A stretch of DNA of 64,000 nucleotides from Tubulanus polymorphus (lineage: Eukaryota; Nemertea; Palaeonemertea; Tubulaniformes; Tubulanidae). The stretch covers positions 17,109,307 to 17,173,306 of the forward strand of contig NC_134031.1 in the NCBI RefSeq assembly GCF_964204645.1, given 5' to 3'. Numbering within the stretch: position 1 is the first letter of the stretch; each line of letters opens with the position of its first letter. Made by a program: the position numbers and the translations under genes. The notes under the pieces were generated by a model. The model was not told the origin of the DNA. It saw nothing but the letters and a program-made list of their open reading frames with translations, and ran no database searches. Below, piece by piece: positions 1-64,000 of this stretch.

Positions 1-3000
1 AGAAATTAAACGGTAAAGTGTCGGAGTGCGCGAACTTGAACCAGACGGTGAAAGATGTGAAACACGAGCTCGGTATGAAAGACGTTCTCTTACAGCAGGT
101 AAAGTTTCATTGCAAATAAAGACGAGGGCCCGGTCTCATCGTCCTCGCTTGCCAGGGTTTGATTGCCTTGTATCGGTAGAGCGAATTTGCTGGTGAAAGA
201 CTGATTGGCTTAATACATAGACTGGTCGTCCCGAATGGCAAACTGTCCACCTAAGAAATCTTGGGCGGTGTAATAAACCAATGAAGGGTCTGTGGTCAGG
301 TTTTCTATTGGCGTGAGCTTCAGCGGGAGGCAATCAAACCCTGTCAAGCAAGGATCGGTTTCGTGGACTGGGTATGAAAATAACTACTGGCTGTAAATCC
401 TTAACCTGGGTGACAACCACCATAGATTGTAACAACTAAAATTTCTAAGTGTTTCTAGAGATTATTTTGTCCCCAAATCTCTGAAACTCAGCCCTGGCAT
501 CGCAGAGTTTGAACGCTATAACTACTGTCTCATTGGATGATGTATTTTTTGCAGCTTTCTAATCAGACTGCGAATAGCAACGAATCGGCACAAATGGTGC
601 AGTTATTGAACGCGGAGAAAGTCGAACTGACAAACCGCCTCGAAAACTACAATGAAGCATTCCAGAAATTAACCGCTGAACGGGACCAGATAGCTGTCCA
701 GTATCAACAGTATATCGAACAGTTGAAACAGCGCGAGACTCAGTTACAGGAACAGGTATATTCCTTCCTTGAAAAAAAAAACCTAATGCCGGAGTTGAGA
801 GTTTGAAAACGAAATACAGTCAAATTCGCTCAATTCAGCTGGGTTTAATCCAGATCTCGATCTAATCCGCCGCCAGGTTTAGAGACTGATGATATTAACT
901 TTAACCCGGAATTGTAATTTTAGGTTGAATCTTTGATCGAAGAACGAGATCGAATGCAAAAACGACACGAAGAACTCGATGATATAATCTCACGGTTGAA
1001 CTACGAACTCGGTAATTAATTGATTACTAAACTACTACGTTAGGATATTGTATTCATATGTGTATTTCTTTTTAACCACGTAGCATTCAAGAATTTGGAA
1101 TTTGAAATTATGTATGAATATAGATATTCTGACAAGAAAATGATAATAGCAGAGATGCTAGTTTTCCGGAAATATCCGGAATTCCGGAAATTTAGGATCG
1201 CCGATGTCAATAAGACCAGGTCAAATACGGTAGTGGCTGGAATTGGAAAAAAGATATTCTTCTTCACCCGGATAGCGCGCGGCATAAGAAGGCAGCGAGG
1301 GATGTGAAGCACAACGAATGTCTGCCGTCGTATTTTCAGATGAAAGATGCCGATCGTCATACTGCATCTCCGGCGATGCAAAAACGCAAAATTTCTTCTG
1401 GGGGAGAATTTTTCAGACCCCCGTTCTAAATTCCGGAATTTTGGTACTTTGGCCCTAGCATCTCTGTAATAGGATAACTTGCTAAACGAAATAGTATTTT
1501 ATCAATAGTGAAATTCCTATGAACTTATTTGTCAGCTTTAATCTGTGCCTTGACGAATTTTCCCGCCCGATCTTCTTACAGCCAATCAGAATCCGTCCGC
1601 CGGCGAAGATCTACAGACGTTAGTTCAAGAGTTGAGCAGTCAGTTACAGAAGGTGAAACTCGACTACGAGGAATTGACCGCGAAATATCAAGCCCAAGTT
1701 CGCGATAATTCTCAGTTGAGCCGGTAAGTCAGTTAGACAAGAATAATCACTTAGCTAGAAATCAGGGAATTAAAGTCAATTAAAAGTGGTCACCCTGATG
1801 AGCTTCATGATGATTCATTAGTTTATTATCACTGACATGTACATTACGTGTGAATCATGAATAGAAATTATAGAAAAAAGGCCCAGCCCAAATTAAGACA
1901 TATAAGTCACTTAATAAATGAATAGAGTTAATGTAGATAAAATTTATACTTGAAATATTGTATTCAAAAGTGAATTTCTTTTTGACCATGCAGCGATCGA
2001 GAACATTTTGAATGTAAAAATTTGATGATCAGACAATATACTTCATGTGAATTGAAACTGTTTGTCAAGGTTAATATGTATTATATGCGTTGAACTTGGT
2101 TTTTCAAGGTTTGTCGACGAACGAGAAGTGCGAATTCAAGAACTCGAGAGCACGGTGGAGAAACTGTCGGAAAACTCGGTCGATCACAATCAGTTACTGG
2201 AGAATTTACAGAGCGATAAAATGGCTTTGAGTCGCGCGATGACGCAGAACAAAGAACTGAAAACGCAACTCGCCGAGCTTCAGAACGGTTTTGTGAAAAT
2301 GGTGAGAGATTCGTCGGTGAATACGCGGAGAGGATATCCACGCGAATTGTTCTATATTTTGTAAACGATGTTTTGAATTTTTTCGCAGAGTCACGAGAAT
2401 ATGGATTTATTAACTCAACTACAAAACGAGCAGCACGTGTCGAAGGAACTAGGAACTCGTTTGGGCCAGCAGGAAGATGAACTGAAAGAGATCAGGGAAC
2501 AGGTATGTACTTCAAAGTGTTTTCTTATTGCTGTAGGTACGTGTATATTTAAAACGATTCAACCGCAATTGAGGTATTGCGACATCGAGCTTCTCCAAAT
2601 CTCATCATAAAACCAATCAATCTAGTCCCAAATTAAGAATGAAAAATAAAAAGTTCAAAAAGTTTCCTTGAAATTTAGTTGATTCGACATTTCAACTTGC
2701 GAGAATATGTTCGAGATTAATTTAGTGATGATTTAGTTGTTCTTGAAGATAACTATTTGGATATAGTTGAATAAACTATAGCTCAAGAAAACTTTTTGGA
2801 CTCATTCTTGATAGTGTGGGGTTTTGTATCAGTTTTACAACATGGACGGTGTTTCATTAACGGTTGTCAATCAAGTCTTTGATACATTTTAGTTGAAATG
2901 ACCTTGTTGAATTTTAGTTGAAATGCCTGGATTATTTGAATGCGATTTCTACGTAGGTCGTTACGAAGGAGACGCAGTTGAGACATCTTCACGAAGAGCA

Positions 3001-6000
3001 GACGTTGCATAATAAACAGATGTTCCAAGCTGAACAACTCGAAGATCGAATACGACACTTCGAAGCTCAGGGACAACTCGTCGATACGCTTCAACGAGAA
3101 CTCAACTCAGCTCAGGTATTTGATTTACCATCCGAACCGCTGACTACATGAAACAAAACGTTAAGTGTAGAAAAAAACGCAATGCGAAATAAAACTAATA
3201 CTGGATTATTATGTTAATACTCAAATGCTATGAGCCAATTTCGAAACTGATTTATTATCCAAGAGTTGTAAAAATATAACAAGTTTACGATGTGATATGC
3301 GATGCCTGAAGCAGCTAGAATATAATCAGTGTGTTGTTGATTTTGGGGGAGAGACCCAAGTCGGAATTCACTTTGGAATCAGTGTTTTATGGAATGATAG
3401 CCGACTCTATGAGTCCTAGCATTTATATAGATGGGGTAGATTAATTAGTTTTACTTTGTATTATGGGTTCTTTCTTCAATCAGTCATTTGTCTATGGAAA
3501 CCAACCTGTATTTAGTGCCTTGGTTTGAAAATGTCATTCTCAATGCTTTCAGGATACTATAAATGCGCTTACCAGTCAAAATACGGAACTGAAGAATCTG
3601 CTGCGTCAAGCTAGCGAAGTTGACCAAAGTGAAAATGCCAGTGAGACTGACGCCAAACAAGCGGAAATGGTAAATACATGTAGATCTTTTCTAGGTGTTA
3701 GACGAGAAGATACACAATATCCGTGTATGATGATGACGAGAGAAATCCCACAATAACGAAGCCAAGATTGAAAAATTCTATATCAGAATGGTTATGTTTG
3801 AGGAGTGACATTTCGGCTAACAACTGTTAGCCATCATCAGGCGTACTCAAAGTACTAGGTGTATTTATGCCATTTGTTAACACTGGTCTATGCGTGTCTA
3901 TGTTCAGGTGCACGCCTTATCGGCTTCTGTCCGACAACTAGAAATGGAACGAAATGAAGTCCTGAATCAGTGTCGAGAGGAGACACGAATTCGACAAAGT
4001 TTGCAAGAAGAAATCATTCGACTTCAAAAGGAAAATGAGTTGCAAGGTACAGAATACTCGGCGTATGATAATGGATTAGATGATAATGTTAATTGAACCT
4101 AACATCTATATGAAATACCTACAAAGAAAGCTTAACCTAGTTTAATTGAAAGCTGTGATGAACAAATGGGTTTAGAGATTGATTTTTGACGAGGTTTGAT
4201 TGGACTAGGTAACTAATTCTGTATGGGGCAGAGTAGGAGAAGGCTCTATGCCAGGCTGAGACCGGATTAATACAGGGGATAACTAGCAGGCATTGATTGC
4301 ATGATCTTAAAACTAGTGGATGTTTCATATCGCACAGTTGACTAAATATTGAGATACAAGGCTCTTGAGGGATTTAGGGTTGAAATGTCGTAAAATAAGA
4401 AGCTGTTAACCAGAAGCTATGGGAAAGATTTACTTGGACCCGGTTCCGTAGTTGTGGTAGTCAGATTTAGTTAATTTTCAAAAGCCTTGGAACTACGCTA
4501 CCGGTACGGCAGTAGTGAAACGATTCATCGTTGAAATTGTTTTGCTTTTTTACGCAGCGCCGTCGATGTTGAACGGAACGTACGTCACGAAGGAACAGTT
4601 CGACGCGATGCAGGCGGCGATGAAGATGCTCGAGGACAAGTACACGTCGGTGATGCGCGATAAAGCCGATCTCGACGATCAACGCGATCAGTACGAACAC
4701 ATCATACTACAATTACAAACTGAAACCGATACGATCGGTGAGTAAACGAAAATACGCCGGTCAGCTCGATGTGAAAAATTGCGAGAAACGGATGTCTGCT
4801 TAAAGAATTGTGGAAACTTTTGAAAAATCGGTTAAAAATCATGAAAATTAGTGAACAATTCAACAGCTGTCACTTGTCAAGATGTTTTTATCCCCTTTTC
4901 ACGCCATATCCCGCGGAGATCATAATTTATACACAAGATATGTTAATTTTTAAGAAGCTTTAGCTTCTTTTTCATCCCTTAACCATCTGAGCGCCACTTT
5001 GATAATTGATGAGCACGTTCGAGGTTTCTTTTGGGTATTGAGGAAAAACTTATTGATATTTAATTTCTAGGCGATTACATCTCGTTGTACCATCAGCAGA
5101 GAGGGGTTCTACAGCATCGAGAACAAGAGAAAGAGGAATACATTGTTCGTTTGACTCGTGAACGTGAGGATATGCAGGTAACTAAACAGAGTTGGGGATC
5201 TATCATCATTTGGCAGGATTTAGGAAGCAGGTTTGTGCGTGGATATCCACTGCGGGCTTGCTAGTAGCTGATGAGGACGGGCTATTCGAGATAGGCAGTT
5301 CTGTCTGTAGTGGCTACACGGCTGAATGTTATGGGCCCCTACTCTAACATTGGGATTTTCCTTTAGGCAGGATATTTGCAAAGTAAAAAGGTTTTTAGGC
5401 TTCCATTCGAACCTGATGGCATCAATACTCTGCTGGGGCACGAAACCCTGTGCATGTACCTGCGCACTCGCGCTTATTACGCATGGCTGTGATGCCATCA
5501 GGTTCAAATCCCTCCCGATGGAGGATGGCGGAATCTTTATGAAAGCTTAATTATGCATTTGTCTGCCACGACATACTATTGCAACTCGTTTCATAGAATT
5601 TGTAAACCATTTTGGATGATTTCAGAGTAAACTCGGTGAACTTCAAGCGCTTGTGATGAAACTGCTGCAAGAACGCAATCAGTTGAATTCGTCGTATAAC
5701 AACGGCGGCGCCATTCTGGACAACCAAACTCTGTCGTTATCGGCTGTTGCAAACCACGATAACATCGCGAATAATATTCACGATAAATCATTCGGAAAAA
5801 CATTAGACAGCTCGCAACTTGACGGTAAATATCTTGATCAATAGTTCATAGAGTGCATTTCGCATTTGTCACAGTCTTTCCAATGATCTTCAATACATTT
5901 TGTAACTCACATGATTCTATTTCAGTTGAACTTCTAGTGTCTTCTTCAAAATCCACGAATAGCTATTGCGTTATATTCTAACAGGTTCATTTCACTCTTC

Positions 6001-6763
6001 AAACCAAACTACATTTCCATCATTTCAATTTATCCAATCCAGTGCCTCTTACTGATGTAGGCTACGCATGCATCTATCTCCACTCCATCCTAATTTTTTC
6101 ATCCAGTTTAGTAGATTAGATTTTTGGATTCTTCTGTATCTTGTCTTCTAGAATCATTAGGACTTTTCTTTCATAAGTAGAGTTGCCGGAATCTTTTTTC
6201 TCTGGTTTTAAGTTTTTATCACTTTTTACGAAAGTTTAACATAGTTTTCAGGTTTTTCAACTTAGTTTTTAACTGAAAATTTAGCAAATGGGCGACTTAA
6301 GATTTTGTCAGGACTGTTAGAATTGTTTTCCAGATACATGCAGAAAGCTTTCCCTTGAAACGGTTAGTTGCTTACCGGTAGTCATGATTTCAACTCGTGA
6401 ATAATTTTATTTCCAGATTGGCCGGATTATACGAGTTCAGGAACGGGTTCGGATAGCGATGTGAGCGAGGTTGAGGCGATCATCGCGACGCGCGGCGAAC
6501 CGATCTCCGTCGGTACGAACATCGAAACGGATTCCGCAGATCATCATCGCCATCATCCTTCTCAACATCATCATCATCATCATCACCAGGAGCAACTAAC
6601 GAAAAATACCGTAACGACTACGACCATTCCGCAAGACAACACCGCTTCGAAAATCATGCATTTAATTACGGAAATCGGGAACAAGACAAACTCTTCACTA
6701 GAGTTGGAATCGAGTCATATTGTACCTTGTAAATGCTGCCATGGACGTCTTCAAGTTGTGTAA
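1..6763 (+). CDS. GOLGA2: Golgin A2 (GM130), copy 1, 3' part of the gene
   Basis: This is a cis-Golgi coiled-coil tether that in animals binds p115, GRASP65 and Rab proteins to dock vesicles and hold Golgi stacks. The window opens inside an exon. Exons: <1-98, 555-755, 924-1011, 1582-1723, 2109-2301, 2389-2502, 2957-3115, 3553-3669, 3908-4046, 4558-4737, 5071-5177, 5626-5824, 6417-6763 (stop). All introns are GT-AG and phases join without a break. Recognition rests on conserved GM130 blocks such as DKMALSRAMTQNKELKTQLA, followed by ELQNGF, and TDTIGDYISLYHQQR late in the protein. The product is almost all heptad coiled coil. The last exon has a run of seven His and ends CKCCHGRLQVV, a hydrophobic C-terminus suited to a GRASP PDZ domain. 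Differences from copy 2 include Thr/Ser, Ser/Gly, Val/Met, Glu/Asp and Ala/Ser. The introns contain the repeats listed separately and nothing else I recognise. Confidence 0.93.
139..358. mobile_element. Foldback/MITE-like element in a GOLGA2 intron, copy 1
   Basis: About 30-bp terminal inverted repeats lie at 139-168 and 328-358. The core CAGGGTTTGATTGCCT on the left is matched by AGGCAATCAAACCCTG on the right, and the arms differ at only a few positions. The interior of about 160 bp has no coding potential. It lies wholly in the intron between exons ending at 98 and starting at 555, and is also present in copy 2, so it predates the duplication. No clear target-site duplication was found, so the superfamily is unassigned. 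Confidence 0.6.
1150..1466. mobile_element. 317-bp MITE with 12-bp TIRs and 6-bp target duplication, copy 1 only
   Basis: The element starts CAGAGATGCTAG and ends CTAGCATCTCTG, a perfect 12-bp terminal inverted repeat. It is flanked by TAATAG on the left (1144-1149) and right (1467-1472). Copy 2 has the empty site at about 27580, with a single TAATAG between the same flanking bases. The interior is rich in CCGGAATTCCGG-type palindromes and has no transposase. It sits in a GOLGA2 intron. A hAT-like start (CAGAG) fits loosely, but hAT usually makes 8-bp target duplications, so the class stays open. Confidence 0.88.
5406..5525 (+). repeat. Inverted repeat carrying two opposed pol III B-box-like motifs, copy 1
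   Basis: The left arm TTCGAACCTGATGGCATCA (5406-5424) and right arm TGATGCCATCAGGTTCAAA (5490-5508) pair at 18 of 19 positions around a spacer of about 65 bp. The right arm contains GGTTCAAATCC, which fits the tRNA T-arm/B-box consensus, followed by CTCCCGATGG, which could continue a T-arm and acceptor stem. No convincing A box was found. It could be a degenerate tRNA-derived SINE or two SINE tails head to head. It lies in the GOLGA2 intron before the exon at 5626. Confidence 0.5.
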
Positions 6764-8385
6764 CGACACAACATCTCAATTGTAGATATTATATATATAT
6801 ATATATATAGATATAGATATATATTTGGGTTATTTATTTATGGCGGTTTCGAGGACATTAATACATACCTCCAGCATTGATTGCTGCTTGAAAATTAGCG
6901 TTTGTTTTCGTGCCTTCGGGTGATTCTCCGATAATAAGGTACCGGCATCGCTTTACTGTGGCAAGCATGGATCCGCCAGGTTCGTTAGTGGTTAGCAGAT
7001 TACCGCGCTTCAATTTATTCTACATTGCAGTTACTTTTCTTATTGGTAAATCATTTTTCAGTGAAATCAATACCACACGCTGTGAGTGAGAAGGTGACCT
7101 CTATTCGATGACTTGTTTGATGATATTACGATTTAGGTGCCTAAAATTTCAACTCAATTTTCACTATGAATAACCCGGTATATTGTTTGACTATTGTTAC
7201 GCGTTGAATTAGTTCGAATTCATTGCAGGAAAATGTTTAGAAACGTTTTGATTCTGTGATACACCGGCAAATGACAGTATACGCTACAATGCAAACCAAT
7301 TAAAAATACACTTATTTTGTTTCATTCATTGCTGAATTTTTCAGTTCTGCTGTGGTTTGAAAGTATCATCGAAATTACGTAATTTTTAGAAAAACTAATG
7401 CTGTAGATTTATGAGTGGAAACTTTAGTTTAACGATGTTTATCGCGCAGACTACTGGCTTTTGAAATGAAAAAAAGTCTCGGCCTGGATCTGTGAATCCC
7501 AATTTCAATAAATGTCAGTAGATATAACCGAGATACTCTGCATCGATAAAACTATATGTGAAGCTTCCACTCACTAAAATTCATCGTATAATTTTCACTT
7601 TCCTTTTGGTTTGATTTTTTGTGATGCATGAATCTATTTTGTGCTTGTATATGATCTGTGTACAGTACTCGGAAGGGATCAATGGTGCTTTTCTAAAGCC
7701 GGTAGTTTTAGAATGATGTGCACCCATTTTGCGAGGTTTTTTTTTCTGAATGACCTAATACTGTAATATGCGCTGACATCAGGTTTCATTCGACATTGAC
7801 CGCATTATCGAAAGGGCTTTTTATTTGCATTTCGAGGAAATCCTATACACTATAAACTGTCTAGGCGGTTCAATTGAAAAGTCTATATTACCAATGTGTG
7901 CATTGTCGACACTAGGAAGTCGCATTGCCAGTTTTAGCTGTTGGTAACAGCTTGTTCATTAAACCTCCTGATATGAAAATCGTCATAAAACTTTGAATGA
8001 AAACAAAGTATTATGAAAATGACTGACGTATATATCATCAGATTTTTGGAAAACGCAATCCTCATTGAAACATTATTCTACTACCGCATTCTAAGCCTGT
8101 AATTATATAGGGTGTAAATGTTATCAAACTGTGATAGAAGAATCGAAATGAAGGACCTTTGAATAACAGATAAATAGACTCTGCTCGCTTCAGCCAGTTT
8201 ATTCCCTAAATTGTTTGCTAAAATAAAAGCGGAGTCTACTGTGTAAAAGCTGATTTATCCTTCTCCGAGATCTTTTCATCGGGGAAATTGTTCAATCCTT
8301 TCCTGATTATTATTATTATTATTAATATTAGTATGTTATTAGTTTATAAGTTATCTTTTTTGTACGTGCTGTGCTTATTCCGTAG
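6764..8385 (+). other. GOLGA2 3' UTR and non-coding sequence, copy 1
   Basis: No exon is recognisable here beyond the 3' UTR of GOLGA2 and its (AT)n tract. The sequence is AT-rich with many stops in all frames. AATAAA-type signals occur further on (8926-8931 and 9008-9013), so a long 3' UTR is possible. The counterpart in copy 2 is 32899-34532. Confidence 0.5.
6786..6826. repeat. (AT)n microsatellite in GOLGA2 3' UTR, copy 1
   Basis: A run of AT dinucleotides followed by ATAG/ATAT units starts about 20 bp after the GOLGA2 stop. The copy-2 tract (about 32924-32954) is shorter, as expected of a length-variable microsatellite. Confidence 0.9.
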
Positions 8386-8473
8386 AATGAGGACACCTCG
8401 ACGCGTGGTGTCACCAGAATTTCTACCCTTCGATCGGTTTGACTTCGAAACTATCGAAAACACGCGATTCTAG
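8386..8473 (+). CDS. Candidate terminal coding exon of unknown gene, copy 1
   Basis: A pyrimidine-rich tract ending TTATTCCGTAG gives a plausible splice acceptor at 8385. It is followed by an open stretch reading MRTPRRVVSPEFLPFDRFDF and then ETIENTRF before a TAG. The stretch is richer in CG-type codons than its surroundings, like the coding exons nearby. Copy 2 keeps it open with one Arg/Trp change. No donor exon could be linked. It could be an alternative last exon of GOLGA2, a piece of a separate small gene, or chance. Confidence 0.22.
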
Positions 8474-9854
8474 TGACGTCACGCGTCAACGTATCGATAT
8501 CCGATTATCGGTGTCCGGAGGAAGGAATCGATCGAAATTTAATGTTGTTAACCGATGTTACGTTTATTGTAAATACATAAGAACAAAATGATTTAATATA
8601 TGATTATATACCGGTATACGAAATGTACATACACATTCATCATTCTAGTCGCCTGCTTTGTACAGAAATTTGCTAATTTTTTTTTTTTTCGTCAAATTAC
8701 GCCGGTTGCAGTGTTCTCGGTAAAGTTTGGCCCTCGAAAAGAGTTAAGATTAGTTCAGTTCAAATGTTTAACACTCGAAGAGTGAAATGTTTACCGAGAA
8801 CCGTCCGACTGTGTCCAGCGGTATAAGGAAGTCTTGTATCGTTGAAATGTATGTCTGCAGAAATTATTTGTCCGCGCGTTTTGAAGTTGTCGGGGAGGTG
8901 TTAGGATATTTCTGGTGAAATGAAAAATAAAATACATTAACTCAATAATCTGACTGCGGGGTTTGTGTATGGTGATTTCCATCTTAACCATTTATTTGTT
9001 TGTTTCTAATAAAACACTGCTACGAAGTAGTAGTTTTTTGAGGTTTGATGTATTCTAGACAAATTACCCCCCATTTAATGCCGTAATCGCTCTAATTAGT
9101 AGTCGAATAAAACGCTCGAATCCGTGTAAAATGTAGATAAATGAAGAAGTCCCACGACTCGAATTTTATCATTCAAAATTCTATGGCGGGGACTTCTTTA
9201 TTTAATTACTTTAATGATTCGTACGAAAATTAGACGTGAATTTTCATCATCATATGTTCGATTTTCTTTTTCATCGGGCTTTTGATCTATATTTATGGGG
9301 CTGCGCTTTGAAAGCGCTATCTAACTTAATGGGAGTTTCTTTGTTGCCAAAAAACCAACACATTCATTGTCACTAATATTCATGTGTACAGGATAGTCTC
9401 GATCTATTCATACATACATTGTAAATTACGTTTCTGCTGTGTGGTGATCATCAAAAATAATCAAAAACACTCTTTGAATCTATATTTTTGTAATCGCTCG
9501 TAAATTTATTCAACTGTTTTTTCGCTGCCAAGTTAAAAGAATAAATGGATCAGCATTCAGATTTATTCTTAGTTATCCAGTACGATTAGTCGATTGTACG
9601 TTGAACATTGTATTTAAGGTATTGTGTATCAGATGAAGGGAGTATATTCAAATTGATTTGCCTCATAATAAATGAATTAGGTACAACATGAAAATTCGTT
9701 TCTTATTTCACTCATGAGTGGATTGAAAATCTGAATTGAGGACTGAGGAGTTTTTGATGGCCCAGTATGCCGGATTTGAGAGCTGCGACCAGTTTCATAA
9801 TGAATGTGAAACTTTTGATGAGCGGATGCAACAGTAATGTGTGCGGTCGAGTCT

Positions 9855-9892
9855 CGTGATGCCATCGGGTTCGAATCCCTGCCGATGAAATT
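9855..9892 (+). repeat. tRNA-like B-box segment (SINE remnant candidate), copy 1
   Basis: The segment TGATGCCATCGGGTTCGAAT followed by CCCTGCCGATG resembles a tRNA T-arm and shares its 5' half with the repeat arm at 5490-5508. A loose A-box-like TGGCCCAGTATG lies about 110 bp upstream (near 9758), further than in a tRNA. I read it as a possible tRNA-derived SINE tail. The copy-2 counterpart is at about 36022-36055. Confidence 0.4.
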
Positions 9893-9950
9893 TCAGCGGG
9901 AGTGTTGAATAACGTCATCATAATATTAAAGGTTTACCTTCACCCGAATC

Positions 9951-9981
9951 TACGAGCAATCATCTCAAATGATTGCTCGTA
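9951..9981. repeat. Perfect 13-bp-arm hairpin between convergent genes, copy 1
   Basis: Arms TACGAGCAATCAT and ATGATTGCTCGTA flank the 5-nt loop CTCAA. It sits about 110 bp past the 3' end of the minus-strand gene. In copy 2 (36121-36151) one arm has a C-to-G change that leaves one mismatch. Confidence 0.75.
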
Positions 9982-10004
9982 GTGGCATCAATGAAATCTT
10001 TCAC

Positions 10005-10010
10005 TTTATT
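10005..10010 (-). promoter_or_regulatory. Poly(A) signal candidate for the minus-strand gene, copy 1
   Basis: AATAAA on the minus strand, 78 bp downstream of the stop at 10088. The equivalent copy-2 hexamer at 36175-36180 reads AATTAA, so the canonical signal is lost there. Confidence 0.5.
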
Positions 10011-10087
10011 GTGATCGGATTTAATTGTTAATTATCCACTGATCAGGAATGTCAAAGAAATCACCTTTATCTAAGAACTATCGTTTA

Positions 10088-10783
10088 TCAAATTTCTTGT
10101 TGAGTAAGGAATATATGATCTGATCGTTCACTATCCGGAATTGCGGCTGATGTAAATCGCTCTTCTGGTTTCGCGATAGCAGCGGACGACGACGAAGTAC
10201 GTAGCGGCCGCATGCTCACTTTCATCGGCGGTAAAATCAATTGCGCCGAATGTTGCCGCACGAACCGGCGTTCGTCTGCTGTATCACCATCCTTCCTGAG
10301 ACTGCTTCCGAATATTTGCGAGTCGGTCATCGTACGATCGATGACTTCTAATTGTTTACGTTTGTTCAGTAATTCCCGTACGAACTTCCTCCGCCTAACC
10401 TCGGGTGACATGTCCCGAATTTCCGCGTGGATCAACGGATAAACGTCATAGTAGGTCGAGTTCGGGCCGTAACGGCCCAAATTACCCGTATTCGTTGGGT
10501 CGGCGGCGAAATGTTTGGCCACCCCGCGCAGAACGTTTTTGTAAGCGATATGATCGCGCATGTTCTCGCGTAAATGACCGGCAAGACCTGCGGATTTTTG
10601 CCGATAGAATTTCTCCTCTTGTTTTATGTGATACTTCCTCACGTCTAAGTGTTGTTGTTCGTTTTTGTTGAGAGCCACGACTTTATTACTTCTGGCGTTA
10701 CATTGTCGTTTAATCGACTCGATTTTCGATTCGTAATGATACGATCGATTGTAGTGGTCGAAAATCAGTTTACGACCCGGCAT
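10088..10783 (-). CDS. Uncharacterised charged helical protein, 231 aa, copy 1
   Basis: I do not recognise this family. The open frame extends 32 codons further upstream, but that extension is hydrophobic and unlike the rest, so I start at MPGRKLIFDH. A possible splice acceptor (TTCTAG on the minus strand) lies about 35 bp upstream of this ATG, suggesting a 5' UTR intron. The protein is rich in Arg, Lys, Glu and His. The first half is probably helical, the middle has a Gly/Pro/Tyr-rich segment (GNLGRYGPNSTYYDVYPLIH), and the tail is Ser/Ala-rich and likely disordered. No signal peptide or membrane span is seen. Copy 2 keeps the frame open with a few substitutions, which supports a real gene. 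It converges with GOLGA2. Confidence 0.75.
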   Translation of the reverse strand: MPGRKLIFDHYNRSYHYESKIESIKRQCNARSNKVVALNKNEQQHLDVRKYHIKQEEKFYRQKSAGLAGHLRENMRDHIAYKNVLRGVAKHFAADPTNTGNLGRYGPNSTYYDVYPLIHAEIRDMSPEVRRRKFVRELLNKRKQLEVIDRTMTDSQIFGSSLRKDGDTADERRFVRQHSAQLILPPMKVSMRPLRTSSSSAAIAKPEERFTSAAIPDSERSDHIFLTQQEI

Positions 10784-11113
10784 CGTCGTGCAGATGATAA
10801 TCCACAAGAGTTGAACTAGAATCGAATTTGGCACCCCTTTAACGGTAAACCCACGTACACTAATCCAAAAGATAGACAAGTACCCTTTTGGGGGAATCCT
10901 TCCACACTAATGTCACCGAAAAAGGAAACTATCTCATCACTGTGCAGGGGCTTTCCATTAAATGCACACACATGTATATACGCATAGCTTTTCATTTTCC
11001 TTCTCAAATTATACTTACGCGCTATTCATCATTTGGTGTTGACAAAAGATCGACGCCGAAAAAAGCGCTAATTTCCCATTCCTGCACATTAGAGTGCGGA
11101 TGGCTATACAATT

Positions 11114-11536
11114 ATGTCAGCGATATTGACTAGACGGTCCCACGGGTGTCGTAAAATATTTAATAATAAGCTGTCAGCTATTGAAAATTCATGGGAATCC
11201 GAAATATATCATAGACAAAACAATGTTTATACAAGCTCGGAACTTTACCTGACGACGCGGACGCGAAACAATCAACGATATCTCATGATATCAACGCAAG
11301 AATATCATATTCAATTCTCCGTTGCCTTCTCGATCCTCGCTTTAACTATGATCGCTGAATTTACCCAAAATAGTAATGAAACCAAACGCGGAAACTTTTG
11401 CAACTTCCCAATTCAGGCGAGATTCAATATTTTGATGATGTCTCTATTAATCCTTGTAATGGCTGTAGTAAATGCCAATAAGGTAAACATAGCGAAGCTC
11501 GGCAACTACACGGCAATTTCCATACCATTACATTAA
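11114..11536 (+). CDS. Open 140-codon segment, doubtful gene, copy 1
   Basis: The frame starts MSAILTRRSHGCRKIFNN and has two weakly hydrophobic stretches (around residues 67-85 and 104-122). It stays open in copy 2 (37293-37715) with Gln/Pro and Ile/Met changes, but the copies are too similar for that to mean much. No family resemblance, no clear splice signals and no conserved motif. It may be chance. Confidence 0.18.
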   Translation: MSAILTRRSHGCRKIFNNKLSAIENSWESEIYHRQNNVYTSSELYLTTRTRNNQRYLMISTQEYHIQFSVAFSILALTMIAEFTQNSNETKRGNFCNFPIQARFNILMMSLLILVMAVVNANKVNIAKLGNYTAISIPLH

Positions 11537-12117
11537 AAATTACTTTTAATGAGAAAAAATTGCAGCTTCTTTCTACCAATGGAAACCGCCTCTTGTATAC
11601 CGGTACTTAACGAACTTAGCAAATATATTCAGGTTTCAAATGACTGTTTACTTAAGTTGTTTAAAAATACTCTCCAATGTTCTGGGGTGTTTCACCGGGT
11701 AGTGATTACGCATAGAGGGACCTACTCGGTTTGTCGCATCTGTCAATCACTTGCGATAGAGCTTTTGAAGAAAACGTCATACAATTGAAAAGAAAAACAA
11801 CTGGATATCTTGACCGGAGTCGTCAGGCGACAAATTATATATCCTACGGGCAAACTAGGTAAAAATTCACGGGAAACTAAACCCTGGGTTTATATAAAGT
11901 AGCGTCTTTCGTACGTCAAATAAAGGTCAGATATGAAATGGAATCGCCAGATGTTTTGTTTTACTGTCGTTGATTATTCTTTCAGAGATATTTTTTCTTA
12001 CTGTCCACGAAACTCGGATCAGGTTAACAAGTATTTCACGCATGCACTTTGCTTACTTGTCCCTCTTTCATTACCTCAACGTCTATCATTTTTCGAAGAA
12101 AAGTCCTTTCATTCTTG

Positions 12118-12129
12118 CCCCCCCCCCCC
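12118..12129 (+). repeat. Poly-C tract, copy 1
   Basis: Twelve consecutive C residues followed by GCC and an A-run. Copy 2 has only nine (38296-38304). This is a length-unstable homopolymer and also a likely spot for sequencing error. Confidence 0.85.
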
Positions 12130-12889
12130 GCCAAAAAAAAATAAGTCCATTAGAATTAGAATATGGCTTCATAGCAACTGAATCAGTGAATGAGTATTGA
12201 AACAGAGAAATGAATATTGCTCGATGCAGGACCGCGACCTGTGGAGGACTGGCCTGTCTACGTCACGTATTAGTTGCATAGATACGTGACCTAGCAACGT
12301 CTTCTTTGAGGAAAAACGCCCTGAGCCCAACTTCACCGTTTTCACACTAAATTGACGTAGAAGTAATAAATTCGGTATCATAATTTAAAAAAGTGTGTTA
12401 TGGATTGGAATTGGGGACAGAACTCCACCTGTGGCCGACCTCCAAGTCGCCAACTTCCCAGCACAGCGAGTGAGTATATACGCGACGAAGAATCTGAAAC
12501 GAAATTTGACCGAAAATAATTTAAAAAAAAATCAATGATCAATTCTTAATGAACAACTTATTGAATGTTACTGATAATGTTTAATGAAGGTTTTCGTCAC
12601 TTTCTTCGACGATGGCAGAAGCATCAACGCGTTCATGGTTTCGAATCGTTGTTGATGTTTATCAGAGAAATCTAATCGTCTTTTCATGATTTTCAATGAA
12701 ATCAAACAAAATATAATTAGACTAGTTGATGATACTGATGATACAAATATTGATATAAATCTTAGGTCAATACGTATTATCATCAGTCTTAATCATTGAT
12801 AAGAGCGGGCTACATCCGTATCGTTAAAGAAAAGTAAAATATTACCGCAATTCAAATTCATTTGCAAAATGATTTTCGATAATTTACAG

Positions 12890-13464
12890 AGAAAAATAAG
12901 AGTAAAGAAAATATTGACTGCAGTTCATTCACATTGACTTCGAAATTGAAACAACAAGAACCACTTTATATGCGATCAGTAGCAGGCTACAAAAACGCCA
13001 TTTTCAAAGATCCCGCCTGGAAACAATCAAAACTATTCCCGGGTATCGGTAACGGCAAGCGCAGAAGCCTCACGACTATATCGCCAACTGGTATGTATCA
13101 AATTACAAACAATATCAGCTCACGCGTAATAGATAATGCAACGACTGTATGACATATTAATATTACAGATTGCACTGGAGACATTAGACTGCCGCAAATT
13201 GATGCACGAATGAAGAAAAAGCAATCGAACAATGACTTGAACTGGGGTAGAAAATCTCGTGTGAACGTCTCACCAATTTATGACGACGACGAAGTGATTG
13301 CCCGACCAATCACTCCACCAAAACCAGTCGCTAAACCTTCCGCTTTGATTCCGCTGATCTTCGATAAGAGCTACACCGAGGCTATGAAAGAAAATGCGAA
13401 GAAAGATAAGGAAAAGAAGAATGGCCGCCGCAAGAAATCGAAGGCCAAGCGCGGAGTCACCTAA
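12890..13464 (+). CDS. Small basic-tailed unknown protein, last two exons, copy 1
   Basis: Two exons are supported. The first is 12890-13090, with acceptor TTTACAG and donor after CCAACTG. The second is 13169-13464, with acceptor ATTACAG and ending in TAA. The join reads SPTDCTGDIRLPQIDARMKK, then a DDDEV acidic patch, a proline-rich PITPPKPVAKPS segment and a Lys/Arg-rich tail (KDKEKKNGRRKKSKAKRG). The first exon enters with two bases of a split codon, so an upstream exon exists, unless translation starts at the internal ATG (12970, MRSVAGYKNAIF), which would give about 138 residues. The tail could be a nuclear-localisation or nucleic-acid-binding segment; that is inference only. Family not recognised. 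Confidence 0.7.
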
Positions 13465-13851
13465 ATCGCAGTAAATTTTCCAAACTTTCATTTTCACCTA
13501 TGAATGAAGATACACGAACATTCCGCACAAAAATAATGAAAAATCATACTTTTATTTACAGCAAACCATCGAAACAAACCAACAAGTCAACGCATTTTTT
13601 AGCATTTACCATATCAGATTATAATCATTGAAATCTTACGAAATTATCTGCATCGAACTGACATCAAATTGGATCGGCTACCTTAGATTTGCCGAGATAG
13701 GGAAACCTAAAAACGAGAAAGAAGAACAGCGAATTGGCGATAGAGGGAAACGAAAGGACAATCATTGCTAAAGATGTGTCGATATGAAAATTGTATTCCC
13801 GGACTAGCCTTGTGTAGCGAAGGAATGATCTTCCATTCGCGGAATGATTAG

Positions 13852-14325
13852 ATATTTCCAGCTTGATTTACAAATCTGGACTCCAAACCCACGAGGGCCT
13901 GCGTGAGTTGAGCAATAAGATTGTAATGATTGCTGGATGATTTTGTGCAGTATGACTACGAGTTGAGACTGAAAGAGCGGCGGGAGCGTGAAAGCGAACG
14001 GAAATGTCAACCTGTTAAATGGATGTGAATTCTCTCTTTGGACTCGTTATTTGAGCGGAGGGAAACAAGTTTGGAATGTAACCAGTTTCTGTAGAGTCGA
14101 ATTGGGGCCTCAATTCGATTTTCTACTGTGGAACTGAGGGATGGTATATCTTATATGTCAGTTTGTTTTAGGGTTTTTGATGACGTGAATGTTCTGTTCG
14201 TAGTGACCCCGGTCTGTAAAAATTAACTGTTAGAATGTGTAAAAACAACGACAAATGCTTTAATTCAGAATCGAGTGTATGAATGTGGATTCTGGGCACT
14301 GTCCAGCAGGATCTGAGTGTACGAA
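13852..14325 (+). mobile_element. Repeat family body with a single satellite-like monomer, copy 1
   Basis: This segment matches, in reverse orientation, 63340-63842 near the right end of the window. It contains GTGACCCCGGTCT (near 14204) and ends in one degenerate monomer (GTGGATTCTGGGCACTGTCC, about 14286) of the minisatellite at 62160-63390. The occurrence at three places, always with the same body-to-monomer order, marks it as a dispersed element with a variable-number tail. No coding region is seen. Confidence 0.65.
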
Positions 14326-14781
14326 AGTGGATCCTTGAAATGTAACATGGAATATTTGATATTATTTAACGGTTTTTAGGAGTGTTATATCTCGTGCTGT
14401 TGATTTTACGGTGTTTTGTTAATAATTCACGACGATCTAATTTTTTTTCGCTCTTTCCAAATTTATACGTGAATGTTTATTCGTCATCTTTCATTTTCAA
14501 ATATATAATCTTTTAAATGCGTTATGTAATGAATATTTTTGTTTGAGTTCGTGTGTTTTGAGAAAATTGTTTAAGTAAAATATACGAAAAACTTTTATGG
14601 CGAATGACTACAGCAAATGGGATTTACGTACAAACTATGTTTACTTGTTGGTAAACAGTATTACATTCGTTGTTTTACCCTATACCCATTATGTTTGTTT
14701 GTTTCTGTTGGAGAACTCATCTGAATTCTTGCCTGTCTCTACCCTGCTGCGTTCCCCTCTCGACTCCATCGTTCTCTATTT

Positions 14782-14942
14782 ACCCGGTTAAAAATGATTA
14801 CTGCCGTTAATGGAGATGGTGTCAAACATTACAAAAAATCTATTTGCCCTATTCCAAGCATAGGATATTCAAATAATGTAGTGTATCCCAAATATTGGTT
14901 TTGTGAGACGAATGATTACTGTTCATGTGTCCACCGTCCTTG
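14782..14942 (+). promoter_or_regulatory. Shared upstream blocks of channel gene 1, copy 1
   Basis: Two blocks recur upstream of the tandem channel genes. A distal block, ATTACTGCCGTTAATGGAGA (14798-14817) within a longer match, is matched before gene 3 (19630-19649, one difference) and weakly before gene 2. A proximal block, TGTCCACCGTCCTTG (14928-14942), lies 83 bp before the ATG. They may be an enhancer and a core promoter or start region; this is inference from conservation between paralogues. Confidence 0.45.
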
Positions 14943-15010
14943 GAAGATCCTGCAGGTGACTGTTTAGTTGTCCTCAGCAGCGGACGCCAGATCAAAACGA
15001 CACAATCATC

Positions 15011-16775
15011 ATGTCAAATCTCTCAGGAATATTTATGATTTCGTTGATAAGCCTCTTTCATCATAAAGGTAAGTTTAAAGTTCTATTTCTAAACAAGCCA
15101 AATTATCATCCAGAATCCAGAATACAATCTATGGAAATCATTCACAATCAATGGTCATTAACGGTGGTTCAGTTAAGAAGGTTCAGACCACGACTTGTCT
15201 TAGAAAGTGTGTAATTATTTGTTTTATCTAAATTTCTTCATAAAGAAATCGCATCGTTAACCGACGAGGAACGTTGTACGGAAGATTTAACGTCGAGACC
15301 TAGGAATGTTTTGGCCAGGCCAGTTTTGAACCAAAGTGATACCGTTGAACTTAAAATGATGTTTGGTCTCGTTCAAATCATCGAAGTCGTAAGCTAAAAA
15401 TCTACTTAGATATCCTAATTAAATCGAACTATATTTTCTGTCAAATCCATTCGCTAATCAATCTTTTAGAACGAACGAAAGCAAGCTATCACACTAGGAT
15501 CCTACGTAGGAATGGTACGTTGAAAGTGCTTATTCGAACTTCTCTACTGAAAATGCAAAGGGGTCAGAATAATCTAAACATAGAAACCCAACTAACGCCA
15601 GATGTAAATAGTTAAGAGTTCTTGATGATTTCAGAGTTGGACAGATAGAACGTTAACGTGGAATGCTTCTTACTATGGCGGTGTCAAAACTGTGCATATG
15701 TTCTTAAAGGATATTTGGTATCCGGATGTAGTTGTTAGACTCGGGTATGACAGTGATATTGATGAGTGTCAACTAATGATTTATTTTCACCTTACAATAC
15801 ATCCAGATTTGGACGATGATATAATTTCAGAATTCCAATGGCGATTAGTTTACGAGACAGCGATGAAAACACCAGAGTTGTCGCCCATTGCAATGGAACG
15901 GTATTTTGGTGTCCTGCATTTCGGCTGAGTATGAGTACATCCTTTGACATGACGTATTTTCCTTTCGATTCTCACAACGTCACTGTTGAGTTTGAAAGTT
16001 GGACTTATAGCGCAGAAGAACTGAAGATGGTCGCCATGTACGATCAAGTGGAAACATCTTTGTTTGTCGCTAGTGAAGAATGGAAGCTTGTTAAGACGTA
16101 CACATACGAGACCGCATTAGCCATTTTTCCCTATCCGCGATGGGGAAGGTTTAGAGCGACATTTCTGATCAGCAGGAAGCCGGCTTATTACGTGATAAAC
16201 ATCGTCATACCACTGATCGCATTTTCCTTGCTGACTCAGATGGTTTTCTTATTGCCACCGGAATCAGGAGAGAAATTATCGTTAAGCGTAACAGTTCTCG
16301 TCACGTGTTCCGTTTTTCACTTGCTTCTCGCCGATCTGATACCCAGAACATCGAACCCACCGATTATAGGTATTTTGTTTAGCAATTCGTTCAAATGGAT
16401 CTCTCATTTACCGGCTCATTAGGTACAGCACGGATTCATGCATATAATCAGACAATTTATTTTATCTTCATTTCAGTTATCTATATTACATTCATGCTGA
16501 TGATGCTGATTTTATCGGTCATTCTCTCCGTCTGCGTTATACGCATTTCCTTCCGGAACAACTATCCCGTCCCTGATTGGTTGCGAAAGTTCGTTGACGT
16601 CATCAGTCGTAAAGCCGAAGATTCCACTGCACCGATGACGATGACCCATTCACGAAACGACGGCCGAGTCTGGATGCGTGTCGCAAAAACTTTGGACAGA
16701 TTAATGTTTATCATATATCTTGGCATCACTTGTTTAGTCACCATTTGCTGTTTCGGAGCATTGATGGTAAAATAG
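15011..16775 (+). CDS. nAChR-like pentameric channel subunit lacking the Cys-loop, gene 1, copy 1
   Basis: Six exons: 15011-15068 (signal peptide), 15246-15388, 15470-15514, 15635-15744, 15831-16369, 16477-16775, giving 397 aa. The order is N-terminal helix (ERCTEDL), loop D (SWTDRTLTWNAS), loop A (IWYPDVVVRLG), loop B (SWTYS, W176), then M1 (about 238-260), M2 (266-288), M3 (299-322) and M4 (372-396), with a short M3-M4 loop of about 50 residues. The positions of the two Cys-loop cysteines are T155 and V169; FPFD (162-165) is kept. There is no vicinal Cys pair in loop C, so it is a non-alpha type. M2 has E266 (-1'), V276 (9') and D287 (20'); a cation pore is predicted. N-glycosylation sequons fall at N140 and N168. 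Two extra cysteines (C139, C146) flank the first sequon, where copy 2 has Ser at 139. Ligand unknown. Confidence 0.88.
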
Positions 16776-17650
16776 ATATTGCAGGGAGTAAAACTGGCTC
16801 AATCGTAACTAATCAAAGATTTCAGTTCAATCCTTTTTCGAGTAGAGATAATTCCCAGAATTTTCATGAAATTCCCATCTTCCATCGAGGTAAAGCTTCC
16901 GCGATTGGAGCGGATGGAACATTAAAAATTACGATACACCAGCGTTCTTAACTTGCACTGTTCGGCTATGTAAACAGTAATCAATTAAAAGCTTTAAAGT
17001 AGGTCTACTTGTCACATCTCACTAAAGCCATATCTACATAAACACTCTCGAAAGAGATGAACTCAGGTAAAATGTATTTCGATGAAAGGGTTGATAGTCA
17101 AATCTTATTCATACATTCTCGTATTTTCTGTTTGACCTAAATCGCCCGGTAATACGTTCTTTTCAGTTTGTTAAAATCTCTACCAAAAATCCTATGATGT
17201 GTTTATTTGTAATTATTTTTACGAATAATCTTGTCTTTATTGATATCTATATTCGATCGTGCGTATTTTGAGAAAATTTGTCGATGGAAAATACATGAAA
17301 AAGCAAGGCACTAGAGCAAATTGGATTCACGTACAATCTGTTGATTTGTTAGTTATTTATTAATGATCTGTATAACATTCGTTGTTTTAACCTTATGAAT
17401 TATGTTTGTACGAGTCTCAGAGGACTCGTTTGAATTCTTGCTTGTCTCTCTTAATTGTGTGCGTCTGTCGTTGTCTATAATCCACTCGGTCAGAACATGA
17501 TTGCCGCGGATAATAGAGATGGTTTTGAACGTTGCAAAGGAATCCATCGTCCATACTCTATTTAAATGAAAATATTGTGGTATCGCGTGTTTGTATCAAA
17601 TATTGATTTAGTGTGATGAAATGAGAGTGTAGCAGAAATATATCTTTTAA
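16776..17650. other. Spacer between channel genes 1 and 2, copy 1
   Basis: No coding exon. The part from about 17160 to 17540 is a diverged copy of the region upstream of gene 1 (about 14450-14830), for example ATTCGTTGTTTTA in both. Promoter-side sequence was therefore duplicated along with the genes. The copy-2 equivalent is 44856-45730. Confidence 0.55.
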
Positions 17651-17665
17651 TGTCCACCATCCTTG
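17651..17665 (+). promoter_or_regulatory. Proximal promoter-like block of channel gene 2, copy 1
   Basis: TGTCCACCATCCTTG lies 99 bp before the ATG. An AT-rich AAATATATC about 15 bp upstream could serve as a TATA-like box. The same arrangement precedes gene 3. Confidence 0.4.
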
Positions 17666-17749
17666 ATCCGACGTCCCTGTAAGTCATAAGTGTAGTTGCC
17701 ATTAGTCACCAGTAGCCAGCAGACGTTAAATCAGAATCATCCAATCACC

Positions 17750-19508
17750 ATGTCAAATCTCTCAGGAATATTTGTGATTTTATGGATTGGTCTCTTTCAT
17801 AAAGGTACGTAAGTTTTAGAGTTATTTCTGAGCAGGCCAAGTTAATCATCCAGAAAATTTCGTTATGGCGAAATCAACCAAAATCAATGATCATTAACGG
17901 GGGTACAACACGACTTGTCTTAAAAATGTGTGATTATATGTTTCACCTGATTTTTTTTATTATTAAGGAATTGCATCGTTAACCGACGAGGAACGTTGTA
18001 CGGAAGATTTAATGTCGAGACCTAGGAATGTTTTGGCCAGACCAGTTTTAAACCAAAGCGATACCTTTGAACTCAAAATGATGTTTGGTCTTGTTCAAAT
18101 CATTGATGTAGTAAGCTAGAAATCTACTCGAATATGATACTTATCTACTTACATTTTGCTATTTTCATTTCATCTGCTAATCAATCTTTCAGAACGAACG
18201 AATGCAAGCTATTACGCTGGGATCCTACGTAGGAATGGTACGTTGGAAATCCTTATTCGCGCCCTTTATTCCAAATGCGAAGGAAGCCAGAACAATCAGT
18301 ACAAATCAAAAACCAAATGCTTTGTTGATAGTTAGGAGTTCTTGCTATTTTCAGAATTGGACAGATAGAACGTTTAAGTGGAATGCTTCCGACTATGGCG
18401 GTGTCAATACGGTGCATATGTTCTTAAAGGATGTTTGGTATCCGGATGTAGTTGTAAGACTCGGGTATGACACAGTGATATTGATGAATGTTTAACTGAT
18501 GATGTATTTTCACCTAATCATACATCGCATTTATGACGATAGTATATAATTTCAGAATTCCAATGGCGATTAGTTTACGAAACAGCGATGAAAGCGCAAG
18601 AGTTGTCGTTTATTCCAACGGTACAGTATTTTGGTATCCTGGACTTCAGCTCAGTATGAGTACATCCTTTGACATGACGTATTTTCCTTTCGATTCTCAC
18701 AACGTCACAGTTGAGTTTGAAAGTTGGACTTATTGCGCAGACGAACTTAAGATGGTCGCCATGTACGATCGAGTGGAAACATCTTTGTTCGTCGCCAGTC
18801 AAGAATGGAAACTTGTTAAGACGTACACATACGGGACAGAATTAGACATACCCCCTTATGCCCGATGGAGTAGGTTTAGAGCGACATTTCTGATCAGCAG
18901 GAAGCCGGCTTATTACGTGATAAACATCGTCATACCGCTGATCGCATTTTCCTTGCTGACTCAGATGGTTTTCTTATTGCCACCGGAATCAGGAGAGAAA
19001 ATATCGTTAAGCGTTACAGTTCTCGTCACGTGTTCCGTTTTTCACTTGATTCTCGCCGATCTGATACCCAGAACATCGAACCCACCGATTTTAGGTATTT
19101 TGTTAGCAATTCGTTCAAATGGATCTCTCAATTACCCGTTATCAAGCTCATTAGGTACAGCAAGGATTCGTGCATGTTACCTAACAATTTTATCGTTCTT
19201 TTTTTCCAGTTATCTATATTACATTTATGCTGATGATGCTGATTTTGTCGGTCATTCTCTCCGTCTGCGTTATACGCATTTCCTTCCGGAAAGACTACCC
19301 CGTCCCTGATTGGTTGCGAAAGTTCGTCGACGTCATCAGTCGTAAAGCCGAAGATTCCACTACACCGATGACGATGACCCATTCACGAAACGACGGCCGA
19401 GTCTGGATGCGTGTCGCGAAAACTTTGGACAGATTAATGTTTATCATTTATCTTGGCGTCACTTGTTTAGTCACCATTTGCTGTTTCGGAGCATTGATGG
19501 TAAAATAG
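17750..19508 (+). CDS. nAChR-like pentameric channel subunit lacking the Cys-loop, gene 2, copy 1
   Basis: Six exons: 17750-17804, 17968-18110, 18193-18237, 18355-18464, 18556-19094, 19210-19508, giving 396 aa. Exon lengths 2-6 (143, 45, 110, 539, 299) equal those of gene 1. Loop D reads NWTDRTFKWNAS here, while copy 2 has LTW, a change of two adjacent residues. The Cys-loop cysteines are replaced by Thr154 and Val168. M2 keeps Glu -1', Val 9', His 15' and Asp 20'. A possible AATAAA lies at 19667-19672, about 160 bp past the stop. It differs from gene 1 mainly in loop C (GTELDIPPYARW) and in SerTrp-to-AsnTrp in loop D. Probably a co-assembling subunit with its neighbours; that is inference. 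Confidence 0.88.
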
Positions 19509-19783
19509 ATATTGCGGGGAGTTAAACTGGTTCAATCGTAATGAAATCGTAGACAATGACAGTGACGAGAGACGAGTGTGTGTCTCATCCCCGTCGTTGT
19601 CTATAATGTACCTGCCCGGGTTAAACATCATTACTGCCGTTGATGGAGATAGTGTCGACCATTACAAATAAAACATATCATATCTACTCTATTCAAATGA
19701 ACTGTTGATGGTATTGCGTGTTTGTATCAAATATTAGTTTAATGTGATGAAATGAGCGTACGTGGCAGAAATATAACTTTTAA

Positions 19784-19798
19784 TGTCCACCGTCCTTG
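19784..19798 (+). promoter_or_regulatory. Proximal promoter-like block of channel gene 3, copy 1
   Basis: TGTCCACCGTCCTTG lies 102 bp before the ATG, preceded by AAATATAAC as in gene 2. About 170 bp further upstream is the distal block shared with gene 1 (19614-19662). Confidence 0.4.
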
Positions 19799-19885
19799 AT
19801 CCGACGTTCATGCGGGTCATGGTTTATAGTTGCCATTAGTCACCAGTAAATACATCAGACGTTAAATCAGAACCATCCAATCACC

Positions 19886-21715
19886 ATGTTAAATCTTTCG
19901 GGAATATTTGTGATTTCGTTGATTGGTCTCTTTCATAAAGGTACTAAAGGTAAGTTTTAGATTTATTTCTAAACAGGCCAAGTTATATAATACAGAAAAT
20001 CTTTTTATGGAAATCATCCACAATCACTGGTCATTAAACGGGTGTTCAGATAAATGGTTTATCACGACTTGTCTTAGAAAGTGTGTAATTATTTGTTTTA
20101 TCTGATTTTCGTGATCAAGGAATTGCATCGTTAACCGACGAGGAACGTTGTACGGAAGATTTAACGTCGAGACCTAGGAATGTTTTGGCCAGACCAGTTT
20201 TAAACCAAAGCGATGCCGTTGAGCTCAATATGATTTTTGGTCTTGTTCAAATCATCGAAGTCGTAAGCTAAAAATCCACTAAAATATCCTATTTAGATCT
20301 GCTTACATTTTCTTTTGTCAATTTCATTTTTCAATGTTTTAGAACGAACGAAAGCAAGCTATTACACTGGGATCCTACGTAGGACTGGTACGTTGAGAAT
20401 CCTTATTTGAACTTCTTAATACTGAAAGTGCAAAGGGGTCAGAATAATCTAAACATAGAAACCCAACTAACGCCAGACGTAAATAGTTAAGAATTATTGG
20501 TGATTTCAGAGTTGGACAGATAGAACGTTAACGTGGAATGCTTCCGACTATGGCGGTGTCAAAACTGTGCATATGTTCTTAAAGGATATTTGGTATCCGG
20601 ATATTGTTGTTAAACTCGGGTAAGTCACAGTGATATTGACGAATGTTAAACCGATGATTTATTATCGTCCAAAAAATATCATCTTGTTTTTTGACGATGT
20701 TAAATTTCAGAATTCCAAAGATGATCAGTTTACGAGACAACGATGAAAGCACAAAAGTTATCGTTTATTTCAATGGAACGTTATTTTGGTATCCTGCAGT
20801 TCGGCTCAGTATGAGTACACCCTTTGATATGACGTATTTTCCTTTCGATTCTCACAACGTCACAGTTGAGTTTGAAAGTTGGACTTATAGCGCAGAAGAA
20901 CTTAAGATGGTCGCCATGTACGATCGAGTGGAAACATCTTTGTTCGTTGCCAGTCAAGAATGGAATCTTGTTAAGACGTACGCATACGTGGCTGAATTTA
21001 ACATACCCTCTTATCCTCGATTGGGTAGGTTTAGAGCGACATTTCTGATCAGCAGGAAGCCGGCTTATTACGTGATAAACATCGTCATACCGCTGATCGC
21101 ATTTTCCTTGCTGACGCAGATGGTTTTCTTATTGCCACCGGAATCAGGAGAGAAAATATCGTTAAGCGTAACAGTTCTCGTCACGTGTTCCGTTTTTCAC
21201 TTGCTTCTCGCCGATCTGATACCCAGAACATCGAAACCGCCGATTATAGGTATTTGATTAAGCAATTCGTTCGAATGGATCTCTCAATTACCCGTTATTC
21301 AGTATTCAGCTCTTTTGTTACACACGGCAAAAATTCGAGCATATCATCACACAATTTTATCTTATTCTTTATTTCAGTTATCTATATTACATTTATGCTG
21401 ATGATGCTGATTTTGTCGGTCATTCTCTCCGTCTGCGTTATACGCATTTCCTTCCGGAACGACTATCCCGTCCCTGATTGGTTGCGAAAGTTAGTTGACG
21501 TCATCGGTCGGAATTCCGCCGCTCGCGAGGCTCAAGGTGAAGTTCATGCAGCAGCCAAAGACTCTACTGCACCGATGACGATGACCCATGCACGAAACGA
21601 CGGCCAAGCCTGGATGCGTGTCGCAAAAATGTTGGACAGATTGATGTTCATCATTTATCTTGGCGCAACTTGTTTAGTCACTGCTTGCTGTTTCATAGCA
21701 TTGATGGTAAAATAG
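19886..21715 (+). CDS. nAChR-like pentameric channel subunit lacking the Cys-loop, gene 3, copy 1
   Basis: Six exons: 19886-19949, 20120-20262, 20343-20387, 20510-20619, 20711-21249, 21378-21715, giving 412 aa. Exon 1 offers two in-phase donors nine bases apart (after 19940 or 19949), each following AAAG; the second has the stronger GTAAGT. Exon 6 is 39 nt longer than in genes 1 and 2, adding 13 Ala/Glu-rich residues (around SAAREAQGEVHAA) to the M3-M4 loop. The Cys-loop cysteines are again absent (Thr and Val), FPFD is kept, 9' is Val, and -1' Glu and 20' Asp are present. Loop C reads VAEFNIPSYPRL, without cysteines. The N-x-T at the second lost cysteine is kept. Confidence 0.88.
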
Positions 21716-22576
21716 ATTATGGTTGAATGTTGGTTCAATCGTTGTAGGTCAATTATCTATTTGATTCATAATCAAAGATTTATGTTCAATCTTTTCAAAA
21801 TTCGTAAAGTTAAAATTCATAATTCAAATTTCCCATCAAAGTAACGCGACGATTAGTGCGAATGGAACATCGAAATCATGATACTTCAGCGCTTGTTTTG
21901 CTTGCAGTGATCGGTTTTGTAAACAGTAACCATTTGTAAGCTACAAAGTTGGTCTATTCGTTGCATTTCACTAAAGCCATATTTACAGTAACTCTGCAGG
22001 AGTATTTACTTGATTTTTACACAGATTCATACAATGCACGATTCGTATTCAGATCAGCTACCAATTAAGCGACGTAAATATTAATAGTATAGTAATAGTA
22101 CGAGTCGGTATAAACAAATGTCGCATGCCCGAACAGTTGTAACGAATATACCGGAACCCTTCTGCCGATAAGTTCCCTCCCTTCTTCATCATGTTGAAAA
22201 TTCTCTGAACTGTACATATTCCATTCATTATGAGATCAGTGAGTCTCTAAACACTGACATGTCCTGACCCACTACTAGCTTGGTTTCGCGGGCATACGAA
22301 CGCACCACGTCGTGTTTTGAATCTAAAGTAAATGGGGTCTAACTGCAGTTTGGGTCACCTTTCCACTGTGTGGCGCTAGTGTTATTAAAGAATAGTGTTA
22401 TGGTAAGGTTAGGTACTTAACCATTAGGGACGCCTAAACTGTAGCCGTTAATGGAAAAACTCCAAGCCACACTGACAGGACAAAACTGCATTCACTCCAA
22501 AAACTTTTCGATTAAATGTACTTTGAGTGTACTCGGCCTTGGCACTGTCTTTCTATACTTCCGTTTCTCTTTCTAG
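21716..22576. other. Downstream of channel gene 3 and duplication junction
   Basis: Bases 21716-22076 are shared with 49794-50154. Bases 22077-22576 are probably GOLGA2 intron sequence brought in by the tandem junction. I looked here for a GOLGA2 start exon (ATG, basic residues, donor on a codon boundary) and found none. The stretch ends in the pyrimidine-rich acceptor TTTCTCTTTCTAG before exon 22577. Confidence 0.55.
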
Positions 22577-25500
22577 CTCAAGCGATTTCGTAAAACTAAA
22601 TCCGGTCAAAAACCTGCTGAAGACACGCCTCCTAAATCCCACAAGAAACGATCGGATACTGTTATTGAAAATGATATCAAAGACGTAAGATTAGTAGAGT
22701 AGGCTACACTTCATAAATCCCAATGCAGGCGACGCGGGGATAAGGCGCAAACGGGAGACGGAAACATGTTTCCGAGCGTTACCGAGAAACACAGTTTTGG
22801 GCATTACGTTTCTGAGACCAAACATTTGTTTCCGTGTTTCTGTGATTCCCTGCGTCGTCGCGTGCATTGGGCTTAAATCATACCTGAGATAAGCTGAGCT
22901 TTGTCTTAATCTTAATGAATGTACAACTGGATTCTTACCGTTGTCTTACCTTCTTTCCATCCTCTACGTCTCGTGGTTTCTATGTAAAACATGTCTTTCT
23001 GTTAACTATAAATTCTAACTTCGTACGAAAGATTTTTCGACTTTCTACATCGATCAGTCATCATTCACATTTGATCGCGGGTCATTCTTCTCCGCTCCAT
23101 TTATTCGATTTCAGTCCTAGTTGATTACTTATTACTCATTTTCAGATTGTCGTTGAAAATCACCTCGATGTGAATCATATTAGCGATGAGGTCGAAGAAA
23201 AAAATAAACTAAACAGGTAGGGTCTAGTCCGTTGGCCATCCAGAAAAGATTTGATTACCAACAGAAAAGGGTACTTATTCAAAAAGAAAATGGCACCGAA
23301 AACTAAGCATGCTCTATTAATCTCCATTCCTTTACTGACACAGCTGAACTTTCTGGGATATACGTTATTTCCGATGAATGGCACAAAAGTGGGTGGGAAA
23401 CAATTCGGGATTGATTTTGAAAAAGCATTCGGACACGCCCCTTGACCCAGGTCCACAGTTGTTGAGTTAAATAAGTTTTGACTAGCATGGCCCATTGCTG
23501 TTAAAACATTTGCCTTTGATTTGTTTGACCCTAGTGTCTCAAACTTAACTGTGTTACTCAGGTCCTGGTTTGTATCTATGACTATGCCCGTGGGCAAGTT
23601 TGGTCTATTTTGAGGTAATTTTAATCCATCTTTGTTTTCAGGGTAGAAACTACTGATGATGTATTTGAGTCGGGCGTTCTACAGCCGAACAACAGTGTAT
23701 CTCCGCATCGTCACGTTGGTAGTTTACCCGTGAATGGAAACTCTGCAAACCACTCAGCTGATACTGAACTACAAAACCGAAACGATTCGAATCCGAAGTC
23801 AAACGGAGGAACTTTAGTAGAATTAGACTCTAATGTTAGCAATTGTGATAAATCGGTCAATAACTCGCACATTTCCACTGCTGCTGCTGCTAAAACTCCT
23901 CCTAATTCACCGCATCCTGCAGCGGCTAGAGTAACATCTCCTTTTCAAAATCTAGGAAGGTAAGCTCGTGGAAAAAATGTTTCATTTGTAGAAGAACTAG
24001 CAGTTGTAGTTCGGATCTAGGCCCTATGACGAGTAGCTATCTTTAGTGAAATATATACCAGTAATTTTTGGTTGATACTGGTCAGAGTTGCACTAACTAG
24101 TACTGATATACAATTTTTCAGGACTACGCCATCTATTGAGGGAATGCAGCAACTTTCGCGTCAGATAAACGGCTTGTTATCTCAATCATCGTCGTATCTG
24201 AACGGCGGCGACGACGTCGAACCGGATCTGGATAATTCCCTCGCCGAACTCGAGGTAAGTTTGTCGTCCGTCATATTTATGTCATGGCAATTTATGACTG
24301 AAGAAGCCGGTGCTATGCTAGTAAAACTAACTTATCCTGACATAAACCTGACATAAATCTTTTTCTACTTTCTATAAACGCAGTTGGTAAATGTGAGTTT
24401 TTACTTAAAATCTGTAAATGGTTTAAGCTTTTTGGTCGAAGGTGAACTATTGATATGATCTTGAAATTCTCATTCATGGATGTTTATTTATGTTTCGTTT
24501 CTGTTGCAAGCCCCTCGTACAGTCTGTTTGTCCATGTGTCTTTCAGCTTTTTAATAGTCGGTTGATCTTGTTGAAACTTGGGCACAATGTTAGTATGGGG
24601 GTCTAGTTTTTTATTGCAAAGAATGGGCCGAGTGCATCACCTAACGACAGAAGTAGGCACTAAAAACTGTTTTTCGGCGACATGATCTTGAACATGACCT
24701 CGTAACTAAGGAACAGGGCTAAAATTCAAAAAGTTTTCTTGACAAAATTTAGCTACTGGCCCTAGATACAATATATCCAAATTGTAATGGGGACCAATTC
24801 ATGGTAATTTCGGAGTTCAAGCCTGAGCCAAAGATCTGTTGTCGCTTACAGCTAGTCATTCCTGTTTTTTCCAGACCAGAAACAAAGATTTAGCGGCTCA
24901 ACTAGAAAAACATAACCAAACCAATCATCAGTTATCGTTTAGTTGCGAAGAACTGGTAAGAAACTGATTCTGAATTTACAGATGTTCATTCATGTTGTTC
25001 TATGAAATACGTATATGTACTTGAATTGAATTGCCATTTTGTAGACAGGACAGAATGTTAAATTACAAGAGCAGATGATGAAAGAACGTCAACGCTTCGA
25101 GGAACAGTTACGAAAAGAGATTGGAGCTTTGAAAGAACAGTTGCAGGTAAGATTTTCTGATTCTAATTGCTGAGTTTTAAACTTCGGTCAGGGATTTAAT
25201 ATTATCGTAACAACATGGACAGAATATTTCACTAATGATTATGGTGACATTACCAATCAAATCGACATATTTATTGATACCAGTTTTAAGACCATTTTCA
25301 CCCTGTAATAGAATCGTCAAATTGCTAAGAATCATAATTTAAATGTTGTCTATTTGCGAAAAGTACTGAAAATGTTAACCTGTTTGTCTAGGTCCATATC
25401 CAGACGATTGGTATACTAGTAGCTGAGAAATCAGAACTACAATCTTCATTATCTCAATCACAGAAATCTGCTCAACAGAGACTCGGTAAGGGCTGGCTGT

Positions 25501-28500
25501 TAGGATTAGATTATGTATGCAGAAAGTGTTGATGTTCTTTAGTACATAAGAGATTCGAGTAAAATGTGGTTAGGCCGTATTAACTATTGTAGTTCCCACA
25601 GTACTGGGAAATCGAAAAAAGATTGTATTTTGCATATGATAGATTTTCCTCTTATCTTGGAAGTGTTTGGGAAATTCCTTTTATGCCTCATGTAGCATAG
25701 TTCTGGGATATCGCTTGCTTGCCCGAGGACAACTTTCTTCAGCAATTTTTCTTTGAAAAATGACCCATGAAAGCCTGTGGAATTTTGAATTCATGTTGAA
25801 CTAGGAACTATGTATCGTATTTATCATGAGATGTTTTTATTTAAAATTATTGTTAAAAATTTATTTAGATGAATTGGAAGTTCTGTCTGGCCGGTTAAAA
25901 GCATCGCGACAACGTGTCGCCGATTTGGAGAAAACGTCGACCACATCAAATCAAAGCAGTAAAAAGTTTGAAAAGGTACCGGTGATGATTATCCAATCAA
26001 TGAGTATTTATATTTAGCATAACAGAAGATGAATCAGTCATCAATTTATGCCTCATCTCATTAATTGTTGTTATCTATTATTACAGAATAGCAAAGAACT
26101 GTCGAAAGAAGTCGATCGCTTGAAAATAGAAATATACAAAGTCAGGTAAGAGTGGCTTTTGCTGTCACTGTCTGTTAGTTCTAGGGTTCGTAGCGGTTAA
26201 TGGAAAGTTGTGAAATTGACAATGTCCAATTCCAGGCCTGGAGAGTCATAGAATTGACTTCAAAATCACTGAGGTTATGGAAAAAGTCTTGGAAGGAATT
26301 GAATTTCCGAATCTTGACGTGCAGTTTTTTGTAGGCCTGTACATTCTACGTGGGTTATTACGAATGATGTTTCCTGCTTTTCATTTTTTCAGCAAATCAA
26401 GTGAAGATTTACGACAACAGAATTCGGAATTACAGGAGAAATTAAACGGTAAAGTGTCGGAGTGCGCGAACTTGAACCAGACGGTGAAAGATGTGAAACA
26501 CGAGCTCGGTATGAAAGACGTCCTCTTACAGCAGGTAAAGTTTCATTGCAAATAAAGACGAGGGCCCGGTCTCATCGTCCTCGCTTGCCAGGGTTTGATT
26601 GCCTTGTATCGGTAGAGCGAATTTGCCGGTGAAAGACTGGTTGGCTTGATACATAGACTGGTGGCCCCGAATGGCAAACTGTCCACCTAAGAAATCTTGG
26701 GCGGTGTAATAAACCAATGAAGGGTCTGTGGTCAGGTTTTCTATTGGTGTGAGCTTCAGCAGGAGGCAATCAAACCCTGTCAAGCAAGGATCGGTTTCGT
26801 GGACTGGGTATGAAAATAACTACTGGCTGTAAATCCTTAACCTGGGTGACAACCACCATAGATTGTAACAACTAAAATTTCTAAGTGTTTCTAGGGATTA
26901 TTTTGTCCCCAAATCTATGAAACTCAGCCCTGGCATCGCCCAGAGTTAGAACGCTATAACTACTGTTTCATTGGATGATGTATTTTTTGCAGCTTTCTAA
27001 TCAGAGTGCGAATAGCAACGAATCGGCGCAAATGGTGCAGTTATTGAACGCGGAGAAAGTCGAACTGACAAACCGCCTCGAAAACTACAATGAAGCATTC
27101 CAGAAATTAACCGCTGAACGGGACCAGATAGCTGTCCAGTATCAACAGTATATCGAACAGTTGAAACAGCGCGAGACTCAGTTACAGGAACAGGTATATT
27201 CCTTCCTTGAAAAAAAAAACCAAACGCCGGAGTTGTGAGTTTGAAAACGAAATACAGTCAAATTCGCTCAATTCAGCTGGGTTTAATCCAGATCTCGATC
27301 TAATCCGCCGCCAGTTTTAGAGACTGGTGATATTAACTTTAACCCGGAATTGTAATTTTAGGTTGAATCTTTGATCGAAGAACGAGATCGAATGCAAAAA
27401 CGACACGAAGAACTCGATGATATAATCTCACGGTTGAACTACGAACTCGGTAATTAATTGATTACTAAACTACTACGTTAGGATATTATATTCATATGTG
27501 TATTTCTTTTTGACCACGTAGCATTCAAGAATTTGGAATTTGAAATTATGTATGAATATAGATATTCTGACGAGAAAATGATAATAGGATAACTTGCTAA
27601 ACGAAATAGTATTTTATCAATACTGAAATTCCTATGAACTTATTGGTCAGCTTTAATCGGAGCCTTGAAGAATTTTTCCCGCCCGATCTTTTTGCAGCCA
27701 ATCAGAATCCGTCCGCCGGCGAAGACCTACAGACGTTAGTTCAAGAGTTGAGCGGTCAGTTACAGAAGGTGAAACTCGACTACGAGGAATTGACCGCGAA
27801 ATATCAAGCCCAAGTTCGCGATAATTCTCAGTTGAGCCGGTAAGTCAGTTAGACTAGAAATCACTTAGCTAGAAATCAGGGAATTAAAGTCAATTAAAAG
27901 TGGTCACCCTGATGAGCTTCATGATGTTTCATTAGTTTATTATCACTGACATGTACATTACGTGTGAATCATAAATAGAAATTATAGAAAAAAGACCCAG
28001 CCCAAATTAAGACTTATAAGTCACTTAATAAATGAATAGAGTTGATGTAGATAAAATTTTCCTGCAGAATTTATACTTGAAACATTGTATTCAAAAGTGA
28101 ATTTCTTTTTGACCATGCAGCGATCGAGAACATTTTGAATGTAAAAATTTGATGATCAGACAATATACTTCATGTGAATTGAAACTGTTTGTCAAGGTTA
28201 ATATGTATTATATGCGTTGAACTTGGTTTTTCAAGGTTTGTCGACGAACGAGAAGTGCGAATTCAAGAACTCGAGAGCACGGTGGAGAAACTGTCGGAAA
28301 ACTCGGTCGATCACAATCAGTTACTGGAGAATTTACAGAGCGACAAAATGGCTTTGAGTCGCGCGATGACACAGAACAAAGAACTGAAAACGCAACTCGC
28401 CGAGCTTCAGAACGGTTTCATGAAAATGGTGAGAGATTCGTCGGTGAATACGCGGAGAGGATATCCACGCGAATTGTTCTATATTTTGTAAACGATGTTT

Positions 28501-31500
28501 TGAATTTTTTCGCAGAGTCACGAGAATATGGATTTATTAACTCAACTACAAAACGAACAGCACGTGTCGAAGGAACTAGGAACTCGTTTGGGCCAGCAGG
28601 AAGATGAACTGAAAGAGATCAGGGAACAGGTATGTACTTGAAAGTGTTTTCTTATTGCTGTAGGTATGCGTATTTTTAAAACGATTCAACCGCAATTGAG
28701 CTATTGCAACATCTAGCTTCTCCAAATCTCATCATAAAACCAATCAATCTAGTCCCAAATTAAGAATGAAAAATAAAAAGTTCGAAAAGTTTCCTTGAAC
28801 TTTAGTTGATTCGACATTTCAACTTGCGAGAATATGTTCGAGATTAATTTAGTAATGATTTAGTTGTTCTTGAAGATAACTATTTGGATATAGTTGAATA
28901 AACTATAGCTCAAGAAAACTTTTTGGACTCATTCTTGATAGTGTGGGGTTTTGTATCAGTTTTACAACATGGACGGTGTTTCATTAACGGTTGTCAATCA
29001 AGTCTTTGATACATTTTAGTTGAAATGACCTTGTGGAATTTTAGTTGAAATGACTGGATTATTTGAATGTGATTCCTACGTAGGTCGTTACGAAGGAGAC
29101 GCAGTTGAGACATCTTCACGAAGAGCAGACGTTGCATAATAAACAGATGTTCCAAGCCGAACAACTCGAAGATCGAATACGACACTTCGAAGCTCAGGGA
29201 CAACTCGTCGATACGCTTCAACGAGAACTCAACTCAGCTCAGGTATTTGATTTACCATCCGAACCGCTGACTACATGAAACAAAACGTTAAGTGTAGAAA
29301 AAAAAACGCAATCAAAATAAAACTAATACTGGATTATTATGTTAATACTCAAATGCTATGAGCCAATTTCGAAACTGATTTATTATCCAAGAGTTGTAAA
29401 AATATAACAAGTTTACGATGTGATATGCGATGCCTGAAGCAGCTAGAATATAATCAGTGTGTTGTTGATTTTGGGGGAGAGACCCAAGTCGGAATTCACT
29501 TTGGAATCAGTGTTTTATGGAATGATAGCTGACTCTATGAGTCCTAGCATTTATATAGATGGGGTAGATTAATTAGTTTTACTTTGTATTATGGGTTCTT
29601 TCTTCAATCAGTCATTTGTCTATGGAAACCAACCTGTATTTAGTGTCTTGGTTTGAAAATGTCATTCTCACTGCTTTCAGGATACTATAAATGCGCTGAC
29701 CAGTCAAAATACGGAACTGAAGAATCTGCTGCGTCAAGCTAGCGAAGTCGACCAAAGTGAAAATGCCAGTGATACTGACGCCAAACAAGCGGAAATGGTA
29801 AATACATGTAGATCTTTTCTAGGTGTTAGACGAGAAGATACACAATATCCGTGTATGATGATGACGAGAGAAATCCCACAATAACGAAGCCAAGATTGAA
29901 AAATTCTATATCAGAATGGTTATATTTGAGGAGTGATGTTTCGGCTAACAACTGTTAGCCATCATCAGGCGTACTCAAAGTACTAGGTGTATTTATGCCA
30001 TTTATTAACACTGGTCTATGCGTGTCTATGTTCAGGTGCACGCCTTATCGGCGTCTGTCCGACAACTAGAAATGGAACGAAATGAAGTCCTGAATCAGTG
30101 TCGAGAGGAGACACGAATTCGACAAAGTTTGCAAGAAGAAATCATTCGACTTCAAAAGGAAAATGAGTTGCAAGGTACAGAATACTCGGCGTATGATGTA
30201 ATGATAATGGATTAGATGATAATGTTAATTGAACCTAACATCTATATGAAATACCTACAAAGAAAGCTTAACCTAGTTTAATTGAAAGCTTTGATGAACA
30301 AATGGGTTTAGAGATTGATTTTTGACGAGGTTTGATTGGACTAGGTAACTAATTCTGTATGGGGCAGAGTAGGAGAAGGCTCTATGCCAGGCTGAGACCG
30401 GATTAATACAGGGGATAACTAGCAGGCATTGATTGCATGATCTTAAAACTAGTGGATGTTTCATATCGCACAGTTGACTAAATATTGAGATGCGAGGCTC
30501 TTGAGGGATTTAGGGTTGAAATGTCGTAAAATAAGAAGCTGTTATCCAGAAGCTATGGGAAAGATTTACTTGGACCCGGTTCCGTAGTTGTGGTAGTCAG
30601 ATTTAGTTAATTTTCAAAAGCCTTGGATCTACGCTACCGGTACCGCAGTAGTTAAACGTATTCATCTTTGGAATTGTTTTGCTTTTTACGCAGCGCCGTC
30701 GATGTTGAACGGAACGTACGTCACGAAGGAACAGTTCGACGCGATGCAGGCGGCGATGAAGATGCTCGAGGACAAGTACACGTCGGTGATGCGCGATAAA
30801 GCCGATCTCGACGATCAACGCGATCAGTACGAACACATCATACTACAATTACAAACTGAAACCGATACGATCGGTGAGTAAACGAAAATACGCCGGTCAG
30901 CTCGATGTAAAAAATTGCGAGAAACGGATGTCTGCTTAAAGAATTGTGGAAACTTTTGAAAAATCGGTTAAAAATCATGAAAATTAGTGAACAATTCAAC
31001 AGTTGTCACTTGTCAAGATGTTTTTATCCCCTTTTCACGCCATATCCCGCGGAGATCATAATTTATACACACGATATGTTAATTTTTAAGAAGCTTTACT
31101 TTCTTTTTCATCCCTTAACCAACTGAGCGCCACTTTGATAATTGATGAGCACGTTCGTGGTTTCTTTTGGGGATTGAGGAAAAAATTATTGATATTTAAT
31201 TTCTAGGCGATTACATCTCGTTGTACCATCAGCAGAGAGGGGTTCTACAGCATCGAGAACAAGAGAAAGAGGAATACATTGTTCGTTTGACTCGTGAACG
31301 TGAGGATATGCAGGTAACTAAACAGAGTTGGGGATCTATCATCATTTGGCAGAATTTAGGAAGCAGGTTTGTGCGTGGATATCCACTGCGGGCTTGCTAG
31401 TAGCTGATGAGGACAGGCTATTCGAGATAGGCAGTTCTGTCTGTAGTGGCTACACGGCTGAATGTTATGGGCCCCTACTCTAACATTGGGATTTTCCTTT

Positions 31501-32898
31501 AGGCAGGATATTTGCAAAGTAAAAAGGTTTTTAGGCTTCCATTCGAACCTGATGGCATCAATACTCTGCTGGGGCACGAAACCCTGTGCATGTACCTGCG
31601 CACTCGCGCTTATTACGCATGGCTGTGATGCCATCAGGTTCAAATCCCTCCCGATGGAGGATGGCGGAATCTTTATGAAAGCCTAATTATGCATTTGTCT
31701 GCCACGACATACTATTGCAACTCGTTTCATAGAATTTGTAAACGATTTTGGATGATTTCAGAGTAAACTCGGTGAACTTCAAGCGCTTGTGATGAAACTG
31801 CTGCAAGAACGCAATCAGTTGAATTCGTCGTATAACAACGGCGGCGCCATTCTGGACAACCAAACTCTGTCGTTATCGGCTGTTGCAAACCACGATAACA
31901 TCGCGAATAATATTCACGATAAATCATTCGGAAAAACATTAGACAGCTCGCAACTTGACGGTAAATATCTTGATCAATAGTTCATAGAGTGCATTTCGCA
32001 ATTGTCACAGTCTTTCCAATGATCTTCAATACATTTTGTAACTCACATGATTCTATTTCAGTTGAACTTCTAGTGTCTTCTTCAAAATCCACGAATAGCT
32101 ATTGCGTTATATTCTAACAGGTTCATTTCACTCTTCAAACCAAACTAAATTTCCATCATTTCAATTTATCCAATCCAGTGCCTCTTACTGATGTAGGCTA
32201 CGCATGCATCTATCTCCACTCCATCCTAATTTTTTCATCCAGTTTAGTAGATTAGATTTTTGGATTCTTCTGTATCTTGTCTTCTAGAATCATTAGGACT
32301 TTTCTTTCATAAGTAGAGTTGCCGGAATCTTTTTTCTCTGGTTTTAAGTTTTTATCACTTTTTACGAAAGTTTAACATAGTTTTCAGGTTTTCAACTTAG
32401 TTTTTAACTGAAAATTTAGCAAATGGGCGACTAAAGATTTTGTCAGGACTGTTAGAATTGTTTTCCAGATACATGCAGAAAGCTTTCCCTTGAAACGGTT
32501 AGTTGCTTACCGGTAGTCATGATTTCAACTCGTGAATAATTTTATTTCCAGATTGGCCGGATTATACGAGTTCAGGAACGGGTTCGGATAGCGATGTGAG
32601 CGAGGTTGAGGCGATCATCGCGACGCGCGGCGAACCGATCTCCGTCGGTACGAACATCGAAACGGATTCCTCAGATCATCATCGCCATCATCCTTCTCAA
32701 CATCATCATCATCATCATCACCAGGAGCAACTAACGAAAAATACCGTAACGACTACGACCATTCCGCAAGACAACACCGCTTCGAAAATCATGCATTTAA
32801 TTACGGAAATCGGGAACAAGACAAACTCTTCACTAGAGTTGGAATCGAGTCATATTGTACCTTGTAAATGCTGCCATGGACGACTTCAAGTTGTGTAA
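22577..32898 (+). CDS. GOLGA2: Golgin A2 (GM130), copy 2, apparently lacking its first exon
   Basis: Exons: 22577-22684, 23146-23216, 23642-23959, 24122-24254, 24875-24955, 25045-25146, 25392-25485, 25869-25975, 26087-26145, 26393-26534, 26993-27193, 27362-27449, 27698-27839, 28236-28428, 28516-28629, 29084-29242, 29681-29797, 30036-30174, 30694-30873, 31207-31313, 31762-31960, 32552-32898. They sum to 3,201 nt, an unbroken frame of 1,066 codons plus stop, close to vertebrate GM130 length. The first exon seen begins LKRFRKTKSG and then has a basic KSHKKRSD stretch, matching the p115-binding basic N-terminal region just after the usual start exon. Exon 8 (25392-25485) has the family block VHIQTIGILVAEKSELQ. 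Exon 2 begins on a codon boundary, so a preceding exon is needed. No ATG-containing exon ending in a donor of matching phase is evident at 22077-22576. The gene may be 5'-truncated by the duplication junction, or exon 1 may be too short to see. Confidence 0.92.
22719..22872. mobile_element. Short MITE-like inverted-repeat element in a GOLGA2 intron, copy 2
   Basis: It starts CCCAATGCAGGCGACG and ends CGTCGCGTGCATTGGG, inverted repeats of about 16 bp with a few mismatches that extend further inward. The interior has the palindrome CGGAAACATGTTTCCG. It lies in the intron between 22684 and 23146. No exact target duplication is clear. The copy-1 counterpart would lie left of the window. Confidence 0.55.
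26575..26794. mobile_element. Foldback/MITE-like element in a GOLGA2 intron, copy 2
   Basis: Same element as 139-358 at the equivalent intron position (exon end 26534, next exon 26993). Inverted arms are near 26575-26604 and 26764-26794. It carries a few substitutions relative to copy 1. Confidence 0.6.
31542..31661 (+). repeat. Inverted repeat with opposed B-box-like motifs, copy 2
   Basis: Counterpart of 5406-5525, with arms at 31542-31560 and 31626-31644. Arm sequences are the same as in copy 1. Confidence 0.5.
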
Positions 32899-32923
32899 CG
32901 ACACAACATCTCAATTGTAGATA

Positions 32924-32954
32924 TTATATATATATATAGATATAGATATATATT
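32924..32954. repeat. (AT)n microsatellite in GOLGA2 3' UTR, copy 2
   Basis: Shorter allele-like version of the tract at 6786-6826, at the same distance downstream of the GOLGA2 stop codon. Confidence 0.88.
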
Positions 32955-34532
32955 TGGGTTATTTATTTATGGCGGTTTCGAGGACATTAATACATACCTC
33001 CAGCATTGATTGCTGCTTGAAAATTAGCGTTTGTTTTCGTGCCTTCGGGTGATTCTCCGATAATAAGGTACCGGCATCGCTTTACTGTGGCAAGCAAGGA
33101 TCCGCCAGGTTCGTTAGTGGTTAGCAGATTACCGCGCTTCAATTTATTCTACATTGCAGTTACTTTTCTCATTGGTAAATCATTTTTCAGTGAAATCAAT
33201 ACCACACGCTGTGAGTGAGAAGGTGACCTCTATTCGATGACTTGTTTGATGATATTACGATTTAGGTGCCTAAAATTTCAACTCAATTTTCACTATGAAT
33301 AACCCGGTATATTGTTTGACTATTGTTACGCGTTGAATTAGTTCGAATTCATTGCAGGAAAATGTTTAGAAACGTTTTGATTCTGTGATACACCGGCAAA
33401 TGACAGTATACGCTACAATGCAAACCAATTAAAAATACACTTATTTTGTTTCATTCATTGCTGAATTTTTCAGTTCTGCCGTGGTTTGAAAGTATCATCG
33501 AAATTACGTAATTTTTAGAAAAACTAATGCTGTAGATTTATGAGTGGAAACTTTAGTTTAACGATGTTTATCGCGCAGACTACTGGCTTTTGAAATGAAA
33601 AAAAGTCTCGGCCTGGATCTGTGAATCCCAATTTCAATAAATGTCAGTAGATATAACCGAGATACTCTGCATCGATAAAACTATATGTGAAGCTTCCACT
33701 CACTAAAATTCATCGTATAATTTTCACTTTCCTTTTGGTTTGATTTTTTGTGATGCATGAATCTATTTTGTGCTTGTATATGATCTGTGTACAGTACTCG
33801 GAAGGGATCAATGGTGCTTTTCTATAGCCGGTAGTTTTAGAATGATGTGCACCCTTTTTGCGAGGTTTTTTTTTTCTGAATGACCTAATACTGTAATATG
33901 CGCTGACATCAGGTTTCATTCGACATGGACCGCATTATCGAAAGGGCTTTTTATTTGCATTTCGAGGAAATCCTATACACTATAAACTGTCTAGGCGGTT
34001 CAATTGAAAAGTCTATATTACCAATGTGTGCATTGTCGACACTAGGAAGTCGCATTGCCAGTTTTAGCTGTTGGTAACAGCTTGTTCATTAAACCTCCTG
34101 ATATGAAAATCGTCATAAAACTTTGAATGAAAACAAAGTATTATGAAAATGACTGACGTATATATCATCAGATTTTTGGAAAACGCAATCCTGATTGAAA
34201 CATTATTCTACTACCGCATTCTAAGCCTGTAATTATATCGGGTGTAAATGTTATCAAACTGTGATAGAAGAATCGAAATGAAGGACCTTTGAATAACAGA
34301 TAAATAGACTCTGCTCGCTTCAGCCAGTTTATTCCCTAAATTGTTTGCTAAGATAAAATCTGATAGAAGTAAGCAGCGGAGTCTACTGTGTAAAAGCTGA
34401 TTTATCCTTCTCCGAGATCTTTTCATCGGGGAAATTGTTCAATCCTTTCCTGATTATTATTATTATTATTAATATTAGTATGTTATTAGTTTATAAGTTA
34501 TCTTTTTTGTACGTGCTGTGCTTATTCCGTAG

Positions 34533-34620
34533 AATGTGGACACCTCGACGCGTGGTGTCACCAGAATTTCTACCCTTCGATCGGTTTGACTTCGAAACTA
34601 TCGAAAACACGCGATTCTAG
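34533..34620 (+). CDS. Candidate terminal coding exon of unknown gene, copy 2
   Basis: Same open segment and acceptor as 8386-8473. The codon after the ATG reads Trp instead of Arg; the rest is unchanged and ends at the same stop. Confidence 0.22.
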
Positions 34621-36256
34621 TGACGTCACGCGTCAACGTATCGATATCCGATTATCGGTGTCCGGAGGAAGGAATCGATCGAAATTTAATCTTGTTAACC
34701 GATGTTACGTTTATTGTAAATACATAAGAACAAAATGATTTAATATATGATTATATACCGGTATACGAAATGTACATACACATTCATCATTCTAGTCGCC
34801 TGCTTTGTACAGAAATTTGCTAATTTTTTTTTTTTTCGTCAAATTACGCCGGTTGCAGTGTTCTTGGTAAAGTTTGGCCCTCGAAAAGAGTTAAGATTAA
34901 GTTCAGTTCAAATGTTTAACACTCGAAGAGTGAAATGTTTACCGAGAACCGTGCGACTGTGTCCAGCGGTATAAGGAAGTCTTGTATCGTTGAAATGTAT
35001 GTCTGCAGAAATTATTTGTCCGCGCGTTTTGAAGTTGTCGGGGAGGTGTTAGGATATTTCTGGTGAAATGAAAAATAAAATACATTAACTCAATAATCTG
35101 ACTGCGGGGTTTGTGTATGGTGATTTCCATCTTAACCATTTATTTGTTTGTTTCTAATAAAACACTGCTACGAAGTAGTAGTTTTTTGAGGTTTGTTGTA
35201 TTCTAGACAAATTACCCCCCATTTAATGCCGTAATCGCTCTAATTAGTAGTCGAATAAAACGCTTGAATCCGTGTAAAATGTAGATAAATGAAGAAGTCC
35301 GACGACTCGAATTTTATCATTCAAAATTCTATGGTGGGGACTTCTTTATTTAATTACTTTAATGATTCGTACGAAAATTAGACGTGAATTTTCATCATCA
35401 TATGTATTGAACTGTTTGGTTTTCTTTTTCATCGGGCTTTTGATCTATATTTATGGGGCTGCGCTTTGAAAGCCCTAACTAACTTAATGGGAGTTTCTTT
35501 GTTGCCAAAAAACCAACACATTCATTGTCACTAATATTCATGTGTACAGGATAGTCTCGATCTATTCATACATACATTGTAAATTACGTTTCTGCTGTGT
35601 GGTGATCATCAAAAATAATCAAAAACACTCTTTGAATCTATATTTTTGTAATCGCTCGTAAATTTATTCAACTTTTTTTTTCGCTGCCAAGTTAAAAGAA
35701 TAAATGGATCAGCATTCAGATTTATTCTTAGTTATCCAGTACGATTAGTCGATTGTACATTGAACATTGTATTTAAGGTATCGTGTATCAGATGAAGGGA
35801 GTATATTCAAATTGATTTGCCTCATAATAAATGAATTAGGTAATACATGAAAATTCGTTTCTTATTTCACTCATGAGTGGATTGAAAATCTGAATTGAGG
35901 ACTGAGGAGTTTTTGATGGCCCAGTATGCCGGATTTGAGAGCTGCGACCAGTTTCATCATGAATGTGTAACTTTTGATGAAAATTGAGCGGATGCAACAG
36001 TAATGTGTGCCGTCGAGTCTCGTGATGCCATCGGGTTCGAATCCCTGCCGATGATATTCCAGCGGGAGTGTTGATTGAATAACGTCATCATAATATTAAA
36101 GGTTTACCTTCACCCGAATCTACGAGCAATGATCTCAAATGATTGCTCGTAGTGGCATCAATGAAATCTTTCACTTAATTGTGATCGGATTTAATTGTTA
36201 ATTATCCACTGAACAAGAATGTCAAAAAATCACCTTTATCTAAGAACTATCGTTTA

Positions 36257-36952
36257 TCAAATTTCTTGTTGAGTAAGGAATATATGATCTGATCGTTCAC
36301 TATCCGGAATTGCGGCTGATGTAAATCGCTCTTCTGGTTTCGCGATAGCAGCGGACGACGACGAAGTACGTAGCGGCCGCATGCTCACTTTCATCGGCGG
36401 TAAAATCAATTTCGCCGAATGTTGCCGCACGAACCGGCGTTCGTCTGCTGTATCATCATCCTTCCTGAGACTGCTTCCGAATATTTGCGAGTCGGTCATC
36501 GTACGATCGATGACTTCTAATTGTTTACGTTTGTTCAGTAATTCCCGTACGAACTTCCTCCGCCTAACCTCGGGTGACATGTCCCGAATTTCCGCGTGGA
36601 TCAATGGATAAACGTCATAGTAGGTCGAGTTCGGGCCGTAACGCCCCAAATTACCCGTATTCGTTGGGTCGGCGGCGAAATGTTTGGCAACCCCGCGCAG
36701 AACGTTTTTATAAGCGATATGATCGCGCATATTCTCGCGTAAATGACCGGCAAGACCTGCGGATTTTTGCCGATAGAATTTCTCCTCTTGTTTTATGTGA
36801 TACTTCCTCACGTCTAAGTGTTGTTGTTCGTTTTTGTTGAGAGCCACGACTTTATTACTTCTGGCGTTACATTGTCGTTTAATCGACTCGATTTTCGATT
36901 CGTAATGATACGATCGATTGTAGTGGTCGAAAATCAATTTACGACCCGGCAT
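36257..36952 (-). CDS. Uncharacterised charged helical protein, 231 aa, copy 2
   Basis: This is the intact copy-2 version of 10088-10783, starting at the same MPGRKL. Changes include Gly to Asp (KDGD to KDDD) and Gln to Lys (HSAQL to HSAKL). The downstream minus-strand AATAAA of copy 1 is AATTAA here (36175-36180). Function unknown. Confidence 0.75.
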   Translation of the reverse strand: MPGRKLIFDHYNRSYHYESKIESIKRQCNARSNKVVALNKNEQQHLDVRKYHIKQEEKFYRQKSAGLAGHLRENMRDHIAYKNVLRGVAKHFAADPTNTGNLGRYGPNSTYYDVYPLIHAEIRDMSPEVRRRKFVRELLNKRKQLEVIDRTMTDSQIFGSSLRKDDDTADERRFVRQHSAKLILPPMKVSMRPLRTSSSSAAIAKPEERFTSAAIPDSERSDHIFLTQQEI

Positions 36953-39061
36953 CGTCGTGCAGATGATAATCCACAAGAGTTGAACTAGAATCGAATTTGG
37001 CACCCCTTTAACGGTAAACCCACGTACACTAATCCAAAAGATAGACAAGCACCCTTTTGGGGGAATCCTTCCACACTAATGTCACCGAAAAAGGAAACTA
37101 TCTCATCACTGTGCAGGGGCTTTCCATTTAATGCAAACACATGTATATACGCATAGCTTTTCATTTTCCTTCATTTTTCTTCTCAAATTATACTTACGCG
37201 CTATTCATCATTTGGTGTTGACAAAAGATCGACGCCGAAAAAAGCGCTAATTTCCCATTCCTGCACATTAGAGTGCGGATGGCTATACAATTATGTCAGC
37301 GATATTGACTAGACGGTCCCACGGGTGTCGTAAAATATTTAATAATAAGCTGTCAGCTATTGAAAATTCATGGGAATCCGAAATATATCATAGACAAAAC
37401 AATGTTTATACAAGCTCGGAACTTTACCTGACGACGCGGACGCGAAACAATCAACGATATCTCATGATATCAACGCCAGAATATCATATTCAATTCTCCG
37501 TTGCCTTCTCGATCCTCGCTTTAACTATGATCGCTGAATTTACCCAAAATAGTAATGAAACCAAACGCGGAAACTTTTGCAACTTCCCAATTCAGGCGAG
37601 ATTCAATATGTTGATGATGTCTCTATTAATCCTTGTAATGGCTGTAGTAAATGCCAATAAGGTAAACATAGCGAAGCTCGGCAACTACACGGCAATTTCC
37701 ATACCATTACATTAAAAATTACTTTTAATGAGAACAAATTGCAGCTTCTTTCTACCAATGGAAACCGCCTCTTGTATACCGGTACTTAACGAACTTAGCA
37801 AATATATTCAGGTTTCAAATGACTGTTTACTTAAGTTGTTTAAAAATACTCTCCAATGTTCTGGGGTGTTTCACCGGGTAGTGATTACGCATAGAGGGAC
37901 CTACTCGGTTTGTCGCATCTGTCAATCACTTAGATAGAGCTTTTGAAGAAAACGTCATACAATTGAAAAGAAAAACAACTGGATATCTTGACCAGAGTCG
38001 TCAGGCGACAAATTATATATCCTACGGGCAAATTAGGTAAAAATTCACGGGAAACTAAACCCTGGGTTTATATAAAGTAGCGTCTTTCGTACGTCAAATA
38101 AAGGTCAGATATGAAATGGAATCGCCAGATGTTTTGTTTTACTGTCGTTGATTATTCTTTCAGAGATATTTTTTCTTACTGTCCACGAAACTCGGATTAG
38201 GTTAACAAGTATTTCACGCATGCACTTTGCTTACTTGTCCCTCTTTCATTACCTCAACGTCTATCATTTTTCGAAGAAAAGTCCTTTCATTCTTGCCCCC
38301 CCCCGCCAAAAAAATAAGTCCATTAGAATTAGAATATGGCTTCATAGCAACTGAATCAGTGAATGAGTATTGAAACAGAGAAATGAATATTGCTCGATGC
38401 AGGACCGCGACCTGTGGAGAACTGGCCTGTCTACGTCACGTATTAGTTGCATAGATACGTGACCTAGCAACGTCTTCTTTGAGGAAAAACGCCCTGAGCC
38501 CAACTTCACCGTTTTCACACTGAATTGACTTAGAAGTAATAAATTCGGTATCATAATTTAAAAAGTGTGTTATGGATTGGAATTGGGGACAGAACTCCCC
38601 CTGTGGCCGACCTCCAAGTCGCCAACATCCCAGCACAGCGAGTGAGTATATACGCGACGAAGAATCTGAAACGAAATTTGACCGAAAATAATTTTTAAAA
38701 AAATCAATGATCAATTCTTAATGAACAACTTATTGAATGTTACTGATAATGTTTAATGAAGGTTTTCGTCACTTTCTTCAACGATGGCAGAAGCATCAAC
38801 GCGTTCATGGTTTCGAATCGTTGTTGATGTTTATCAGAGAAATCTAATCGTCTTTTCATGATTTTCAATGAAATCAAACAAAATATAATTAGACTAGTTG
38901 ATGATACTGATGATACAAATATTGATATAAATCTTAGGTCAATACGTATTATCATCAGTCTTAATCATTGATAAGAGCGGGCTACATCCGTATCGTTAAA
39001 GAAAAGTAAAATATTACCGCAATTCAAATTCATTTGCAAAATGATTTTCGATAATTTACAG

Positions 39062-39636
39062 AGAAAAATAAGAGTAAAGAAAATATTGACTGCAGTTCAT
39101 TCACATTGACTTCGAAATTGAAACAACAAGAACCACTTTATATGCGATCAGTAGCAGGCTACAAAAACGCCATTTTCAAAGATCCCGCCTGGAAACAATC
39201 AAAACTATTCCCGGGTATCGGTAACGGCAAGCGCAGAAGCCTCACGACTATATCGCCAACTGGTATGTATCAATTTACAAACAATATCAGCTCACGCGTA
39301 ATAGATAACGCAACGACTGTATGACATATTAATATTACAGATTGCACTGGAGACATTAGACTGCCGCAAATTGATGCACGAATGAAGAAAAAGCAATCGA
39401 ACAATGACTTGAACTGGGGTAGAAAATCTCGTGTGAACGTCTCACCAATTTATGACGACGACGAAGTGATTGCCCGACCAATCACTCCACCAAAACCAGT
39501 CGCTAAACCTTCCGCTTTGATTCCGCTGATCTTCGATAAGAGCTACACCGAGGCTATGAAAGAAAATGCGAAGAAGGATAAGGAAAAGAAGAATGGCCGC
39601 CGCAAGAAATCGAAGGCCAAGCGCGGAGTCACCTAA
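39062..39636 (+). CDS. Small basic-tailed unknown protein, last two exons, copy 2
   Basis: Exons 39062-39262 and 39341-39636 match 12890-13464 in boundaries, phase and stop. The translated parts seen are essentially unchanged. The upstream exon is again not identifiable. Confidence 0.7.
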
Positions 39637-40023
39637 ATCGCAGTAAATTTTCCAAACTTTCATTTTCACCTATGAATGAAGATACACGAATATTCCGCAC
39701 AAAAATAATGAAAAATCATACTTTTATTTACAGCAAACCATCGAAACAAACCAACAAGTCAACGCATTTTTTAGCATTTACCATATCAGATTATAATCAT
39801 TGAAATCTTACGAAATTATCTGCATCGAACTGACATCAAATTGGATCGGCTACCTTAGATTTGCCAAGATAGGGAAACCTAAAAACGAGAAAGAAGAACC
39901 GCGAATCTGCGATAGAGGGAAACGAAAGGACAATCATTGCTAAAGATGTGTCGATATGAAAATTGTATTCCCGGACTAGCCTTATGTAGCGAAGGAATGA
40001 TCTTCCATTCGCGGAATGATTAG

Positions 40024-40493
40024 ATATTTCCAGCTTGATTTACAAATCTGGACTCCAAACCCACGACGGCCTGCGTGAGTTGAGCAATAAGATTGTAATG
40101 ATTGCTGGATGATTTTGTGCAGTATGACTACGAGTTGAGACTGAAAGAGCGGCGGGAGCGTGAAAGCGAACGGAAATGTCAACCTGTTAAATGGATGTGA
40201 ATTCTCTCTTTGGACTCGTTATTTGAGCGGAGGGAAACAAGTTTGGAATGTAACCAGTTTCTGTAGAGTCGAATTGGGGCCTCAATTCGATTTTCTACTG
40301 TGGAACTGAGGGATGGTATATCTTATATGTCAGTTTGTTTTAGGGTTTTTGATGACGTGAATGTTCTGTTCGTAGTGACCCCGGTCTGTAAAAATTAACT
40401 GTTAGAATGTGTAAAAACAACGACAAACGCTTTAATTCAGAATCGAGTGTATGAATGTGGATTCTGGGCACTGTCCAGCAGGATCTGAGTGTA
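40024..40493 (+). mobile_element. Repeat family body with a single satellite-like monomer, copy 2
   Basis: Counterpart of 13852-14325. It is cut at its right end, just after GATCTGAGTGTA, by the 1.9-kb insertion at 40494. Confidence 0.65.
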
Positions 40494-40988
40494 GGCATCA
40501 GACCACAATTAGGTTAGTAGCTCGAAGATGCGTAGGGCCGGACCCCAAAAATAGTACCTAGAGTGAAGAAGAGGTCCCCCATAAATGTTGCCATAATTTC
40601 TGCAAATGGGATAGGTAACGAATTTCGGTTATATGTATGAAATCCATTGATCCTGAGAGACAGATCGATGATGAAATAAGGGATTCCCTGGACTTTTTTT
40701 GCTTGGAGTAAGGGTACCAAACACGGTGGGGGATTCCCTTAGATATTTGGCTCGGATGTACTGGCATACCTGTACTGGGATACCCCTCCTTTCTAAAGGT
40801 TTGATTATTTCAAAAGTTAGGTTGGGTACGTGGGGCGAAAACCACTTCAATGCGTAGCTAAGATGCTGGCCTATGAGCCATAAGCAGGATTTCCCCTGAA
40901 TTTACGCGCTTATATATGAACTAAACTCTCGAATTTCTTGTTTTTACTATAGGATATAGAAGATTTTGGAATAGTGGTCTGAGCTCTG
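40494..40988 (+). repeat. Left terminal direct repeat of the 1.9-kb element
   Basis: It starts GGCATCAGACCAC and ends GTGGTCTGAGCTCTG. TCAGACCAC (40498-40506) and GTGGTCTGA (40974-40982) form a 9-bp perfect inverted repeat just inside its ends. Confidence 0.9.
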
Positions 40989-42403
40989 ACAGCCAATACA
41001 GCCAAAATAACAAATTTTGAAGTTTTGATGAAATTTCACAAATAATTTTTATCTTATACATCTTTTGCACATATAAGTCGTCTTGAGGCATTCATTGAGA
41101 CCTAATTCGCTGATTTTAATCAGTTTCATGGTAGGATTTGGTAATATTTTTGCTTGTAGAAGGCTAGAATCGCAGATTTCGGTCAATTTTTAGGCATGAA
41201 CCGTAAGATATTTTCTCGTAGGAGGCTCGGTCTAGGCTCATAAATTTATTTCATAAAGGCCATCCTTGCCTATGCAGAATAATCACATTAATTCAGCTTT
41301 CTTTGATTAAGTTATCTAGTTTGGCTGACTTTTTGGTGCCAGATACTGTCAGGAATTTAAGGGGTAGGGGAAATGCATATTTTCGTTGAAACCATGGCAA
41401 CCGAAAGGACATTGTCAGAGGCCAGTTGTGATATTTTTCCTAACTAGTACTGGTGACAACTACGCTTGGTATATGAAATTCGTCCCGGCCGAAGGCCTGT
41501 GGACGCAGTAGGGTGCATTCGAATTAGGCCTTCAGCGCAAGAAAACGCCAAATCTAAAGGTTTCAGCCCATTCGATGATGAAAATGGCATTTTTTTCAAA
41601 AAATGCTTAAAGATTGTGTTTCTGATTTTTATCCATAGCCATATATTTATATCCATCAGTGAAAAAAATCGATCAAGTATTCAGAAAATGTTGTATAATT
41701 GTTTTATTCATATTTTGAAATGAATGTTTGACTTAGATGATATTGATAGAAAACTTGGATTTTGTCGCATACGCGCGATTTGTGCATTAGCATGTATTTC
41801 CATGTGTAATTGGCCGAGAGCTATCGTATTGCGTTGTATAACTAGGGTGTCTCCACTCTTTCTAAAACTGTACAAAAACTAATGCTATTCTTAAGTTTGG
41901 GTACTAGTCAGGCATCAGACCACAATTAGGTTAGTAGCTCGAAGATGCGTAGGGCCGGACCCCAAAAATAGTACCTAGAGTGAAGAAGAGGTCCCCCATA
42001 AATGTTGCCATAATTTCTGCAAATGGGATAGGTAACGAATTTCGGTTATATGTATGAAATCCATTGATCCTGAGAGACAGATCGATGATGAAATAAGGGA
42101 TTCCCTGGACTTTTTTTGCTTGGAGTAAGGGTACCAAACACGGTGGGGGATTCCCTTAGATATTTGGCTCGGATGTACTGGCATACCTGTACTGGGATAC
42201 CCCTCCTTTCTAAAGGTTTGATTATTTCAAAAGTTAGGTTGGGTACGTGGGGCGAAAACCACTTCAATGCGTAGCTAAGATGCTGGCCTATGAGCCATAA
42301 GCAGGATTTCCCCTGAATTTACGCGCTTATATATGAACTAAACTCTCGAATTTCTTGTTTTTACTATAGGATATAGAAGATTTTGGAATAGTGGTCTGAG
42401 CTC
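40494..42403. mobile_element. 1.9-kb element with 495-bp direct terminal repeats (LTR-like), copy 2 only
   Basis: Copy 1 has the empty site (GAGTGTACGAAAG, about 14317-14329). In copy 2 the same flanks are split by 1,910 bp, with TGTA repeated on both sides as a likely 4-bp target duplication. The two 495-bp terminal repeats appear identical by eye. The interior of about 920 bp (40989-41910) has no transposase, integrase or reverse transcriptase frame and no clear primer-binding site or polypurine tract. The best reading is a non-autonomous, recently inserted LTR-type (TRIM/LARD-like) element. The termini do not read TG...CA, so an unusual class is possible. Confidence 0.75.
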
Positions 42404-42405
42404 TG
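41911..42405 (+). repeat. Right terminal direct repeat of the 1.9-kb element
   Basis: It is offset from the left repeat by exactly 1,417 bp along its whole length, with no indel and no substitution noticed. The last two bases overlap the candidate TGTA target duplication. Confidence 0.9.
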
Positions 42406-42797
42406 TACGAAAGTGGATCCTTGAAATGTAACATGGAATATTTGATATTATTTAACGGTTTTTAGGAGTGTTATATCTCGTGCTGTTGATTTTACGGTGT
42501 TTTGTTAATAATTCACGACGATCTAATTTTTTTCGCTCTATCCAAATTTATACGTGAATGTTTATTCGTCATCTTTCATTTTCAAATATATAATCTTTTA
42601 AATGCGTTATCTAATGAATATTTTTGTTTGAGTTCGTGTGTTTTGAGAAAATTGTTTAAGTAAAATATACGAAAAACTTTTATGGCGAATGACTACAGCA
42701 AATGGGATTTACGTACAAACTATGTTTACTTGTTGGTAAACAGTATTACATTCGTTGTTTTACCCTATACCCATTATGTTTGTTTGTTTCTGTTGGA

Positions 42798-43027
42798 GAA
42801 CTCATCTGAATTCTTGCCTGTCTCTACCCTGCTGCGTTCCCCTCTCGACTCCATCGTTCTCTATTTACCCGGTTAAAAATGATTACTGCCGTTAATGGAG
42901 ATGGTGTCAAACATTACAAAAAATCTATTTGCCCTATTCCAAGCATAGGATATTCAAATAATGTAGTGTATCCCAAATATTGGTTTTGTGAGACGAATGA
43001 TTACTGTTTTTGTGTCCACCGTCCTTG
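42798..43027 (+). promoter_or_regulatory. Shared upstream blocks of channel gene 1, copy 2
   Basis: Same distal (ATTACTGCCGTTAATGGAGA, about 42882-42901) and proximal (TGTCCACCGTCCTTG, 43013-43027) blocks as in copy 1. The proximal block is again 83 bp before the ATG. Confidence 0.42.
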
Positions 43028-43095
43028 GAAGATCCTGCAGGTCACTGTTTAGTTATCCTCAGCAGCGAACGCCAGATCAAAACGACACGATCATC

Positions 43096-44855
43096 ATGTC
43101 AAATCTCTCAGGAATATTTATGATTTCGTTGATAAGCCTCTTTCATCTTAAAGGTAAGTTTAAAGTTCTATTTCTAAACAAGCCAAATTATCATCCAGAA
43201 TCCAATCTATGAAAATCATTCACAATCAATGGTCATTAACGGTGGTTCAGTTAAGAAGGTTCAGACCACGACTTGTCTTAGAAAGTGTGTAATTATTTGT
43301 TTTATCTAAATTTCTTCATAAAGAAATCGCATCGTTAACCGACGAGGAACGTTGTACGGAAGATTTAACGTCGAGACCTAGGAATGTTTTGGCCAGGCCA
43401 GTTGTGAACCAAAGTGATACCGTTGAACTTAAAATGATGTTTGGTCTCGTTCAAATCATCGAAGTCGTAAGCTAAAAATCTACTTAGATATCCTAATTAA
43501 ATCGAACTATATTTTCTGTCAAATCCATTCGCTAATCAATCTTTTAGAACGAACGAAAGCAAGCTATTGCACTAGGATCCTACGTAGGAATGGTACGTTG
43601 AAAGTGCTTATTCGAACTTCTTTACAGAAAATGCAAAGGAGTCAGAATAATCTATCTGAGCATAGAAACCGAACTAACGCCGGACGTAAATAATTAAGAG
43701 TTCTTGATGATTTCAGAGTTGGACAGATAGAACGTTAACGTGGAATGCTTCCGACTATGGCGGTGTCAAAACTGTGCATATGTTCTTAAAGGATATTTGG
43801 TATCCGGATGTAGTTGTAAGACTCGGGTATGACACAGTGATATTGATGAGTGTCAACTAATGATGTTTTCTCGCCTTACAATTTGGACGATGATATAATT
43901 TCAGAATTCCAATGGCGATTAGTTTACGAGACAGCGATGAAAACACCAGAGTTGTCGCCCATTCTAATGGAACGGTATTTTGGTGTCCTGCATTCCGGCT
44001 CAGTATGAGTACATCCTTTGACATGACGTATTTTCCTTTCGATTCTCACAACGTCACTGTTGAGTTTGAAAGTTGGACTTATAGCGCAGAAGAACTGAAG
44101 ATGGTCGCCATGTACGATCAAGTGGAAACATCTTTGTTCGTCGCTAGTGAAGAATGGAAGCTTGTTAAGACGTACACATACGAAACCGCATTAGCCATTT
44201 TTCCTTATCCCCGATGGGGTAGGTTTAGAGCGACATTTCTGATCAGCAGGAAGCCGGCTTATTATGTGATAAACATCGTCATACCGCTGATCGCATTTTC
44301 CTTGCTGACTCAGATGGTTTTCTTATTGCCACCGGAATCAGGAGAGAAAATATCGTTAAGCGTAACAGTTCTCGTCACGTGTTCCGTTTTTCACTTGCTT
44401 CTCGCCGATCTGATACCCAGAACATCGAACCAACCGATTATAGGTATTTTGTTAGCAATTCGTTCAAATGGATCTCTCATTTACCCGTTATCAAGCTCAT
44501 TAGGCACAGCACGGTTTCATGCATATAATCAGACAATTTGATTTTCTTCATTTCAGTTATCTATATTACATTCATGCTGATGATGCTGATTTTGTCGGTC
44601 ATTCTCTCCGTCTGCGTTATACGCATTTCCTTCCGGAACGACTATCCCATCCCTGATTGGTTGCGAAAGTTCGTTGACGTCATCAGTCGTAAAGCCGAAG
44701 ATTCCACTGCACCGATGACGATGACCCATTCACGAAACGACGACCGAGTCTGGATGCGTGTCGCAAAAACTTTGGACAGATTAATGTTTATCATTTATCT
44801 TGGCATCACTTGTTTAGTCACCATTTGCTGTTTCGGAGCATTGATGGTAAAATAG
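43096..44855 (+). CDS. nAChR-like pentameric channel subunit lacking the Cys-loop, gene 1, copy 2
   Basis: Exons 43096-43153, 43324-43466, 43548-43592, 43717-43826, 43905-44443, 44557-44855, with all boundaries and phases as in 15011-16775 (397 aa). Changes seen include His to Leu in the signal peptide, Cys to Ser at 139, Leu to Ile at M2 1', Asn to Asp and Val to Ile before WLRKF, and Gly to Asp near M4. Both Cys-loop cysteines are absent and 9' is Val. The single Cys146 near loop E has no partner here. Confidence 0.88.
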
Positions 44856-45829
44856 ATATTGCGGGGAGTTAAACTGGTTCAATCGTAACTAATCAAAGAT
44901 TTCAGTTCAATGCTTTTTCGAGTAAAGATGATTCCCAGAATTTTCATGAAATTCCCATCTTCCATCGAGGTAAAGCTTCCGCGATCGGAGCGAATGGAAC
45001 ATTAAAAATTACGATACACCAGCGTTCTTAACTTGCACTGTTCGGCTATGTAAACAGTAATCAATTAAAAGCTTTATAGTAGGTCTACTTGTCACATCTC
45101 ACTAAAGCCATATCTACATAAACACTCTCGAAAGAGATGAACTCAGGTAAAATGTATTTCGATGAAAGGGTTGATAGTAAAATCTTATTCATACATTCTC
45201 GTATTTTCTGTTTGACCTAAATCGCCCGGTAATACGTTCTTTTCAGTCTGTTAAAATCTCTACCAAAAATCCTATGATGTGTTTATTTGTAATTATTTTT
45301 ACGAATAATGTTGTCTTTATCGATATCTATATTCGATCGTGCGTATTTTGAGAAAATTTGTCGATGGAAAATACATGAAAAAGCAAGGCACTAGAGCAAA
45401 TTGGATTCACGTACAATCTGTTGATTTGTTAGTTATTTATTAATGATCTGTATAACATTCGTTGTTTTAACCATATGAATTATGTTTGTACGAGTCTCAG
45501 AGGACTCGTTTGAATTCTTGCTTGTCTCTCTTAATTGTGTGCGTCTGTCGTTGTCTATAATCCACTCGGTCAGAACATGATTGCCGCGGATACTAGAGAT
45601 GGTTTTGAACGTTGCAAAGGAATCCATCGTCCATACTCTATTTAAATGAAAATATTGTGGTATCGCGTGTTTGTATCAAATATTGATTTAGTGTGATGAA
45701 ATGAGAGTGTAGCAGAAATATATTTTTTAATGTCCACCATCCTTGATCCGACGTCCCTGTAAGTCATAAGTGTAGTTGCCATTAGTCACCAGTAGCCTGC
45801 AGACGTTAAATCAGAATCATCCAATCACC

Positions 45830-47586
45830 ATGTCAAATCTCTCAGGAATATTTGTGATTTTATGGATTGGTCTCTTTCATAAAGGTACGTAAGTTTTAGA
45901 GTTATTTCTGAGCAGGCCGAGTTAATCATCCAGAATATTTCGTTATGGCGAAATCAACCAAAATCAATGATCATTAACGGGGGTACAACACGACTTGTCT
46001 TAAAAATGTCTGATTATATGTTTCACCTGATTTTTTTTATTATTAAGGAATTGCATCGTTAACCGACGAGGAACGTTGTACGGAAGATTTAATGTCGAGA
46101 CCTAGGAATGTTTTGGCCAGACCAGTTTTAAACCAAAGCGATACCTTTGAACTCAAAATGATGTTTGGTCTTGTTCAAATCATTGATGTAGTAAGCTAGA
46201 AATCTACTCGAATATGATACTTATCTACTTAAATTTCGCTATTTTCATTTCATCTGCTAATCAATCTTTCAGAACGAACGAATGCAAGCTATTACGCTGG
46301 GATCCTACGTAGGAATGGTACGTTGGAAATCCTTATTCGCGCCCTTTATTCCAAATGCGAAGGAAGCCAGAACAATCAGTACAAATCAAAAACCAAATGC
46401 TTTGTTGATAGTTAGGAGTTCTTGCTATTTTCAGAATTGGACAGATAGAACGTTAACGTGGAATGCTTCCGACTATGGCGGTGTCAATACGGTGCATATG
46501 TTTTTAAAGGATGTTTGGTATCCGGATGTAGTTGTAAGACTCGGGTATGACAGTGATATTGATGAATGTTTAACTGATGATGTATTTTCATCTAATCATA
46601 CATCGCATTTATGACGATAGTATATAATTTCAGAATTCCAATGGCGATTAGTTTACGAAACAGCGATGAAAGCGCAAGAGTTGTCGTTTATTCCAACGGT
46701 ACAGTATTTTGGTATCCTGGACTTCAGCTCAGTATCAGTACATCCTTTGACATGACGTATTTTCCTTTCGATTGTCACAACGTCACAGTTGAGTTTGAAA
46801 GTTGGACTTATTGCGCAGACGAACTTAAGATGGTCGCCATGTACGATCGAGTGGAAACATCTTTGTTCGTCGCCAGTCAAGAATGGAAACTTGTTAAGAC
46901 GTACACATACGGGACAGAATTAGACATACCCCCTTATGCCCGATGGAGTAGGTTTAGAGCGACATTTCTGATCAGCAGGAAGCCGGCTTATTACGTGATA
47001 AACATCGTCATACCGCTGATCGCATTTTCCTTGCTGACTCAGATGGTTTTCTTATTGCCACCGGAATCAGGAGAGAAAATATCGTTAAGCGTTACAGTTC
47101 TCGTCACGTGTTCCGTTTTTCACTTGATTCTCGCCGATCTGATACCCAGAACATCGAACCCGCCGATTTTAGGTATTTTGTTAGCAATCCGTTCAAATGG
47201 ATCTCTCATTTACCCGTTATCAAGCTCGTTATGTACAGCAAGGATTCGTGCATGTTACCTAACAATTTTATCGTTCTTTTTTTCCAGTTATCTATATTAC
47301 ATTTATGCTGATGATGCTGATTTTGTCGGTCATTCTCTCCGTCTGCGTTATACGCATTTCCTTCCGGAAAGACTACCCCGTCCCTGATTGGTTGCGAAAG
47401 TTCGTCGACGTCATCAGTCGTAAAGCCGAAGATTCCACTACACCGATGACGATGACCCATTCACGAAACGACGGCCGAGTCTGGATGCGTGTCGCGAAAA
47501 CTTTGGACAGATTAATGTTTATCATTTATCTTGGCGTCACTTGTTTAGTCACCATTTGCTGTTTCGGAGCATTGATGGTAAAATAG
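45830..47586 (+). CDS. nAChR-like pentameric channel subunit lacking the Cys-loop, gene 2, copy 2
   Basis: Exons 45830-45884, 46048-46190, 46273-46317, 46435-46544, 46634-47172, 47288-47586 (396 aa), matching 17750-19508. The loop D segment reads LTWNAS as in genes 1 and 3. A Ser-to-Cys change gives FPFDCHNV (residue 165), an unpaired cysteine three residues before the position of the second Cys-loop cysteine. Met to Ile occurs just before the first lost position. Upstream block TGTCCACCATCCTTG is at 45731-45745. Confidence 0.88.
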
Positions 47587-47963
47587 ATATTGCGGGGAGT
47601 TAAACTGGTTCAATCGTAATGAAATCGTAGACAATGACAGTGACGAGAGACGAGTGTGTGTCTCATCCCCGTCGTTGTCTATAATGTACCCGCCCGGGTT
47701 AAACATCATTACTGCCGTTGATGGAGATAGTGTCGACCATTACAAATAAAACATATCATATCTACTCTATTCAAATGAACTGTTGATGGTATTGCGTGTT
47801 TGTATCAAATATTAGTTTAATGTGATGAAATGAGCGTACGTGGCAGAAATATAACTTTTAATGTCCACCGTCCTTGATCCGACGTTCATGCGGGTCATGG
47901 CTTATAGTTGCCATTAGTCACCAGTAACTACATCAGGCGTTAAATCAGAACCATCCAATCACC

Positions 47964-49793
47964 ATGTTAAATCTTTCGGGAATATTTGTGATTTCGTTGA
48001 TTGGTCTCTTTCATAAAGGTACTAAAGGTAAGTTTTAGATTTATTTCTAAACAGGCCAAGTTATATAATACAGAAAATCTTTTTATGGAAATCATCCACA
48101 ATCACTGGTCATTAAACGGGTGTTCAGATAAATGGTTTATCACGACTTGTCTTAGAAAGTGTGTAATTATTTGTTTTATCTGATTTTCGTGATCAAGGAA
48201 TTGCATCGTTAACCGACGAGGAACGTTGTACGGAAGATTTAACGTCGAGACCTAGGAATGTTTTGGCCAGACCAGTTTTAAACCAAAGCGATGCCGTTGA
48301 GCTCAATATGATTTTTGGTCTTGTTCAAATCATCGAAGTCGTAAGCTAGAAATCCACTAAAATATCCTATTTAAATCTGCTTACATTTTCTTTTGTCAAT
48401 TTCATTTTTCAATGTTTTAGAACGAACGAAAGCAAGCTATTACACTGGGATCCTACGTAGGACTGGTACGTTGAGAATCCTTATTTGAACTTCTTAATAC
48501 TGAAAGTGCAAAGGGGTCAGAATAATCTAAACATAGAAACCCAACTAACGCCAGACGTAAATAGTTAAGAATTATTGGTGATTTCAGAGTTGGACAGATA
48601 GAACGTTAACGTGGAATGCTTCCGACTATGGCGGTGTCAAAACTGTGCATATGTTCTTAAAGGATATTTGGTATCCGGATATTGTTGTTAAACTCGGGTA
48701 AGTCACAGTGATATTGACGAATGTTAAACCGATGATTTATTATCGTCCAAAAAATATCATCTTGTTTTTTGACGATGTTAAATTTCAGAATTCCAAAGAT
48801 GATCAGTTTACGAGACAACGATGAAAGCACAAAAGTTATCGTTTATTTCAATGGAACGTTATTTTGGTATCCTGCAGTTCGGCTCAGTATGAGTACACCC
48901 TTTGATATGACGTATTTTCCTTTCGATTCTCACAACGTCACAGTTGAGTTTGAAAGTTGGACTTATAGCGCAGAAGAACTTAAGATGGTCGCCATGTACG
49001 ATCGAGTGGAAACATCTTTGTTCGTTGCCAGTCAAGAATGGAATCTTGTTAAGACGTACGCATACGTGGCTGAATTTAACATACCCTCTTATCCTCGATT
49101 GGGTAGGTTTAGAGCGAAATTTCTGATCAGCAGGAAGCCGGCTTATTATGTGATAAACATCGTCATACCGCTGATCGCATTTTCCTTGCTGACGCAGATG
49201 GTTTTCTTATTGCCACCGGAATCCGGAGAGAAAATATCGTTAAGCGTAACAGTTCTCGTCACGTGTTCCGTTTTTCACTTGCTTCTCGCCGATCTGATAC
49301 CCAGAACATCGAAACCGCCGATTATAGGTATTTGATTAAGCAATTCGTTCGAATGGATCTCTCAATTACCCGTTATTCAGTATTCAGCTCTTTTGTTACA
49401 CACGGCAAAAATTCGAGCATATCATCACACAATTTTATCTTATTCTTTATTTCAGTTATCTATATTACATTTATGCTGATGATGCTGATTTTGTCGGTCA
49501 TTATCTCCGTCTGCGTTATACGCATTTCCTTCCGGAACGACTATCCCGTCCCTGATTGGTTGCGAAAGTTAGTTGACGTCATCGGTCGGAATTCCGCCGC
49601 TCGCGAGGCTCAAGGTGAAGTTCATGCAGCAGCCAAAGACTCTACTGCACCGATGACGATGACCCATGCACGAAACGACGGCCAAGCCTGGATGCGTGTC
49701 GCAAAAATGTTGGACAGATTGATGTTCATCATTTATCTTGGCGCAACTTGTTTAGTCACTGCTTGCTGTTTCATAGCATTGATGGTAAAATAG
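47964..49793 (+). CDS. nAChR-like pentameric channel subunit lacking the Cys-loop, gene 3, copy 2
   Basis: Exons 47964-48027, 48198-48340, 48421-48465, 48588-48697, 48789-49327, 49456-49793 (412 aa), matching 19886-21715, including the tandem donor and the 13-residue insertion in the M3-M4 loop. A Thr-to-Lys change just before M1 (FRAKFLIS) and Leu to Ile in M3 are specific to this copy. Upstream block TGTCCACCGTCCTTG is at 47862-47876. Confidence 0.88.
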
Positions 49794-50442
49794 ATTATGG
49801 TTGAATGTTGGTTCAATCGTTGTAGGTCAATTATCTATTTGATTCATAATCAAAGATTTATGTTCAATCTTTTCAAAATTCGTAAAGTTAAAATTCATAA
49901 TTCAAATTTCCCATCAAAGTAACGCGACGATTAGTGCGAATGGAACATCGAAATCATGATACTTCAGCGCTTGTTTTGCTTGCAGTGATCGGTTTTGTAA
50001 ACAGTAACCATTTGTAAGCTACAAAGTTGGTCTATTCGTTGCATTTCACTAAAGCCATATTTACAGTAACTCTGCAGGAGTATTTACTTGATTTTTACAC
50101 AGATTCATACAATGCACGATTCGTATTCAGATCAGCTACCAATTAAGCGACGTATGGCGGTTTGCAATAGCGCAGATTACAATAACGGATGCTATATTTG
50201 CTATAAGGCATTATATACAATCACGGAATCGCGGAATTTATGGTAATCCAGCCCATCAACTGGTTTATGAATATAGACAAGTCTTGAGCGATCGACGTTC
50301 CTTCTATAACCGCTGTTCTTAGGCGACATTATTTGTGAATTCTATATTCAATAACTCATTGCAACTTTAGTATTAATAAAAACATCAGAAAACATTCTCG
50401 TGGCGGAAATTTATCAGCTAATATCCGTAGCCTAGCAACTTA
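49794..50442. other. Convergent spacer spanning the right end of the duplication
   Basis: Shared with copy 1 up to 50154; single-copy sequence begins at 50155. The channel gene (+) and the MS4A-like gene (-) converge here. No coding segment or repeat is recognised. Confidence 0.6.
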
Positions 50443-50967
50443 TTAAGTGGCGGGTGTTGAGTAGCAGCATTTCGATCTGACAGTAGCCACGAATCCGGCA
50501 ACGATAGCTATGATGACACTACTTACGAGGTTCAAAATGTAAGCTGGACTATAATGTATACTAAAAGCAAATGACACTACAGACATTATCGAAGCCAATA
50601 CGAGCGAAAGTATTCCCATAACCGTTACTGCGATGAGCAGCCATTTCTTCGGATTCTTCGCCGCGTAGAAAGCTACGATTCCCGTTCCGATGAAAAGCGG
50701 TCCTCCCCAGAATCCGTAATGAAACGAAGTCCATTCGGACACGAAAAATCTGACGAACGCGCTCAGGAACAGAAGACAGCCGAACACGATGAGCGGGAAC
50801 GAACACGATTTAAGTCGCCCTAATCTCATTCCGGGAGGTGGGAACTGCTCCTCGACAGGTGGTACTACGATAGCTACGGTGTGGCCGGTCTTCCCGCGAG
50901 CTGGCGGCCCGTATTGCCCTCTGGGTTCAGGCGGCCGGCGCACTGGTCGATATTTTTTCTTAGGCAT
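50443..50967 (-). CDS. MS4A/CD20-like four-span membrane protein, 174 aa
   Basis: I start at MPKKKYRPVRR because TATCGTATAG, a plausible splice acceptor, ends one base upstream of that ATG. The frame continues 11 codons further but would then run through the acceptor. The N-terminus is basic and proline-rich (cytosolic). Four hydrophobic spans lie at about 57-76, 85-103, 109-137 and 143-163, and the short tail RSKCCYSTPAT has paired cysteines that could be palmitoylated. The FHYGFWGGPLFIGTGIVAFY segment across the second span fits the conserved WGG...F..G core of MS4A/CD20-like proteins. In vertebrates these act in cell-surface signalling, Ca2+ entry and chemosensing; the role here is not known. 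It is convergent with channel gene 3 of copy 2. Confidence 0.7.
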   Translation of the reverse strand: MPKKKYRPVRRPPEPRGQYGPPARGKTGHTVAIVVPPVEEQFPPPGMRLGRLKSCSFPLIVFGCLLFLSAFVRFFVSEWTSFHYGFWGGPLFIGTGIVAFYAAKNPKKWLLIAVTVMGILSLVLASIMSVVSFAFSIHYSPAYILNLVSSVIIAIVAGFVATVRSKCCYSTPAT

Positions 50968-53483
50968 CCTATACGATAGAATGGAAATAAGAATTTTCAA
51001 AGGAAATACGTCGATTATTCATTCATTTGTTCAATACATAATAAAAGAAATGTTTTTACCTTTCTTTGATTTTAGTCACAGAATTTAGTCGGTGTGAAAA
51101 TGACAGATTCCTGTATTGCAGACGCCTATGTATGAAATTCTAACCCTGGTAATATAGGTCTATGCATTAAATTCAAATGTACCAGATTGCAATGTGTTGC
51201 ATAAATTCGCACCAATTTTTAAACTTTATTTTGACATCACTATTCATGATATATATATATATATACAAGCTTTGAATTCATCAGTCAACAACGTTGCTGT
51301 ACCAGAAGGACGCTATTGATTCTGTCATTATATGGAGGATAAAAAAGTATATATATAAATATCGAAACTACAATGCTAGACTTAATGGATTGGCGTATAT
51401 CATACTTAAAATCAATTGAATTCAAAATCACAGCACATAGTGTTACGCCATTAATTGGGCCTGATAGCTGTAAAATACAGGTAATGCATAGTAGATGAAA
51501 AATATAGAGGAAACACAAGACAAGATTGTAGTTTCAAATCCCAAAATCCGGATCGAAGTATAAGAGATGAAAAGTATGGAGATTGAAGTTTCAAATACCA
51601 AAATCCGGAACGTAGTTAACGTCGTGATAAAACGCAACATATTGAAAATAATGTTTGTCCCAACGTTTCTAGTCTATGTGCATATCCCTGGTGACGGATA
51701 CTGGAAAAACGTTTCTTTCAAAATATTTGGTTTATCATTTACAAAGCAAGATCTTCCATCGCATCGCATACGAAAAAAAAACGATATTCCAATTCTGATT
51801 GCTTTTATCTGGATCACGGAGTTCTAGATTAGATTTCTATCCAAATTGAACAGCAGCAGAAAAAAGAATGGAAGAAGTACTGTATCTATGTATAACGTAC
51901 GGTATATATTTCAACAAATGAATATATATATTTTAAGTAGAACATTTATCCATAATTCATAGACGGTGTGTATTGCAAATATATAGGAGATGAGGATTGG
52001 ATTCAAATAAATCATATTTACAAAGAATATATTCGTATATACGACATGCTATTTACATAAATTAGGTTTTTTTTTCAAAAATGATTTGACATCATTGAGC
52101 TAAATGATTTGACATACAAACTTATACAATGATATTTCTGAATATTGTATAAGACCTTTGGTGTCAGTCATACTCGAAGCCATGAGTAAGACTGAGGTTC
52201 TTCTTTCCACCTTTTTGTGTAATGCAAAGAATTGCAACCTTTCCCTGATCACTATAAGTCATTCCGTGAGATTAAGCCGAATTCTATTCGTTATATTTTG
52301 ATTTATGGTGAATTTATGAATACAGAGCAAAGCCTGAAAAATTCTATACATATATTTCAAATGTTTTTTGTCAGAACACTCAATAGCTCCTTTTGAGTTT
52401 ACATAATGTTCAGAATTCATTCATTTTGTTTCATCCAACGAGTTCGGACTATTGTTTTGTGAACTTTGACGGGGAGGCATTTGAATGGAATTCATGTATT
52501 TTTCGTGTTGTTAATGTTCCTACAATAACACGAATTATCAAGGTTAAAAACTCAACGACGTAAAAAGCGACTATAAACCCAGCTGAGTTACCCCCTTTGA
52601 CCTATCTGAAGATAATGTAATGACGTTGTAAACATTGAGTAAAGGCACAGCGGGCAAGATACAAATCAAGATTCAGTGTAATTGTATCATTAAATGATTT
52701 GTATAAAACCATTAGTGAAAAATAGCTTTTTCAGTGGAGCGTTAAATAAGTAATTTGCTTTAGAAATATTCTCGAACATCGAAAAGAATATTTTGAAATG
52801 ACGATTTGCAAAAAAAAATCAATTGGTGCATCAAATAGTAGAATTGTCATTTTTGGTCATTTGATGAATTTGCGATTTCTCAGAATATGCAAAAAAGAAT
52901 ATATGTTTTGTAACAGAATGGTTGTTTTCATCGAAATTCCCCGGAATTACTGAAACGTTTCGAGTACGGTAGTTCACGGCAGGCGGCGGCGGGTGGCACG
53001 CGTTTCTGAAGCGTTAAAACGAGCATGATTCGATTCTATAAAACTATTAATCTTTGTCAAATATTCATTCGACGATAAACTAATAAACAATGTAATATAT
53101 TACATTAGAATATGGATGCCAATATGGCGGGTTCATAATTCACTACTACGTATATGTACATATAGACTCAACTGAGTTCATAAACCTGTTTGCAATTATA
53201 AGGGATTGGTTTTTAGTATAGTAGTTGGTATAAACAACACGATCGAAATTGTTTGAAAAAATTGGTAGAATATATTCATTCAATTGATATCGTAGTTTAA
53301 TTTATGTACAGGCTAGGTTGGTGTAAGGCTATGTACAGTTATCACAGATTTGCTAGTTTCTAATCCGGTTAAGTGACAATAAAAATAATAATGTAGTAGT
53401 CTATTTCTAATGCACAAACAAATACTTTTCAATCATTGAAATATGAAATTGATCCAGGAATGATTAAGACAAAATCAATTGTG
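50968..53483. other. AT-rich non-coding stretch between two minus-strand genes
   Basis: This should include the 5' part of the MS4A-like gene and the 3' UTR of the large gene starting at 57902. A minus-strand ATTAAA variant signal lies at 53296-53301 and an AATAAA at 51225-51230. A short (AT)n run is at about 51248-51265. No exon is recognisable. Confidence 0.5.
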
Positions 53484-56400
53484 TCAATCGTGAGGGGGCG
53501 AAGACGAATAGATTCCGTTTGAAACAGGTGGATGTTGACCTTTGATGGGACCTTTTTGTACGCTGTTACGTCGTTTAAAACGCAACAGTTTACGAAACTC
53601 GGAGAAGACCGTGTCCTGGTGATGTATCGTTTTGAAAACGTCCAAACACTTCTGACGAAGTCCCTCGTCGTCGGACTGATAATCCTCCTCCTCGAACAGT
53701 CGTGACATCATTTGCTCGAATTCGACAGGTTCGTCGACTGTGCGGGCAGTATCTTCGCCGTCGGTGGTGTCGTAACGAGGTTTACTGGTAGAACCGGCGG
53801 CGTTGTAGCGAGGAGTTGTACCGTCCGATAGATACCCGCCCTCCTCAGTCGCAGTGTCTTCTAAATCGCCGAAATGATCGCTAGATCGAAACACGTCGCT
53901 ATACGTCGAGTTTAATCGATCGGGTCGTATAGATCCGTTGAAACCGGAATCGAAACTGCTCGTACTTTCCAACTGACCGCTTTTCATCATTCTAGGTGAT
54001 AAAAACTCGGATTCACTGAATGTCCTATCATTAGCAGTAGGCTGAGATAATGAGGCGCGAAGCTTCGGCGCAGTTGAGCTCTGGTAAGGCTGGAACGAAG
54101 CCGCGGAACGCGGAGTCAAAGGCGGAACTCGTTTCACTGCTGTAGGTGCAACTGACGTCAGCGTCAACGGTGATGGCAGTTTCTCCGGCTTATCATCGGG
54201 CGTATCAAACTCCAACGGAGATCTATAACTTCGGAACGGAGATGGAGGCTTAGTGTCTGATAACTTAGCTTCTGCTCTGCCGGCAGGCGAAGGCCTTCGT
54301 TCGGATTTCGACGATGGAGGCGTCATCCTGGAAATAAATTGTGCATCGTCAGTTCTCCCTGTATCGATATTTACGTCCGTGCTAGATGATAACCAAAGCG
54401 GTGGTATTAAAAGCGGTGAAGATCGGTTCGATGACGTTTTACGATTACCAGGTTCGTTTGATATCCGCGATTGCGGCGAAGTTTCCGGATTTCGTTGTCG
54501 CTGCTGCTGTTGATGTTGCTGTCTCTCGCGGGCGTCTTTCTCGTCGCGTGATACGTACGATTTGAAGACCGCAGCCGTCGCGGCTGGTGCGGATGATTTT
54601 CTACTAACGCTACTATTATTTCTTCTATCAACTGTCGGTGACGCAGAAGAAGTTTTAAGCGAGTGTTCAGGTGCTGATATACGTCTATAAGGTGCTACAT
54701 AATAATCTACATCTACTGACAGCCCACCGGAGGATGATGGTGCTACTGAGTTACCATCCTCCTCCAGTGGGCCTTGCAAGTTTTTTGAATGTGTTTCGTT
54801 TGATACTTGCGTTTTTAATGGCGACGACTGTTCCGCCGTCGCCATTTCCTGCACTTGATGTTTCGTTTTTAAAATCCAATCTTCCCCGGTGAATTTTGCA
54901 ATACGTTTTTTCGACTTCGACTCGGCGATGTCTAACTGGTCGATATCGTCTGCTAGAGTATCGAACGCATTTTCGAATCCCTCGTGTTTAACGGGCAAAC
55001 TTGTTTTCGCGCTAGGTGATGGACTTAGCACTTTCGATCCGTACGTAGATGCACCGACGTCAGGCCGGTATTCGTCGGCCGATGATCTTTTAGCTCTGTT
55101 CTCCGTTTCACCGCGGCTATTTCTCTGATCACGAGCGTTCACCGGACCCGAAGTTGGATGCGCCTCTTGTCTGTGGTTTCTCAGTTTGGACACGTCTGGT
55201 TGTTGATTGGGTGTCATTTTGCGGAGACCGCGGAATACAGGCGGAGACGCCCTCGCTTCGGGAGATTGTAGTTGAGCGACCTCCCTCAGTTCCAAAGAGG
55301 ATCGATTACTACTACCGCCATCCCCAGAACCGCTGCTTGTCTTTCTACCTGTAACCGAACGAATGAATTCACTATCGTCGAATTCACTATAGTCCGGTTG
55401 AGGTGGACGTGAATGCATTCCATTGCGCCGCGTTCTCATTTGCGGCGACGACGTCATCACATCGGAGCTGGCATCGCTGATCGAAGACTCGTTGCTCCTC
55501 GGTTTAGATTTAGACATGTTCGTGTCCGGAAACACGAACACCCTTGACTCGTCGGACGTGGCCGATAGTGATTCGTCGTGGCTGTCCAAACTCTGATTAC
55601 TACCGCGTATAAATCCCGCGTGTCCTCTGTGCATACATCCCAGACCTTCGATAGACTCGCCGCGTAATGCCTTCTGAAACTGTAACCCGTCTAGTTGATC
55701 TATCACGTTACTGTGAGACCTTTCAATCGGCGTGCACGTTTCTACATCAGGCGGCGGTGCTAGTTGTCTTTTCGTTTTGCCGTAAAACTGTTTGTAAAAA
55801 TCGACGGTACTCGTTTTGCGGGTTGTTCTCGGCGATCTCGGTGGCCCTTCGGCGACGGATATCGCCCTCCTGGCAGGCGACATGGGAACATCATCCGGAG
55901 ATTTCGGGTACTCACCTCCGCTGATTTTACGCATGATGTGGAACGATTTCGCTCGTATTTTCGGAGAATTTGGCAAACTTCTCGTCATTAATGGCGACGA
56001 CGATACCATATAACCGGCGTTCTGTGAAAACTCGTTAATCTCCTTATCGATAAGCGCTTCATTTTCATCCGTATACGGTAAAATCCCGATCGGTTGGAAT
56101 ACCTGACTGGAGGTACTAGCGGATCGGCCGTTTGCATCTTCAGCATCGACTACTATCACTTCCATATATTTCAGCTGTTCGCCATCTTTAAGGTCTATAC
56201 CGATCGCATGCGGGTCGATGTTAGCCAAATCTTCCGGTTCGCTGAAAATGATTTCCGCTTTGCTCTTGCCACGTGGGTCGACGTCGACAGTTTCGTGGTG
56301 TAGTTTCTCAGCTCTGCCGTCGAAATTGCTCATTTTCGTCTTAATCGTCGGAGTTGGCCTCTCTTCGTTAACGAAAACATCGTCGTCACCGCCGCATTGC

Positions 56401-57902
56401 GCAGACGACGAACCGACGAAGTTTCCGCCACCGCTGTGGATCATATCCCCAACTGTTTCCATAACTGACGGATTTCTCAATTTCTGAACGTTTGGTTCAT
56501 CGTTGTGCTTAATAAAATGTTCTAACGTCTCCCGAAACGAAGGCGATCTACCACGACTTTCCAGTTCGCCTTCTTGTGACCGTTGTGTTTGACTAGGTTT
56601 CAGTAATCCGCCCGTTAAATTTGAATTACCGTCGTACGGCGGTACGTCATTCTTTGATTTATCAAGTGGATCACGATTCGAAGTACTGGACTGTGTAATC
56701 GTTGACCCGTCCGGTAAGTTAATCGGACCTCCATTTTGTGAATGAACCACGTTAACAACAGCTGAACGTATTAAACCTGTATCATCCCCGTCTGAGAATA
56801 CGCTATCAGTGGCGACGTCTTCACTATCATGTCGCTGTGGTAACGACCTGCGACGACCGGGCGACGGTAAATTCTGCTTGAGAAACGATTTCAACTTGTA
56901 CAACATGATGAACGTATCGAGGTGTTCTCTTTTTGTTTCGTCATCTATGCTATCTTCTGACTCGCTGCTTGCTCCGTGCATCAGTATTGATGTATGCGTA
57001 TTCGTGAATGACGGCCTTCGAGATAAACTAGTTGAACTATGATAATGTTGCCCATCGGAAATAGACGCGCGGCGCCTGTCTTTGTGGTGTCTGCTTTCTC
57101 CAGAGTCTTCTCTCTCTAATGCCTGTTTTAGTTTTTGCGCTCGGTTTTTCCTGATCTGTGACTGTGACCTTTGCACTTTCGTTTTCCGTTCACTCGAGTG
57201 TTGCGAGTCTTCCAAGTTTGGCGTTTGGCAACCGTCGCTTTCTTCGACTAACGTATCTGAATGTCCGCGGTCAGTATGGCTTTCGTGAATACCGGAGTCG
57301 TAACCACTCAAACAATCGAAACGTTTTTTGTGATAGTCATTTTGAGAATTTTCTGCTTCCGATCTAACTGACAAGTCTGATATTTGCCCAAGGTCGTCGT
57401 CGTAATGCCCACCAGACGATCGCGACTGGTGTACACCTCCAACAGCACCAGCTGATGTGGCACCACTGTCACGCGAAGCTTGGCCATGGAACGTTTCATC
57501 ATTTTCTTCAACTTCAGTATCCTCATCATCATGGCCACCCTCGTCATCATCATCATCATTCCGATGAGTTTTAGCCGGAGTTACGGTTGTTTTCTGTTTA
57601 CCATTCTTCACGTTAATCGTGAATTTCAGATCAATGGTGACTTTCTCATCGTCGCTCTTCTTCGCTTTCTTTTTCGTGTCGTCTCGCGGCTGATTGTTCA
57701 CTTTCGGTACTGTTTTGTTGCCGTTGACCTTGACGTTGATGTCCATTTTCATTTTGCCTTTCTGGTTACCGGATGCAGCGTTCACTTCTGCCGAGTAATT
57801 CCCAGTCGACCGATCTAGGTTGACTTTGCTCGGAGTGACACGCTGGTACTCATCCTTGTTCATACCAGCAGATGCGTTTCTATTGTGGCCACCTTCCGCC
57901 AT
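53484..57902 (-). CDS. Large disordered protein, 1,472 aa, single long exon
   Basis: Family not recognised. The ATG (ACAAAATGG context) lies about 30 bp inside an exon whose acceptor (GTCGTTTTAG after a T-rich tract, minus strand) ends near 57932. That leader contains an ATG-TGG-TGA minimal upstream frame. The protein is mostly low-complexity Ser/Pro/Arg/Asp sequence. Residues 51-107 have two alternating strand-like segments (MKMDINVKVNGNKTVP and KVTIDLKFTINVKNGK), and 114-137 is very acidic. DSGIHES (202-208) resembles a beta-TrCP phosphodegron. Many RRxS and SP sites suggest heavy phosphorylation. Near the C-terminus (about 1390-1450) is a likely folded helical segment (FEQMMSRLFEEEDYQSDDEG, then LDVFKTIHHQDTVFSEFRKL). 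It could be a scaffold or cytoskeletal adaptor; that is a guess from composition. Confidence 0.85.
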   Translation of the reverse strand: MAEGGHNRNASAGMNKDEYQRVTPSKVNLDRSTGNYSAEVNAASGNQKGKMKMDINVKVNGNKTVPKVNNQPRDDTKKKAKKSDDEKVTIDLKFTINVKNGKQKTTVTPAKTHRNDDDDDEGGHDDEDTEVEENDETFHGQASRDSGATSAGAVGGVHQSRSSGGHYDDDLGQISDLSVRSEAENSQNDYHKKRFDCLSGYDSGIHESHTDRGHSDTLVEESDGCQTPNLEDSQHSSERKTKVQRSQSQIRKNRAQKLKQALEREDSGESRHHKDRRRASISDGQHYHSSTSLSRRPSFTNTHTSILMHGASSESEDSIDDETKREHLDTFIMLYKLKSFLKQNLPSPGRRRSLPQRHDSEDVATDSVFSDGDDTGLIRSAVVNVVHSQNGGPINLPDGSTITQSSTSNRDPLDKSKNDVPPYDGNSNLTGGLLKPSQTQRSQEGELESRGRSPSFRETLEHFIKHNDEPNVQKLRNPSVMETVGDMIHSGGGNFVGSSSAQCGGDDDVFVNEERPTPTIKTKMSNFDGRAEKLHHETVDVDPRGKSKAEIIFSEPEDLANIDPHAIGIDLKDGEQLKYMEVIVVDAEDANGRSASTSSQVFQPIGILPYTDENEALIDKEINEFSQNAGYMVSSSPLMTRSLPNSPKIRAKSFHIMRKISGGEYPKSPDDVPMSPARRAISVAEGPPRSPRTTRKTSTVDFYKQFYGKTKRQLAPPPDVETCTPIERSHSNVIDQLDGLQFQKALRGESIEGLGCMHRGHAGFIRGSNQSLDSHDESLSATSDESRVFVFPDTNMSKSKPRSNESSISDASSDVMTSSPQMRTRRNGMHSRPPQPDYSEFDDSEFIRSVTGRKTSSGSGDGGSSNRSSLELREVAQLQSPEARASPPVFRGLRKMTPNQQPDVSKLRNHRQEAHPTSGPVNARDQRNSRGETENRAKRSSADEYRPDVGASTYGSKVLSPSPSAKTSLPVKHEGFENAFDTLADDIDQLDIAESKSKKRIAKFTGEDWILKTKHQVQEMATAEQSSPLKTQVSNETHSKNLQGPLEEDGNSVAPSSSGGLSVDVDYYVAPYRRISAPEHSLKTSSASPTVDRRNNSSVSRKSSAPAATAAVFKSYVSRDEKDARERQQHQQQQRQRNPETSPQSRISNEPGNRKTSSNRSSPLLIPPLWLSSSTDVNIDTGRTDDAQFISRMTPPSSKSERRPSPAGRAEAKLSDTKPPSPFRSYRSPLEFDTPDDKPEKLPSPLTLTSVAPTAVKRVPPLTPRSAASFQPYQSSTAPKLRASLSQPTANDRTFSESEFLSPRMMKSGQLESTSSFDSGFNGSIRPDRLNSTYSDVFRSSDHFGDLEDTATEEGGYLSDGTTPRYNAAGSTSKPRYDTTDGEDTARTVDEPVEFEQMMSRLFEEEDYQSDDEGLRQKCLDVFKTIHHQDTVFSEFRKLLRFKRRNSVQKGPIKGQHPPVSNGIYSSSPPHD

Positions 57903-58809
57903 TTTGTACCAGTTTATGGATGATCACCACATCTAAAACGACCAAAAAAAACAAACATTCACTGGTGACCAGAATTCGGTGAGATTGATTTGGATATTAT
58001 CAACTTGACCTCGATTCCCAAAATGTTGATGGCCTAATGAACCATTGGCTGAATAGTTTTTTTTTATTTTGAAGTCGCGCATAATTTCGTTCTTGGGAAA
58101 TTAATCGTTTTAGATCGTATGTCTGCATATTTCCCAGTACACACAGCGGGTATTGTATGTCTGTGCGAAATGAACTACAAAGCCTTTCTTTCTGTGCAAT
58201 AAAAAACCGCTGTTAAATATCGCACTGAAATAGATACGTTAAACTGTAAACTATATGGAAAGGACCGGTCTTGCTTTTGTTAACTATTTGACAAAAACAC
58301 TGTCGCTTGATACTTAATGTTTATAGGAATGGCATATATTTCCCATTGTATAATTTTGGTAATTGAAAAGACGGCATTATCTTCAGCATAAATCCAAAAA
58401 TGTTTGAAGGCTGATCATAATTCGAATTATTTATATTTACGTCACTGAAAAGAATAATTTTACCTACGCGAAGTCAAACGTATCGTGAGCATAACAAACG
58501 CAATCGAGTCGCCGAATAATCTATCAAAGTCACAATCTCACTACAGCCATTGGAGAGACCGAATCGTGACATACCGACGCAAAAAAACTACTTTGCCATT
58601 ATTTACTGCGCTATAAAGTATCTTAATGTGCAGGTTTTATATTCGATTCTCACAAGAAGGAATTTATTTTCCGGTAGTTACAATATGCGAATAATTCGGA
58701 AAAAATATAACATTAACGCGCACGACTTTTTTAACCCCATTTATTTTAGTCGTTAAAAGTAGATTTACTTTTTGTCTGCTTCGATCTGGCGTTGATTTCT
58801 TTATTGTAA

Positions 58810-59206
58810 CGATTAGCCTTTTTAATTATTTCAAATGTTTAGGTTTCTGATTTTTATCAAATTTGAATTCATCCTCACTGTGTTGATTTAACTCTAATAT
58901 AATTACATACCTTTCTCCAGACTCGAAGGATAATTTGATAGGCAAACATGTGACCCATTTTCGTATAGTTTCCCTTGGGAGAATAATCAAAATCAAATTA
59001 CTTAAATGATTGACCTTTCAAATTATTTCAAATTTTTAGGCGTGGGAATATCATCAAATTTGAATGCATCCTCACTTCTTTTTCACTGTCTTAATTTAAC
59101 TCTAATCGGTTTATTTTCATACCTTTCAATAGACTAGAAGGATAATTTGATCGACAAAAAATGTGACCTATTTGTTTATAGATTCACCTGAGTGAATAAT
59201 TAATTC
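58810..59206 (+). repeat. Two diverged direct repeats of about 190 bp
   Basis: Segments 58810-58996 and 59009-59206 align along their length. Shared anchors include ATCAAATTTGAAT, CATCCTCACT, TTTAACTCTAAT and GAAGGATAATTTGAT. Substitutions and small indels show the duplication is much older than the 28-kb one. Confidence 0.8.
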
Positions 59207-60729
59207 GACTCTGAGAAAACATGTGGTTTTTAACCTATGAATATAACCGTTGGGTATACGCGAAATTACAACTCAACCGCAAACGTAGTAATAAGTATAA
59301 CCACAACAGTTACTTAACAGTTTTATATGACCACAAAATGGACTCACAGCGAGGGAAATAAAGTCTTGAACACGTATTGAGTGTTAATCAAGTAGGTTAT
59401 TATCCGGACGCCCGTTAATGATGTCATATCATGTTATTACGTAAGTCAAATATATATGGGAAACAATTTAACGACAATTTGGAAGCCCATAGTCACAGTA
59501 CTTAACTATTACGATCATAATACCTTATTCAGCCTGAAATCCATAGAAAATATGATCATCGGCTTCACGCGAAAACGGAGAAAACTAAAACAGTTTAACA
59601 AATAGGTTTTGGGATTAGATTTGAAAATATCAATCGATGGACAAGCTTTCATGAGTACGGTATTCCAGAGTACAGGGGAGTATAGAAGGCTTTATTTGTG
59701 GCTGAGACGGCTGAGGGGGATGGCTGCAAGAAAGACACGGGACAGTTGAAATGAAATTGTTTAAAGAACGAAAATAATGTTGTTTACAAACAAACGTTGA
59801 CGTCTTTCAAACATTTGTCACCATAAGCCTCTGACAATGAAGAATTTAAATGAATGATTTTACAGCTTTACTGTCGCGACTCTTATTGCACGTAACTTAC
59901 AAGATTTATGTCTTACAAAAATATAAAATCTAGAAACTTAAAAACGACCGTATATTAAGAATTTAATGACACGAGAAACGTTCAGTACTCACTGTAACCG
60001 ATGGTTTAGCCGGGTAAAGGAATCATGATTCCAACGAGCAGGTTGACAACCGTTACACCAACTGCAGCGAGTGTATTTAATTCACAGATAGAGACGAAAA
60101 TTAGGTTTTTCTATTCAACGCTGAATTTTCTCCTGAAAGCGTCTTTCAGTTTAACAAACGTCAAATACCTCGCGTCAGAAACTTGATTATTGCTTTGTTG
60201 CACTATTGAAACTCGTTAATAAACTATATCGTCGCTGAATGGGCGGCCTGAAAAGCTCATAGTTTTCAGCCTGGTCTATCAACAATCAAAGCCCAGTAAT
60301 CTTGGCACCATGTTTAATGCAGATTATTCGGTGTGCATTGTTTAGAGATAATTAATCGCAATCTAAAGGGTTTCTAGACGTAGCGTTAAGCGATCCAGCT
60401 TGGTTTCGGATCATAGATGATACATGTATACATATTCAATCGGCACGAAATTAACTTTTTAACCACTAAGAAATATAGAATAATGCACTACAAACAATGC
60501 CCGAAGCCAAAAAATATAACAATGACATGTTTTGATGGAAATGGCCTTTATCACTGCTACTGATAATTGACATTTTATTGAGTAAATTAGAAGTATCAGT
60601 GAACGGGCAACGATAAATCTATCTATAGAAAACCTGGGAAAACTGAAATATATATATTTTCTATAGGAACATCGGCTTTACATTTCGAAAGTTCATCAGT
60701 TTTCTGTCTAACTCGTCCTGTGAAAATGA

Positions 60730-60743
60730 CCCCCCCCCCCCCC
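60730..60743 (+). repeat. Poly-C tract
   Basis: Fourteen consecutive C residues between GAAAATGA and AGTTCTAC. Length is likely unstable. Confidence 0.9.
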
Positions 60744-61189
60744 AGTTCTACACACCGTTCTTGGTAATCAAAGTGACGTTTCTCTGAGGAACTGCGACCA
60801 CATTAAACGCCAAAAAAACCTGACGGCGGCCATTTCTAATACTATAGGCCTTACACGCTTCATATTTAAGTTAACACTCTACCGATCAACCCAGGAAAAA
60901 AATCCATTTAAATACCAATTAACTGTTGATTCTTGACGAAAAACCGTAGGATATAATTTAGCGCAAGACTACTCATTTGTAACTAAAGCCACCTACCTAT
61001 TTTTATTCAAAAACGGTGTTGTTTTGGGTATCGCGGATATGAAGCTAAACGCAGGTGACGCATGCAGGTTATAAGAAGTCTCCGGTCTCCTATATAGTAT
61101 CTTTTGATTTTGGGTCGGTCATTAGATTTTCGAATTGGCACGAACCAACTCTAATAGATTGTATTTCGTTATTAGCATAAGTTCGACGT

Positions 61190-61546
61190 TTGTGTGTTCT
61201 TCTTCCAACATTTTCAGCAGTGTTTGTCAAATATTGGCTTAAGGCCAGGCCCTTTTATTTTACAGTATGTCCCTATAATATGTTGACTATCCAAGCTGAA
61301 AATCGTTTGAGAAGACAGTACAAGCCATTCTTTCATGTAATTTACTACCAAGTGGAATATTTAGAATGGCATTTTTTCGTGTCGTATCTAAAGATGCGTT
61401 TTGCGTTTAATGTTCACCGAAAATATTCACCCAGGTCGGAATATTATCGCTGTCACGAATATTCAGAATACGAAACGACAGACCAGACTCACGAAGGCGT
61501 ACCGGACAAAACAAACCAAAACAATGAATTTATAGAAAATAATTGA
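61190..61546 (+). CDS. Open 118-codon segment, doubtful gene
   Basis: An open frame with no ATG at its start. An internal acceptor-like TTTTCAG at about 61212-61218 could make it a 3' exon beginning near 61219. It includes YCRCHEYSEYE-type Tyr/His/Glu-rich sequence and ends NNEFIENN. No family resemblance and no second copy for comparison. Treat as a candidate only. Confidence 0.2.
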   Translation: MCVLLPTFSAVFVKYWLKARPFYFTVCPYNMLTIQAENRLRRQYKPFFHVIYYQVEYLEWHFFVSYLKMRFAFNVHRKYSPRSEYYRCHEYSEYETTDQTHEGVPDKTNQNNEFIENN

Positions 61547-62120
61547 AACGAAGGACGTTATTTATGATAACATTAGAATATACATTTGATTCAGTTCTTT
61601 AATGAATTACACACCAACAAGTCAACACAGTGGTTCATATCTAAATCCCATTTGCTGTAGTGCCAATGCCAAATCATTCGCCTCGCTCAATTTACATACG
61701 TTTCCTACATCAACGATATTTTCAACGCGCCCGTTCGAATTACAATATACATGAAAAAAACTCATCTTAACCGAAATATATGAAAGTTATAGAAGACGAA
61801 TGCGGACATATCACGGGAATTTACAACAACAAAAAATCATTGAACAAAAGAGATTAAATCATGATCGATTCTTACACCGTCGGACAAAGTACGTACGAAA
61901 ATGTATGCACTGAATTCTGCGACATTTCAATCCAAAAGCGAATACCACGAACATCAATAAGAGATTCCATCACACAATTTCAAACACATTCCACTCACAC
62001 AAGGTTCTCTCACAATATATAAAAAAGCGTTCAATTTCATAACCTGTTAACCTCGCCTCCTGACAATGATATCTTCCCGCAACATATTCCAAACGTTCGT
62101 TCGTCCTGGTATATGTTTGT
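61547..62120. other. Non-coding stretch left of the minisatellite
   Basis: AT-rich, no coding frame or repeat recognised. It ends at the TGGTGACCCCGGTCT that borders the minisatellite element. Confidence 0.5.
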
Positions 62121-63842
62121 TGGTGACCCCGGTCTTTGTACGCGGTTAAACATAGATCCACATTCACACATTCGACCCTGAGCTGGGCAGCGCCCAGAAT
62201 CCAAATACACTCACTGGACCGCGCCCAGGAACCACATACATACACCCTGACCCACATTCACATATTTGGATCCTGAGCTGGGCAGTGCCCAGGATCCACA
62301 TACCGAACTGAATCCTGAGCTGGGCAGCGCCCAGGATTAACATTCTTACACTGGATCCTGAGCTGGGCAGTGCCCAGAATCCACATTCACAAAATCCACA
62401 TACAAAAATCCACATACAGAACTGAATCCTGAGCTAGGCAGTGCCCAAGATTCACATTCATACGCTGAATCCTGGGCTGGACAGTGCCCAGGATTAATAT
62501 TCATACACTGGATCCTGAGCTTGGCAGTGCCTAGAATCCACATTCACAAAATCCACATACAAAAATCCACATACAGAACTGAATCCTGAGCTGGGCAGTG
62601 CCAAGGATTAACATTCATACACTGGATCCTGAGCTGGGCAGTGCCCAGAATCCACATTCACAAAATCCACATACAGAACTGAATCCTGAGCTGGGCAGTG
62701 CCCAGGACTCACATTCATTCGTTGGATCCTGAGCTGAGCAGTGCCCAGGATTCACATTCATACACCGAATCCTGAGCTGGGCAGTGCCCAGAATCCACAT
62801 TCACAAAATCCACATACCGAACTGAATCCTGAGCTGGGCAGTGCCCAGGATTCAGATTCATACACCGAATCCTGAGCTAGGCAGTGCCCAAGATTCACAT
62901 TCATACGCTGAATCCTGAGCTGGGCAGTGCCCAGGATTAGCATTCATACACTGGATCCTGAGCTGGGCAGTGCCCAGAATCCACATTCACAAAATCCATA
63001 TACAAAAATCCAAATACAGAACTGAATCCTGAGCTAGGCAGTGCCCAGGACCCACATTCATACGCTGAATCCTAAGCTGGGCAGTGCCCAGGATTAACAT
63101 TCATACACTGGATCCTGAGCTGGGCAGTGCCCAGAATCCACATTCACAAAATCCACATACAAAAATCCAAATACAGAACTAAATCCTGAGCTGGGCAGTG
63201 CCCAGGATTCACATTTATACATCCTGAGCTGGGTAGTGCCAAAGATCCACATACCGAACTGAATTCTGAGCTGGGCCCAGAATCCACATTCACACACTGG
63301 TTCCTGAGCTGCAGTACCCAGAATCCACATTCATTCACTCGACCCTGAGCTGGGCAATGCCCAGAATCCACATCCACACACTAGATTTTGAATTAAAGTG
63401 TTTGTCGTTGTTTTTACACATTCTAACAGTTAATTTGTCCAGACATGGCGAACAGACCGGGGCCACTACGAACAGAACATTCACGTCATCAAAAATCCTA
63501 AAACAGACTGACATGTAAGATATACCATTCCTCAGTTTCATCAGTAGAAAATCGAATTGAGGCCCCAATTCGACTCTACAGAAACTGGTTACATTCTAAA
63601 CTTGTTTCCCTCCGCTCTAATAACGAGTCCAAAGAGAGAATTCACATCCATTTAACAGGTTGACATTTCCGTTCGCTTTCACGCTCATCTCCGCCGCTCT
63701 TTCTGTCGCGCAACTCGACGGCTCAACTCACTCGTAGTCATACTGCACAAAATCATCCAGCAATCATTACAATCCTATTGCTCAACTCACGCAGGCCCTC
63801 GTGGGTTTGGAGTCCAGATTTGTAAATCAAGCTGGAAATATC
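62121..63842 (-). mobile_element. Dispersed element with expanded minisatellite tail, reverse orientation
   Basis: Read on the minus strand it has the body found at 13852-14325 and 40024-40493 (here 63842 down to about 63391), then the tandem array, then a closing GACCGGGGTCACC. GTGACCCCGGTCT (62123-62135) and its near complement AGACCGGGGCCAC (63454-63466) face each other across the array. Body plus variable tandem core is the layout of several invertebrate non-autonomous families; the class is not assigned here. Confidence 0.65.
62160..63390 (-). repeat. Hairpin minisatellite array, monomer about 40 bp
   Basis: Roughly 25-30 monomers each contain a variant of TCCTGAGCTGGGCAGTGCCCAG plus a spacer such as GATTCACATTCATACACT (the core quoted is split here as TCCTGAG and CTGGGCAGTGCCCAG). 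CTGGGCAGTGCCCAG is a 7-bp inverted repeat around one base, so each monomer can fold. Longer spacers (ATCCACATACAAAAATCCAC) recur about every third or fourth monomer, giving a higher-order pattern. Open frames across it are a by-product of the period. Confidence 0.92.
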
Positions 63843-63850
63843 TTTCACCG

Positions 63851-63900
63851 TTCGCGGTTTACCGTTTACTGTTCGCTGTTCACTTTTCACCGTTCTTCTC
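63851..63900 (+). repeat. Short degenerate GTTCACC-type repeats
   Basis: Successive near-copies of a 7-10 bp motif (CACCGTTCGC, TTACCGTTTA, CTGTTCGCTG, TTCACCGTTC) sit just outside the repeat body. The rest of the sequence to 64000 shows nothing recognisable. Confidence 0.5.
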
Positions 63901-64000
63901 GTACGTAATACTAAAAGGTCTCACTATTTCGGCAAATCTCAGGTTGGAGATTCGATTGAATTAAAGTGTAGAATTCTGTAAAGATCTGATTGGACGTTCA

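Follow-up and report, generated by a model that had tools for sequence, protein, structure and literature searches.

The window, i.e., the whole stretch of 64,000 nucleotides analysed, carries six intact genes (g1 to g6) for Cys-less pLGIC subunits, each with six exons and encoding 396 to 412 amino acids, all on the + strand. The first three lie within 15011-21715: g1 (15011..16775, 397 aa), g2 (17750..19508, 396 aa) and g3 (19886..21715, 412 aa). The other three, within 43096-49793, are their counterparts in a second unit: g4 (43096..44855, 397 aa), g5 (45830..47586, 396 aa) and g6 (47964..49793, 412 aa), with 97.5%, 99.0% and 99.5% amino acid identity to g1, g2 and g3, respectively. The splice models have GT-AG introns and a single terminal stop per open reading frame, with exon 1 being a prediction. 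In g1 the exons span 15011-15068, 15246-15388, 15470-15514, 15635-15744, 15831-16369 and 16477-16775. Exon 5 (15831..16369, + strand) encodes loop E, the Pro-loop, loops B, F and C, M1 and M2, and includes both former cysteine positions; M2 and M3 are on separate exons in g1 to g6 and in a further paralogue, L003. The g1 product scored 128 bits for PF02931 (Neur_chan_LBD, cut-off 26) and 69 bits for PF02932 (Neur_chan_memb, cut-off 28.1), and its best PDB matches were nicotinic subunits (beta4, E 1.6e-55).

Self-BLAST with flanks and inspection of the junctions revealed that the two trios belong to a 26.4-kb unit repeated head to tail. Copy 1 starts 4343 bases before the window and covers positions 1..22076, and copy 2 (22077..50154) is 98% identical and has a 1.9-kb insert at ~40493-42405. 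The three copies at 43096-49793 in the preliminary description are therefore real as a 98% identical trio, but they are part of one large duplication, possibly allelic. Since a true duplication and an uncollapsed second haplotype look alike, the gene number in the window is either three or six. That only three genes exist, with 43096-49793 being a second haplotype left in the assembly, is a serious possibility, just short of an even call. The 98% identity extends over the whole 26-kb unit, intergenic DNA included, the head-to-tail junction is exact, the outer flanks show no obvious homology to each other, and dS is 0.7-0.8% for two of the three counterpart pairs. However, a recent true tandem duplication would look identical, g1 and g4 have a dS of 5.9%, and no N was found across the 80 kb examined.

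At the sites of the two Cys-loop cysteines the six genes have Thr and Val, namely T155/V169 in g1 and g4, T154/V168 in g2 and g5, and T157/V171 in g3 and g6. In g1, direct reading gave ACA for Thr155 (15937..15939, +) and GTC for Val169 (15979..15981, +). Thirteen residues separate Thr from Val in g1 to g6, and the Pro-loop motif F/YPxD between them is intact, with FPFD in 6/6 window genes and also in L003. This supported the initial proposal that both cysteines were replaced by substitution with the spacing kept. Under the strict definition of a Cys-loop receptor (two Cys 13 residues apart), g1 to g6 and L003 fall outside, having Thr/Val instead. Misjoining of exons 4 and 5, or an unannotated exon supplying the cysteines, had been named as what could undo this observation; both are excluded as causes because the two g1 codons are inside a single exon, exon 5. 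A replacement disulfide was considered as a conserved feature and rejected. Within the first 236 residues, cysteines are found at 30, 139 and 146 in g1, 29 and 178 in g2, 30 and 146 in g4, 29, 165 and 178 in g5, and at 32 only in g3 and g6, which have one extracellular Cys each.

The preliminary description had also stated that the aromatic residues of loops A, B and D are kept. Alignment to human alpha4 confirmed this for loop B (W176 in g1) and, loosely, for loop D, in which Trp is replaced by Tyr79, but not for loop A, where Tyr is replaced by Arg117 (Lys in g3 and g6). Hence, of the aromatic box of an alpha-type nAChR subunit (loop A Tyr, B Trp, D Trp), only the loop B Trp is present. The vicinal cysteine pair of loop C is absent in 7/7 members (g1 to g6 and L003), as had been described, and therefore g1 to g6 are not classical alpha-type acetylcholine subunits. 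This loss is not tied to that of the Cys-loop cysteines, because the closest Cys/Cys relatives among the matches listed (L004 to L006) also lack the pair. The pore region has the GEK signature of the nicotinic branch before M2 (positions -2'/-1'/0') in all seven members, together with Ser2', Thr6' and Asp20'. The coupling residues are unchanged, i.e., FPFD with its Pro, Asp165 and the pre-M1 Arg234. The suggestion that the subfamily has its own gating coupling thus found no support: with these residues conserved and Thr/Val resembling what functional prokaryotic channels have at the two sites, it would be simpler to assume that coupling is conventional and does without the disulfide.

The genome was surveyed through a search for the ligand-binding domain that gave at least 145 matches and in which 150 of 162 candidates were scored, so that all genome numbers are lower bounds. 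Among the 65 loop-covering exons read, 54 are Cys/Cys, seven are Thr/Val and four are otherwise odd. Outside the window, 59 such exons (58 loci) comprise 54 Cys/Cys, one Thr/Val (L003) and four atypical cases: in L051 neither the first Cys nor the motif is present, and L055, L057 and L060 have two cysteines with FPFD and spacing lost. L003 is 1.25 Mb from the cluster, has 58% identity and matching splice sites, and its reading frame is open over the exons read, with the start not located. Because this 58% identical gene has Thr/Val while 54 of the 59 outside exons keep Cys/Cys, Thr/Val in g1 to g6 is not due to chance. The idea of a distinct and coherent Cys-less subfamily was therefore upheld, L003 being its seventh member. 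At eight exon-5 positions all seven Cys-less members share a residue that none of 21 cationic Cys/Cys rows has; besides Thr155 and Val169, these include K184, Y209, Y220, L231, T277 and C278. Relatives were also sought in IMG/VR and in prokaryote genomes, neither collection consisting of animal genomes; short patterns matched 68 and 121 times, respectively, and none of the matches was confirmed. In the assembly itself, COX1 gave no match, and neither did the annelid linker family PF16915, for which a missing match does not prove absence.

A first tree was built from 27 rows with the cysteine columns left in. In later trees L019 and L023 were left out (one a long branch, the other with a broken M2), and the rows were 18 cationic Cys/Cys sequences from this genome and three from human, without L007, L024, L025 and the remaining loci; the anionic rows were three of the four genes fetched, L066 being omitted as its M2 was not read through. 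When the two cysteine columns were removed and GLIC and ELIC were included, the Cys-less and cationic rows formed one clade (98/98). An arrangement with all Cys/Cys rows apart from the Cys-less plus prokaryotic rows was rejected (AU p 0.014), GLIC and ELIC serving as proxies of a primary Cys-less state. With an anionic-only root the Cys-less rows were nested beside the Cys/Cys loci L005 and L006 (99/93), and a clade of L004a, L004b, L005 and L006 excluding the Cys-less rows was rejected (p 0.035). Keeping all cationic Cys/Cys rows together, with the Cys-less group branching before them, was not rejected (AU p 0.34), and when GLIC and ELIC were added the group moved to the base of the cationic clade, the Cys/Cys cationic clade having 91/84 (unstarred), with a long-branch warning for this arrangement. 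Within the cationic clade, the Cys-less group may thus be either nested or basal. If it is basal, the case for secondary loss would depend on the anionic Cys/Cys channels being outgroups, and such a loss would need at least as many steps as two parallel gains of the pair. The frame ends after M2 in 14/18 cationic Cys/Cys rows of this genome vs. 0/3 anionic genes; the M2/M3 intron is not universal in cationic rows, because L013 to L016 lack it. Altogether, the loss of the Cys-loop disulfide is most likely secondary.

Whole-gene dN/dS among g1, g2 and g3 ranged from 0.27 to 0.55, the latter for g2-g3. The Pro-loop block (154-178) has 0-1 nonsynonymous changes between paralogues over ~61 sites. 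Variable sites amount to 23/48 in the binding blocks against 10/68 at the other extracellular exon-5 sites (p 1.1e-4, with blocks that were picked after the variation was seen), and no such bias was seen in three control trios. Binding loops C and E thus seem to hold most of the differences between paralogues. In several pairs the synonymous divergence of the binding-loop blocks is raised too, and therefore some of the bias may be due to gene conversion acting outside the loops.

Our preferred explanation, which we consider probable, is that these genes encode functional cation-selective subunits of the nicotinic type and that the disulfide was lost secondarily through a Thr/Val double substitution in an ancestor from which at least the cluster and the L003 lineage descend. 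The extracellular domain would then fold without any conserved intradomain disulfide, and binding would be coupled to the pore via the conserved FPFD/Asp165 and the pre-M1 Arg234, as in GLIC and ELIC. The ligand is probably other than acetylcholine, because there is no loop C pair and loop A has Arg/Lys. The concentration of divergence in loops C and E points to tandem paralogues that may differ in ligands or assembly partners, possibly with a sensory or modulatory role. The complete scenario, with a loss in the animal nicotinic branch, long kept, followed by tandem expansion with divergence at loops C and E into working channels, is put forward tentatively.

An unlikely alternative is that the genes belong to the known ancient Cys-less clade of animals and protists, with a primary absence of the cysteines, as proposed for schistosome and other lophotrochozoan channels. 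That clade is dominated by Lophotrochozoa and the host is probably spiralian, Thr/Val matches the polar/hydrophobic pattern of prokaryotic loops (PMC4795631), and the group branches first within the cationic clade of the GLIC/ELIC-rooted tree. Nevertheless, in that tree Cys-less and cationic rows form one well-supported clade and the primary arrangement was rejected, the next closest homologues in the genome among the matches listed are Cys/Cys genes, and GEK and nicotinic-type M1-M3 are found here, whereas schistosome Cys-less channels have no GEK or PAK type motif (PMC9874803).

The genes could also be decaying duplicates under relaxed constraint after tandem duplication, with no working channel, which we regard as quite improbable. 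Mutation of these cysteines disables nAChR and GlyR (PMC4795631 section 11) and the g2-g3 dN/dS is 0.55, but in 7/7 members the exons read form open frames, the Pro-loop has hardly changed, and Thr/Val is shared with L003, so that the genes persisted long after the change. It is easier to envisage, though still doubtful, that they are accessory (structural) subunits that bind no ligand of their own and need Cys/Cys partners such as L004 to L006 for assembly. The missing loop C pair and the loop A Arg/Lys would suit such subunits, being like those of non-alpha subunits, and the L004 to L006 relatives lack the pair as well; however, both the principal face (loop C) and the complementary face (loop E) have diversified.

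Without these cysteines, nAChR and GlyR mutants show a loss of surface binding, of surface expression or of currents (PMC4795631 section 11), which suggests that the disulfide is essential, whereas prokaryotic channels show a stable fold without it. Jaiteh et al. regard its conservation as partly unexplained and postulate that natural Cys-less sequences could guide the design of Cys-less mutants (PMC4795631 section 11). If our preferred explanation is true, the cluster and L003 would be a natural set of disulfide-free nicotinic-type channels whose Cys/Cys relatives in the same genome reveal few accompanying changes, and the two groups would allow reciprocal residue-swap tests of the role of the bridge. 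The genes also add to the orphan nicotinic-like receptors of lophotrochozoans. Cys-less animal channels themselves are already known, and it is the secondary loss on the animal cationic side that looks new; our literature search, which covered few subscription papers and is weak evidence of novelty, found no Cys-less cationic animal group beyond the works cited here.

The view that such channels are rare in animals needs to be qualified, as they have been published from annelids, molluscs, flatworms, nematodes, a cnidarian, an echinoderm, amphioxus and a tunicate (PMC4795631), and from schistosomes (PMC9874803). The metazoan Cys-less pLGICs or "Pro-loop receptors" (Jaiteh, Taly and Henin 2016, PMC4795631) resemble g1 to g6 in being invertebrate and Cys-less with the Pro-loop kept. 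Their main animal group forms a clade of its own, apart from both the cationic and the anionic Cys-loop clade, and their secondary losses in animals are found in the anionic clade, whereas g1 to g6 are on the animal cationic side. The phylogeny section of that paper (section 9) gives only two Cys-less sequences in the cationic clade, from ciliates. The schistosome Cys-less LGICs (Johnson et al. 2023, PMC9874803), suggested by their authors to be members of the Jaiteh clade, likewise form a cysteine-less clade in a spiralian group, but have Glu at M2 -2' and no GEK, in contrast to the GEK and nicotinic-type M1-M3 of g1 to g6. The secondarily Cys-less nematode channels Dirofilaria immitis Q70GM3 and C. 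elegans lgc-34 share with g1 to g6 a loss within a Cys-loop clade (PMC4795631, PMC9874803), although they are of the anionic and not the cationic type, and Q70GM3 keeps a second Cys-loop and has YPFE instead of FPFD. Alpo4 of Alvinella pompejana and the cephalopod chemotactile receptors are, like g1 to g6, lophotrochozoan orphan nicotinic-like receptors (PMC10338036). Vicinal cysteines are missing from loop C of Alpo4 as well, but its authors term it a Cys-loop receptor. The Alpo4 structure 8BX5 matches g1 (E 1.6e-37), yet it keeps an aromatic loop A (Phe103) and the loop D Trp (Trp65), where g1 to g6 have Arg/Lys and Tyr. Finally, GLIC and ELIC have a stable fold without the disulfide (PMC4795631); they are prokaryotic, have no GEK pore and are far from g1 to g6 in sequence, but with Ser/Leu and Asn/Phe, respectively, at the two positions they share with Thr/Val the combination of a polar first and a hydrophobic second residue stated for prokaryotic channels (PMC4795631).

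The six window genes for pentameric channel subunits, g1 (15011-16775, 397 aa), g2 (17750-19508, 396 aa), g3 (19886-21715, 412 aa), g4 (43096-44855, 397 aa), g5 (45830-47586, 396 aa) and g6 (47964-49793, 412 aa), lie on contig C7 of an assembly of 268 Mb in 77 contigs, where the window spans 17109307-17173306. Their spliced open reading frames follow a common six-exon plan, with GT-AG introns and zero internal stops, exon 1 being a model without transcript support. A profile search with g1 returned Neur_chan_LBD and Neur_chan_memb, and its best solved relatives were neuronal nicotinic subunits (beta4, E 1.6e-55). In all six genes, the Pro-loop motif FPFD is framed by Thr-13 residues-Val where Cys-13 residues-Cys was expected. 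The preliminary description had named misjoined exons 4 and 5, or a missed exon supplying the cysteines, as what could overturn this substitution. This scenario is excluded: both g1 codons, ACA (Thr, 15937-15939) and GTC (Val, 15979-15981), are contained in exon 5 (15831-16369), and since no exon boundary separates them a misjoin is inapplicable to g1. The substitution of the cysteine pair, with its spacing of 13 kept, is genuine, and these genes form a coherent subfamily.

We have then searched the genome with g1. The search yielded a seventh Cys-less paralogue, L003 (C7:15872300-15874900), 58% identical to g1 over residues 108-302 and carrying Thr and Val at the same two positions. Splice sites matching those of the cluster occur where exon 2 ends and for exons 3-6, and its stop falls at the matching end, the gene start lying outside the part located. 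The next best matches (C4:1381343, C1:28249788, C4:1378198 and C1:6175132) were 35-44% identical and all Cys/Cys. Elsewhere in the genome, 59 exons covering the loop were retrieved; 54 were Cys/Cys, one was Thr/Val and four were atypical. The atypical four belong to receptor-like genes that have lost FPFD from the loop, at C4:21.87-21.88 Mb (L055, L057 and L060) and at C6:9207350 (L051, whose first cysteine is absent too); theirs is a different kind of departure from that of g1-g6 and L003, and they may encode soluble binding proteins or be in decay. Many anionic-type receptor exons starting just before the Cys-loop (L030-L059, mostly on contig C5) suggest a glycine-receptor-like expansion; the sole anionic gene tested, L065, had vertebrate glycine receptors as its closest PDB matches.

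The Cys-less genes are members of the cationic branch in both trees built without the two cysteine columns. In the first, for which three of the genome's anionic genes served as outgroup, they nest inside a divergent cationic group, sister to the Cys/Cys relatives L005 and L006; the order of branching is L021/L022, L004a, L004b and then L005+L006 (forks 100/99, 96/92, 95/86 and 99/93). Topology tests rejected L004a, L004b, L005 and L006 held together without the Cys-less rows (p-AU 0.035) and did not reject all 21 cationic Cys/Cys rows held together (p-AU 0.34). Once the prokaryotic homologues GLIC and ELIC were included, the Cys-less genes took a basal position in the cationic clade (98/98 for the cationic and Cys-less rows together; cationic Cys/Cys 91/84, unstarred). 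The arrangement that a primary Cys-less lineage would give was rejected in this tree (p-AU 0.014), where, as the tool warned, long branches meet.

Since the anionic channels, which fall outside the cationic branch, are Cys/Cys, the simplest history is a loss of the cysteine pair. The topology of the second tree could also be read as two parallel gains, which take the same number of steps as a loss but would require the identical two positions to be hit twice. The exon structure agrees with the cationic placement: M2 and M3 occupy separate exons in g1-g6 and L003, and the frame stops soon after M2 in 14 of this genome's 18 cationic Cys/Cys rows, continuing into M3 in four (L013-L016) and in all three anionic genes. 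This falls short of proof, since for most rows the frame end was read rather than the splice site itself.

The dN/dS among g1, g2 and g3 was 0.27-0.55, and the Pro-loop block (residues 154-178) showed 0-1 nonsynonymous changes among paralogues. Variable residues clustered at 130-153 and 205-228, two blocks that surround loops E and C and were picked after the data were seen, with 23/48 variable positions vs. 10/68 at other extracellular exon 5 positions (p 1.1e-4) and vs. 14/131 elsewhere in the whole exon (p 2.9e-7). The same bias was not significant in three control trios of Cys/Cys paralogues from this genome (p 0.32-0.80 and 0.11-0.35). This is suggestive of ligand diversification and not proof of positive selection; synonymous divergence is also raised in loops E/C in several pairs. 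The synonymous divergence of g1-g3 in M1-M3 (exon 5/6) was 0.05-0.08 vs. 0.12-0.27 in the extracellular domain, which points to gene conversion restricted to the membrane-spanning region. Eight exon 5 residues (T155, V169, K184, Y209, Y220, L231, T277 and C278) are fixed in 7/7 Cys-less rows and absent from the 21 cationic Cys/Cys rows, a count drawn from two independent lineages only, the cluster and L003. A replacement disulfide within the subunit was ruled out as a conserved feature because a second conserved extracellular-domain cysteine is absent.

All seven Cys-less genes carry the GEK signature before M2, Ser2', Thr6', Val9' (also present in L004a, L005 and L006) and Asp20' in the pore. 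Binding-site residues were assigned by alignment to human alpha4. The aromatics of loops A, B and D had been described as kept; this holds for loop B (Trp176) and, loosely, with Tyr79 in place of Trp, for loop D, and fails for loop A, where Tyr is replaced by Arg117 (Lys in g3/g6, Arg in L003). The reported absence of the loop C cysteine pair was borne out, and extends to L004-L006. Gating by acetylcholine appears unlikely. Alongside the gene integrity, motifs, placement and constraint observed here, superfamily knowledge leads us to expect that the subunits form a pentamer, which would be cation-selective because GEK is present, with ligand bound at subunit interfaces built from loops A-C and D-F. 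Coupling would run via the Pro-loop, from its Pro and Asp165 to the pre-M1 Arg234. PMC4795631 describes this coupling region as the core of the interface between the domains, conserved with or without the disulfide. The proposal that cysteine loss brought a distinct gating coupling was not supported.

Self-comparison of the window, with flanks of 10 kb and 6 kb, revealed a 26.4 kb unit in two head-to-tail copies, the first (-4343 to 22076) starting before the window and the second (22077 to 50154) directly following it. The units are 98% identical and their junction (22076/22077) is exact; flank comparison gave no obvious similarity between their outer flanks. The genes paired as g1/g4, g2/g5 and g3/g6 in three trees (g2/g5 drawn open in one), and the gene triplication is therefore older than the unit duplication. 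Synonymous divergence was 5.9% for g1/g4 and <1% each for g2/g5 and g3/g6. Possibly, the second unit is a second haplotype left uncollapsed in the assembly, which would give the same sequence picture as a true duplication; the cluster holds either three or six genes. The second unit alone carries a 1.9 kb insert (40493-42405). It is bounded by two identical direct repeats of 496 bases and has a short target duplication, features resembling those of a young, non-autonomous element of the LTR type.

A 191 aa minus-strand frame lying just beyond the duplicated unit (50446-51018) has a sub-threshold CD20-like family match (E 1.4e-4), and an open frame of 1479 codons (53487-57923, minus strand) has no Pfam match at E 0.001. 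Crowded overlapping self-matches of the tandem-repeat type occupy 62249-63386. Elsewhere in the genome, the first matches listed for TTAGGG arrays include some close to contig ends on C1, C4 and C7; the telomere repeat is typically TTAGG in arthropods and TTAGGC in nematodes. The Hox gene L062 has AKLNGPNGK after the homeodomain, close to the spiralian Lox5 parapeptide KLTGP, and four homeobox matches lie within ~100 kb on C6. The host is probably a spiralian.

In the literature searched, in which most subscription papers fell outside coverage, we found no group of animal cationic-type channels that had become Cys-less secondarily. PMC4795631 describes animal Cys-less receptors, mostly lophotrochozoan, as a clade apart from both Cys-loop clades, and places animal secondary cysteine losses in the anionic clade. 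Schistosome Cys-less channels have neither a GEK nor a PAK type of motif, according to PMC9874803. Alpo4 of Alvinella pompejana, described in PMC10338036, which also mentions octopus and squid chemotactile receptors, matches g1 through its structure (8BX5, E 1.6e-37), and GLIC and ELIC keep a stable fold without the disulfide. Cys-less animal channels are thus already known, and g1-g6 with L003 are a new version of them, not a new kind.
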